From positions 1 to 34,650 of the forward strand of contig JAUMWL010000010.1 in the NCBI GenBank assembly GCA_030529665.1: 34,650 nucleotides of DNA, written 5' to 3'. This stretch comes from Coriobacteriales bacterium (GTDB lineage: Bacteria > Actinomycetota > Coriobacteriia > Coriobacteriales > Atopobiaceae). Below, piece after piece: positions 1-34,650 of this stretch (the stretch's first letter is position 1; each line of letters begins with the position of its first letter). The notes below the pieces were generated by a model. The model did not search any database and had not been told where the DNA came from. It saw nothing but the letters and a program-made list of their open reading frames with translations. A program made the position numbers and the translations under genes.

Positions 1-99
1 GTGAAGGCTGTGGCCGACGTCGTCGTTGACGGCATCGGCGAGGACGGCGTGGCAAGGTGGCTGGAGGCGGCCCTGCGCGGCCAAGCCTATAGCCTCTAG
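1..99 (+). CDS. C-terminal end of a Cof-type HAD hydrolase (partial)
   Basis: The window opens inside a reading frame that ends with TAG at 97-99. The visible 32 residues contain VADVVVDGIGEDGVARWLEAAL, which matches the usual C-terminal tail of Cof/IIB-class HAD phosphatases (ADxVxxxxxEDGVAxxL), where the chain leaves the last Rossmann strand and ends in the final helix. The family dephosphorylates sugar phosphates or flavin-type phosphates in the cytoplasm. The catalytic aspartates lie upstream of the window, so the assignment rests only on the tail. A strong terminator follows 70 bases later. Confidence 0.5.
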   Translation: MKAVADVVVDGIGEDGVARWLEAALRGQAYSL

Positions 100-168
100 T
101 GTGGTAGATGTCGCCACCTGGGGAGCGCGCGAAGTACAAATGCTTTAACCCGTACACTAAATGGCGAG

Positions 169-206
169 AAAAAGGCCCCACCGCGTATACGCGGTGGGGC
201 CTTTTT
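169..206. terminator. Bidirectional rho-independent terminator
   Basis: A perfect 12-bp GC-rich stem (174-185 with 190-201, loop TATA) is flanked by five A on the left and five T on the right, so it can terminate transcription in both directions. It lies between the Cof hydrolase tail (plus) and the secreted-protein pseudogene (minus), which converge on it. Confidence 0.9.
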
Positions 207-242
207 GGCCGTTTGGGGCCTGGCCCCTTTCGGCCAGCTTCG

Positions 243-2223
243 CTACTTGGTCCAGGTGCCGCGAGGCACGCCGGCGTAGGTCTTGCCGCCGGAGGTGCGC
301 ACGGGACGAACCTCGACCCAGTACTTCTTGGCCTTCTTCAGGCCCTTTACCGTGGCCTTGGTCTTGCCCTTGGCAACTGCGACCTTGGCGACGACCTTGC
401 CACCCTTCTTGTAGCGGACCACCACGACGTAGCCCGCGTTGGCGTTGGCGTCGGCCTCCCACGTGGCGGTGACGGAGCCGGACTTCTTGACGCTGGCCTT
501 GACGCCGGAGACCTTGGCGAGGTAGCGGCCACACACGTTGGACCAGGCGCCCCTGGCCTTGCCGGCCACGGCGCGCACGCGGACCTGGTAGAGGCCGCCC
601 GCCTTCAGTCCGCCGACCTTCTTGGACCTCCCCTTCACGCCGGCGGATGTCAGATTCGCACCCTCCTTGATGATAATGCTTGTATTGACATTAATACCCG
701 CGGCAACCGCATTATCATGGTGTTCGAACGGCTCGATTCCGCTGGCATACAGCTTACCATCTATACAGAGACTATTGGCACTGACTCCGCCATTATAGCC
801 ACCATTGTTTCCGCCTTGTGCATTCAATACACCCGCACCGGAAATGGTCAGATTGGATCCTTCCGATAATAAGCCAATTCTCCACCCGTGTCGTTGGCAT
901 CGATAATCGCCTTTTCGCCGACGCCATCCGGACTCCCCCAGCGAGCGCCGGAGACAGCGTTCTTCACAGTGCCGGAGATGGCCCGTGTATTACCGGAGGC
1001 GATGACAGTACTGCCTTCCTTGATCGTTACAGAAATACCGGAGATCCCGTATTGTCCGCCATCTGCGGTCACGGTTCCACCGCTGATTGTAACATCATAA
1101 ACGCTAACAATGCCTTTTCCTTCATTATTATCTTCGCCTTTAGCAGTCACTGTACCGCCGCTGACTGTTAGACCACCGTTACCATAAATGCCACCAATTC
1201 CACCTGTTGCGGTCACAGTACCGCTTTTGATTTCAACTTTACCTTCCTTGGTATGGATACCATAATATTGAGCATAAACAGTCAGTGTACCTTAACCAGT
1301 GATAGTCAGGTTTCTGTTTGATTTATCCAAAATGCCGCAATTGTTACTACCATTGACTTCAATGGTATTCGTACCGGCTAATGCGATTGTAAGATCCTGG
1401 TCGGTTTCAATTGAGCCATTTTCGTCTTCTAGACTTGCATAACTGCTTTTGTCTTGATATCCGTTCAGAGTTAAGTTTTTCTTCCATCGTCATAGCTCCA
1501 GCCATCGCCGCTGAGGTTCTCGCAAGTCACCTGCATGCCACCGACCCGGAGGGGATATGGGATTGCGAATGTTTTCGTTTCGGAATCAAAGACAACGTTG
1601 CTCAGATCAAGCTTCAAAGCGGGACGAACTCCAAACAGGTTATTCACATTGTATTCATCCAAATCGCCGTTCCCGCCGTGCACGAGCTTCGCAGCATTAC
1701 CGTATTCACCGGGCGATCGCAGCCACCAATCGGTGCCTTCACCTTTCATCTTCGTCACATTCGTCTCTGATGAGCTATACCATTCTAAACTACTCAAAAG
1801 GTAAGGCACTTTACCCGTTACAGCAGGGTCGGTAACACTCACACTTGCCAGTGCATCTTTGATTCCTGCAAGTGGCTGACCCTCCCCCGTCAAGCCCTCC
1901 ACATACGTCTTGATATCAGAGTCTGCGTAAGAATTGCCTTTGCTAATATCAGAATTGAAATCTTGATTTCCGAAAGACTGCTTCGAAAGCAATGTTACAG
2001 TCCCGGCATCACTGTCATAGCCCATTACATACCAATCGTACCCTAGTACTCCGGCAATCTTGACTGTATCATCACCAGACGCAAGCTCACCAAACCCGGC
2101 ATACGTACTGGCCGGATCATAAGTCGTAGTATCCGCAAACGCCGTCAGGCTCATGCCTGGCATCAGCCCCAGCACCAGCGCGAGGCCGAGCAGGATGCCC
2201 AAAAATCGCTTCTTTGTTTTCAT
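243..2223 (-). pseudogene. Secreted surface protein (DUF6273-like / beta-helix repeats / FN3), decayed
   Basis: Three minus-strand open segments in three frames (2223-1471, about 1478-848 and about 869-243) join into one ancestral gene. It begins with a clear signal peptide (MKTKKRF, hydrophobic core, AFA cleavage site near residue 31) behind a good AAAGGAG ribosome binding site. Residues about 160-205 have the WWLRSPG ... GVRPAL signature of DUF6273-like domains. Next come GG-T-V-T-A repeats typical of right-handed beta-helix or carbohydrate-binding surface proteins, and a fibronectin type III domain that ends with GTWTK. Lesions seen: a frameshift in an A-run near 1478, an in-frame TAA at 1294-1292, and a second frameshift near 850-870. 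The first 1.5 kb is visibly more AT-rich than the FN3 part, so the gene looks mosaic. Known homologues are cell-surface or secreted adhesin-like proteins; no function can be assigned here. Sequencing error in the homopolymer cannot explain the stop codon as well. Confidence 0.75.
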
Positions 2224-2255
2224 AAGCTGTTGTCTCCTTTCTATTCGCGGCTGTT

Positions 2256-2582
2256 ATGGCCGCCGCAGAACCTTTTTGCACAACACAAAAAACCGCCGAA
2301 CCTGACGGGGGGTACATCAATCTGCTCCTCTATGACGGCACCCTTCAGGGCGTTGTGTGCATCAAGGACCCAAGCTGGAACCGAGGCGAGATGTACCTCG
2401 CTCCGCGCGAGGCTTTGGAAGAGCTGCTTGCCAGAGGTGCATGCAGCAAGCTCTGCATCTACCTCCTGCTCTGTGGCGACAAGCCCGGGCTCGTGAACCT
2501 GCGCATTTCAGAAGGCACCCTTCGCGATATCGTAAGCGGCACGGACTTCTCGCGTTTTGTCGTTGCACGGGTTCCGTACTAA
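2256..2582 (+). pseudogene. Fragment resembling the N-terminal region of GIY-YIG nuclease family proteins
   Basis: The open frame reads INLLLYDGTLQGVVCIKDPSWN, then MYLAPREALEELL and CSKLCIYLLLCGDKPG. This resembles the N-terminal segment of bacterial GIY-YIG family proteins, where a short beta-domain (IxLFLxDGxPxGxRxxxxxNWxG, PRxxLxEL) precedes GVYLLLGxD and the GIY-YIG core. The nuclease core (the YIG strand with its Arg and Glu) is absent. The frame stops at 2580-2582 after an unrelated-looking tail, and the ATG at 2256 has no good ribosome binding site. I read it as a truncated remnant starting close to the secreted-protein gene, not a working enzyme. It could also be a chance open frame. 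Confidence 0.35.
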
Positions 2583-2942
2583 ACATCCCCGGCTATGAGG
2601 GGGATGTCTAGTTGCGGGGCTTTTCCCCGTACCGAGCGAGCGCCTCGGTGGCTCGCGATTACAGCGCGCGTGCCCGCACGGCGCGTCGCCTATAGGAAAA
2701 TAGTGTACTTTTAATTATTCGCAAATATTATAACCCCAGTTGCTGACCTCTCTTTCAGAAAACTAATGCGCACTGCATAAAATACGCAGTGCGCATTAGT
2801 TTTCTGAAAGGTAATCCATCATCAGGCATTATAATGTTTAAGCAAATTCTTTTGTACACTAATCCAGACCAGCTATCGCAAAGGTGACTCAAACAACGCC
2901 GAGCATTAATGGCAGAAGCATATCCAAGTGCGCACAGCTCCG
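2583..2942. other. Intergenic stretch without a gene
   Basis: This is AT-richer than its surroundings. It carries a small CGGGG/CCCCG hairpin near 2616-2630 and the long perfect inverted repeat listed separately. I see no start codon with a ribosome binding site on either strand that opens a plausible gene. Confidence 0.6.
2752..2810. repeat. Perfect 25-bp inverted repeat with 9-base loop
   Basis: The 25 bases at 2752-2776 are repeated exactly in reverse complement at 2786-2810, separated by ATAAAATAC. The stem begins CTTTCAGAAAAC and its inner end is GCGCACTGC. No T-run follows on either side, so it is not a standard intrinsic terminator. It could be a small non-autonomous mobile element, a pair of insertion-sequence ends left after excision, or a stable RNA hairpin downstream of the rhomboid gene. 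Confidence 0.85.
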
Positions 2943-3548
2943 CTAGAGCATGCCGTAGCCGGAGGTGCCCTTATCCCGTGCGGGAAGCAAGAACCCAACG
3001 GCAGCGCCCACCACGCCGCCGGCGATATGGCCGAGGTAGCTGATGTTGCCGCCCACAAAGAGCGCGCCATAAAGTTGCTGGGTCAGGTAGAACACCGCCA
3101 CGAGTATAAACGTAAGCGGCACCTCGCCATCGTGCAGCCCAGCGAACGAGGACAGCAGCATAAAGGTGAACACCACGCCGCTGGCGCCAACCACCCCCGC
3201 GTGCAGCAGGACGAGGTTCGCTAAGCTGCCGGCGAGCGCGCTTGCGAGCATGATGCACATGAGCCTGCCGGAGCCGTACTTCTCCTCCAGCAGCGGCCCC
3301 AGTATGAGTATGTAGCCCATGTTGGCAAACAGATGCTCCCAGCCCGCATGACCAAAGATGTACGTGACGAGGCAAAGATAAGAGAGCGGGTCGCCAGGCC
3401 AAAACGCGCCTGCAGAGAAGAACGCGGCGGTGAAGGCCCCTCCCGTAAGAGTGCTGACGGCCTGCACGGCAACGCATGCAATCACGAAGCTCAACGTGAC
3501 GGGCGAGTTGAAGGTTATCTTTGGCAGTCGGCGCCTGGTCGTTTGCAT
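2943..3548 (-). CDS. Rhomboid family intramembrane serine protease
   Basis: This 201-residue multi-pass membrane protein would cleave transmembrane substrates within the lipid bilayer. The rhomboid hallmarks are present: the GASG motif holding the catalytic serine (VVGASGVVF), the C-terminal histidine in GHIAGG, and the HLFANM segment with HxxxN that lines the active site. About six hydrophobic segments are visible. I chose the ATG at 3548 because GGAG lies eight bases upstream; a TTG at 3578 extends the frame by ten residues but lacks a site. The gene follows the HAD hydrolase by 60 bases on the same strand with no terminator seen, so the two may be co-transcribed. The substrate is unknown. 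Confidence 0.9.
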   Translation of the reverse strand: MQTTRRRLPKITFNSPVTLSFVIACVAVQAVSTLTGGAFTAAFFSAGAFWPGDPLSYLCLVTYIFGHAGWEHLFANMGYILILGPLLEEKYGSGRLMCIMLASALAGSLANLVLLHAGVVGASGVVFTFMLLSSFAGLHDGEVPLTFILVAVFYLTQQLYGALFVGGNISYLGHIAGGVVGAAVGFLLPARDKGTSGYGML

Positions 3549-3608
3549 CAGTCGCTCCAATCTTCGTTCGAGCCCCAAAACAGTATGGCACCATGGTGAG
3601 AGCGCCTC

Positions 3609-4463
3609 TTAGCGCATGAACGCCGGGAGTATGTCCTCGGTCCCCCGTTCGTTGCAAAGACGCGCCGCCTCGGCAATTTGCTCTAGCGCGATGGCAACAC
3701 CGTCCTCGGCCGAAGCTCCCACGTGCCAGCGGGCAATGGACTTTGCGTTCTTATTGGCATTGGCAACCGCACAGGAGTTGGGGATGTACGAAAGCATCGT
3801 CAGGTCGTTGTCGGCATCACCAAAGACGCAGACCTCTTCGGGCGATAGCCGAAGGGTCTTCACGAGCTCCTTAACGCCCTCGACCTTTGTCCAACCCTTA
3901 ATCGAGACGTCCATCCAATTGACGACCGTGTTCGGGAAGGAGAATTTGGGGAACCGTGCCTCAAGCTCCCCCTGCAGGTGATCGACGATGTCTTGGCCGC
4001 CCATGCAAATAATGCCAGCCTTGGCAACGGGATACGTTGGCAGCTCGTCGTGGTGCATGCCACCCGCCATGAACGCACGGTCATACATGGACCCCATTTC
4101 CTCGCGTGTCATACCCACCCAATCGCCCAGGCCATCCGAACGATACGTAATGAATGCGCATCCCGGCAGGGTTTGCACGTAGCGGGCCGCTTGCTTCAAG
4201 GGCTCGTCATCGAGGTTTCGCTCGAAGACCAGCGACCTCAGATAGTAGACCTTTTGGCCGTTGACGCATACCGCCGTGTTGTAGCAGCTCCTGTCGCCCC
4301 CAAAGAAGCTTGCGAGCTCCGCGCGATCACGACCCGTTGTGGGGCCAAAGTCCACGCCCTGCTCCTGACAGGCATGTATGGCATCGACAGTCCGCTGGGA
4401 GACGCGTTCCCTGCCAAAGGGAACGAGCGTGTTGTCCATGTCGGAAAGAACTAGCTTGATCAT
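3609..4463 (-). CDS. Cof-type HAD-IIB family hydrolase
   Basis: This 284-residue cytoplasmic phosphatase of the haloacid dehalogenase superfamily has motif I as SDMDNTL at the N-terminus (nucleophile and acid/base aspartates). Motif II is PTTGRDRAEL, the motif III lysine lies in the SIKGWTKVEGV stretch, and motif IV is FGDADNDLTML. The IIB cap lies between motifs II and III. Family members dephosphorylate sugar phosphates or cofactor phosphates; the sequence does not reveal the substrate. The start is the ATG at 4463 with AGGAGG six bases upstream; the 11-residue upstream extension is not needed. Upstream of the start is a short intergenic region with a small CGGTAT/ATACCG hairpin near 4541-4558. 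Confidence 0.9.
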   Translation of the reverse strand: MIKLVLSDMDNTLVPFGRERVSQRTVDAIHACQEQGVDFGPTTGRDRAELASFFGGDRSCYNTAVCVNGQKVYYLRSLVFERNLDDEPLKQAARYVQTLPGCAFITYRSDGLGDWVGMTREEMGSMYDRAFMAGGMHHDELPTYPVAKAGIICMGGQDIVDHLQGELEARFPKFSFPNTVVNWMDVSIKGWTKVEGVKELVKTLRLSPEEVCVFGDADNDLTMLSYIPNSCAVANANKNAKSIARWHVGASAEDGVAIALEQIAEAARLCNERGTEDILPAFMR

Positions 4464-4609
4464 AAGATCCTCCTGACGTTGCTTATCACAACTCAATCGT
4501 AGCAGGTTCCCGCGCCACGCGCTTGTGTAAGAAGGGACATATGCGGTATCGAGTATACCGTGGCTTCATAACGTTGACCGAGGAGGACGCATCTCCGACT
4601 AGCCAAGAC

Positions 4610-5347
4610 TCATCCACTATGTCTGCTGGCCCCTTGCTCGACCTCGGCGATCTCTCTTTGCGAAGTCTCCTTCAGCGAGTACGTATCGAAGGCCGGCGTT
4701 GACGGCAGCTGTATCTCGATGCGGCTGATCGTGTGCATCACGGCCCGGCCGCGGAGCATGGACAGGTCGAATACGTGCCCTCCCCTCATTCGGTCCCCCG
4801 AGAGGAAATGCACGTGCCAGCCGGGAGCATTGATGCCGTCCATGTAATCCGGGTGGTAGACGCACACGAGCGTGCCATCCAGCTTCTCGAATACGAATTC
4901 CCGTTGCGTTTGGGCAAGCATGTCCTTCAGGGTGATGTGATCTGCCCGGTACGCCGATTCCGAACGTGCGGACACGCTATCGAAGGTGCCGCTCACCGTC
5001 GCGATATGCATGCTGTTCAAAGCGAACGCGTCATCGATCTTGCAGGTGAGCTCGTGCTTGAGGGCATCGAGGTCAAGCGGTCCTTCCAACTCGAATGCAG
5101 TGCCGCCCGCTACCGAAGCGGCTGAGGCGAACGGCACACCGACGTCCGGCGCAGGCCTTACGACGGAACCATCCTGGCAGGCGCGGTAGCAAACACCGTC
5201 AAGCAGGATCATCTCGCCGTCCACGCCATCGAAGGTTCCCAGCCCCACGTCGCCTAGGCTCTCGAGCTCTTTAACGGAAATCACACCACGCGTGTATCCC
5301 GCCACGAGAGCGTGTAGCGTCGACACCTGAAACATCTTGTTGACCAT
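4610..5347 (-). CDS. budA: Alpha-acetolactate decarboxylase
   Basis: This cytoplasmic enzyme converts (S)-2-acetolactate to (R)-acetoin and CO2, diverting pyruvate-derived acetolactate from valine synthesis to neutral fermentation products. The 245 residues match the usual family length of about 235-260. The zinc site is visible as HVHFLSGDRMRGGHV (two His of HxH and the later His). Other conserved parts are YQxS-like MFQVSTLHALVAGYTRG at the N-terminus, GLGTFDGVDGEMILLDG, and the PGWHVHF strand preceded by the acidic stretch in GTFDSVSARSES. I chose the ATG at 5347 (GGAG nine bases upstream) over 5368. No acetolactate synthase lies beside it, so it probably works with a synthase elsewhere. 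Confidence 0.95.
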   Translation of the reverse strand: MVNKMFQVSTLHALVAGYTRGVISVKELESLGDVGLGTFDGVDGEMILLDGVCYRACQDGSVVRPAPDVGVPFASAASVAGGTAFELEGPLDLDALKHELTCKIDDAFALNSMHIATVSGTFDSVSARSESAYRADHITLKDMLAQTQREFVFEKLDGTLVCVYHPDYMDGINAPGWHVHFLSGDRMRGGHVFDLSMLRGRAVMHTISRIEIQLPSTPAFDTYSLKETSQREIAEVEQGASRHSG

Positions 5348-5576
5348 GTTTCGCTCCTTGACTCCCAAAGCGATTCGAGCTGCCTCTCTTCTTGCTGTAT
5401 GCGTATTGTACCTGTTACTTCCGATTGATTCTTATACTAACCGCGGGAATACCATGCTGCTGACGGCTGTGCTGGGCAGAAGTGAGCGCTGGACGTTGGG
5501 GAGCTTGTTGAGGCCGGAATCGTGGCGTGAGTCATAGCTGACATGCAGGTTTAAACGCAGCGCCCCTTGCATCTGC

Positions 5577-6824
5577 CTATGTTGTCTGTTGCTTAATGCC
5601 AAGCAGATCAAGCGCTTTGCGCGTTAGGACGAATCTCAACGGGCTTCTCGTGACTGGCTCGATGAGGCTCTTCTCCTCGAGAAGCCTAGAGTACTTTCTC
5701 GCTGTACCGACGGAGCAATCCAAGTAGTCAGCAAGTTCGGCAAGTCGCACGCTGGGCACTGATGCAAAAAGATGAACCTGAGAAAACAGATACAACAACG
5801 AACTTTCCTGATCACATATACCCAAGCCGCGTTGCGCTGAATTGAGGCAGCTTGCAGCAGCGTCAAGCTGCAACTTCTTTTCCCGAAGGCTGGAATCCAA
5901 CTCCTCCTGGGCTTGCCTCACGAGCTCGAGCATGCTTATGACAAAAAAGGTAAGCTCTCCGTACATCAGGGGGTGCTCCGCCCGTTTGAAAGCACGATAG
6001 TAGGTATCCTTGTTCTCGAATATGATGCGCGACAACGAAAGGGAGGTGAGAAGTGATAGTGGTTCGCTCAGCCAAAGAGCGAGCAGGTACCGTCCCGTTC
6101 TTCCGTTTCCATCGTAAAACGGATGAATGTACTCAAACACGAAGTGGCCGATTATGGAGCTGTATATCTGCGGCACTTCATCAGAGTTCACGATCTCGAG
6201 CATGCGCTGAACGGCATCTGTTATGCGACTTTCCGGATGGAGTCCAGTGTGCACCTCAATCCCGGATTCGTTGTAAATGGCCACCTCCCTACGACGAAAG
6301 ATCTTGCCGTCCGGCGCGTCTTCTCCCAGTTCTTCCCCTCTCATCACCTGGTCATAGATCGAGCGAATCTCTTCGGGGGTTGTGGGAACGATGCCGTTTG
6401 GCTCGGTTAAGTTCAGGTATAGTTTTACGAGCTCGGCGAATCGCTTTGCCTTTAACGACTCCGCACTCTCGCGGTGCATTTCCAAGACATCGTTGATCTG
6501 CTGTCTTGTACTATGCACACCCTCAAGCTCGTTTGTGCTGACGACTTCCTTAATGATCAGATCTCGGATGAGCGCCCCCGTGGCTACTGGTGGCAGGTCG
6601 CTGGCAAGCTTCGAAATGACCCTTTCGAAGCGAAGGACGCTCTCTGACAGTACCGAGAGCTCTCGGGGGACGGCCATGAATAGCTCGCCGCTGTCCGTGA
6701 CGATGCCTGTCCGAAAGGCCGAGTCGGCGTTGCGCCTCTCATCGGCAAGCGCTGCGTACTTAGTGAATCTCTCGTTCGACCTATCTGCATGGAATAGGGC
6801 TTTAAGCGTTCTGTATGGCAACAA
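5577..6824 (-). CDS. Fic family protein with N-terminal inhibitory motif and C-terminal winged helix
   Basis: This 415-residue Fic protein would typically transfer AMP from ATP to a hydroxyl on a target protein. The catalytic motif HPFYDGNGRTGR starts at His234 with every key residue intact. An inhibitory helix STNELEG at residues 96-102 matches the (S/T)xxxE(G/N) rule, with Glu101 expected to block ATP productive binding, so this is a class II (self-inhibited) Fic protein. Residues about 355-410 look like a winged helix-turn-helix (LAELADYLDCSVGTARKYSRLLEEKSLI). Translation starts at TTG 6824 or TTG 6821 behind GGGAG. A near-perfect palindrome overlaps its promoter (6867-6898), which fits autoregulation by the DNA-binding tail. 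No antitoxin-like gene adjoins it. Confidence 0.92.
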   Translation of the reverse strand: MLPYRTLKALFHADRSNERFTKYAALADERRNADSAFRTGIVTDSGELFMAVPRELSVLSESVLRFERVISKLASDLPPVATGALIRDLIIKEVVSTNELEGVHSTRQQINDVLEMHRESAESLKAKRFAELVKLYLNLTEPNGIVPTTPEEIRSIYDQVMRGEELGEDAPDGKIFRRREVAIYNESGIEVHTGLHPESRITDAVQRMLEIVNSDEVPQIYSSIIGHFVFEYIHPFYDGNGRTGRYLLALWLSEPLSLLTSLSLSRIIFENKDTYYRAFKRAEHPLMYGELTFFVISMLELVRQAQEELDSSLREKKLQLDAAASCLNSAQRGLGICDQESSLLYLFSQVHLFASVPSVRLAELADYLDCSVGTARKYSRLLEEKSLIEPVTRSPLRFVLTRKALDLLGIKQQTT

Positions 6825-6866
6825 ATTCTCCCACTCTTATCAATTTACCCTCAAGCATGTTTAGTG

Positions 6867-6898
6867 AGTTTAGCAAATTTTTCGAATTTTGCAAAACT
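6867..6898 (-). promoter_or_regulatory. Fic promoter embedded in an 11-bp inverted repeat (candidate operator)
   Basis: Arms 6867-6877 and 6888-6898 are reverse complements with one mismatch in eleven, separated by ten A/T-rich bases. Read on the minus strand, TTGCAA (6894-6889) and TAAACT (6872-6867) form a -35/-10 pair with 16-base spacing that lies inside the two arms. A protein bound to the palindrome would block the promoter. It lies 43 bases upstream of the Fic start. Confidence 0.5.
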
Positions 6899-6967
6899 GA
6901 CTGACCTTATACGATGCGTGATTGACAAAAAGTGGTTACTGTTCGCGGGTCGGCCAGAAGCGATAGG

Positions 6968-7837
6968 TCAGGACAAGGTGTCCGGCATGGCCTTCGGACG
7001 GCCGAAGATGGCGCTCGCCTCCGCGAACACGTCCTTCCCGGCGACCCTCACGTTGTCCACCGTGGCTATGCCGTCGCAGACGTAGCCCAGGTTGTCGAAG
7101 CTGCGGAAGGCCATGCTCGCGTGCTGTCGCCTCTTGAAGACGCGCGCCTTGCGCTCGCACAGCGAGTTGTCGGGCCCGACGCGCAGGTCGTGGAGGAACA
7201 GCAGGTGGGCGTCGCGGTAGTCGCGCATGCGCCTGAAGAGGTTGTAGCCGTCGCGGTAGTACTTGGCGGGAGGGTGCTCCGCGTACTCGCGCTCCGCCAG
7301 CGCGATGACCTCGTCGTAGCGCGCCTCCATGGCCGCCACCTCTTCGGGGTCGGGCGGGTCGCCCGGCGGAATCGAGTTGCGCCAGTGGACCATCGACCTC
7401 ACGTGCTCGAGCATCTGCCGGTTCCACGTGAGGCGCGGCTCGTTCTGGACGCTGCCGACGAGGTGGCGTATGGCGTGCTGCAGGCACTCCTGGTGCGAGG
7501 CGCCGTAGGAGTAGAAGGTCACGTCGTGGTCGTGGGAGACGCAGCCGACGTAGGTCTCCAGCGGCGTGCCCCTGACGCCCTCGTGTCCCTTGTGCTCGCG
7601 CGCGTACATCGCCGTGGCCTCCCCGTTGGCCAGTATCAGCACCTGGCGCTGCTCACCGCCCACGTTGGCGGAGGTGAAGTCGGCGTGCATCACCGGCGAG
7701 GACATCAGCGCCGCCAGCGCCGCCCGCCGCTCGGGGGCCGACTTATCGGAGAACTCCCTGGCCAGGCCGCACACCATCCCCACCGACATGTCGAGCGCGC
7801 CGCCGCTGGCCTCGCGCAGGAACGTCGAGGCCTTGGC
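6968..7837 (-). mobile_element. IS66 family transposase, N-terminally truncated fragment
   Basis: About 290 residues of the DDE catalytic region and C-terminus of an IS66-type transposase remain. They include HADFT (first Asp), AREHKGHEGV, GCVSHDHDVTFYSYG (second Asp), ECLQHAIRHL, YYRDGYNLFRRM, HLLFLHD and NSLCERKARVFKRRQ (the Glu), then FAEASAIFGRP. Full IS66 transposases are about 500 residues, so the N-terminal half (zinc finger and leucine-zipper-like parts) is gone. The frame runs upstream past the first Met to about 7837, where it abuts the truncated ATPase gene. I could not find terminal inverted repeats or the accessory orf1/orf2 genes, so this copy cannot move on its own. Confidence 0.88.
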
Positions 7838-8255
7838 GCCCGGTCAGGTTGGTCATGAGCTCTCCGGAGAGCAGATAGGAGTTCGACCCCGCGAGAAAGA
7901 CGGAGAAGGAGCCGTCCGCGCGGTACGCGTTCACGACCTCCTCGTAGCCCTCGACGCGCTGGACCTCGTCGACGAAGAGGTAGGTTACCTCACCCGCGTC
8001 CTCCGGGAGCCGCGACTCGATGGCGGCCTCCAGCTGGTCGTGCGTGCGGACGGACCTGAGGCCCCGCCTCTCGAGGTCGAGGTACACGATGCGCTCCCCG
8101 CCGATCCCGCGCTTGCGGAGCTCGTCGGCCACCGTCTCCATGAGGCACGACTTGCCGCAGCGCCGGATTCCCGTCACCACCTTGACGATTCCCGTGTCGT
8201 CGACGAACGGCCTGATCTTCTTGAGGTACCTCTCCCTACGATAATGCCTTGTCAT
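7838..8255 (-). pseudogene. AAA_14/DUF4143-type ATPase, 3' end replaced by IS66 sequence
   Basis: The first about 140 residues are a normal start of an ATP-binding protein of the AAA_14/DUF4143 family. Walker A is GIRRCGKS, Walker B is YLFVDEVQ, and the sensor region is FLAGSNSYLLSGEL followed by LTGR. In intact relatives LTGR leads into the rest of the AAA fold and then a DUF4143 domain of some 250 residues. Here homology stops at LTGR and the downstream DNA codes for IS66 transposase in another frame; the ATPase frame runs on as nonsense to 7743. The family is often found as mobile, chromosomally scattered genes of uncertain function. The start is the ATG at 8255. Upstream, 8256-8480 holds no gene that I can support. 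Confidence 0.8.
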
Positions 8256-8481
8256 AGGACCATCCCTCCATCGTGTTATTCCACGATTTAGAGAAGCAAA
8301 GTTGTTTCAAATGATAAATTGCCACCCTAACATGAGCTTTTACGCCATTCTTGCATCAACGAATTCACAGGTCTCGTGCCAGCCAGCTCGCCGTTCGCCG
8401 ATTCGCCGCCTCGGGCGTGAGAGCTGCTCAGGTCGTCGGTACTCTTTTGGACCCGTTTTGGGAATCGGCTGGACTGCGCAT

Positions 8482-8507
8482 AAAAACAGCCGCTCTACCA
8501 GCGGCTG
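8482..8507 (-). terminator. Intrinsic terminator of the TPP riboswitch-like leader
   Basis: On the minus strand an 8-bp stem (8507-8500 with 8494-8487, loop of five) is followed directly by five T (8486-8482). It sits at the end of the riboswitch-like element. Its 5' arm is the same sequence that could pair with the 5' end of the element to make P1. Confidence 0.8.
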
Positions 8508-8600
8508 AAATACATAGTCGGGTAATGCTCATTACCCAGATCAGGTTCTCGGGTCAGGGCCGCGCTGGACCACCTCTCAGCCGGCGTGCTGCCTCCGCTG
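8499..8600 (-). promoter_or_regulatory. TPP (THI-box) riboswitch-like element
   Basis: On the minus strand the conserved THI-box parts appear in order: GGAGGC near 8596-8591, GGCTGAGAGG at 8583-8574, and GAACCTGATCTGGGTAAT at about 8549-8531. A 6-bp P1 can form between CAGCGG (8600-8595) and CCGCTG (8504-8499). The usual GCGnAGGGA that closes the thiamine pyrophosphate pocket is not recognisable. Instead GGGTAAT pairs with ATTACCC directly after it, so the 3' half is diverged. The known role of the class is to sense TPP and control thiamine synthesis or transport genes. No such gene follows: downstream lie 225 bases without a gene and then the broken ATPase. Confidence 0.65.
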
Positions 8601-8822
8601 TTTGGCATGTTGGGAGCTCTACTCGCTCAGCCCGTGACCGACATCGTGACCACGCCCATAGCCCTGCCCATCGGAGTTGGGGCCATGCAGGAGCTGCGAG
8701 CAGCGGAGGCGCTGTCAGGCGCCCGCTCATACGCCACGCCAGCCATCATGTCACGTGCCGATGGGAGCCAGCACGCCGCCCTTTTTGACTGTTTTATGGC
8801 ACCAGCATGCTATACTCCTTGA
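8586..8822 (+). pseudogene. Possible C-terminal remnant of a MATE-type efflux protein
   Basis: The frame reads VLPPLFGMLGALLAQPVTDIVTTPIALPI and later MQELRAAEA. This resembles the last transmembrane helix of MATE transporters (LPxLFGxxGVxLAQPVxDxLT followed by a short ELR tail). Nothing of the preceding about 400 residues is present. Its 5' end overlaps the DNA that on the other strand forms the start of the TPP element, so either a deletion joined the two or one resemblance is accidental. It is not a functional gene. Confidence 0.3.
8808..8816 (+). promoter_or_regulatory. Extended -10 promoter of the NRPS-like cluster
   Basis: TGCTATACT (8808-8816) matches an extended -10 element (TGn plus TATACT). 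A TTGACT at 8785-8790 lies 20 bases upstream, which is too far for a standard -35 but tolerable for an extended -10. It is placed 36 bases before the first cluster ATG and its GAGGGGGG ribosome binding site, giving a short leader. Confidence 0.45.
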
Positions 8823-8851
8823 CGATAATCTACGAGGGGGGTAGCACCGCC

Positions 8852-11038
8852 ATGACAAAGGATTGCTCTGGAAGCCAATACGACACTATGATGCGGATCA
8901 TGGGCGCGATGATATATGAGAACGGACTCCGCATCAGTCACATGAAGTCTCTTGTGAAACAGGGGAATTCAACCAGTTTTCCCGTTCCCTCTATGCCAAC
9001 GACGGCGGCGCCCCAACAGCAAACTGCCCTTCCCGTTTCTCCGCCGACACGCATGATGCCCAAGCGTCATCCCACGCAACAGGCGCAACAGGCGCAAAAG
9101 GCGGCATCACGGCCGAAGTCCGGAGAAAAGCCTCGTACTTCCATATCCAAAGAGTTGGAGGCCTTGCTCGATTCCTCGCGTTATACGGCCTCTTCCATCT
9201 CGGGGGACGACCTGCACCACATCATTGGTCTCTACGGCAGTTCGGTGGAGGACATCTTCGAGCCTGGCGCCGGTCAGATGTGGATGCTCGAGGAAGCCGA
9301 GCATGTAAGCTCCGCCTTCTTCCTGCAGATCCTTACCAAGGCCGTTATCGATTTCGACCTGCCAGCCTTCCGCCAGCAAGCAGACACGGTGTGTCGACGC
9401 CACGAGAACCTGCGCTCGGCCTTCGTGTGCCACGGTGTCGAGCATCCTTGGCGAGTCGTGCTTAGGGACCGCCACCCCGAGATCAACTGCTTCGACCTCT
9501 CGGACCTGTCCATGGGTGAGTTCGACGAGCGAATTCAGAAGCTCATGGAGGCGGACCGCCAACGAGGCTTCGACTTGGAGAGGGACCCGCTCCTGCGCAT
9601 AAACATCTACAAGAGCTGCGAGAAGGACACCTATGCCATCATTATCTCGCAGCCTCACGTCAACTCAGACGGTACGAGCCTAGGCCTCCTCTTCAACGAC
9701 CTATTCATCGGCTATGTGCTCGACATGAATGGCATTGACAAGCAGATCGAGACGCAAAGCTACCAGGAGTACGCGCAGCATCTGAGCAATGTGGATACGA
9801 AGGGCGAGCTGGGGTTTTGGAAGACCTACCTTGCCGATACGGTGGCAGACCAGCTCCTGCCCGGCCAGCAGCCCTCGGAGCTCGACTACGACATTGCCGC
9901 CCTCCCCGTACCCTTTGGCGAGGAGGCCCAGCAAGCGCTGAAGGATGCGCAGCGTACCTATCGTGTCACGCAGTTCACCCTGCTGCAGGGCTTGTGGGGC
10001 ATCATGTGCGCACGGCTCAAGGGGCGCCACCAAATTGTGTTTGGCGCCATCACGTCGGGACGTGACGCACAGGTGGGGGACAGCATGCGGCTTGCGGGTG
10101 GGTTCGTGAACGCCCTCCCCGTTAAGGTTGCCTTTGCCGAGGGCGACTCGCTGGCCGACTTCTTGCGCCGGCTGCAGGGTGAGTTCGCGCGCTGCATGGC
10201 AAACTCGCACTGCTCTCCCGGCCAGATTCGCAAGGCCTTGGGGCGCGAGGAGCCGGTTTTTTCCCACATCCTCAACAACCACAACTTCGCCAGACCCAAG
10301 TCCAGTGGCGGCTTTTCCCAAGGCGGGTTTACGGGCATCAAGATGCTCGGGGGCGACGTGTACGACAACCTCTCGGCCGACCTATGCGTCTACTTTACCG
10401 ACGTGGAGGGAGGACCTGGTTGCCGCTACGTGTATAACGGCCGTGCCTTCTCAAGCGAGGTGATTCAGCTCCTGTCGCACTACTTTGCGGACATGCTGGC
10501 CGCGCTGCCCAATCTCGGCGACGATGCGACCATCGCCGCACTCCCCTCCTTCGACGCGTCGGGGATTCTCTCGGCCGAGAGCGCCCGCCATATCGAACAG
10601 GTCAGGATCGCCGAGGCCCTCAAGGCCCATCCCGTGTTCCAGGGAGCGGACGACGAGGAGCTCCTCGCGCTTGCCGAACGCAGCCGCCTCGCACACTATC
10701 CGGCAGATGCCATCATCGTGGCGCGCGACGAGCTTCCCAAGGAGATGCCGATACTCTTGAACGGGCGCGTGTACCACTACACGCAGGCCAGAGATGGATG
10801 GGAGAATCCGCTGCGTCTGCTCAAGGAAGGCGACATCCTCAGCTACTCCGTGCTCTTCGAGGGGCAGCGCACGAGCGACCTGATCGTCAACAACAGAAAC
10901 GAGGCGACGGTGATCTGGCTGCCGAAGACCGAGCTGCTCGACTTCCTGGCAGCTCATCCCGCGGGCATGATCGAGATAGCGCGGCGTCTCCACTCGGACA
11001 AGCGAGTCTACGCCAGGCTCTGGACCAACGCGGAGTAG
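8852..11038 (+). CDS. NRPS condensation domain fused to a cyclic-nucleotide-binding-like domain
   Basis: 728 residues. Residues 8-37 form a Met-rich helix (SQYDTMMRIM...) that resembles a helix in the double carrier protein at 19760. Residues 40-110 are a Pro/Gln/Lys linker. Residues about 115-575 are a condensation domain: VEDIFEPGAGQMWML (C1), HENLRSAF (C2) and PHVNSDG (C3) with the catalytic His269 and the structural Asp273. The first His of HHxxxDG is Pro, which is common outside canonical elongation domains. Later parts include FGAITSGRD, GGFVNALPVKV and FSHILNNHN. Residues about 585-728 match the cNMP-binding fold of Crp (HPVFQGADDEELLALAERS, ILLNGRVYHY, EGDIL), but the phosphate-binding cassette lacks the usual GE and RxA residues, so it may not bind a nucleotide. 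The start is set by GAGGGGGG 12 bases before ATG 8852. The gene is first in the cluster, and the next gene starts four bases after its stop. Confidence 0.88.
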   Translation: MTKDCSGSQYDTMMRIMGAMIYENGLRISHMKSLVKQGNSTSFPVPSMPTTAAPQQQTALPVSPPTRMMPKRHPTQQAQQAQKAASRPKSGEKPRTSISKELEALLDSSRYTASSISGDDLHHIIGLYGSSVEDIFEPGAGQMWMLEEAEHVSSAFFLQILTKAVIDFDLPAFRQQADTVCRRHENLRSAFVCHGVEHPWRVVLRDRHPEINCFDLSDLSMGEFDERIQKLMEADRQRGFDLERDPLLRINIYKSCEKDTYAIIISQPHVNSDGTSLGLLFNDLFIGYVLDMNGIDKQIETQSYQEYAQHLSNVDTKGELGFWKTYLADTVADQLLPGQQPSELDYDIAALPVPFGEEAQQALKDAQRTYRVTQFTLLQGLWGIMCARLKGRHQIVFGAITSGRDAQVGDSMRLAGGFVNALPVKVAFAEGDSLADFLRRLQGEFARCMANSHCSPGQIRKALGREEPVFSHILNNHNFARPKSSGGFSQGGFTGIKMLGGDVYDNLSADLCVYFTDVEGGPGCRYVYNGRAFSSEVIQLLSHYFADMLAALPNLGDDATIAALPSFDASGILSAESARHIEQVRIAEALKAHPVFQGADDEELLALAERSRLAHYPADAIIVARDELPKEMPILLNGRVYHYTQARDGWENPLRLLKEGDILSYSVLFEGQRTSDLIVNNRNEATVIWLPKTELLDFLAAHPAGMIEIARRLHSDKRVYARLWTNAE

Positions 11039-11042
11039 GGCC

Positions 11043-13016
11043 ATGGATACGCTGCACATAGTCTATGCGGCCGACCATGCGTACTTCCTGTACTGCGCCA
11101 TATCGATGTACTCGCTGATGGACCATCTGCCACAGGGGCAGCGCGTGCATGTCCATCTGCTTTGCGACGAGAGCTTCTGCGCACAGGACCAACGCATGCT
11201 CGACCTTCTAACAGCACGCTTCCCCAACCTACGCGTCTTTTGCCGATGGGTGGCCGAGGAGGCCTTTGACGAGCGTGACTTCACCGATTCCCTGTGGTCA
11301 AAGGCGACGTGCTATCGACTGGTGCTGCCCGAGCTGCTCCACGACGTGGAAAGTTGCCTCTATATCGATGCCGACACGCTCGTGGTGGGCGACCTCCTCC
11401 CGCTCTGGGAGACGGATATGGAGGGCTTCTATCTTGCGGGGGTCCTCGACGACATCGCGCCGGTGCGCGCGCAGACGGTGGGTGACCATGTCCCCGGCAT
11501 CCAAACCTATGTGAATGCTGGCGTGCTCTTCATGAACCTCGCGCTCATGCGCGCGGACGGCGTGCAGGATCGTTTGCTCGCACGTGTCGCGGACTACTTG
11601 GTGGTTGACCAGGACCTCCTCAACGTCGAGTGCTATGGGCATATCCGCCTGCTTCCGCCGGGCTACAACTGCATCCCGGGCGTGCGGGTCGACGATCCCA
11701 AGATCTTGCACTTCCTGATGCGCGACTACCTACGTCCTTGGAAGAACCGCCGCGCTCGGGGTGCCGAGCAGTGGTGGAGCTACGCGAAGGAGTTCGCGGG
11801 CCTCTGCGATTTGGAGGGGCTGCGAGCTCAGGCAAATTGGTACGAGCGGGGATCCGCCTCGTACCTGTATCGGCGCTGTGCGGACTATGCACAGGTGCAT
11901 GTGGTTGGTAGCGGCCCGGAAGCCATGAGGGTCCATCGCGCCTTGCGTTTGGGCAGGTGCAAGGGCTTACATGGGCCGCTGCCCGAGGACAAACGAATCG
12001 ACTACGCGCCCGATGCCCTGGTTATCTACGCTTCGAACAGACGCAACGTTAGGGCACTCGAGGCCTTTCTCGAGCACGAGGATGGCACACGCCAAGTGCT
12101 TCGCTACGAACGCTGGCCCGTTTCGTACTACAACCTCCTGCCCAACGAGGTGAGCCACGAGGTCGAGGGGGAGCTCCTCATGTGGGAGTACGGCGTGGAC
12201 AGCCGAAGCGTGACTGTGCCTTCGGCCCTGCTGGAAATATGCGCAGTTCGCCATCCCGACAAGGAGGCCTTGGTCGAGTGGGTGGATGGCGCCCGTGCGT
12301 CGTGCACCTTCCAAGAGCTCAATGTGTGCGCGAATCGCATGGCCAACTGGCTGCGCGGGCGTGGCATTGCTCGTGGCACACTGGTGCGGCTGCCAGAAGG
12401 TGCCCGTCCGACCCAGATCCTCGCTGCGGCAATTGGCATCCTCAAGGCAGGCTGCGTCGTGGCGCAGGCGGGCGATGCCCCCGTGACGGCAGACCCGTTG
12501 GTGCTCGCGGATGATCGCAACTCCTCCAAATCGCCCGCTTGCGAGCCCGTTCCCTACGAGGCCGCACTGCGTGAAGACGGTAGGACCTGGACGGGACGCG
12601 ACCTATGCAAGGAGGCGGAGCGGTTGCGCAGGCGCTGTGGCTGGCATGGGGGCGACAAGCCGCTTGTGGATGTGTCGGTTGTTTGGGGCGGACTGGTCCA
12701 ACTGCTGGCAGCGTGCGCACGGGGATGTACCACCGTGCTTGTGGCCGGGAACGATCCACGCATGCTCCTCGATGTAGTCGACCGCGAGCAGGCCAGCATC
12801 ATGTGCATGGGCAAGAGGCTATTCTTGCAGACTGTGGATCAGCTTGAGAGCGAACCTTCGCAGCGGCTTGCTACCTGCAGGTTTGCGATCGTGGGCGACG
12901 AGGTGGATGCCGACGACCCGGCACGCCTGCGATGGCAGCAGCTAGTTGCGCATATCCCGCTCGACGGACAGGGCTTTGCTGGGGAATTCTTCTATGACAG
13001 TCGGTGGTACACATGA
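11043..13016 (+). CDS. GT8 glycosyltransferase fused to a degenerate adenylation domain
   Basis: 657 residues. Residues 1 to about 260 are a GT8-family, retaining, GT-A fold glycosyltransferase: HIVYAADHAYFLYCAISMYSL at the start, the metal-binding DAD at 109-111 in LYIDADTLVVGDL, YVNAGVLFMNL and VDQDLLNV. Residues about 285-370 look like a small Rossmann-type segment (VHVVGSGPEAMRVHRAL). From about 390 an adenylation-like domain follows: HPDKEALVEW, TFQELNVCANRMANWLRGRGI (A1), AAAIGILKAGCVV (A2), a VDVSVVWGGLVQLLAACARGCTTVLV stretch equivalent to A4, and FAIVGDE. It lacks the A3 TSGSTG loop, the A5 YGxTE, the A7 TGD and the A10 lysine, and stops before the C-terminal subdomain, so it cannot be an active adenylating enzyme. 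It may be a structural partner. The gene follows the first gene by four bases and overlaps the region before the GT2 gene. Confidence 0.87.
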   Translation: MDTLHIVYAADHAYFLYCAISMYSLMDHLPQGQRVHVHLLCDESFCAQDQRMLDLLTARFPNLRVFCRWVAEEAFDERDFTDSLWSKATCYRLVLPELLHDVESCLYIDADTLVVGDLLPLWETDMEGFYLAGVLDDIAPVRAQTVGDHVPGIQTYVNAGVLFMNLALMRADGVQDRLLARVADYLVVDQDLLNVECYGHIRLLPPGYNCIPGVRVDDPKILHFLMRDYLRPWKNRRARGAEQWWSYAKEFAGLCDLEGLRAQANWYERGSASYLYRRCADYAQVHVVGSGPEAMRVHRALRLGRCKGLHGPLPEDKRIDYAPDALVIYASNRRNVRALEAFLEHEDGTRQVLRYERWPVSYYNLLPNEVSHEVEGELLMWEYGVDSRSVTVPSALLEICAVRHPDKEALVEWVDGARASCTFQELNVCANRMANWLRGRGIARGTLVRLPEGARPTQILAAAIGILKAGCVVAQAGDAPVTADPLVLADDRNSSKSPACEPVPYEAALREDGRTWTGRDLCKEAERLRRRCGWHGGDKPLVDVSVVWGGLVQLLAACARGCTTVLVAGNDPRMLLDVVDREQASIMCMGKRLFLQTVDQLESEPSQRLATCRFAIVGDEVDADDPARLRWQQLVAHIPLDGQGFAGEFFYDSRWYT

Positions 13017-13033
13017 TGAGAGGGGATGCGCGC

Positions 13034-13942
13034 ATGGAGACAGTACAAAAACCGCTCGTCACGGTGTTCGTGCCCGTGCATAATGGAGAGACCTACGTCG
13101 AGGGGTGTTTGCACGCCATCCAGGCGCAGACGTGGCAGAGACTCGAGATTATCGTGGTGGACGACGGTTCGACCGATGCCACTGTCGAGGCGGCAAATCG
13201 TTGTGCCCGACAAGACTCGAGGATCAGCGTGCTGCGCCTTCCCGAGAACGTACAGCTCTTTCATGCGCGTCTTGCCGGTATGGAGGCTGCGCATGGTGAC
13301 TATCTCCTCTCGGTAGATGTGGACGACCAGATCTCCGACGACTATGTGGAGTGCCTGCTCGACGCGGCGCTGCGGACAGACGCCGACCTCGTTATCTGCG
13401 ACCACCTGCTCATGCGCACCCCCGACGGCAGCGTTCGGAAGAGCGCCCTGAACAGCACCCCCGCAGACCGGGAGTACCTCGTGCCCAAAGAGCACGTCGA
13501 TTACGAGTACTATCGCCACAACGTCGGCAACGCCCCCATAGATCAGAGCTACGTCGTGTTCTGGTCCAAGCTGTATCGCCGGGACCTCGTCGAGCGAGCT
13601 TTGCCCTGGCTTCGCGAGGAGTGCATGCCGATCATCTACAACGAGGACGTGCTCTACGCGGGGGTGTTCCTGCATCTTGCGAGCAGTACGGCATTCACGC
13701 GCCAGGGCGCCTACGTATACGGAACCAACGACGCGTCGGCGATGCGATCGGACTTTATGGAGCGTCTGTCCAAGATAGCGGCCGACCAGCTGGAGGTGCT
13801 CTACTTCCTCCAACGCTTTCTCATGCGATCGGGTGCGGACCCCAAGCTGATGGACCTCTTCCAGGCGTGGAAGGCGGGCAATTGGGGATTCCTGGAGACG
13901 CGTTATGCCTACTGGCGTATGCAGGCGACGCGTAACTCATAA
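13034..13942 (+). CDS. GT2 family glycosyltransferase
   Basis: 302 residues. This is an inverting GT-A glycosyltransferase with the classical N-terminal layout: VTVFVPVHNGETYVEGCL, EIIVVDDGSTDAT (nucleotide-binding Asp), and SVDVDDQISDDY in place of the DxDD metal site. A region around IIYNEDVLY contains the ED that usually positions the acceptor/base. It would transfer a sugar from a nucleotide-sugar in the cytoplasm; donor and acceptor cannot be read from sequence. No membrane helices are visible, so it is cytosolic or peripheral. I prefer ATG 13034, which has GAGAGGGG eight bases upstream; ATG 13013 overlaps the previous stop as ATGA and cannot be excluded. Its place between two NRPS-like genes suggests it decorates the cluster product. 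Confidence 0.9.
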   Translation: METVQKPLVTVFVPVHNGETYVEGCLHAIQAQTWQRLEIIVVDDGSTDATVEAANRCARQDSRISVLRLPENVQLFHARLAGMEAAHGDYLLSVDVDDQISDDYVECLLDAALRTDADLVICDHLLMRTPDGSVRKSALNSTPADREYLVPKEHVDYEYYRHNVGNAPIDQSYVVFWSKLYRRDLVERALPWLREECMPIIYNEDVLYAGVFLHLASSTAFTRQGAYVYGTNDASAMRSDFMERLSKIAADQLEVLYFLQRFLMRSGADPKLMDLFQAWKAGNWGFLETRYAYWRMQATRNS

Positions 13943-13970
13943 GGTTCTTAAACAGGCGAGGAGGCACGCA

Positions 13971-16900
13971 ATGATCGATCTCGATGGGCATGTGAGGGTA
14001 GTGCAGCGTTGCGTGGCGGGTCCCGTCTACTGCGACGCAGACCACCAGGCGATGACCGTCTATCTGGCGGTGCAGCTGCCAACGCGCGTTAACGTGCCGG
14101 CACTCGACAGGGCGCTGGCTGACCTGCAAGAGCGCTATGGATGCATCCGGCAGCTAGTGGTGGAGGTGGGAGGTGCCTACTACTATGCCCAGACGGACGA
14201 GCCACTGCACGTGGAGGTGGCAGACGATGTAGACGATGCCGCAGCAGGCCATGGCCAAGCGTGGGCGGAGCGACTGAGTGAGCCTGCCGCCAGCTCAGAT
14301 GCGGGGCTGCCCGGCGCCATGCGAGGCCTTCGCGTGCTCGCAGGCAAAAGAACCGTCGTCGTTGCCATGAACCATGCGCTCATGGATGGTGGCGCGCTCC
14401 TTACGCTCACCACGGAGCTGCTCGAGGGCTACGCGGGGTACCGCGCTGGCACAGGACGGGCCGCGTCGCCTGACGTGCCACCTACGCTTTCCGAGACGAC
14501 ATTCGAGGCGCTCGAGCTGCCGGTTGGCTCGGACTGGATACCCGTGGCGGGATATGCGCACGACGCGTTTGTGCCGCCTGCCGACATGGGTAGGCTTGAC
14601 GAGCTCGTAGAGCTGACGGCACCCACGGCCTCCGTGCTCTCCCTGTGCAAGCGGTTGGGCAGCTCGCCAGCAGCGTTTTTTACGGCCATGATAGCCCACG
14701 CAATCCGCGAGAGCCATCCGCGCGATCCGCAGCGCCATCTGGTTGCCAGCATAGCCATCGACTACCGCACGCTGCTCGGGTGCGAAAACACGATACGAAA
14801 CGCCAGCTGGACGGCGGCCTTCGACCTAGACGACTCCGCGTGCAACGGGATGGGCTGGCAGGAGCAGGCCAAATGGCTGAGGTCAGCGATCGGCACGCGA
14901 CGTGACGTCCGTTACGCCAAGGGATGGATTAAGACCGAGCGGGCAATCAACGTGATGTCGTCGCGGTTGCAAAAGAAGCGTCTCCACGACACGAGGGAGA
15001 CGTCTGCCCAGCAATCCTTCATGCTCACCTATCTGCGACTTCCTGATTCGTCGGCATTCGATGGGGCAAAGGTCTGCTTTTCCGGGTTCTCCCTTCCCTC
15101 CGATATGACGCTCGTGGAGCATGCCGGCAGCTTCCACCTGTTCTTCATCCCCCTTCAGAGGCAGGACGCCTTCCTTGCCGCCTTGGACGAGGCCGCCGCC
15201 GAGGTCGGCCTCGCGTTTGCGAGCGATAGTCTGCGCAAACCCTCCATCCACTCTGAGGTATCGGCACTGCAGGCTGGCGGGCCATGCGTGTTCTTTGCAT
15301 GCGATCCCACATCCCAGGATGTGGAGGCACTTGCCGCCGAGATGCGCTCGTACGTCGAACGCGGATATCGTGTGCGCGCCTACACGAGCTCCCGCCTCGC
15401 GTCTCTCGTCGAGGAAGCCGGCGCCGCTTGCATCTCCTGCGACCCCATATTCTCAGACTCGGATGCCAGTGGCGCCACGTGGGCAGATGAGCTGGAGGAC
15501 ATGCTGCGCCAGGACGTGCGGGTGTTCGAACCTGAGTGTATGGTGGCATCCCAAAGCTGTGCATGGGCCGCCCCCCTGGCAGACAAGCTTGGCCTGCGCC
15601 TCGAGAACCACCCCAGAGCACGCCTCTGGTCGGAGCTCTGGGATACCGACTCCTACGACGAATCGCTCACCTTGCAGGACCTCGCCTGGGCAACCTTCGA
15701 CGCACCTGGCACGGCCATCGTGTGCGGAGGGCGCCGTATGTCGTATGCGGACTTTCACCGCACCACCACGCGCATAGCATGTGCGCTCATCGAGCGCGGC
15801 CTCAAGGCCACAGATGTGGTCGCCATCCACATGAGGCGCGACGAGCGACTTCTTTGTGCCATGTTCGGCATCATCAAGGCGGGTGCCGCCTATCTTGTGC
15901 TAAACACGGACTGGCCCCAGCAGCGCCTGCGCTATGTGGTCGAAAACTCCGACGCACGCTACGTTATAGCCAATGAGGTGCCACAAGACTCCCGAGTGTC
16001 GGCCGAGACGATCTCTTACCAATGGCTGGTGGAAAAGCCCGTCCCCGGCGAGGCGGGGCCACAGGGAGTCCTGCGCGCGCGAATGCTGCGCCCCCATTCC
16101 TCGGACGTGGCAGCGCTGTATTACACCTCTGGCTCCACGGGCAAGCCCAAGGGAGTCGTGCTAAGCCATCGCAATATGGTGGATTCCACACTGCCCTTGC
16201 GTCGTAACGCTTGTATCCGCGAGGGTTCCATTCGCTGTCGGAGCATTCTGGACGTGGTCAACGCAGGCTTCATGGCGTCGGTTCTTACCTATGGGCCGTC
16301 CCTCTATACGGGAGGGACGCACGTGTTCGTGCAGAGCGAGGAACTCGAGCAAATCGCCCCGGTGGCACAGATCATGAAGCAGGAAGAGGTGGACTTCGTC
16401 CTCATGACGCCTTCGGTCATGACAACCCTTCTTACAGACGAGGGCTTCTCGCAAAGCCTTTCGCAGGTGCGCGAGATCACCCTCTGCGGCGAGTCCTTCT
16501 CCCAACAATTGGCCGACACGCTCACGGACCTAACCAGGGAGGGCACGATTATCAACAACCTCTACGGCACGACGGAGGCTGCCGTGGGGCTGGCCTGCGT
16601 GGACGTCCGTGGCAGAGAGGTGACGATGGGCGTGCCCTTCGCACATACGGAGGTGTTTGCCGAGAACGAGCTGGGCGAGCGCCTTCCACATGGCCAGGTT
16701 GGGCAGCTGTGTGTAAAGGGCCCACGCGTGGCCTTGGGGTATCACAAGCTGCCCGAGCTGTCGGCGGAGAAGTTCTTTGTGGACGCTGACGGCATCCGTG
16801 TGTACCGAACGGGCGACAACGGCTTTGTAAACCAGCGTGGGGAAATAGAGTTCCTCGGTCGCGACGACCGAATGGTCAAGCTGGGTGGGGTGCGATTCGA

Positions 16901-18665
16901 GCTGCCGGAGGTGGAGTACCACCTGTTGCAGCTGCCCTACATCCGCGAGGCAGCCGTCAAGGTGTGCGAGGTGGACGGTCGCGACCAGCTCTGCGCGGTT
17001 TATGTGGGCGACGAGAGCGATACCGTGCGCGCCGGCCGACGGATTCGCGCAGACCTTGCCAGCGTCGTTCCCCAAGCCATGATACCGAGCGTCTATGTGC
17101 ACCTGCGAGCGATGCCCGTTACGGAGCGGGGCAAGATTGACTACAGTTGCTTGCCCATACCAACAAGCGTGCAAGTTCAAGACAACACGTTGCCCGCGAA
17201 CGAGACCGAGCAGACGATCTGCGAGGCCTTCGCGGAGGTCTTTGGCGTGGCATCCGTAGGGGCGGAGGCGTCTTTCTTCGAGCTGGGGGGCAACTCGCTC
17301 AGGGGTATAACCCTACTGGCGGCGCTTCTTAAGCGCGGGCAGTCCGTGAGCATGAAGGAGCTGCTGGACCACCCGACGCCACGAACGTTGGCGAGTCTGT
17401 TACATGCGCGGCAGAAAACAACCGAAGAGGATGCCCAGGCGACCGATGCTGCGCAGGAGGCTATCGAGCTGCCCGACGAGCTGCGCGAGCTCATGGCATC
17501 CGAGGCGGTCGAGGCCATACTTCCGGCCAGCAACGTCACGTCGGCATACTTGTTTATGGGACAGGCCGGTGTCACCGATCGCGCAAACCGCATTCGCGTA
17601 CGCCTCACGCTCGAGGGAGCCCTCGAAGAAGCGGCGTTCAGACGTCGCGTAGATGCGCTGGTGCGCAATCACCCTTCGCTGCGAAGTGACTTCGTGCGCG
17701 ATAACCAGGGGAGGTATTGGCAAGTCGTGCGCTCGTACCAAGACGTGCCCACCTACCACAAGGACCTCCGTAGGCTCTCCGATGCGGCGCATGCGCGGCT
17801 GCTGAGTGGTTTTTGGCAAGTCATGGACGAGAGCGGCCAGCCTTTTGAGGCGGCATGCTTCCCTGTATCGGCAGGTCGCAGCGTTGTTCTCTTTGAGGTC
17901 GAACACACGCATGCCGACGGCATGTCGCTCCTTATCATGGCAAACGAGCTGGCAAACGGCGCATCTCCAAACCTTCCCGTGGATGACTTCATAGACTACC
18001 GCAGGCGTCACGTCCAGGCAGGCCAGCATATCCCTCTGTCCGTTCAACAATACCTGACTCCCAAACGTGCTCCGCTCAAGTCGCCTGAGGCGATGCTCGG
18101 GCAGGAAGTCTCGCGCACGGAAGAGGTCGTCGAACTCTCGCGGTTCCAGACGGACGAGCTCGTGCGGCGTTGCGGACGCGAAGGGGTCACGCCCTTTGTC
18201 CTCGTCCAGCTCAGTTATGGCCGGGCACTCCTGAGCCTCTTGAACGAGGACGAGGTCTGGGTGCTGCACACGGATGGGGGGCGCTCGTCCTCGCGCGAGG
18301 GGGAAAGCCGCATTGTGGGCAACCTGTTTTGCGGCGTGCCCCTCCTCATTCGTGCTACCACCACTGCGGCGCAGCTACAGGAAGACATTCTCAACATCGC
18401 AGCCCAGGCGGGAATCTCGGACTCCGACCTGCTGCGCAATCCCACCTGGATGGGCATCTACGAGGGGGTTGTTTCTGAGGACTTTGGCGAGCGCGAAGGC
18501 GGCCTCCTGTCTTTCGAGATACTTCACGACGCCAATCGCGGGGGCAACCAGATGACCATGGCCGACGGTCGGCTGCGTATCACTTTGTGCCATGCGGACG
18601 ACCCCAAGCGCAACCCGTGGTTCCGGCGGCTGGCGGAGCTCCTGCGTGCAGAGCTGCTCGGGTAA
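13971..18665 (+). CDS. NRPS-like protein: C-like / GT1-like / A / PCP / C
   Basis: 1564 residues. Domain order: residues 1-425 condensation/acyltransferase-like (NHALMDGG, His135 and Asp139); 440-555 a Rossmann segment like the N-terminal half of MGT/GT1 glycosyltransferases (VFFACDPTSQD, YVERGYRVRAYTSSRLASLVEEAGA) without the sugar-nucleotide half. Residues about 560-1065 are an adenylation domain with intact motifs: SYADFHRTTTRIACAL (A1), IKAGAAYLV (A2), YTSGSTGKPKG (A3, Tyr718), LYGTTEA (A5, Tyr865), YRTGD (A7, 945-949), GRDDRMVKLGGVRFELPEVE (A8) and GKIDY with catalytic Lys1055 (A10). A carrier domain follows with FELGGNSL, phosphopantetheine on Ser1109. Residues about 1165-1564 form a terminal C domain, EHTHADG with His1312. 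There is no thioesterase, so the last C domain probably transfers the carrier-bound acyl group to an amine, hydroxyl or sugar. The start ATG 13971 follows GAGGAGG. A 4'-phosphopantetheinyl transferase is needed from elsewhere. Confidence 0.93.
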   Translation: MIDLDGHVRVVQRCVAGPVYCDADHQAMTVYLAVQLPTRVNVPALDRALADLQERYGCIRQLVVEVGGAYYYAQTDEPLHVEVADDVDDAAAGHGQAWAERLSEPAASSDAGLPGAMRGLRVLAGKRTVVVAMNHALMDGGALLTLTTELLEGYAGYRAGTGRAASPDVPPTLSETTFEALELPVGSDWIPVAGYAHDAFVPPADMGRLDELVELTAPTASVLSLCKRLGSSPAAFFTAMIAHAIRESHPRDPQRHLVASIAIDYRTLLGCENTIRNASWTAAFDLDDSACNGMGWQEQAKWLRSAIGTRRDVRYAKGWIKTERAINVMSSRLQKKRLHDTRETSAQQSFMLTYLRLPDSSAFDGAKVCFSGFSLPSDMTLVEHAGSFHLFFIPLQRQDAFLAALDEAAAEVGLAFASDSLRKPSIHSEVSALQAGGPCVFFACDPTSQDVEALAAEMRSYVERGYRVRAYTSSRLASLVEEAGAACISCDPIFSDSDASGATWADELEDMLRQDVRVFEPECMVASQSCAWAAPLADKLGLRLENHPRARLWSELWDTDSYDESLTLQDLAWATFDAPGTAIVCGGRRMSYADFHRTTTRIACALIERGLKATDVVAIHMRRDERLLCAMFGIIKAGAAYLVLNTDWPQQRLRYVVENSDARYVIANEVPQDSRVSAETISYQWLVEKPVPGEAGPQGVLRARMLRPHSSDVAALYYTSGSTGKPKGVVLSHRNMVDSTLPLRRNACIREGSIRCRSILDVVNAGFMASVLTYGPSLYTGGTHVFVQSEELEQIAPVAQIMKQEEVDFVLMTPSVMTTLLTDEGFSQSLSQVREITLCGESFSQQLADTLTDLTREGTIINNLYGTTEAAVGLACVDVRGREVTMGVPFAHTEVFAENELGERLPHGQVGQLCVKGPRVALGYHKLPELSAEKFFVDADGIRVYRTGDNGFVNQRGEIEFLGRDDRMVKLGGVRFELPEVEYHLLQLPYIREAAVKVCEVDGRDQLCAVYVGDESDTVRAGRRIRADLASVVPQAMIPSVYVHLRAMPVTERGKIDYSCLPIPTSVQVQDNTLPANETEQTICEAFAEVFGVASVGAEASFFELGGNSLRGITLLAALLKRGQSVSMKELLDHPTPRTLASLLHARQKTTEEDAQATDAAQEAIELPDELRELMASEAVEAILPASNVTSAYLFMGQAGVTDRANRIRVRLTLEGALEEAAFRRRVDALVRNHPSLRSDFVRDNQGRYWQVVRSYQDVPTYHKDLRRLSDAAHARLLSGFWQVMDESGQPFEAACFPVSAGRSVVLFEVEHTHADGMSLLIMANELANGASPNLPVDDFIDYRRRHVQAGQHIPLSVQQYLTPKRAPLKSPEAMLGQEVSRTEEVVELSRFQTDELVRRCGREGVTPFVLVQLSYGRALLSLLNEDEVWVLHTDGGRSSSREGESRIVGNLFCGVPLLIRATTTAAQLQEDILNIAAQAGISDSDLLRNPTWMGIYEGVVSEDFGEREGGLLSFEILHDANRGGNQMTMADGRLRITLCHADDPKRNPWFRRLAELLRAELLG

Positions 18666-18748
18666 CATGCGATGAGGGTCTCTGTTGGCAGGCTCTCGAC
18701 TGGTGGAGCGGGTGACCCACGGGCCTATCGAACGAAGGGAGGTACAAG

Positions 18749-19621
18749 GTGGGTTTTGGGTATCGTCAAATCTCGACGGAAGGCCTCAAGCCCCTCGGGA
18801 GGGGTAAGAGCGGGACGGTGTACTGGGTAGACGACGACAAGGTCGTCAAGATATACCACGATGGGCGTAGCGAGCTCGAGGTGTTGAGGGAGTATCTAAC
18901 AGCTCGACTCATGGAAGAGGCAAACGTTCGTGCCATGCGGATCTTTGAGGTCGTAAAAAGCGGCGACGCCTTTGGTTTGGTGTGCGAGAGACTGGAGGGA
19001 GTCTCCTTCAGGCAGCTCCTCTTCAGCGAAACGGCACGGATTGACAAGATCGCAGCGCTCTATGCCCACTTTATGCGGGAGGGGCACCTTGCGGTCCTCG
19101 GCCAGGACGAAGGCGTGTCTGTGCGGCCCACATTCGAGAGATGGACAAACAGCATCCGTGTCTTTTCCCGCGAGGACCGTGACGCCCTGCAGAGGTCGCT
19201 CTCCCACATACCAAACAGGCTGTGTCTGCTCCATATGGACCCGACCCCCGAGAATCTGCTGCTTCTTGCCGATGGAAGCCTCGCATGGATTGACTTGGAG
19301 TCGTGTGGAACAGGACATCCGGCCTTCTCGCTACAGGCACTCTACTTTCCCGACGACGTGGATACGATACCCGGCGTCTCGCTGGACGAGGCGCGTGTGC
19401 TCAGACGTTTTTGGCACTCTTTTGCGAGGAACTATTTCGTGGGTTTCGACCAGTCTCGCATGGGATCCATCATAAGGGGCATCAAAGTGCTCGCAGTCCT
19501 TCGCTCCCTTGGTTTCTTACAGGACAAGGTGGGTGACACGCCCCTCTTCCGTGCGCAAGCGTCGGCGCTCACGAAGGGGCTTTTCTGCGACATAGCGCAA
19601 GGTCTCGACTATGACTGGTGA
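18749..19621 (+). CDS. APH/choline-kinase-like small-molecule kinase
   Basis: 290 residues with GTG start 18749 behind AGGGAGGT. The fold is that of the aminoglycoside phosphotransferase / protein-kinase-like superfamily: glycine-rich loop GRGKSGTVY, the ATP-anchoring lysine in KVVKIYHDG, the Brenner catalytic loop HMDPTPENLL (His162, Asp164, Asn169) and the metal aspartate in WIDLES (Asp182). It therefore should phosphorylate a hydroxyl on a small molecule or sugar. It resembles the group of APH-like proteins with unknown substrates, not a recognised resistance enzyme. The gene lies 83 bases after the large NRPS-like gene and before the carrier gene. Possible jobs are tailoring of the product, making an activated sugar for the two glycosyltransferases, or protecting the producer by phosphorylating the product; nothing in sequence decides between them. 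Confidence 0.85.
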   Translation: MGFGYRQISTEGLKPLGRGKSGTVYWVDDDKVVKIYHDGRSELEVLREYLTARLMEEANVRAMRIFEVVKSGDAFGLVCERLEGVSFRQLLFSETARIDKIAALYAHFMREGHLAVLGQDEGVSVRPTFERWTNSIRVFSREDRDALQRSLSHIPNRLCLLHMDPTPENLLLLADGSLAWIDLESCGTGHPAFSLQALYFPDDVDTIPGVSLDEARVLRRFWHSFARNYFVGFDQSRMGSIIRGIKVLAVLRSLGFLQDKVGDTPLFRAQASALTKGLFCDIAQGLDYDW

Positions 19622-19722
19622 TGATTTCCGATGGTGAAAGGTTGTGATTTCTGGGTGGCTGCGGATACTGCGGGTATATGGTAGAAACGGATGTAGTGTT
19701 TAGCGGGTTCTTGTTATAGTTA

Positions 19723-19730
19723 TTTAATTG
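19723..19730 (+). promoter_or_regulatory. Possible internal promoter of the carrier-protein gene
   Basis: TGTTATAGT (19722-19730, with TG at 19722-19723) matches an extended -10 like the one before the first cluster gene. It lies in the AT-rich 138-base gap between the kinase and carrier genes, 30 bases before the ATG and its GGGAGGA site. No good -35 is seen. A separate promoter would let the carrier be made in excess over the large enzymes. Confidence 0.35.
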
Positions 19731-19759
19731 TTGGGATTCGATGTATAGGGAGGAACTGT

Positions 19760-20797
19760 ATGGCAAAGTACACCGAGGAGTTGCGTCAGGCATGGAAAGA
19801 AGTCTTCGAAGTGGAGGAGGTCGCCGACGACGCCGACTTCTTTGCAGAGGGCGGTGACTCCATCATGGCGGTGCAGCTGTCGTCATGGCTGCAGCAGAAG
19901 GGTATTAAGCTGGATTTAGGCAAGATCTTCTACACGCCCGTATTCTCCGACATGGCGGAGACGCTTGAGGAGACGGAGCCCATGTACGTGCCCGACGAGC
20001 TGATGACCAAGGAGCTCATCAACGAGAAGCTGAGCGATATCATGCAGAGCGACAGAGGGGCTCAGAGCGCATCGGAGGCCAAGGCGCCGGCGACCGTCTT
20101 GCCCGGGCAGGCGCCCAGCCAGGCAGACGCCCAGGTCTGCGACCCGAAGGATATGCCCGCCGGGAAAGGCCAGGCGGGCGCCCAGGTCTGCGACCCCGCG
20201 CCTATGCCTGCTCGCAACTCTGACTACGATGTGATGATCTCCATGTTCCAGACGATGCTTGCCCAGCAGCAGGTCATGCTTCAAATGATGCAGGTCATGC
20301 TCGCCCAGCGGAGCCAGGCCCCTCAGTTTGTGGCGCCCATGCAGGGAGGTGGTATGCCCTTTCGGGCTCCCTTTCGTTCCCAGGCACCTGTAGCGGCCCC
20401 TCGATACCCCGCCCAGGTGGCACCTTCGACCGGCGGACCGCATACCCTGGACAGTGTTCCACCCGAGGCACGTGCCCAACTCGCGCAACAAATGCAAAGG
20501 TACCAGTCGCATCCGGTGGACAAACCCATCGACAAGCCCAACGTCATCGGTTTGAAGCCCGCCAAAGTCACCAAGGCCGAGCACAGCGCCGAGGAGGTCC
20601 TAGACCATGTGCTCTCTGGTCTCCTCGAGGGTAGCTACAGCCGCACGGAGGATCTCTTTGAGCAGGGACTTACTTCATTTGACGTTGTCAAGATGATTAC
20701 CCGTTGCGGTGAGCACGGCTATGCCCTGAGCATGCAGGACGTGTACATGCACTCGACCTTCAATGAGCTGCTCGAGCATATGAAGCCCGGCAAGTAG
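19760..20797 (+). CDS. Stand-alone double carrier protein (PCP-linker-PCP)
   Basis: 345 residues. The N-terminal carrier domain (1-75) has DADFFAEGGDSIMAVQL with the phosphopantetheine Ser34. The C-terminal carrier domain (about 270-345) has EDLFEQGLTSFDVVKMI with Ser306 in a looser motif. The 190-residue link contains a 17-residue tandem repeat (QAxAQVCDPxxMPA, each with a Cys), a Met/Gln-rich helix at 154-186 (SDYDVMISMFQTML...) and a Pro/Ala/Gln-rich tail. The helix resembles residues 8-37 of the first cluster protein, so it may dock the two. The link could let the carriers swing between the three C domains and the A domain. Having neither an A nor a C domain of its own, both carriers must be loaded in trans. 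The start ATG follows GGGAGGAA. A terminator follows 40 bases after the stop, closing the cluster. Confidence 0.9.
   Translation: MAKYTEELRQAWKEVFEVEEVADDADFFAEGGDSIMAVQLSSWLQQKGIKLDLGKIFYTPVFSDMAETLEETEPMYVPDELMTKELINEKLSDIMQSDRGAQSASEAKAPATVLPGQAPSQADAQVCDPKDMPAGKGQAGAQVCDPAPMPARNSDYDVMISMFQTMLAQQQVMLQMMQVMLAQRSQAPQFVAPMQGGGMPFRAPFRSQAPVAAPRYPAQVAPSTGGPHTLDSVPPEARAQLAQQMQRYQSHPVDKPIDKPNVIGLKPAKVTKAEHSAEEVLDHVLSGLLEGSYSRTEDLFEQGLTSFDVVKMITRCGEHGYALSMQDVYMHSTFNELLEHMKPGK
20120..20221 (+). repeat. Two tandem 51-base (17-residue) repeats in the carrier linker
   Basis: Two in-frame units start at 20120 and 20171. They share 17 identical bases (20129-20145 and 20180-20196), coding AQVCDP, and similar flanks ending in MPA. 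Each unit supplies one cysteine. It is a recent-looking coding duplication within the flexible link. Confidence 0.85.
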
Positions 20798-20837
20798 GCC
20801 GCAAACCGGCACGGAGCGCTTCGGGCTTGTGTAAAAC

Positions 20838-20878
20838 GGCGGGGCAGATGGGCTTTTGTTCCCTCTGCCCCGCCTTTG
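20838..20878. terminator. Terminator between the cluster and the exporter operon
   Basis: An 11-bp stem of GGCGGGGCAGA and its complement (20838-20848, 20864-20874) is followed by TTT on the plus strand and preceded by AAAA for the minus strand. It ends the biosynthetic cluster (plus) and probably also the convergent ABC exporter operon (minus). Confidence 0.85.
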
Positions 20879-20917
20879 ATAAGGCCGACCCAGGGACTGG
20901 GCCGCACCATGGTCTGG

Positions 20918-22735
20918 CTATGCGTCCATGCTGAACTGACTGTTGTAGAGCTCGGCGTAGAGGCCAGCGCACTCCATGAGCTCGTCGTGGGTGCCGGTTT
21001 CCCGAATGTCGCCGTCCTGCATGTAAATGATGAGGTCGGCATTCTTGATCGTAGAGAGGCGATGCGCGATGACAAAGCTCGTCCGTCCGCGGGTCACCTC
21101 GTCCATGGCCCGCTGGATCTGCTCCTCGGTGCGGGTGTCCACCGAGGAAGTGGCTTCGTCCAGGATGAGCATCGGCGAATCGGCCACCATCGCGCGGGCG
21201 ATGGTGAGGAGCTGCTTCTGTCCGGCGGAGATGCTTACGCTGTCGTTGAGCTGCGTATCGAGGCCCCTGGGCAGCGTGTCAACGAAGTGCGCCAACCCGC
21301 AGCGCGCACAGACGTCGAGGAGGTCGTCGTCGGAAACGCTTTCTTTGCCGTAGGTCAGATTTTCACGCACGGTACCCTCAAAAAGCCATGTGTCCTGAAG
21401 TACCATCCCAAAGACCTCATGCGCGTCCTTTCGTGTGACGTCGGCGAGATTCGTCCCGTCTATGGCAATCGTACCACCATCCAGCTCGTAAAAACGCATG
21501 AGCAGGTTGACCAGTGTGGTCTTGCCGGCACCGGTAGGTCCCACGATGGCAACCTTCTGCCCAGCCTCAACACGCGCGGAGAAGTCGTGGATGATGGTCC
21601 TCTCTGGCACGTAGCCAAACCGTATATGGTCAAAGGACACTGCACCACGTACGTCGGACAGGCGCGTGGTTTTGTTGCTTTCGTCTTCAAGCTCCTCCTC
21701 CGCCAGGAAAGCCTTGACTCGCGCACTTGCGGCGGCAGCGGCCTGGATGCTCGCGAAGCCCTGCCCAATGGAGCTGAGCGGGATAGAGAACAGGCGCACG
21801 TATATGATGAAGGCAACGACAACCGAGAAGTCGATGGACCCGCCAAAGGCAAGGGCTGCGCCGACGATGCACACGGCCACATAGCCAAGGTTGCCGACAA
21901 AGGTCATGATGGGCATCAGCAGCCTCGAGAGGAACTCCGCTTGGAAGGTGCGTTGCCGAAGGCGCTCGTTGGCGTCCCGAAACGCTCGAAGCTCGCTCTC
22001 CTCTGCGTTGTAGGCGCGCACGATCATCTGCCCTGCGTACAGCTCATCTATATGTCCGTTCAACTCTGCAAGGCTCTTCTGTCGTGCCACAAAGTACTTC
22101 TGAGACACACCCATGATTCGGCCCATCGCAATGAAGCCCACCAGCGTCGTGGCGATGGCGGTAAGGGACATGCGCCACTCCGTTATCGTCATCATCACGA
22201 TGCAGCCAATGACGATGGTGGATGATGACACGAAGACGCCCACGCTCGTGTTGAGCGACTGGCTGATGGTGTCCACGTCGTTAGTCACATGCGAGAGCGT
22301 GTCGCCCTGGCTGTGGTTGTCGAAGTACCTAAGAGGCATGCGGTTGATCTTGCGCGTGATCTCGCTGCGCATCTGCTTGCCCACGCTGCAGGACACATGC
22401 GACATGATGAGCGACTGCAGGTAGTCGAGCGCCATGCTTGCCACATAGACGGCGATGAGCGTCATGCCAATGCCGTTGACCTTGGCGAGGCTGATGTCTA
22501 TGCCTGTTGATGAGACGCCCTTCGTGATGGTTTCGGCCAAACGCGCAATCAAGGACGGTCCCGCGACGGAGAGCAACGCGCTGACTGCAGAAAACGCGAA
22601 GGCCACAACGATGAGGCCCACATACTGATGGCAGTAACCCACGAGATAGGAAAGTGATGCGCCGAGGTCCTGCTTGTTGCGAGTGCTGCCCCGACGGGCT
22701 TTCGAAACCATCTGCTTGCGTGTCTTCGGACTCAT
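20918..22735 (-). CDS. ABC exporter half-transporter (second subunit)
   Basis: 605 residues: an N-terminal six-helix exporter membrane domain followed by a nucleotide-binding domain, the type that pumps lipids, peptides or drugs outward. Walker A is GPTGAGKTT (Lys405), Walker B with LILDEATSSVD keeps the catalytic Glu, and the switch His is in IAHRLSTI. The signature reads SISAGQKQ, slightly off the LSGGQ consensus. It overlaps the upstream half-transporter by four bases (ATGA), so the two are translated together and should form a heterodimer. The paired degeneracies (Asp in the partner's Walker B, ISAGQ here) give one consensus and one weakened ATP site, a known design of heterodimeric exporters. 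It converges on the NRPS-like cluster, making that product a possible cargo. Confidence 0.93.
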   Translation of the reverse strand: MSPKTRKQMVSKARRGSTRNKQDLGASLSYLVGYCHQYVGLIVVAFAFSAVSALLSVAGPSLIARLAETITKGVSSTGIDISLAKVNGIGMTLIAVYVASMALDYLQSLIMSHVSCSVGKQMRSEITRKINRMPLRYFDNHSQGDTLSHVTNDVDTISQSLNTSVGVFVSSSTIVIGCIVMMTITEWRMSLTAIATTLVGFIAMGRIMGVSQKYFVARQKSLAELNGHIDELYAGQMIVRAYNAEESELRAFRDANERLRQRTFQAEFLSRLLMPIMTFVGNLGYVAVCIVGAALAFGGSIDFSVVVAFIIYVRLFSIPLSSIGQGFASIQAAAAASARVKAFLAEEELEDESNKTTRLSDVRGAVSFDHIRFGYVPERTIIHDFSARVEAGQKVAIVGPTGAGKTTLVNLLMRFYELDGGTIAIDGTNLADVTRKDAHEVFGMVLQDTWLFEGTVRENLTYGKESVSDDDLLDVCARCGLAHFVDTLPRGLDTQLNDSVSISAGQKQLLTIARAMVADSPMLILDEATSSVDTRTEEQIQRAMDEVTRGRTSFVIAHRLSTIKNADLIIYMQDGDIRETGTHDELMECAGLYAELYNSQFSMDA

Positions 22736-24498
22736 CGTAGCTCCTCCTCGCTTAGCTGGCTATAGGCGAGCTCTTGGTAGGCCTCACAGCTCGCCATGAG
22801 CTCCTCGTGCGTTCCCTGTCCCGCGACGCGACCATCCTCGAGCACCACGATGAGGTCGGCGTTCATGATGGTGCCGATGCGGTGCGCTACGATGAGGCAG
22901 GTCGCATCCGCCATTTCGTCCTTGAGTGCCTGCCTGAGCGCGCGGTCGGTCTTGTAGTCAAGCGCGGAGAAGCTGTCGTCAAAGATGTATATTTCGGGAT
23001 GGCGGGCCACGGCGCGGGCGATGGAGAGACGCTGCCGCTGTCCACCAGAAAGGTTGGTGCCCATCTGAGCCACCGCCGCCTCGATGCCCTTCTCCTGAGC
23101 ATCCACGAAGTCGCTGCCCTGGGCAATTGCGATAGCGCGTTTCACGGTGGCGTCGTCCGATTCGTTGTCGCCAAAATCGACGTTCGAGCGGATGTCACCG
23201 CTAAAGAGCACGGAACGTTGCGAGACATAGCCAATTCGTTTGGCCAGCTCGCTCTTGCGGTACTCCCGCACGTCATGTCCGTCCACCAGCACCCGTCCTG
23301 CCGTCACGTCATAGAAGCGCGGCACGAGGTTGACTACCGTCGTTTTGCCGCTGCCGGTGGCTCCGATAAAGGCCACGGTGTCGCCCTTCCTGGCGGCAAA
23401 GGACACGTCCGATATGGCGTTGCCCCTGCCATCCGGATAGCTAAAGCAAACATGGTCGAAGACCACCGTGCCCACCTCATCGGTCTTGCCGACACCTGGC
23501 CCATCCTCGACGCTCACCTGCGCATCGAGCACCTCGTTGATGCGTTGCGCACTGACGAGCGATCGAGGGACGTTCATGAAGAGCGCGGAGAGCAGGATGA
23601 ACGCCGTGATAATCTGCAGGCCGTAGGACATGAACACCACCATGTTGCCAAAGAGACTCGCGTATTCCTCCAGCGACGCGGTGTTGATGACGTAGGCCCC
23701 GGTCCAGTAGATGGCGAGCGACATGCCGTTCATCACGAGTGACATGAAAGGGTTGATGAAGGCCGTTGCACGGTTGGTAAAGAGGCTCGTGCCGGTGAAC
23801 TCCTCGTTGACCTCTTCGAACTTGCCTTGCTGGAAGTCCTCGGCGTTGTAGGCGCGTATAACCCGGATGCCGCTCAGGTTCTCGCGCACCAGTTGGTTGA
23901 GGTGGTCGGTATGTGACTGCAGCAGCTTGAACTTGGGCGTCACAAGTCGAACGATGCTTATGACGACGGTGACGAGGGCCACCACCGCGATGCCCATGGC
24001 TATGGTCCATTCCTGCCTGCTGGCCGAAATCTTGGCAATCGCCCATACGGCCGTGATGGGCGCTTTGATCATCATCTGCAGACCCACGGTCATGAGGTTT
24101 TGGATCTGCTGCACGTCGTTGGTCGAGCGTGTGATGAGCGAGGCGGTGCTAAACCTGTTGATCTCTCCCAGCGAGAAGCCCTGTACCTTGGTATAGACGG
24201 CTTCGCGAATACGCGTGGAGAAGTCGACCCCGATGTGTACGATAAAGTAGCTGGATATGATGGAGCATATGAGGCTCCCAATGGCGCACAGGAGCATGAA
24301 CCCGCCATCGACCCAGATGTCGGACAGGCCACCGGCAGCCCCTGCGTGTGCCGTCGACCTGCCTTGCGCAATCTGTGTGACGGAATTCATGTATTCGGGC
24401 ATCTTGAGATCGAGCCACACCTGAGCGACGATGAACGTAACTGCGCATGCGACATAGAGCCATTCGCGCTTTCTTAGGTACTTGAGCAATCTTAGCAA
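22732..24498 (-). CDS. ABC exporter half-transporter (first subunit)
   Basis: 588 residues with an N-terminal transmembrane exporter domain (six hydrophobic segments) and a C-terminal ATPase domain. Walker A is GATGSGKTT (Lys385), the signature is LSGGQRQRLSIARA, Walker B is YIFDDSFSALD, where the catalytic glutamate is replaced by Asp-Ser, and the switch is VAHRIGTI. The IFDDSFSALD version is typical of the degenerate site in heterodimeric multidrug/peptide exporters. Translation starts at TTG 24498 behind GGAGGGAG. It lies 41 bases downstream of a 46-residue small ORF on the same strand and shares its likely promoter. The operon is clearly minus-strand and convergent with the biosynthetic genes. 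Generic multidrug export is the alternative reading. Confidence 0.93.
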   Translation of the reverse strand: MLRLLKYLRKREWLYVACAVTFIVAQVWLDLKMPEYMNSVTQIAQGRSTAHAGAAGGLSDIWVDGGFMLLCAIGSLICSIISSYFIVHIGVDFSTRIREAVYTKVQGFSLGEINRFSTASLITRSTNDVQQIQNLMTVGLQMMIKAPITAVWAIAKISASRQEWTIAMGIAVVALVTVVISIVRLVTPKFKLLQSHTDHLNQLVRENLSGIRVIRAYNAEDFQQGKFEEVNEEFTGTSLFTNRATAFINPFMSLVMNGMSLAIYWTGAYVINTASLEEYASLFGNMVVFMSYGLQIITAFILLSALFMNVPRSLVSAQRINEVLDAQVSVEDGPGVGKTDEVGTVVFDHVCFSYPDGRGNAISDVSFAARKGDTVAFIGATGSGKTTVVNLVPRFYDVTAGRVLVDGHDVREYRKSELAKRIGYVSQRSVLFSGDIRSNVDFGDNESDDATVKRAIAIAQGSDFVDAQEKGIEAAVAQMGTNLSGGQRQRLSIARAVARHPEIYIFDDSFSALDYKTDRALRQALKDEMADATCLIVAHRIGTIMNADLIVVLEDGRVAGQGTHEELMASCEAYQELAYSQLSEEELR

Positions 24499-24539
24499 GC
24501 CAGCTCCCTCCTCCGGCTGCTTGGGGAATGGGATACTAA

Positions 24540-24680
24540 TTAAGCATAGCCCTGAATCGCGTCGATGTATAGATAGATTGTTCGCACTTCTTCTTGCGGG
24601 TTGAGTGAAAAACTAAGTGCAACGCCCGAGATCGCACGAAGCAACGTTGCGGCAACCATACCGTGTAGGATTCTTTTCAT
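24540..24680 (-). CDS. Small ORF, 46-residue hydrophobic-start protein upstream of the ABC exporter
   Basis: ATG 24680 to TAA 24540 encodes 46 residues: MKRILHGMVAATLLRAISG, then a hydrophobic VALSFSL and a polar tail NPQEEVRTIYLY ending in GYA. A strong AGGGAGGT ribosome binding site lies directly upstream and a TGAACA/GATAAT promoter (24748-24721) is in front of it, so it is well placed to be expressed. The N-terminus looks like a short signal or membrane anchor. It sits 41 bases before the exporter operon on the same strand, with no terminator between. It may be an exported peptide, a small membrane partner of the transporter or a regulatory leader. I recognise no family. The stretch 24681-24888 has no other gene that I can support. 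Confidence 0.55.
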   Translation of the reverse strand: MKRILHGMVAATLLRAISGVALSFSLNPQEEVRTIYLYIDAIQGYA

Positions 24681-24720
24681 GGCACCTCCCTTGCCGTTTA
24701 CGCCCATTGTGCCTCATGCC

Positions 24721-24748
24721 ATTATCTATTACAAATACCTATTGTTCA
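24721..24748 (-). promoter_or_regulatory. Candidate promoter for the small ORF and ABC exporter operon
   Basis: On the minus strand TGAACA (24748-24743) and GATAAT (24726-24721) are spaced by 16 bases in an AT-rich gap. The -10 lies 40 bases before the small ORF start. No operator palindrome is obvious. Confidence 0.45.
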
Positions 24749-24888
24749 TTCTTAGCCATAATGATGATGCATATTGCGCCTGCGAGGGAAATCCACCGCA
24801 GGTCACTGTTCACACCCTAGCGGTAGTACCATGCCTTGCCCGCGTCGTATAATCAGCTAACGTGGCAAGCATCACGAGAGGAAATCGT

Positions 24889-25686
24889 ATGAAGGTGATC
24901 GACACGACGTTGGGCATCGACCTGCGGGACCCCCGTAGCATCGAGTCGTACTGGAACGATGAGCTCATTGAGGCACTGTACTTTGGACCCAAGAAGGTTT
25001 CGGCGGGCATGCGAGACGCAGCCCTGACCAGCCCGACGTTTGCTCAGAGCCTCGCAAGGCTGCGGGCGCTCGCTGCCTCTTGCCCGCTCGCCTCCCACTG
25101 CTCCAGCCTCATGGACGGATTCGCGCGAGACACCGGACATGCCCTCGCACACGAAACGCTCTATCTTGTGCTGGGATGCGCGACCACAACCATCTACACC
25201 GTTACGGTCGACGGTACGGACGTTTCGGTGCTCTGCGTGGAGTCGCTCGACGGCAGCGAACAGACGCTCGCCCTGTACCTGGCGCACGAGTTCACCCACT
25301 ACGTACGAAAAGACCTGCTCAACAAGGACATCTTTGAGTCCTGTGTAGGAGAGAGGCTGGTTACCGAAGGAATTGCCGAAAGCTACTCGGCCGACGTCGT
25401 GGGCGGCCAGGCCACCGCGACATACTGCATCGTCGACGAGGCAACGGTCTCGTGGGTCGAGGCACACTACGCTGAGCTCGAGGCGCTCGTACGAACGAGC
25501 CTCGAGACGACCGAGCTCATGGAGACCCTCTTCTACATGTATGCACGCATCGACTTTCCGGTGCGCACGGGCTATGTTTTTGGATACCTTGCCGTGCGAC
25601 GATACCTGCAGGAACAAGGGCTTCGGACGAAGGACATCCTTGGCATCGACTGGCGACGCGTTCTGCGCGCCCAACATGAGGAATAG
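24889..25686 (+). CDS. DUF2268-like predicted zinc-dependent protease
   Basis: 265 residues. The core is LAHEFTHYVRKDLL, an HExxH zinc-binding helix with catalytic Glu, followed about 25 residues later by ERLVTEGIAESYS, where a third ligand Glu is expected in the GIAE stretch. This layout matches the DUF2268 / YjaZ-type predicted Zn-dependent proteases. No signal peptide is seen, so it is cytoplasmic. The ATG at 24889 with GAGAGGA upstream is preferred over 24862. A TATAAT hexamer at 24848-24853 may be its -10, though no clear -35 accompanies it. The VOC gene follows by eight bases and is probably co-expressed. Substrates are unknown. Confidence 0.75.
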   Translation: MKVIDTTLGIDLRDPRSIESYWNDELIEALYFGPKKVSAGMRDAALTSPTFAQSLARLRALAASCPLASHCSSLMDGFARDTGHALAHETLYLVLGCATTTIYTVTVDGTDVSVLCVESLDGSEQTLALYLAHEFTHYVRKDLLNKDIFESCVGERLVTEGIAESYSADVVGGQATATYCIVDEATVSWVEAHYAELEALVRTSLETTELMETLFYMYARIDFPVRTGYVFGYLAVRRYLQEQGLRTKDILGIDWRRVLRAQHEE

Positions 25687-25694
25687 GACCAAAC

Positions 25695-26078
25695 ATGCAT
25701 CTAGACGCCATACACCACATTGCGATTATTGTGTCCGACTATGCGGCATCGCGCGCATTTTATGTTGACAAGCTCGGCTTTTCCGTGGTGCGCGAGAACT
25801 TTCGCCCCGAAAAGCAAGACTGGAAGCTCGACCTCAAGGTAAACGACACCACCGAGCTGGAGATCTTCGCGCCGCAAAACCCACCCAAGCGCCCGTCGTA
25901 TCCCGAGGCATGCGGGCTCAGACATCTCGCCTTCCACGTGCCCGACGTGCGACAGACCGTGCAGGAGCTTAGCGCCATGGGCATCGCGTGCGAGCCCATA
26001 CGGCAAGACGAGTTTACCCAACGCCGCATGACGTTCTTCTTTGACCCCGACGGCCTCCCGCTCGAGCTGCACGAATAG
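25695..26078 (+). CDS. VOC family protein (glyoxalase-like)
   Basis: 127 residues, the length of a single-chain vicinal-oxygen-chelate protein with two beta-alpha-beta-beta-beta modules. Likely metal ligands sit at the expected places: His in IHHIAI at the N-terminus, Glu in ELEIFA, His in LRHLAFHV at the start of module two, and Glu in PLELHE at the C-terminus. Overall it resembles the small GloA-like/YaeR group, whose substrates are mostly undefined. AGGA lies just before the ATG, within the end of the upstream protease gene region, suggesting translational coupling. It converges with the radical SAM gene 17 bases away. Confidence 0.88.
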   Translation: MHLDAIHHIAIIVSDYAASRAFYVDKLGFSVVRENFRPEKQDWKLDLKVNDTTELEIFAPQNPPKRPSYPEACGLRHLAFHVPDVRQTVQELSAMGIACEPIRQDEFTQRRMTFFFDPDGLPLELHE

Positions 26079-26095
26079 CGGTTTGCACACGCGCG

Positions 26096-26965
26096 TCACA
26101 GCGTCCGCTTGTTGCGGCGCACAGCCGCAAACCGGTCGTGATCGCCGTGCTTAATCGCGCGGTCCAGCGCCGCCACGATGCGCTCCTTTCGGTCGAGGAA
26201 GTTAGGGCCCGTAAGGTTCGCGGCAACCGTGTGGTGGGTGACGAAGACGCAATCCACGTCCAGATGCTCCACAAAGAGCTTGAGCTCCTCCAGCATCCCC
26301 CGCTCCGAGAGCGGGTCAAACTCACCGCGCTGGGCCTCCTCCAGAAGCGGCGTGCCGGGAAAGAGCGTAAGAGCACCCGTCCCCACAAGCACGGGCTTGC
26401 ACTGGCTAAAGACGCGCGCCGAGTTGATGGCGTGGTCGCGGCTGTGCCCGGCACCCGCAACGCCGCCCAAGAAGGTCATCCAGTACGCGATGCCGGCATC
26501 CTCGAGCTTGTGACACTGCTCGAGGACGTCGGCTGCGTGGTAGCCCTTGTGTATGCGGTCGAGCGTCCAGTCGTCGCCGCTCTCCACGCCAAGGGAAATC
26601 TCGCGCATGCCCAGGTCGCGTAGCTGCTCGACGGTCTTGTTCCTGAGGTCCGTTACCCTGCCCGCCACATAGACGTTCTCCATCTTGGGCAGATAGCGGC
26701 CGATCATGGTAAGGATTGCCCGCAGCTTGTCGTAGGTAAGCACGAGCGGATTGGCCGAGAGCAGTTGTATGGTGGTCGCATCCGGGTCGGTTTGCGCAAG
26801 CTCAGCCAGGTCCTGCTCGACCCACTCCAGAGGCGACGGACGAAACTGCAGTCCCTTGTACATCGTGCAAAACTTGCAGCGGTTGTGGGTGCAACCCTGC
26901 GTGACCTCAAGCAGCGGCCAGGTCGGCCAGTAGGGGTTGCGGTAAACGGTTCCCGTAAAGTGCAT
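26096..26965 (-). CDS. Radical SAM protein with CX4CX2C cluster motif (copy 1)
   Basis: 289 residues. The iron-sulfur motif is CTHNRCKFC at Cys25, Cys30 and Cys33, spaced CX4CX2C instead of the common CX3CX2C. Other radical SAM features are the ISLGVESGDDWTLDRIHKGY stretch (SAM-binding beta-strand 4 region) and FLGGVAGAGHSRDHA. The same motif and flanks recur in two other genes of this window (32700 and 33626), making a paralogous set. The protein would reductively cleave SAM to a 5'-deoxyadenosyl radical; its substrate is unknown. No SPASM or B12 domain is present. Start ATG 26965 follows a GGGGACA site just after the stop of the nitronate monooxygenase pseudogene, 12 bases upstream, so the two were one operon. 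Confidence 0.88.
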   Translation of the reverse strand: MHFTGTVYRNPYWPTWPLLEVTQGCTHNRCKFCTMYKGLQFRPSPLEWVEQDLAELAQTDPDATTIQLLSANPLVLTYDKLRAILTMIGRYLPKMENVYVAGRVTDLRNKTVEQLRDLGMREISLGVESGDDWTLDRIHKGYHAADVLEQCHKLEDAGIAYWMTFLGGVAGAGHSRDHAINSARVFSQCKPVLVGTGALTLFPGTPLLEEAQRGEFDPLSERGMLEELKLFVEHLDVDCVFVTHHTVAANLTGPNFLDRKERIVAALDRAIKHGDHDRFAAVRRNKRTL

Positions 26966-26977
26966 GGTGGCTGTCCC

Positions 26978-27928
26978 CTACTCCGCAAAGGGTGCCCCGA
27001 GCTCGCGGACGATCGTCTCGCAAGGGTCGATGGACTTGATGAGGCTCGCCAGGTCGCTCACGGTGTTTACGCCCGCGTCGGGATCACCTTGGAGCATGCC
27101 GTAGAAGAAGCTGCCCGAAGGCGGGTTCATGTCGCCAGCGCGGTTGGCCGCAAGGCCTTCCACGCCATGCCTATGCGGGGTGGTCCTCCACTTGGAGGCG
27201 CCGTGCGCCTGCGTAAACACAATAAAGTCGTCGGGGTGCGTGGCCATGATGTCGCGTTTGGTGGCCGCTGCCGCGCGGCACTCCTCGGAAAGAATAAAGC
27301 GCGTTCCCACAAAGACGCCCTCGGCCCCCACGACCTTGGCAGCCATGGCCATCCTCTCGTTGACGATACCGCCTGCGGCCAGCACGGGGATGCTCACGGC
27401 GTCGGCAAGCAACGCGGTCGCGGCAGTGGTGCCGGTGGAGAGCGAGGGCATGCAGCCGCCCTCGTCGCAGCCCGTGGCCACGATGATGTCGGCACCGGCC
27501 TCCTCCGCGAGCTTGGCACCGCGCACGGTTGGGTCAGCCTCGCGCATGATCACGACAAACCCGTCGGCCTTCCAGCCGCGAATCTCGTCTGGCGACACGT
27601 TGCCGGCCACGACGAGGACCTTCACGCCCTCCTCCTTGGCGAGCTCGATGGTCGCCTTGCTAAATCCTTAGGGGTCGGCCGCCTCGGGGAACACGTTGAT
27701 GCCAAAGGGCTTGTCGGTGAGCTCCTTCGTCCGGCGGATGGTCTTGCGCATCTCCTCCACGGTCTCGGGGATGCCGTTTACCATTTCGGTAAAGTCTGCG
27801 CTGGTGCCCAGCACGCCAAGGCCACCCGCGTTCGACACGGCGGCGACGAGCTCGGACTAGGTGATCCACGCCATCGGGCCCTGGATCACGGGGTGCTGGA
27901 TGTTGAGGATTTCGCACACGCGGTTCAT
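26978..27928 (-). pseudogene. Nitronate monooxygenase / FabK-like flavoprotein with two nonsense codons
   Basis: The 317-codon minus-strand frame is continuous from ATG 27928 to TAG 26978 except for TAG at codon 24 (27859-27857) and TAA at codon 87 (27670-27668). The protein otherwise is a TIM-barrel FMN enzyme of the 2-nitropropane dioxygenase/FabK group: HPVIQGPMAWIT, VSNAGGLGVLG, DKPFGINVF, GADIIVATGCDEGG, VLAAGGIVNERMAMA and GAEGVFVGTRF. Both stops fall where relatives usually have an acidic residue, so single substitutions suffice. The ORF from 27625 would make a product lacking the first strands and most of the FMN site. It lies between the TetR regulator (divergent) and the radical SAM gene (downstream). 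Confidence 0.85.
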
Positions 27929-28002
27929 GGTTTTCTCCAATCTTGGTTGCCTGGAACTCATTCTGAAGGTCGACGCCGCGCTCGCAACATACAGAGTTTA
28001 TG

Positions 28003-28025
28003 TTATGTTAAGATATCTTACATAT
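28003..28025. promoter_or_regulatory. Candidate operator in the TetR/nitronate monooxygenase intergenic region
   Basis: A perfect 12-base palindrome TAAGATATCTTA (28009-28020) is flanked by TATG on the left and CATA on the right. It lies in the 128-base divergent gap, upstream of the TetR GTG start at 28057. Its reverse complement is closely similar to 32598-32620 in front of the second TetR gene. Confidence 0.5.
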
Positions 28026-28056
28026 TTACTGTTTTGTTTATTTGAGAGGGACGATT

Positions 28057-28584
28057 GTGACCGATCGCACAAAGCTCTGGATCGCCGAGGCGCTCAGAAG
28101 GCTCTTGGTGAATAAGCCCATCGAGGAGGTCCGGGTGACAGAGATATGCCGGGAGGCAGAGGTCGCGCGCCCCACCTTCTACTATCACTTCGAGGACAAG
28201 TACGACCTCATGGCGTGGATGATCTGCCAGTCTGCCCTCAACACGGACGTCTTAAACGTCGAGTCGGCCGCGGAAGCCCTCAACAGCATGCGGCGCGACT
28301 ACGCGTTCTACAAGCGCGCCTACGAGGACCGGTCGCAGTCGCCCATGTGGGCGTACATGCTGGAGTACTTCGTGCGGCGCTACACGGTCCTCTACGAGGA
28401 GCTTTCTGGCGACGAGCCCGGCACGCAGGCCGCCTTTGCCATCCGGCTCTACTGCTACGGCACGCTGGGCATGACGCGCGAGTGGCTGCTCCAAGACAAC
28501 ATCACGCCTGCCGAGGTCGCCGTGGAAATGATGTTTGCCTCCATGCCGCAGGCGCTGAGGCGTGTCTACTTTGGGCTCGGCTAG
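28057..28584 (+). CDS. TetR/AcrR family regulator (copy 1)
   Basis: 175 residues. The N-terminal DNA-binding domain has TKLWIAEALRRLL, VRVTEICREAEVARPTFYYHFEDKYDLM, the standard TetR helix-turn-helix with the YYHF recognition helix. The rest is a TetR C-terminal ligand/dimer domain typical of the DhaS/TetR-C_33-like group. I chose GTG 28057, with GAGAGGG seven bases before, over TTG 28042. It is divergent from the nitronate monooxygenase/radical SAM pair and probably represses it and itself through the palindrome at 28003-28025. It is a close paralogue of the regulator at 32000-32569. Confidence 0.92.
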   Translation: MTDRTKLWIAEALRRLLVNKPIEEVRVTEICREAEVARPTFYYHFEDKYDLMAWMICQSALNTDVLNVESAAEALNSMRRDYAFYKRAYEDRSQSPMWAYMLEYFVRRYTVLYEELSGDEPGTQAAFAIRLYCYGTLGMTREWLLQDNITPAEVAVEMMFASMPQALRRVYFGLG

Positions 28585-28599
28585 CACGGCGCCGTGCAT

Positions 28600-28640
28600 C
28601 ACGGGTGTGTCAGCGCCCCCGTCCCCGTGACACACCCGTG
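28600..28640. repeat. 13-bp inverted repeat after the TetR gene
   Basis: CACGGGTGTGTCA (28600-28612) and its exact complement (28628-28640) are separated by 15 C-rich bases. A palindrome CACGGCGCCGTG lies just before (28585-28596). There is no T-run, so it is not a standard intrinsic terminator, but its place between convergent genes suggests a role in transcription ending or mRNA 3'-end stability. Confidence 0.7.
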
Positions 28641-28718
28641 ACACACACTATGCCAGGAACAGGACCACCAGCGTGTAGGCCACGAGCGTCACGACGACGT
28701 AGAGCGACGTGAAGGCGC

Positions 28719-28934
28719 TCACGAACTGTTGCGCGTCGCGTCCACAGGCTCCTCACTCTCAGGCGCAGCCCCATCGGTGGTTGCATCCTGCTGCACCTCC
28801 GGCTCAAGCGCCGCTTTCTCCTCCATATCCTTCTCGACCGTCCCTATGGGCGCGGTGGCTCCGCAGCCTAGCGTCAGGGCCAGGCGCAGGGCCACCAGCA
28901 CGGAAAGCGGAACGAGTCTTTTGGGGCTGCTCAT
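28719..28934 (-). CDS. Small putative lipoprotein
   Basis: 71 residues. A short basic start (MSSPKRL) and a hydrophobic stretch lead to LTLGCGA, a reasonable lipobox with the Cys near residue 24. The rest is an acidic Glu/Ala/Thr-rich tail, as in small surface lipoproteins. The upstream ribosome binding site is poor (only TAAG nearby). Just beyond its stop, another frame (about 28738-28648) codes GRDAQQFVSAFTSLY followed by a hydrophobic VVVTLVAYTLVVLFLA and a stop, so the gene may be frameshifted remains of a longer membrane protein. No function can be given. Confidence 0.45.
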   Translation of the reverse strand: MSSPKRLVPLSVLVALRLALTLGCGATAPIGTVEKDMEEKAALEPEVQQDATTDGAAPESEEPVDATRNSS

Positions 28935-28961
28935 CTTAAGGGTTGCTGGTTTCCTCAGGGC

Positions 28962-29408
28962 CTACACGCGGCGAGCGAGTGCGGTGGCCTCGGCGGCGTT
29001 GCTCGCCATGCCCTCGTACCGCATGCGGTAGAGGCCGGCGAAGCGCTCCATGGTCCACTCGGCGGTGTATAGCTGCTCCTTGGTGGGGGCGCTGCCCTGC
29101 ATGATGAAGAAGAGGCGCTTGCCGTCGAGCTGGCCTTCCATGGTGCCGTAGCAACGGTCGATGAGGTTGCGGAGCATGCCCGAGAACGAGTGCCAGTACA
29201 CCGGTGAGCCAAACACGATGGTATCGGCGGCGCGCATGGCGTCGGCCACCTCGTCAAAGCGGTCGTCGGCGAAGTCCTGGCCGTAATCGTAGACCTTGGT
29301 GGTGCCCAACTCGATGGTGTCATAAGATTTCCCCGCAAGCAGCTGGGCGGCGAGACGGGCGGTGGTGCCACGGGGGTTGGGGCTGGCGTTGACAAACAGG
29401 ATGGACAT
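28962..29408 (-). CDS. Flavodoxin-fold NAD(P)H-dependent oxidoreductase
   Basis: 148 residues. The first strand and FMN phosphate loop are visible (ILFVNASPNPRGTTARLA), as is the SPVYWHSFSG loop that contacts the isoalloxazine ring. The family reduces quinones, nitro compounds or iron-sulfur partners using NAD(P)H. AAGGGAG before ATG 29408 sets the start. It is divergent from the second flavodoxin-like gene across a 270-base gap that shows no other gene. No iron-sulfur cysteines are present in this copy. Confidence 0.85.
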   Translation of the reverse strand: MSILFVNASPNPRGTTARLAAQLLAGKSYDTIELGTTKVYDYGQDFADDRFDEVADAMRAADTIVFGSPVYWHSFSGMLRNLIDRCYGTMEGQLDGKRLFFIMQGSAPTKEQLYTAEWTMERFAGLYRMRYEGMASNAAEATALARRV

Positions 29409-29678
29409 GGGCGACTCCCTTCACGGTTTGTTGACGATTACCATCCTCCCATGTCCGGAAGCTGTTGAACCTTGCGCTCTCGTCAACTCAGCATGTCTTG
29501 CGAGCATACCGGTGCTATGCGTACATTACATAGCAGACATCTAGTATCGGCATTGTACTTATGCCTCCTTGCCAGTCAGAGTGGATATAGCACCAGCAGC
29601 CGTCACTCAAGAGGAAGATTCGTGCGAGTCAGGCCTGGGACACCAAGGCGCCCGGACCATTTTTGGAGAGGAGCCATC

Positions 29679-30221
29679 ATGAGCAAGGTAGTCATCCTGG
29701 AAGGCAGCCCCAAGAAGCGGGGAAACACGGATCTCATGTGCGAGGCTTTTGCCGATGCCGCCCAGGCAGCGGGCCACGACGTGCAGGTCATCCCTGTGGG
29801 ACGCATGCACATCGACGGATGCAAGGGTTGCGGAGCCTGCTACAAGGCGGGTCGCCCCTGCGTTTTTAACACCGACGAATGGAACGACATCGCGCCCGAC
29901 ATCCTGGCGGCTGACGCCATCGTCTTCGCCACGCCGGTGTACTGGTTTGGCTGGGCCGCGCAGGCCAAGGCAGCGCTCGACCGCATGTTCTGCTTCCTGC
30001 CCAAGGGTGAGGAGTTCCGCGGCAAGAAGTGCGCCTTCTTCAGTGCCGCAGCCGACGGCGAGGACGTCTTCGAGGCACCGCTCATGGTGTTCGAGAAGTC
30101 CGCTGCCCTCAACGGCTGGGAGGTCATCGGCGAGGTGTGCGCCGCCCGCTGCGGCGCGCACGGCGCCGTGCGGGAGACCGACCACCTCGCGATGGCAGCC
30201 GCCGTGGCTGAGCGGCTGTAA
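29679..30221 (+). CDS. Flavodoxin family iron-sulfur-flavoprotein-like reductase
   Basis: 180 residues. The FMN phosphate loop is EGSPKKRGNT near the N-terminus. DGCKGCGACYKAGRPC gives four closely spaced cysteines, as in the iron-sulfur flavoprotein and related NADPH-dependent FMN reductases, and FATPVYWFGW is the ring-contact loop. It would pass electrons from NAD(P)H through FMN to a small acceptor. GGAGAGGAG lies just before ATG 29679, which rules out the longer upstream frame. The lipoprotein esterase follows 83 bases later on the same strand. Confidence 0.85.
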   Translation: MSKVVILEGSPKKRGNTDLMCEAFADAAQAAGHDVQVIPVGRMHIDGCKGCGACYKAGRPCVFNTDEWNDIAPDILAADAIVFATPVYWFGWAAQAKAALDRMFCFLPKGEEFRGKKCAFFSAAADGEDVFEAPLMVFEKSAALNGWEVIGEVCAARCGAHGAVRETDHLAMAAAVAERL

Positions 30222-30256
30222 GGCACCAGCGCAAGACTGCGCCAAGAGGTTTGATG

Positions 30257-30287
30257 GCAGGCCAGGATAATATGCGTCCTGGCCTGC
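30257..30287 (+). promoter_or_regulatory. 11-bp hairpin before the esterase gene
   Basis: GCAGGCCAGGA (30257-30267) pairs exactly with 30277-30287 across a nine-base loop. It ends 17 bases before the esterase ATG and just before its AAGGAG site. There is no T-run, so it may act on mRNA stability or translation and not as a terminator. Confidence 0.55.
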
Positions 30288-30304
30288 AGCCACAAGGAGA
30301 TCGA

Positions 30305-31336
30305 ATGAGAAGAATCGTGGATACTGCTTTGGGAGGCATCATGGCGCTTTCGTTGTTTGGGTGCGGCGCACACCAAGTGGGCTCTGCCCACGAACCGCAG
30401 GTCGCGCGCGAGACAACGACAAGGTTCGATAATAGCCAGGAGTGCATAGCCACCCTACCCCAGACCGGCTACAGCGAGGCCGTGCCCACAGGCTACCTGC
30501 AGCCGTCCTCGCGTCCCGGCACGGTGGAGCGCCTGGACTACTCCTCGCTCGACTACGCGGGCGGCGGCGGTGCCATCGACAAGGTCGCCTACGTGTACAC
30601 GCCCTACGGCTACGACGCGGGCGACGCGAACGCCCGCTACGACGTCGTCTACCTCATGCACGGCTGGGGCGGGCACGCCGGCGAGTACTTCGAGATGGCG
30701 AGCATCAAGGACCTGCTCGACAACATGATCGAACGGGGCGACATCGCCCCGACCATCTTCGTCTCAGCGACGTTCTACCACGCGGGCAGCGACGGCGACT
30801 TTGGCAGCTCCGTGGCCGAGCTGCGTGCGTTCCACAGCGACTTCGAGAACCACCTGATGCCCGCCGTGGAGGGCGCCTACCGCACCTACGCCAAAACGAC
30901 GGATGCGGAGGGCCTCGCAGCCTCGCGCGACCACCGCGCGTTCGGGGGCTTCTCGCTGGGAGCCGTCACCACGTGGATGGCCTTCTGCCACGACTGCGAC
31001 CACATACGCTACTTTTTGCCCATGAGCGGCTCGTGCTGGTACTTCGGCGGCTACGGCGACTTCCAGACCGAGCGCAACGTGGACCTCATCCAGAGGCTCG
31101 TTGCAGAGCACGACCTGGACCGACGCGGCTACCTCGTCTGGGAGGGCGTGGGCACAGCCGACCCGGTGCGCGAGCAGACCCTCATGCAGATGGACGAGAT
31201 GCTCTCGCGCGACGGGGCCTTCCCGCCCGAGCACCTGCTCTTCTACCAGAAGCGGGGCGGCGGCCACGACTTCGAGGCCGTGCGGGAGTTCATGTACAAC
31301 GCACTTCCGCTCTTCTTCCAGGACACCACGGCGTGA
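30305..31336 (+). CDS. Lipoprotein alpha/beta-hydrolase (feruloyl-esterase/esterase D-like)
   Basis: 343 residues. The start ATG 30305 follows AAGGAG and gives a lipoprotein signal: MRRIVDT, a short hydrophobic run and LSLFGCG with the lipid-attachment Cys near residue 20. The hydrolase core has VVYLMHGWGG (oxyanion-hole strand), GGFSLGA with the nucleophile serine in GxSxG, and HD in GGGHDFEAVREF as the catalytic histidine; the acid residue is probably in the GTADP stretch. This is the putative esterase family that includes bacterial feruloyl and acetylxylan esterases. It would act outside the membrane on ester-linked substrates. It may share a transcript with the flavoprotein gene before it. 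Confidence 0.88.
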   Translation: MRRIVDTALGGIMALSLFGCGAHQVGSAHEPQVARETTTRFDNSQECIATLPQTGYSEAVPTGYLQPSSRPGTVERLDYSSLDYAGGGGAIDKVAYVYTPYGYDAGDANARYDVVYLMHGWGGHAGEYFEMASIKDLLDNMIERGDIAPTIFVSATFYHAGSDGDFGSSVAELRAFHSDFENHLMPAVEGAYRTYAKTTDAEGLAASRDHRAFGGFSLGAVTTWMAFCHDCDHIRYFLPMSGSCWYFGGYGDFQTERNVDLIQRLVAEHDLDRRGYLVWEGVGTADPVREQTLMQMDEMLSRDGAFPPEHLLFYQKRGGGHDFEAVREFMYNALPLFFQDTTA

Positions 31337-31345
31337 GGCCTGCCC

Positions 31346-31552
31346 CTACTGATTGCGCCGCAAGCAGATGCGCTCCTGCAGGAGGAGTGTCTCCCCGGCG
31401 AGGTCCGCAAAGGTGACTGCCGCAAGGTGCGCCAGACGATGGTTGGCGGGCAACAGAACGGCAAGGCGCTCTGTTATGAGGGGCTTGCCGTCGAAGGCGG
31501 ACATCCGATTACCCTCGGACCCGATTGCGAGGTCCACCCGTCCATCGAGCAA
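31346..31552 (-). pseudogene. Fragment of a LysR-family regulator
   Basis: The frame reads DGRVDLAIGSEG ... ERLAVLLPANHRLAHLAAVTFADLAGETLLL, a typical middle piece of the LysR substrate-binding domain. The helix-turn-helix N-terminus and the C-terminal third are both missing. It lies back to back with the aldo/keto reductase fragment, suggesting a lost divergent regulator/reductase pair. Confidence 0.65.
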
Positions 31553-31620
31553 GTTACACTGTCTGCATAGTGCATGGCACCTTCGATTTAGGCATTAACC
31601 GCAAAGCAGGGAGGGTCACG

Positions 31621-31950
31621 ATGAGGACGCGCAACCTCGTGCCACAGCTCTCGCGCGAGAACATAGCCGGCAACTAGCCCATCGTGGACGAACTGACAAA
31701 GTGGTCAGAGAAAAAGGGCACCACACCCGCACAGATGTGCATGGCTTGGATGCTCGCAAAGTGGCCCAACGTGGTCCCTATCCCCGGCTCAAAGAACAAG
31801 GGTCGCATATTGGAGAATCTCGGCGCGGCCGACGTGAAGCTGAGCGCCGCCGAGCTCGACGCGGCACTTTGCTCACACGAGGTGTTCGGGCACCGGGGTT
31901 TCGTCGAGCATGCAGGCCAGCGGTTCCTCGAGAGCAAGAGCAACCGCTAG
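31621..31950 (+). pseudogene. C-terminal remnant of an aldo/keto reductase
   Basis: The frame reads LVPQLSRENIAGN, a TAG at codon 19 (31675-31677), then PIVDELTKWSEKKGTTPAQMCMAWMLA, VPIPGSKNKGRILENLGAADVKLSAAELDA. This is the last third of an aldo/keto reductase, with the NADP-binding PIPGSKN and NLGAADV elements kept. The TAG stands where relatives usually have Gln. The first about 200 residues, including the catalytic Tyr and Lys, are absent. 31337-31999 therefore holds only these two broken genes. Confidence 0.8.
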
Positions 31951-31999
31951 GGCTTGGGCGGGGTACCGGCCAAAGGCCGCTCCGCCTGCTGCAGCCCCC

Positions 32000-32569
32000 T
32001 TACGAATCGGATCGACGCGCACCATGTGGGTCGGCCGAAGCGTCATCGCCCTCGAAGAAGGTCCGCTTCAGCGTCTCCGGCATGGCGTCGAACATCATGT
32101 GCACGGCTTCCTCGGCAGGGGTTCCGTCGTCCTGCAGCAGCCACTCGCGCGTCATGCCGAGCGTTCCGTAGCAGTAAAGGCGTATGGCATACGCCGTCCG
32201 CGCGTCCGGCGCCTCGCCGCGCGACTCCTCGTATAGGGCCTCGTAGCGCCTCACGAAGTACTCCAGCATGTGAGACCACAGGGGAGCCTGCGACCGGTCC
32301 TCGTAGGCGCGCCTGAAGAATACGAGGTCATTCCGCATGTTGTGCAAGGCCTTTGTGGCCGACTCAACGCTCAGGATGTCTGTGTCGAGGGCAGTCTGGC
32401 AAATCATCCACGCCATGAGGTCGTACTTGTCCTCGAAGTGGTAGTAGAAGGTTGGCCGCGCGATTTCGGCCTCCCGACAGACCTCAGTCACCCGTATCTG
32501 ATCGATGGGCCTTAGCACCAGGAGCCTTCTCATCGCGTCGGCGATCCAAGTCTTCGTGCGCTCTGCCAT
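32000..32569 (-). CDS. TetR/AcrR family regulator (copy 2)
   Basis: 189 residues with the same layout as the regulator at 28057: TKTWIADAMRRLL, VTEVCREAEIARPTFYYHFEDKYDLMAWMICQ, then ESATKALHNMRND and the shared C-terminal block IRLYCYGTLGMTREWLLQD. The two differ at scattered positions and this one has a longer, acidic C-terminal tail. GGGG lies eight bases before ATG 32569. It is divergent from two radical SAM genes, and the candidate operator 32598-32620 lies between them. It probably represses itself and the radical SAM pair. Its ligand is unknown. Confidence 0.92.
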   Translation of the reverse strand: MAERTKTWIADAMRRLLVLRPIDQIRVTEVCREAEIARPTFYYHFEDKYDLMAWMICQTALDTDILSVESATKALHNMRNDLVFFRRAYEDRSQAPLWSHMLEYFVRRYEALYEESRGEAPDARTAYAIRLYCYGTLGMTREWLLQDDGTPAEEAVHMMFDAMPETLKRTFFEGDDASADPHGARRSDS

Positions 32570-32597
32570 GATGACCCCTTTTCATACAAATAGATCG

Positions 32598-32620
32598 TTA
32601 TGTAAGAGATTCTATCATTA
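32598..32620. promoter_or_regulatory. Candidate operator in the TetR/radical SAM intergenic region
   Basis: The 23 bases starting TTATGTAAGAGATTC match the reverse complement of 28003-28025 at about two thirds of positions (core TATGTAAGA, then AT, CT, CAT). It lies 29 bases upstream of the second TetR gene and 80 bases before the radical SAM GTG, in the divergent gap. The palindrome is less complete than the first. Confidence 0.45.
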
Positions 32621-32699
32621 TGGGACCTTTGCCTGTTTTGAATGCGTGGACTGTTGGACAGAATGAGGGCAATTCAGTAAGACGCCAAGGAGGTCTGTC

Positions 32700-33590
32700 G
32701 TGAACTACAACGGAACGATATACCGCCCGCCCCTCGAGGCGGACACCCTCATGCTACCCGTAACCGAGGGCTGCACGCACAATGGCTGCGCCTTCTGTAG
32801 CATGTACCAAGGCATCCCCTTCCGAATGCTGCCCATCTCCGACATCGAGGAGTATCTGCGGGAGGTCGAGCTGGCCTACGGCAAGTACTGCGCCATGATC
32901 GACCGCGTGTACCTGGTTGGGGCAGACCCCTTCGCACTCTCGGCGCAACGGCTCCTCGAGCGCATCGACCTCATCAGGTCCTTCCTCCCAAACGTGCGGA
33001 CCTTCACCATGTACGCCAGAACGGATAACATCGGCAGCAAGAGTGACGAGGACCTGCAACGCCTGCGCGATGCGGGTGTTGACGACCTGTACCTAGGCGT
33101 CGAATGCGGCCTGAACGACGTGCTCGAAAACCTGGACAAGGGCTACACAGCGGATGACACAATAAAGCAGTGTTTGCGCCTGAACGCCGTTGGCATACGC
33201 CACTGCGACCTGCTCATGCTAGGCACAGCTGGCGCGGGTCGCGGACTGGAGTGCGCCAAGGCCTCCGCCGCCCTCGAGAACGAGGTTAAGCCCCACAAGA
33301 TCCTGATCAACACCATGTCCGCGTTCGCAGGGACGCAATTGGACGAGGACATCAAAAGCGGCACGTTCACCCCTGCAAGCGAGCGCGAGAGCCTTGAGGA
33401 GGAGAGGGAGTTCCTCCGCCTGCTGGAGCTGCCGAACTGCTACTTCTGGGCAGCTCACCCGCTCGACGCAGTCAGGATCGAGGGCAGGCTGGGAGAAAGC
33501 AGACGCCAGATGCTCGAGGCGCTGGAGCGAGGCATCAGCATCGTCCGCGAGGGTGGCATTCGCCGCACGTCGAGAGTCGGAACGCTCTGA
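32700..33590 (+). CDS. Radical SAM protein with CX4CX2C cluster motif (copy 2)
   Basis: 296 residues, GTG start 32700 behind a strong AAGGAGG. CTHNGCAFC places Cys25, Cys30 and Cys33 exactly as in copies 1 and 3. Then follow VYLVGADPFALSAQRLL, FTMYARTDNI, DDLYLGVECGLNDVLENLDKGY (here GVECG with Cys in place of the usual Ser) and LGTAGAGRGLECA. The C-terminal part has a conserved-looking YFWAAHPLDAVRIEG. It would form a 5'-deoxyadenosyl radical on an unknown substrate. It is the first gene of a two-gene plus-strand unit with copy 3, 35 bases ahead of it, divergent from the TetR gene. Confidence 0.88.
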   Translation: MNYNGTIYRPPLEADTLMLPVTEGCTHNGCAFCSMYQGIPFRMLPISDIEEYLREVELAYGKYCAMIDRVYLVGADPFALSAQRLLERIDLIRSFLPNVRTFTMYARTDNIGSKSDEDLQRLRDAGVDDLYLGVECGLNDVLENLDKGYTADDTIKQCLRLNAVGIRHCDLLMLGTAGAGRGLECAKASAALENEVKPHKILINTMSAFAGTQLDEDIKSGTFTPASERESLEEEREFLRLLELPNCYFWAAHPLDAVRIEGRLGESRRQMLEALERGISIVREGGIRRTSRVGTL

Positions 33591-33625
33591 TCCCCACCGG
33601 TCAACGAAACGTTAGGAGCAATGAC

Positions 33626-34510
33626 ATGCACTTCTCAAGCGGAATCAACTGCCCACCCTACGAGACGGCGGACGCCTACCTGCAGGTGACGAGGGGCTGC
33701 TCGCACAACCAATGCCTCTTCTGCACGTACTTCAAGGACCAGCGGTTCGCCAAGTCGCCCATAGAGGAGATAGAGGCCGACATCCACGAGATGCCCACCT
33801 GGTTCGGCACGCCCAAGAGGGTCTTCCTCCAGGGCGCGGACGGCTTCGCCGCGGACTACGACACGCTCGTGCGGGTGGCAGACCTGCTGCATGAGCACGT
33901 ACCCTCCGTAGAGTCCATCGGCGGGTACGCACGCATCGACAACTTCTTCGACAAGACGCAGGACCAGTTGCGAGAACTCGCAAACCTGGGCTACGAGAAT
34001 CCCTACATCGGCGTTGAGTCGGGCGACGACGCGGTGCTCAGGCGCATCAATAAGGGCTACACCGCAGCCCAGGCACGCGAGGTGCTAGAGAAGATCGACG
34101 CCGCGGGGATGCCCTACATCGTAAACTTCCTAGGGGGTGCCGGCGGCCACGGCTACGGGCTCGCCAACGCCCAGCTCACGGCCAAGCTCTACGACGGGCT
34201 GCACCCCAGCATGGTCAACGCGTCCATGCTTACGCTCGTGCCCGGCACCCCGCTCCACCGCGCCATGGAGAAGGGGCGCTACGAGGAGTCGACCGAGACC
34301 GAAAAGCTGGAGGAGGTTCGCGAGCTCGTTCGGTGCCTCACCAACGACACCGTCTTCATGAACGAGCACGCCTCCAACCTGTTCCACGTGCAGTGCAGGA
34401 TCCCGCACGCCAAGGACGAGCTGCTCGCGTATATCGACGACTTCATCAGGGACAGCACCGAGGCGGAGCTGCGCGGCTATCGCGAGGCGGTGACCCGAGC
34501 CTTCCGGTGA
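33626..34510 (+). CDS. Radical SAM protein with CX4CX2C cluster motif (copy 3)
   Basis: 294 residues, ATG start with TAGGAG upstream. CSHNQCLFC at 25/30/33 keeps the CX4CX2C spacing. Further features are VFLQGADGFAADYDTLV, GYARIDNF, PYIGVESGDDAVLRRINKGY and NFLGGAGGHGYGLANAQ, closest in wording to copy 1. HASNLFHVQCRIPHAKDELL near the C-terminus parallels the HTVAANLTGPNFLDRKE region of copy 1. The pair with copy 2 suggests that two related radical reactions, or two subunits, are needed together. The substrate is unknown, and no radical-SAM precursor peptide is seen between or next to them. Confidence 0.88.
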   Translation: MHFSSGINCPPYETADAYLQVTRGCSHNQCLFCTYFKDQRFAKSPIEEIEADIHEMPTWFGTPKRVFLQGADGFAADYDTLVRVADLLHEHVPSVESIGGYARIDNFFDKTQDQLRELANLGYENPYIGVESGDDAVLRRINKGYTAAQAREVLEKIDAAGMPYIVNFLGGAGGHGYGLANAQLTAKLYDGLHPSMVNASMLTLVPGTPLHRAMEKGRYEESTETEKLEEVRELVRCLTNDTVFMNEHASNLFHVQCRIPHAKDELLAYIDDFIRDSTEAELRGYREAVTRAFR

Positions 34511-34556
34511 GCAGTGCCTTGATCATGTGTGTCACGCCCCGTGATGTGCTGTCCGC

Positions 34557-34649
34557 CTACTCGGAGAGGAAGCGGAACTGGTAGTTCTCCGGCAGGATGT
34601 GGGTGTACACGAAGCTGACGAGCTTCCAGCTGCCGTCGGCCTGGCGATG
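34557..34649 (-). CDS. C-terminal end of an unidentified protein (partial)
   Basis: The minus strand codes 30 residues, HRQADGSWKLVSFVYTHILP then ENYQFRFLSE and a stop at 34559-34557. The rest is outside the window. The DGSWKLVSF-THI pattern resembles the last strand of SnoaL/NTF2-like proteins, but 30 residues are too few to name a family. It converges with the radical SAM copy 3. Confidence 0.4.
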   Translation of the reverse strand, partial: HRQADGSWKLVSFVYTHILPENYQFRFLSE

Positions 34650-34650
34650 G

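Follow-up and report, generated by a model that had tools for sequence, protein, structure and literature searches.

Free-standing condensation enzymes of the SgcC5 type form esters, and some nonribosomal peptide synthetases (NRPSs) release their product without a thioesterase (TE) or reductase (R) domain. The cluster described here, at positions 8852 to 20797 of a window of 34,650 nucleotides (the whole stretch of Atopobiaceae DNA that was analyzed), resembles NRPSs of the LgrA, TycA, and SrfA-C type in the core motifs of its adenylation (A) domain, the serines of its carrier (T) domains, and the HxxxDG motifs of its condensation (C) domains, and its best PDB matches are the linear gramicidin, tyrocidine, and surfactin synthetases. 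However, it differs from these enzymes in having one A domain for three T domains, no Asp235, and no thioesterase, as well as a probable glycosyltransferase half fused in and a C domain fused to a cNMP-like domain. By analogy with the SgcC5 type, a stand-alone HxxxDG C domain and a carrier-bound acid could esterify a sugar-bearing acceptor; the stand-alone protein of this cluster, P0001, differs by its added cNMP-like domain and disordered N terminus, and ester formation here is putative.

The glycosyltransferase parts can also be compared with described enzymes. In a low-confidence model, a segment of P0004 resembles the N-terminal acceptor-binding domain of GT1 glycosyltransferases (YojK, OleD, and UGT109A1), but it lacks the donor-binding domain and is inserted between a C and an A domain, and no catalysis would be expected from it. 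P0002 shares with GT8 galactosyltransferases such as LgtC a GT8 domain with a DxD motif, from which it differs by its fusion to a truncated A-like domain. The DltA/carrier pathway is similar in that one adenylating domain charges carriers for transfer to a glycan, and the A domain of P0004 scores 228 bits against the DltA model, below the model cut-off. In contrast to that pathway, transfer in the cluster would proceed by C domains instead of DltB/D, and the A pocket is without the conserved Asp. The cluster is an unusual, intact, and mobile NRPS-like/glycosyltransferase set that resembles no described pathway found.

Domain content of the cluster

The cluster consists of six long plus-strand open reading frames at operon spacing. 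Their products, identified chiefly by Pfam and NCBIfam profile scans, are in gene order a C protein with a cNMP-like domain, a GT8 enzyme fused to a truncated A-like part, a GT2 enzyme, a C–(GT1-like half)–A–T–C protein, an APH-type kinase, and a T–linker–T protein. P0001 (8852 to 11038) has a disordered N terminus, followed by a C domain at 9275 to 10507 (C3; PF00668, E 9e-55, exceeding the Pfam cut-off) and a cNMP-binding-like domain at about 10694 to 10954 (PF00027, E 6.5e-7). P0002 (11043 to 13016) combines the GT8 domain (11055 to 11714; PF01501, E 2e-29; DxD at 11367) with a truncated A-like N-subdomain (about 12225 to 13013; PF00501, E 2e-13). P0003 (13004 to 13942) is a GT2 glycosyltransferase (PF00535, E 1e-32), whose start is probably an ATG at 13013 to 13034. 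P0004 (13971 to 18665) comprises an N-terminal C domain (C1), the GT1-like N-terminal half (about 15276 to 15614), the A domain (about 15711 to 17147), a T domain (17211 to 17402), and a C-terminal C domain (C2, 17589 to 18662), which scanned alone exceeds the Pfam cut-off (PF00668, E 5e-17). P0004 likely starts at 13971, where the gene of the relative described below begins, and not at the frame's first ATG (13905).

P0005 (18749 to 19621) is an APH/TIGR02172-like small-molecule kinase (PF01636, E 1e-13; TIGR02172, E 6e-18) with intact HxDxxxxN (HMDPTPEN) and D-L-E (IDLE) motifs; a search for PDB relatives found none. P0006 (19760 to 20797) carries two T domains, T1 at 19775 to 19963 and T2 at about 20585 to 20788 (PF00550, E 3e-20, two stretches), separated by a repeat-bearing linker. 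The linker contains 17-amino-acid repeats of the form xGQVCDPxxMPxxx, about two versus five depending on the species (window positions about 20060 to 20230; 8803 to 9963 of L049, a contig of the second species). On the opposite strand after P0006, an ABC half-transporter pair spans 20918 to 24498, in which P0007 (20918 to 22735) is an ABC exporter half of the MsbA/MDR type and P0008 (22732 to 24498) is its partner (PF00664 and PF00005 in both).

The HxxxDG motif is present in all three C-type domains (HVNSDG at 9656, HALMDG at 14373, and HTHADG at 17904), and the carrier serines are present in all three T domains (17286, 19850, and 20666, in the motifs GGNSL, GGDSI, and GLTSF). The source genome has PPTase genes. 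No thioesterase or reductase release domain was found in the scanned cluster proteins. The domain scans and motifs therefore bear out the six-gene inventory of the original prediction, with its three HxxxDG motifs, one complete A domain, three T domains, GT8, GT2, and kinase, together with the absence of a thioesterase. The cNMP-like domain that ends P0001 and the A-like N-subdomain that ends the GT8 protein had been missing from it.

Elsewhere in the window, a Fic/DOC family protein, whose end gives a weak HTH match, is encoded at 5577 to 6824. The region from 24853 to 34510, the first part of which is colinear in genome G195, holds three radical SAM proteins of about 290 amino acids (26096 to 26965, minus strand; 32700 to 33590 and 33626 to 34510, plus strand), two TetR regulators (28042 to 28584, plus strand; 32000 to 32569, minus strand), an FMN reductase, and an esterase.

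The adenylation domain and its predicted substrate

The sole complete A domain of the cluster runs in P0004 from TSGSTGKPKG at 16125 to GKIDY at 17130. All core motifs were found (TSGSTGKPKG, YGTTE, YRTGD, GRDDRMVKLGG, and GKIDY), and the domain matches TIGR01733 with an E value of 3e-86, in support of the earlier claim of one acid-activating domain. Its pocket code was read from an alignment with 49 other A domains of the class and a GrsA fragment that served as the pocket reference. The code is MALLTCLVGK (M235, A236, L239, L278, T299, C301, L322, V330, and G331, with K517 from GKIDY), and we know of no matching code. At the codon for GrsA position 235 (16272 to 16274, plus strand), Met stands instead of Asp, and the A-domain copy of the second species likewise has Met. 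In the same alignment, whose sequences are not all independent, 48 of the 49 other A domains have Asp at this position and one has Val. The latter, at locus L052 of the second-species genome, is the only other sampled A domain without Asp235 and may activate a keto or hydroxy acid.

Asp235 contacts the substrate's alpha-amino group; keto-acid A domains typically have an aliphatic residue in its place (PMC10949194, PMC11355689). Position 235 provides no strict rule, because at least one keto-acid A domain retains Asp235 (PMC10949194). Since Asp235 is replaced by Met in P0004, the activated acid is probably not an alpha-amino acid, and a hydroxy, keto, aryl, or fatty acid is the more likely substrate. 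The aminoacyl product originally proposed is accordingly doubtful, as the residue that binds the alpha-amino group is missing.

Divergent and half domains

The N-terminal C domain of P0004 (C1) scores 21 bits against a Pfam cut-off of 30.6 and had no PDB relative. Among the loci compared, its match is a stand-alone HxxxDG protein from the genus (21% identity, E 6.5e-10). C1 may be inactive or act on acyl-CoA.

The segment between C1 and the A domain had been described as a truncated GT1-like part. Sequence searches gave no sequence-family match for it, and a low-confidence AF2 model built from two sequences (pLDDT 49) was compared with known structures. Foldseek ranks GT1 N-terminal domains first for this pLDDT 49 model (E 1e-4), with UGT109A1, macrolide glycosyltransferases, and YojK as the top structural matches, and VIA-align gives it a Z score of 10.1 for GT1 N-terminal domains versus 8 to 8.6 for unrelated folds. 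The GT1 C-terminal donor-binding domain is absent, and the A domain follows directly. The segment is therefore a probable GT1 acceptor-binding half without a donor domain, as far as the model goes.

The A-like half of P0002, which was identified by sequence alone, lacks both a P-loop motif and a C-terminal subdomain. The cNMP-like domain of P0001 has the fold at a score above the Pfam cut-off; compared with GlxR-type regulators, the G-E-L of the phosphate-binding cassette is not kept although R-T is, and ligand binding is therefore uncertain. Both domains are most likely non-catalytic docking or scaffold domains. Among the papers searched, none dealt with a C-cNMP fusion.

Conservation and selection in a second species

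A second species of RUG440, as a rumen genus of Atopobiaceae is called (PMC13431278), also has the full set of eight genes, with protein identities of about 78 to 92%. This genome (G400) and that of the window (G000) were assigned to one genus, and the G400 copy spans two contigs, L049 and L036. A GTDB contig scan found a relative only in a RUG440 MAG (ONMP01000049.1, L036), on a contig identical to one of G400. The window's P0001 and P0002 are 89% and 92% identical to their counterparts in the second species, and P0004 is 92% identical to the copy on L036. The gene order in G400 is a cyclic permutation, with the P0006-ABC-ABC block preceding P0001 to P0005 instead of following them. Because the set stays complete while its order changes, this arrangement argues that all eight genes work together. 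It also strengthens the proposed coupling of the ABC pair, which moves with the T-T gene as one block and stays with the other five genes in the second species.

Selection was estimated from the two copies. The dN/dS ratio was 0.14 to 0.23 per gene for seven genes (P0003, split between contigs, was excluded), and by part it was 0.19 for P0001, 0.15 for GT8, and 0.09 for the A domain; the A-like and GT1-like halves gave 0.29 and 0.34. The A-like half ends at the identical point in both species, and the GT1-like half is uninterrupted in both. The seven genes and both half domains are under purifying selection, and none is decaying.

Distribution and horizontal transfer

Of the 16 genomes of the genus, two have the cluster, and it was seen in none of the other genomes sampled, absences being provisional in these drafts; the nearer relatives of G000, also draft genomes, are among those provisionally without it. 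Segments of the cluster are 82 to 92% identical between G000 and G400, and those at 16119 to 18218 reach 96 to 100%. By comparison, rpoB identity to G000 is 75.9% for G400, 87.5% for G334, 82% for G370, and 82% for G195, and a HAD gene of the window is 75% identical between G000 and the relative. The flank of the relative's cluster is about 73% identical to its G000 counterpart and mostly 93 to 95% identical to the sister genome G401. Because cluster identity exceeds that of rpoB and of the flank, and nearer relatives lack the cluster, these comparisons indicate that it is exchanged horizontally between species, probably with recombination after transfer.

A misbinned contig in the relative was considered and rejected. 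About 9 kb of flank adjoins P0004-P0005 on that contig, with matched stretches 89 to 95% identical to G401 and about 73% to G000, and since this flank is like that of the sister genome, the contig belongs to the distant lineage. The right flank can be followed in G195 and G370 as far as window position 24631, but a search for an empty insertion site gave no genome with the left and right flanks joined. Directly upstream of the cluster lie an IS66 transposase remnant and a truncated AAA_14 ATPase (6968 to 8255), and a DDE transposase lies near the P0006-ABC-ABC block in L049.

Wider searches gave few matches. In 398 genomes of the class, P0004 matched nothing but A-T regions, at about 33% identity or below, and P0006 gave only the two cluster copies and one weak single-T match in 397 genomes of the order. 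In the sampled GT8 family, full-length P0002 matches occurred only in the two cluster genomes. Viral contigs yielded no cluster relatives, and plasmids yielded generic C domains only, none covering 80%. Neither outcome that would have told against the original prediction was seen: no characterized cluster matched, and the six genes stay together as a conserved set, though in only those two genomes of the genus.

Proposed pathway and alternatives

Our tentative reading is that the cluster is an intact, horizontally exchanged specialized-metabolite cluster that assembles an acylated, glycosylated small molecule in rumen Atopobiaceae (RUG440). The P0004 A domain would activate one non-alpha-amino carboxylic acid (hydroxy, keto, aryl, or short/branched), which would be loaded onto the P0004 T domain and/or the T-T protein P0006. 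C2 and C3 (P0001) would then pass the acid on to an acceptor, at its hydroxyl or amino groups, much as free-standing C domains do when they form esters. GT8 and GT2 would assemble this acceptor, a glycoside, which the GT1 acceptor-binding half within P0004 might help to position; a sugar-bearing acceptor, as first suggested, holds up as a plausible target. The kinase P0005 would phosphorylate an intermediate or the product, for self-protection or tailoring, and the ABC heterodimer P0007/P0008 would export the product. The joining of acyl and sugar parts is a predicted step, drawn from the domain content, and GT8 and GT2 could simply glycosylate a finished peptide. Release without a thioesterase agrees with the scans; use of the one acid twice and product release by the terminal C domain, both taken from the original prediction, stay putative.

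The same genome has free-standing AMP-ligase and C genes elsewhere, one pair of them in a glycosyltransferase/sugar-transferase locus, which makes acyl transfer beside glycan genes plausible in the genus, though this is no proof for the cluster itself. That pair (5861 to 9451 of L070) is an AMP-ligase gene and a stand-alone C gene whose neighbors encode a bacterial sugar transferase and glycosyltransferase-like proteins, which suggests that the genome also specifies an acylated exopolysaccharide. Another locus (5109 to 9813 of L069) has genes for a free-standing AMP-ligase, a C domain, and an esterase, with a small carrier-protein-like frame nearby. More speculatively, the cluster would carry out carrier-protein-based acylation of a growing glycan, its glycosyltransferases and NRPS parts being held together by swapped half-domains (the A half on GT8, the GT1 half in the NRPS, and the cNMP fold on the free C protein), and its product would belong to an undescribed class of acyl-glycosides spread as a mobile unit among rumen Atopobiaceae; we regard this fuller version as conceivable and rather unlikely.

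An ordinary small NRPS is a possible, if somewhat doubtful, account of the same genes. One amino or hydroxy acid would be iterated on the three T domains to a short (depsi)peptide, later glycosylated by GT8/GT2, and the kinase would serve self-resistance or tailoring. The A and T domains are clearly of NRPS type, and three C, one A, and three T domains fit an iterated single monomer; however, the missing Asp235 speaks against amino acids, a thioesterase or reductase is missing, C1 departs from standard peptide-forming C domains, and the GT1 half and the A-like half would be left needing another explanation. A role in decorating a surface glycan, in which the carriers hand an activated acid to a polysaccharide or glycolipid of the envelope in a loose parallel to teichoic acid D-alanylation and the ABC pair flips the glycolipid, appears improbable. 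Loci for surface glycans often contain GT8 and GT2 enzymes, MsbA-type lipid exporters give the best scores for the ABC pair, and the AMP-ligase and C pair beside a sugar transferase points the same way, yet the block has no flippase/polymerase, priming transferase, or sugar-nucleotide genes, and MsbA-type scores do not assign a substrate. Moreover, a permuted, mobile block in 2 of 16 species has the pattern of an accessory metabolite and not of an envelope component.

The two catalytically incomplete domains and the IS66 remnant just upstream could also be taken as signs of a decaying hybrid, in which the half A and half GT1 domains are fusion debris and the whole set has degenerated to the point of making no defined product. 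This is very improbable and largely refuted, since the dN/dS values of the seven measured genes and the half domains speak against decay; the reading frames are intact in two species, and the end point of the A-like half and the continuity of the GT1-like half are shared by both.

Significance

Rumen and gut Coriobacteriia are, to our knowledge, hardly known as makers of natural products, and among the papers searched none treated Coriobacteriia together with NRPS and biosynthetic gene clusters. An intact cluster moving between species suggests a selected, transferable product, and the reciprocal half-domain fusions offer a way to test whether catalytic domains are put to new use as docking parts. 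The product may act in the cow rumen, where RUG440 is transcriptionally active (PMC13431278).

Follow-up and report, generated by a model that had tools for sequence, protein, structure and literature searches.

A condensation domain joined to a CRP-like fold in two genomes of an Atopobiaceae genus

What is a fold of the CRP type doing at the end of an NRPS condensation enzyme? The question is raised by the window, by which we mean the whole stretch of DNA analyzed here (34,650 nucleotides of contig JAUMWL010000010.1, from a Coriobacteriales bacterium). A single gene in it encodes a condensation (C) domain followed by what its sequence indicates to be a CRP-type beta-roll and C-helix without the DNA-binding part, placed where an adenylation (A) domain normally follows. 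NRPS control is usually thought to run via transcription and substrate supply. With a conserved sensor-type fold on the bond-forming enzyme, direct control of an assembly line would become open to test in a single protein of tractable size. The tail would also be a further case of a CRP-like domain that lacks a cAMP site, like the domains of family 2B encapsulins, and would bear on the question of what role such domains play. The fusion is genuine and conserved, it is rare as far as the searches reached, and it combines two known parts. We read the protein as a trans-acting, stand-alone condensation enzyme with a dimerizing, non-canonical regulatory or anchoring tail, and give this reading a probability of about one half.

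The fusion gene and its two domains

The preliminary description of this locus, made from the sequence alone, had proposed a C domain fused to a Crp-like fold and had named a PF00027 search as the way to check it. Both halves of the proposal are borne out by profile matches (Table 1). The cNMP_binding family PF00027 is found at residues 630-716 with 29.7 bits (E 6.5e-7) when the whole protein is searched, with 33.2 bits when the tail is searched as an isolated piece and with 34.2 bits in a genome search, against a cut-off of 27.5. Residue numbers given here refer to the 743-aa form of the protein. The probable start of the gene is the ATG at 8852, which would yield 728 aa; this start is favored because similarity to the copy in a second genome (RUG440, hereafter G009) begins there, and it also fits the residues 575-728 to which the tail had been assigned in the preliminary description.

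Table 1. Features of the fusion gene and of the surrounding cluster, with positions in the window (residues in the 743-aa form)
Feature	Position	Strand	Basis and remarks
Condensation-domain / CRP-like fusion gene	8807..11038	+	743 aa from ORF; Pfam, comparison with G009
N-terminal predicted helix, residues 24-52	8876..8962	+	Followed by Pro/Gln-rich linker; weak likeness to helix in middle of T-x-T protein
Condensation domain, residues 157-567	9275..10507	+	PF00668 186.5 bits, curated cut-off 30.6
Active-site motif P-H-V-N-S-D-G, residues 283-289	9653..9673	+	Read from translation, PDB alignment
Linker between C domain and tail, residues 571-599	10517..10603	+	Codon comparison with G009
CRP-like / cNMP-binding fold, residues 600-743, no HTH	10604..11035	+	PF00027 above cut-off; dN/dS 0.126
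Phosphate-binding-cassette region GDILSYSVLFEGQRTSD, residues 675-691	10829..10879	+	Profile and alignment comparison
C-terminal helix region, residues 718-743	10958..11035	+	Protein ends at would-be hinge
GT8 glycosyltransferase + partial adenylation domain	11043..13016	+	PF01501 103.2 bits; PF00501 50.4 bits in two pieces
GT2 glycosyltransferase	13004..13942	+	PF00535 113.4 bits
C-A-T-C synthetase	13905..18665	+	Pfam; N-terminal C weak, 21 bits
APH-fold kinase-like protein	18749..19621	+	PF01636 52 bits; adjoins C-A-T-C in G009 too
T-x-T protein: two carrier (T) domains, long linker between	19760..20797	+	PF00550 in two stretches
ABC exporter subunit 1	20918..22735	-	PF00664/PF00005; adjoins fusion gene in G009
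ABC exporter subunit 2	22732..24498	-	PF00664/PF00005; adjoins fusion gene in G009

The nearest PDB relatives of the C domain are the C domains of the bacitracin, surfactin and tyrocidine synthetases, which share both sequence and active-site motif with it. Those domains are parts of larger modules, whereas the protein described here is a C domain alone with a CRP-like tail. Measured against the C-domain motif HHxxxDG, in which the second histidine is catalytic, the second His, the Asp and the Gly are kept and the first His is replaced by Pro. The top-ranking PDB C domains (the second domain of 9rde and those of the surfactin and tyrocidine synthetases) are of the D-residue-donor type, a classification to which no weight is given here, as no epimerase was noted in the cluster. 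In the PDB alignments the C domain is complete by about residue 572, so the tail (residues 600-743) is not its C-terminal lobe, an alternative that the preliminary description had itself put forward.

The best PDB sequence match of the tail is 3r6s, labelled 'transcription regulator' (E 1.8e-5), which, like 4byy, we take to be GlxR. CRP/FNR regulators such as GlxR have the fold (by profile match), an Arg-Thr-Ser that HMMER places in the cassette and, presumably, the C-helix in common with the tail, but they also have a DNA-binding domain and a cassette Gly-Glu, both of which are missing from the enzyme-fused tail. Pfam gives no HTH match in the fusion protein, and the chain stops at residue 743. 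The last stretch, residues 718-743, presumably corresponds to CRP helix C, the dimerization helix that leads to the DNA-binding domain. AF2 models were of low quality, with a mean pLDDT of 49.7 for the tail domain and 32.2 for the whole protein, too low for a fold to be read from either.

At the other end of the protein, the N-terminal helix weakly resembles the central helix of the T-x-T protein, a likeness that is suggestive only. The local alignment score for the window pair is 37, reached by 8 of 1000 shuffles. Comparison of the window helix with the T-x-T protein of G009 gave 5/1000, and the G009 pair gave 219/1000; as one of the three shuffle comparisons failed, the likeness is not taken as proof. 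No RNA family was found within 8300-8900, and a scan for promoters and terminators gave no excess over shuffles.

Conservation in a second genome and rarity elsewhere

The same fusion occurs in one other genome of the genus, RUG440 (uncultured actinobacterium), at about 87-88% identity. Both genomes resemble metagenome assemblies, with hundreds of contigs and 88% completeness, and G009 holds elsewhere, on its contig C106, a chimeric-looking join between a cNMP gene and an NRPS, so that the fusion itself might be suspected of being an artefact of metagenome assembly. The suspicion is scarcely credible given that the same junction is present in both genomes. The linker across it (residues 571-599) shows no amino-acid and 5 synonymous changes in 29 codons, synonymous differences lie on both sides, and third-position GC makes no step between C domain and tail. 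That the tail is a decaying, functionless remnant of a gene fusion would agree with its non-canonical cassette and with the other broken-looking part of the cluster, the partial A domain behind the GT8 domain. Such decay is very improbable, however, as dN/dS between the two genomes is as low for the tail (0.126) as for the catalytic C domain (0.145) and neither copy of the gene contains a frameshift or stop. The CRP-like tail is under purifying selection as strong as that on the C domain. Taken together, the conserved junction and linker and the low dN/dS of the tail argue that the fusion is neither chimera nor debris.

Conservation is not even along the tail. Over the 82 codons of residues 662-743, which hold the cassette and the C-helix, a single amino acid differs between the genomes, versus 10 in the 62 codons of residues 600-661 (hypergeometric P 0.001, with the split picked after viewing the data), and synonymous counts are alike in the two halves (11 and 8, respectively). 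The cassette region has no amino-acid change and only 1 synonymous change in 17 codons; the C-helix region has none and 3 in 26 codons.

To judge how rare the fusion is, a tail profile was built from the window and G009 sequences and run against three sets of genomes. Among 395 genomes of the order it gave matches in 13, with long frames for the window (749 aa) and G009 (751 aa) only; the remaining 12 matches have frames between 103 and 330 aa long. In 396 drawn genomes of the phylum at least 86 had matches, and in 394 drawn genomes of the family of genome G513, which from genome content is taken to be Streptomycetaceae, at least 98 did; in these two draws the first pass scored the best candidates of each genome, up to 9. 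By hand count of the matches listed for the G513 family, 94 of 108 lie in open frames of 471-756 aa. From the long-frame matches of the phylum and G513-family draws a subset of 28 proteins was scanned (10 + 8 + 10, with L132 and L109 left out; L110 has a short frame), and none of the 28 carries a condensation or adenylation domain. They comprise encapsulins, MscS channels, an ABC exporter, a patatin, M50 proteases, DUF294, DUF5995 and HEAT proteins and long-frame CRPs. In patatin/NTE proteins, MscS channels, ABC exporters, M50 proteases and DUF294 proteins the cNMP fold is attached to a working protein, as it is here. A contig scan with the fusion found RUG440 as the sole other genome, no place in 72,556 plasmids covered 80% of the fusion, and the searches made of an open-licence literature library yielded no relevant paper linking NRPS with cyclic-nucleotide binding. 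The preliminary description had called such a fusion unfamiliar, and the genomes searched hold none beyond that of G009.

One further candidate, the join on G009 contig C106 (77 bits, in a 1591-aa frame), was rejected as an independent NRPS-cNMP fusion and is considered a probable assembly chimera, or possibly a product of recombination. There, at positions 1-500 (L111), a cNMP gene of low GC continues in frame as an NRPS. The first 250 bases have 39% GC versus about 60-65% from base 500 on, and from residue 78 the protein is 97.6% identical to an NRPS of genome G008 in which the upstream part is a carrier domain. Both sides share a T-V-V-A-L-E stretch, and the join falls within it.

The phosphate-binding cassette and candidate ligands

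The cassette glutamate of cNMP-binding domains normally holds the ribose. All alignments read for these positions show Ser679-Tyr680 in the tail in place of the canonical Gly-Glu; of 38 comparison rows, 27 have the Gly and 21 have the Glu. The preliminary description had stated that the cassette lacks the usual GE and RxA. The loss of GE stands, but an arginine motif is present after all, since HMMER, in each of its two alignments, pairs Arg688-Thr689-Ser690 with the Arg-Thr-Ser of 3r6s; a MAFFT alignment places the two one column apart. To go by the residues present, with Gly-Glu replaced by Ser-Tyr, the tail is unlikely to bind cAMP in the standard manner. Our best guess is, as the preliminary description suggested, that it may bind another ligand or serve as a protein-protein module.

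The named profile in NCBIfam that scores best against the tail is that of family 2B encapsulin, with 37.5 bits for the window tail and 32.4 for that of G009, far below that family's whole-protein cut-off of 400 bits; the CRP profile gives 16.8 and 11.5 bits, respectively. Likewise, the 10 best loci of the G513-family search are 8 encapsulins and 2 CRP regulators. In the PDB search, in which 3r6s ranked first, a 470-aa 'nucleotide-binding protein' (9bhu) that we take to be a family 2B-type encapsulin appeared at E 0.34. Like the fusion protein, family 2B encapsulins are non-regulators that carry a PF00027-type domain without an HTH. In them, however, the domain is an insertion in the E-loop of an HK97-fold shell, whereas in the fusion it is C-terminal and its partner is an NRPS C domain; Pfam gives no match to the HK97-type shell domain PF19307 in the fusion protein. 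The encapsulin rows aligned keep Gly-Glu or Gly-Asp where the tail has Ser-Tyr, so the encapsulin domains and the tail are not degenerate in the same way. In a careful tree, computed without four of the alignment rows (L037, L039, L041 and L042), the tail stands alone on a long branch, as it does in a quick tree. Descent of the tail from encapsulin domains was not adopted, a joint clade being neither supported nor rejected (p-AU 0.473), and any analogy of ligand with these domains is correspondingly weak. PMC12407261 describes the family 2B encapsulin domain as having the PF00027 fold with divergent site residues and cites earlier work according to which it binds no cyclic nucleotides, and in PMC8346489 the cNMP-type domain of encapsulins is termed highly variable.

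These observations bear on whether the tail could be a true cyclic-nucleotide sensor that switches the C domain on or off by cAMP or cGMP. The PF00027 match and the Arg-Thr-Ser aligned with that of 3r6s/GlxR would fit, as would the supply of candidate ligands in the genus, where a class III cyclase occurs in 15 of 16 genomes and a DAC-type c-di-AMP cyclase and GGDEF domains in all 16. We nevertheless regard such a switch as quite improbable. The cassette has Ser-Tyr for Gly-Glu, the best profile is that of a domain reported not to bind, and the stand-alone cNMP proteins near the cyclase of the genus keep the standard cassette, GE...RSA.

GGDEF matches number 31-67 in each genome of the genus, which is very high for genomes of 3-4 Mb. 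The genus also has a conserved gene set made up of the class III nucleotide cyclase, two small cNMP proteins that have no HTH and a protein judged by eye to be metallo-beta-lactamase-like, located at 3891-6392 of L112 (G000:C105) and at 3510-6184 of L113 (G009:C172). It looks like a compact cyclic-nucleotide signalling unit.

The gene cluster and the possible role of the tail

Gene order around the fusion differs between the two genomes, as in G009 the fusion gene has both exporter genes as its immediate neighbors and the T-x-T gene lies beyond them. The GT8-partial A protein is conserved there at 91.9% identity. The C-A-T-C counterpart, 92% identical in protein, is located with the kinase-like gene on a second G009 contig, which ends in the GT2 region. 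These shared partners define a gene set comprising the C-cNMP fusion, GT8-partial A, GT2, C-A-T-C, the kinase-like protein, T-x-T and two ABC subunits.

Within this set, the fusion protein would be a condensation enzyme that stands alone in a split NRPS cluster. As it lacks both A and T domains, it would have to act in trans, presumably joining units that C-A-T-C and T-x-T carry on their T domains. The C-helix of the tail may hold the enzyme as a dimer. The tail as a whole would then be a regulatory or anchoring module that has departed from the standard reading of cAMP, although its arginine might still contact an acid or phosphate group. The activity or the place of the enzyme might be set by a partner protein from the cluster or by some small ligand that is not cAMP.

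A rival proposal is that the tail is purely structural and ligand-free, serving for dimerization or docking and so tying the C enzyme to carrier proteins. Separate C and T-x-T proteins need a means of meeting, the C-helix region is identical in protein between the genomes, and the weak likeness of the N-terminal helix to the T-x-T helix would suit such an assembly. That same helix, however, already resembles an assembly element, and the cassette on the pocket side is equally unchanged, beyond the needs of a scaffold, with few synonymous changes there too. On balance a structural tail is a possible but somewhat unlikely explanation. The preferred reading, of a trans-acting enzyme with a non-canonical regulatory or anchoring tail, can also be narrowed to the case in which a CRP-type sensor within the enzyme gates turnover in response to some ligand different from cAMP, such as the product of the pathway, a nucleotide sugar for the neighboring glycosyltransferases or a carrier-bound intermediate. 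Gating of assembly activity, which the preliminary description had raised as a possibility, is doubtful in this form.

Two stretches of the neighboring proteins deserve mention in their own right. Between the C and A domains of the C-A-T-C synthetase, about 150 residues (about 15223-15720) match no Pfam family above cut-off; by eye they resemble a GT-B glycosyltransferase in its N-terminal half. In the T-x-T protein, the linker contains a repeat, some 17 residues long and with Q-V-C-D-P as its core, present in 2 copies in the window (20119-20196) and in more copies than that in G009 (L030, 8803-9963).
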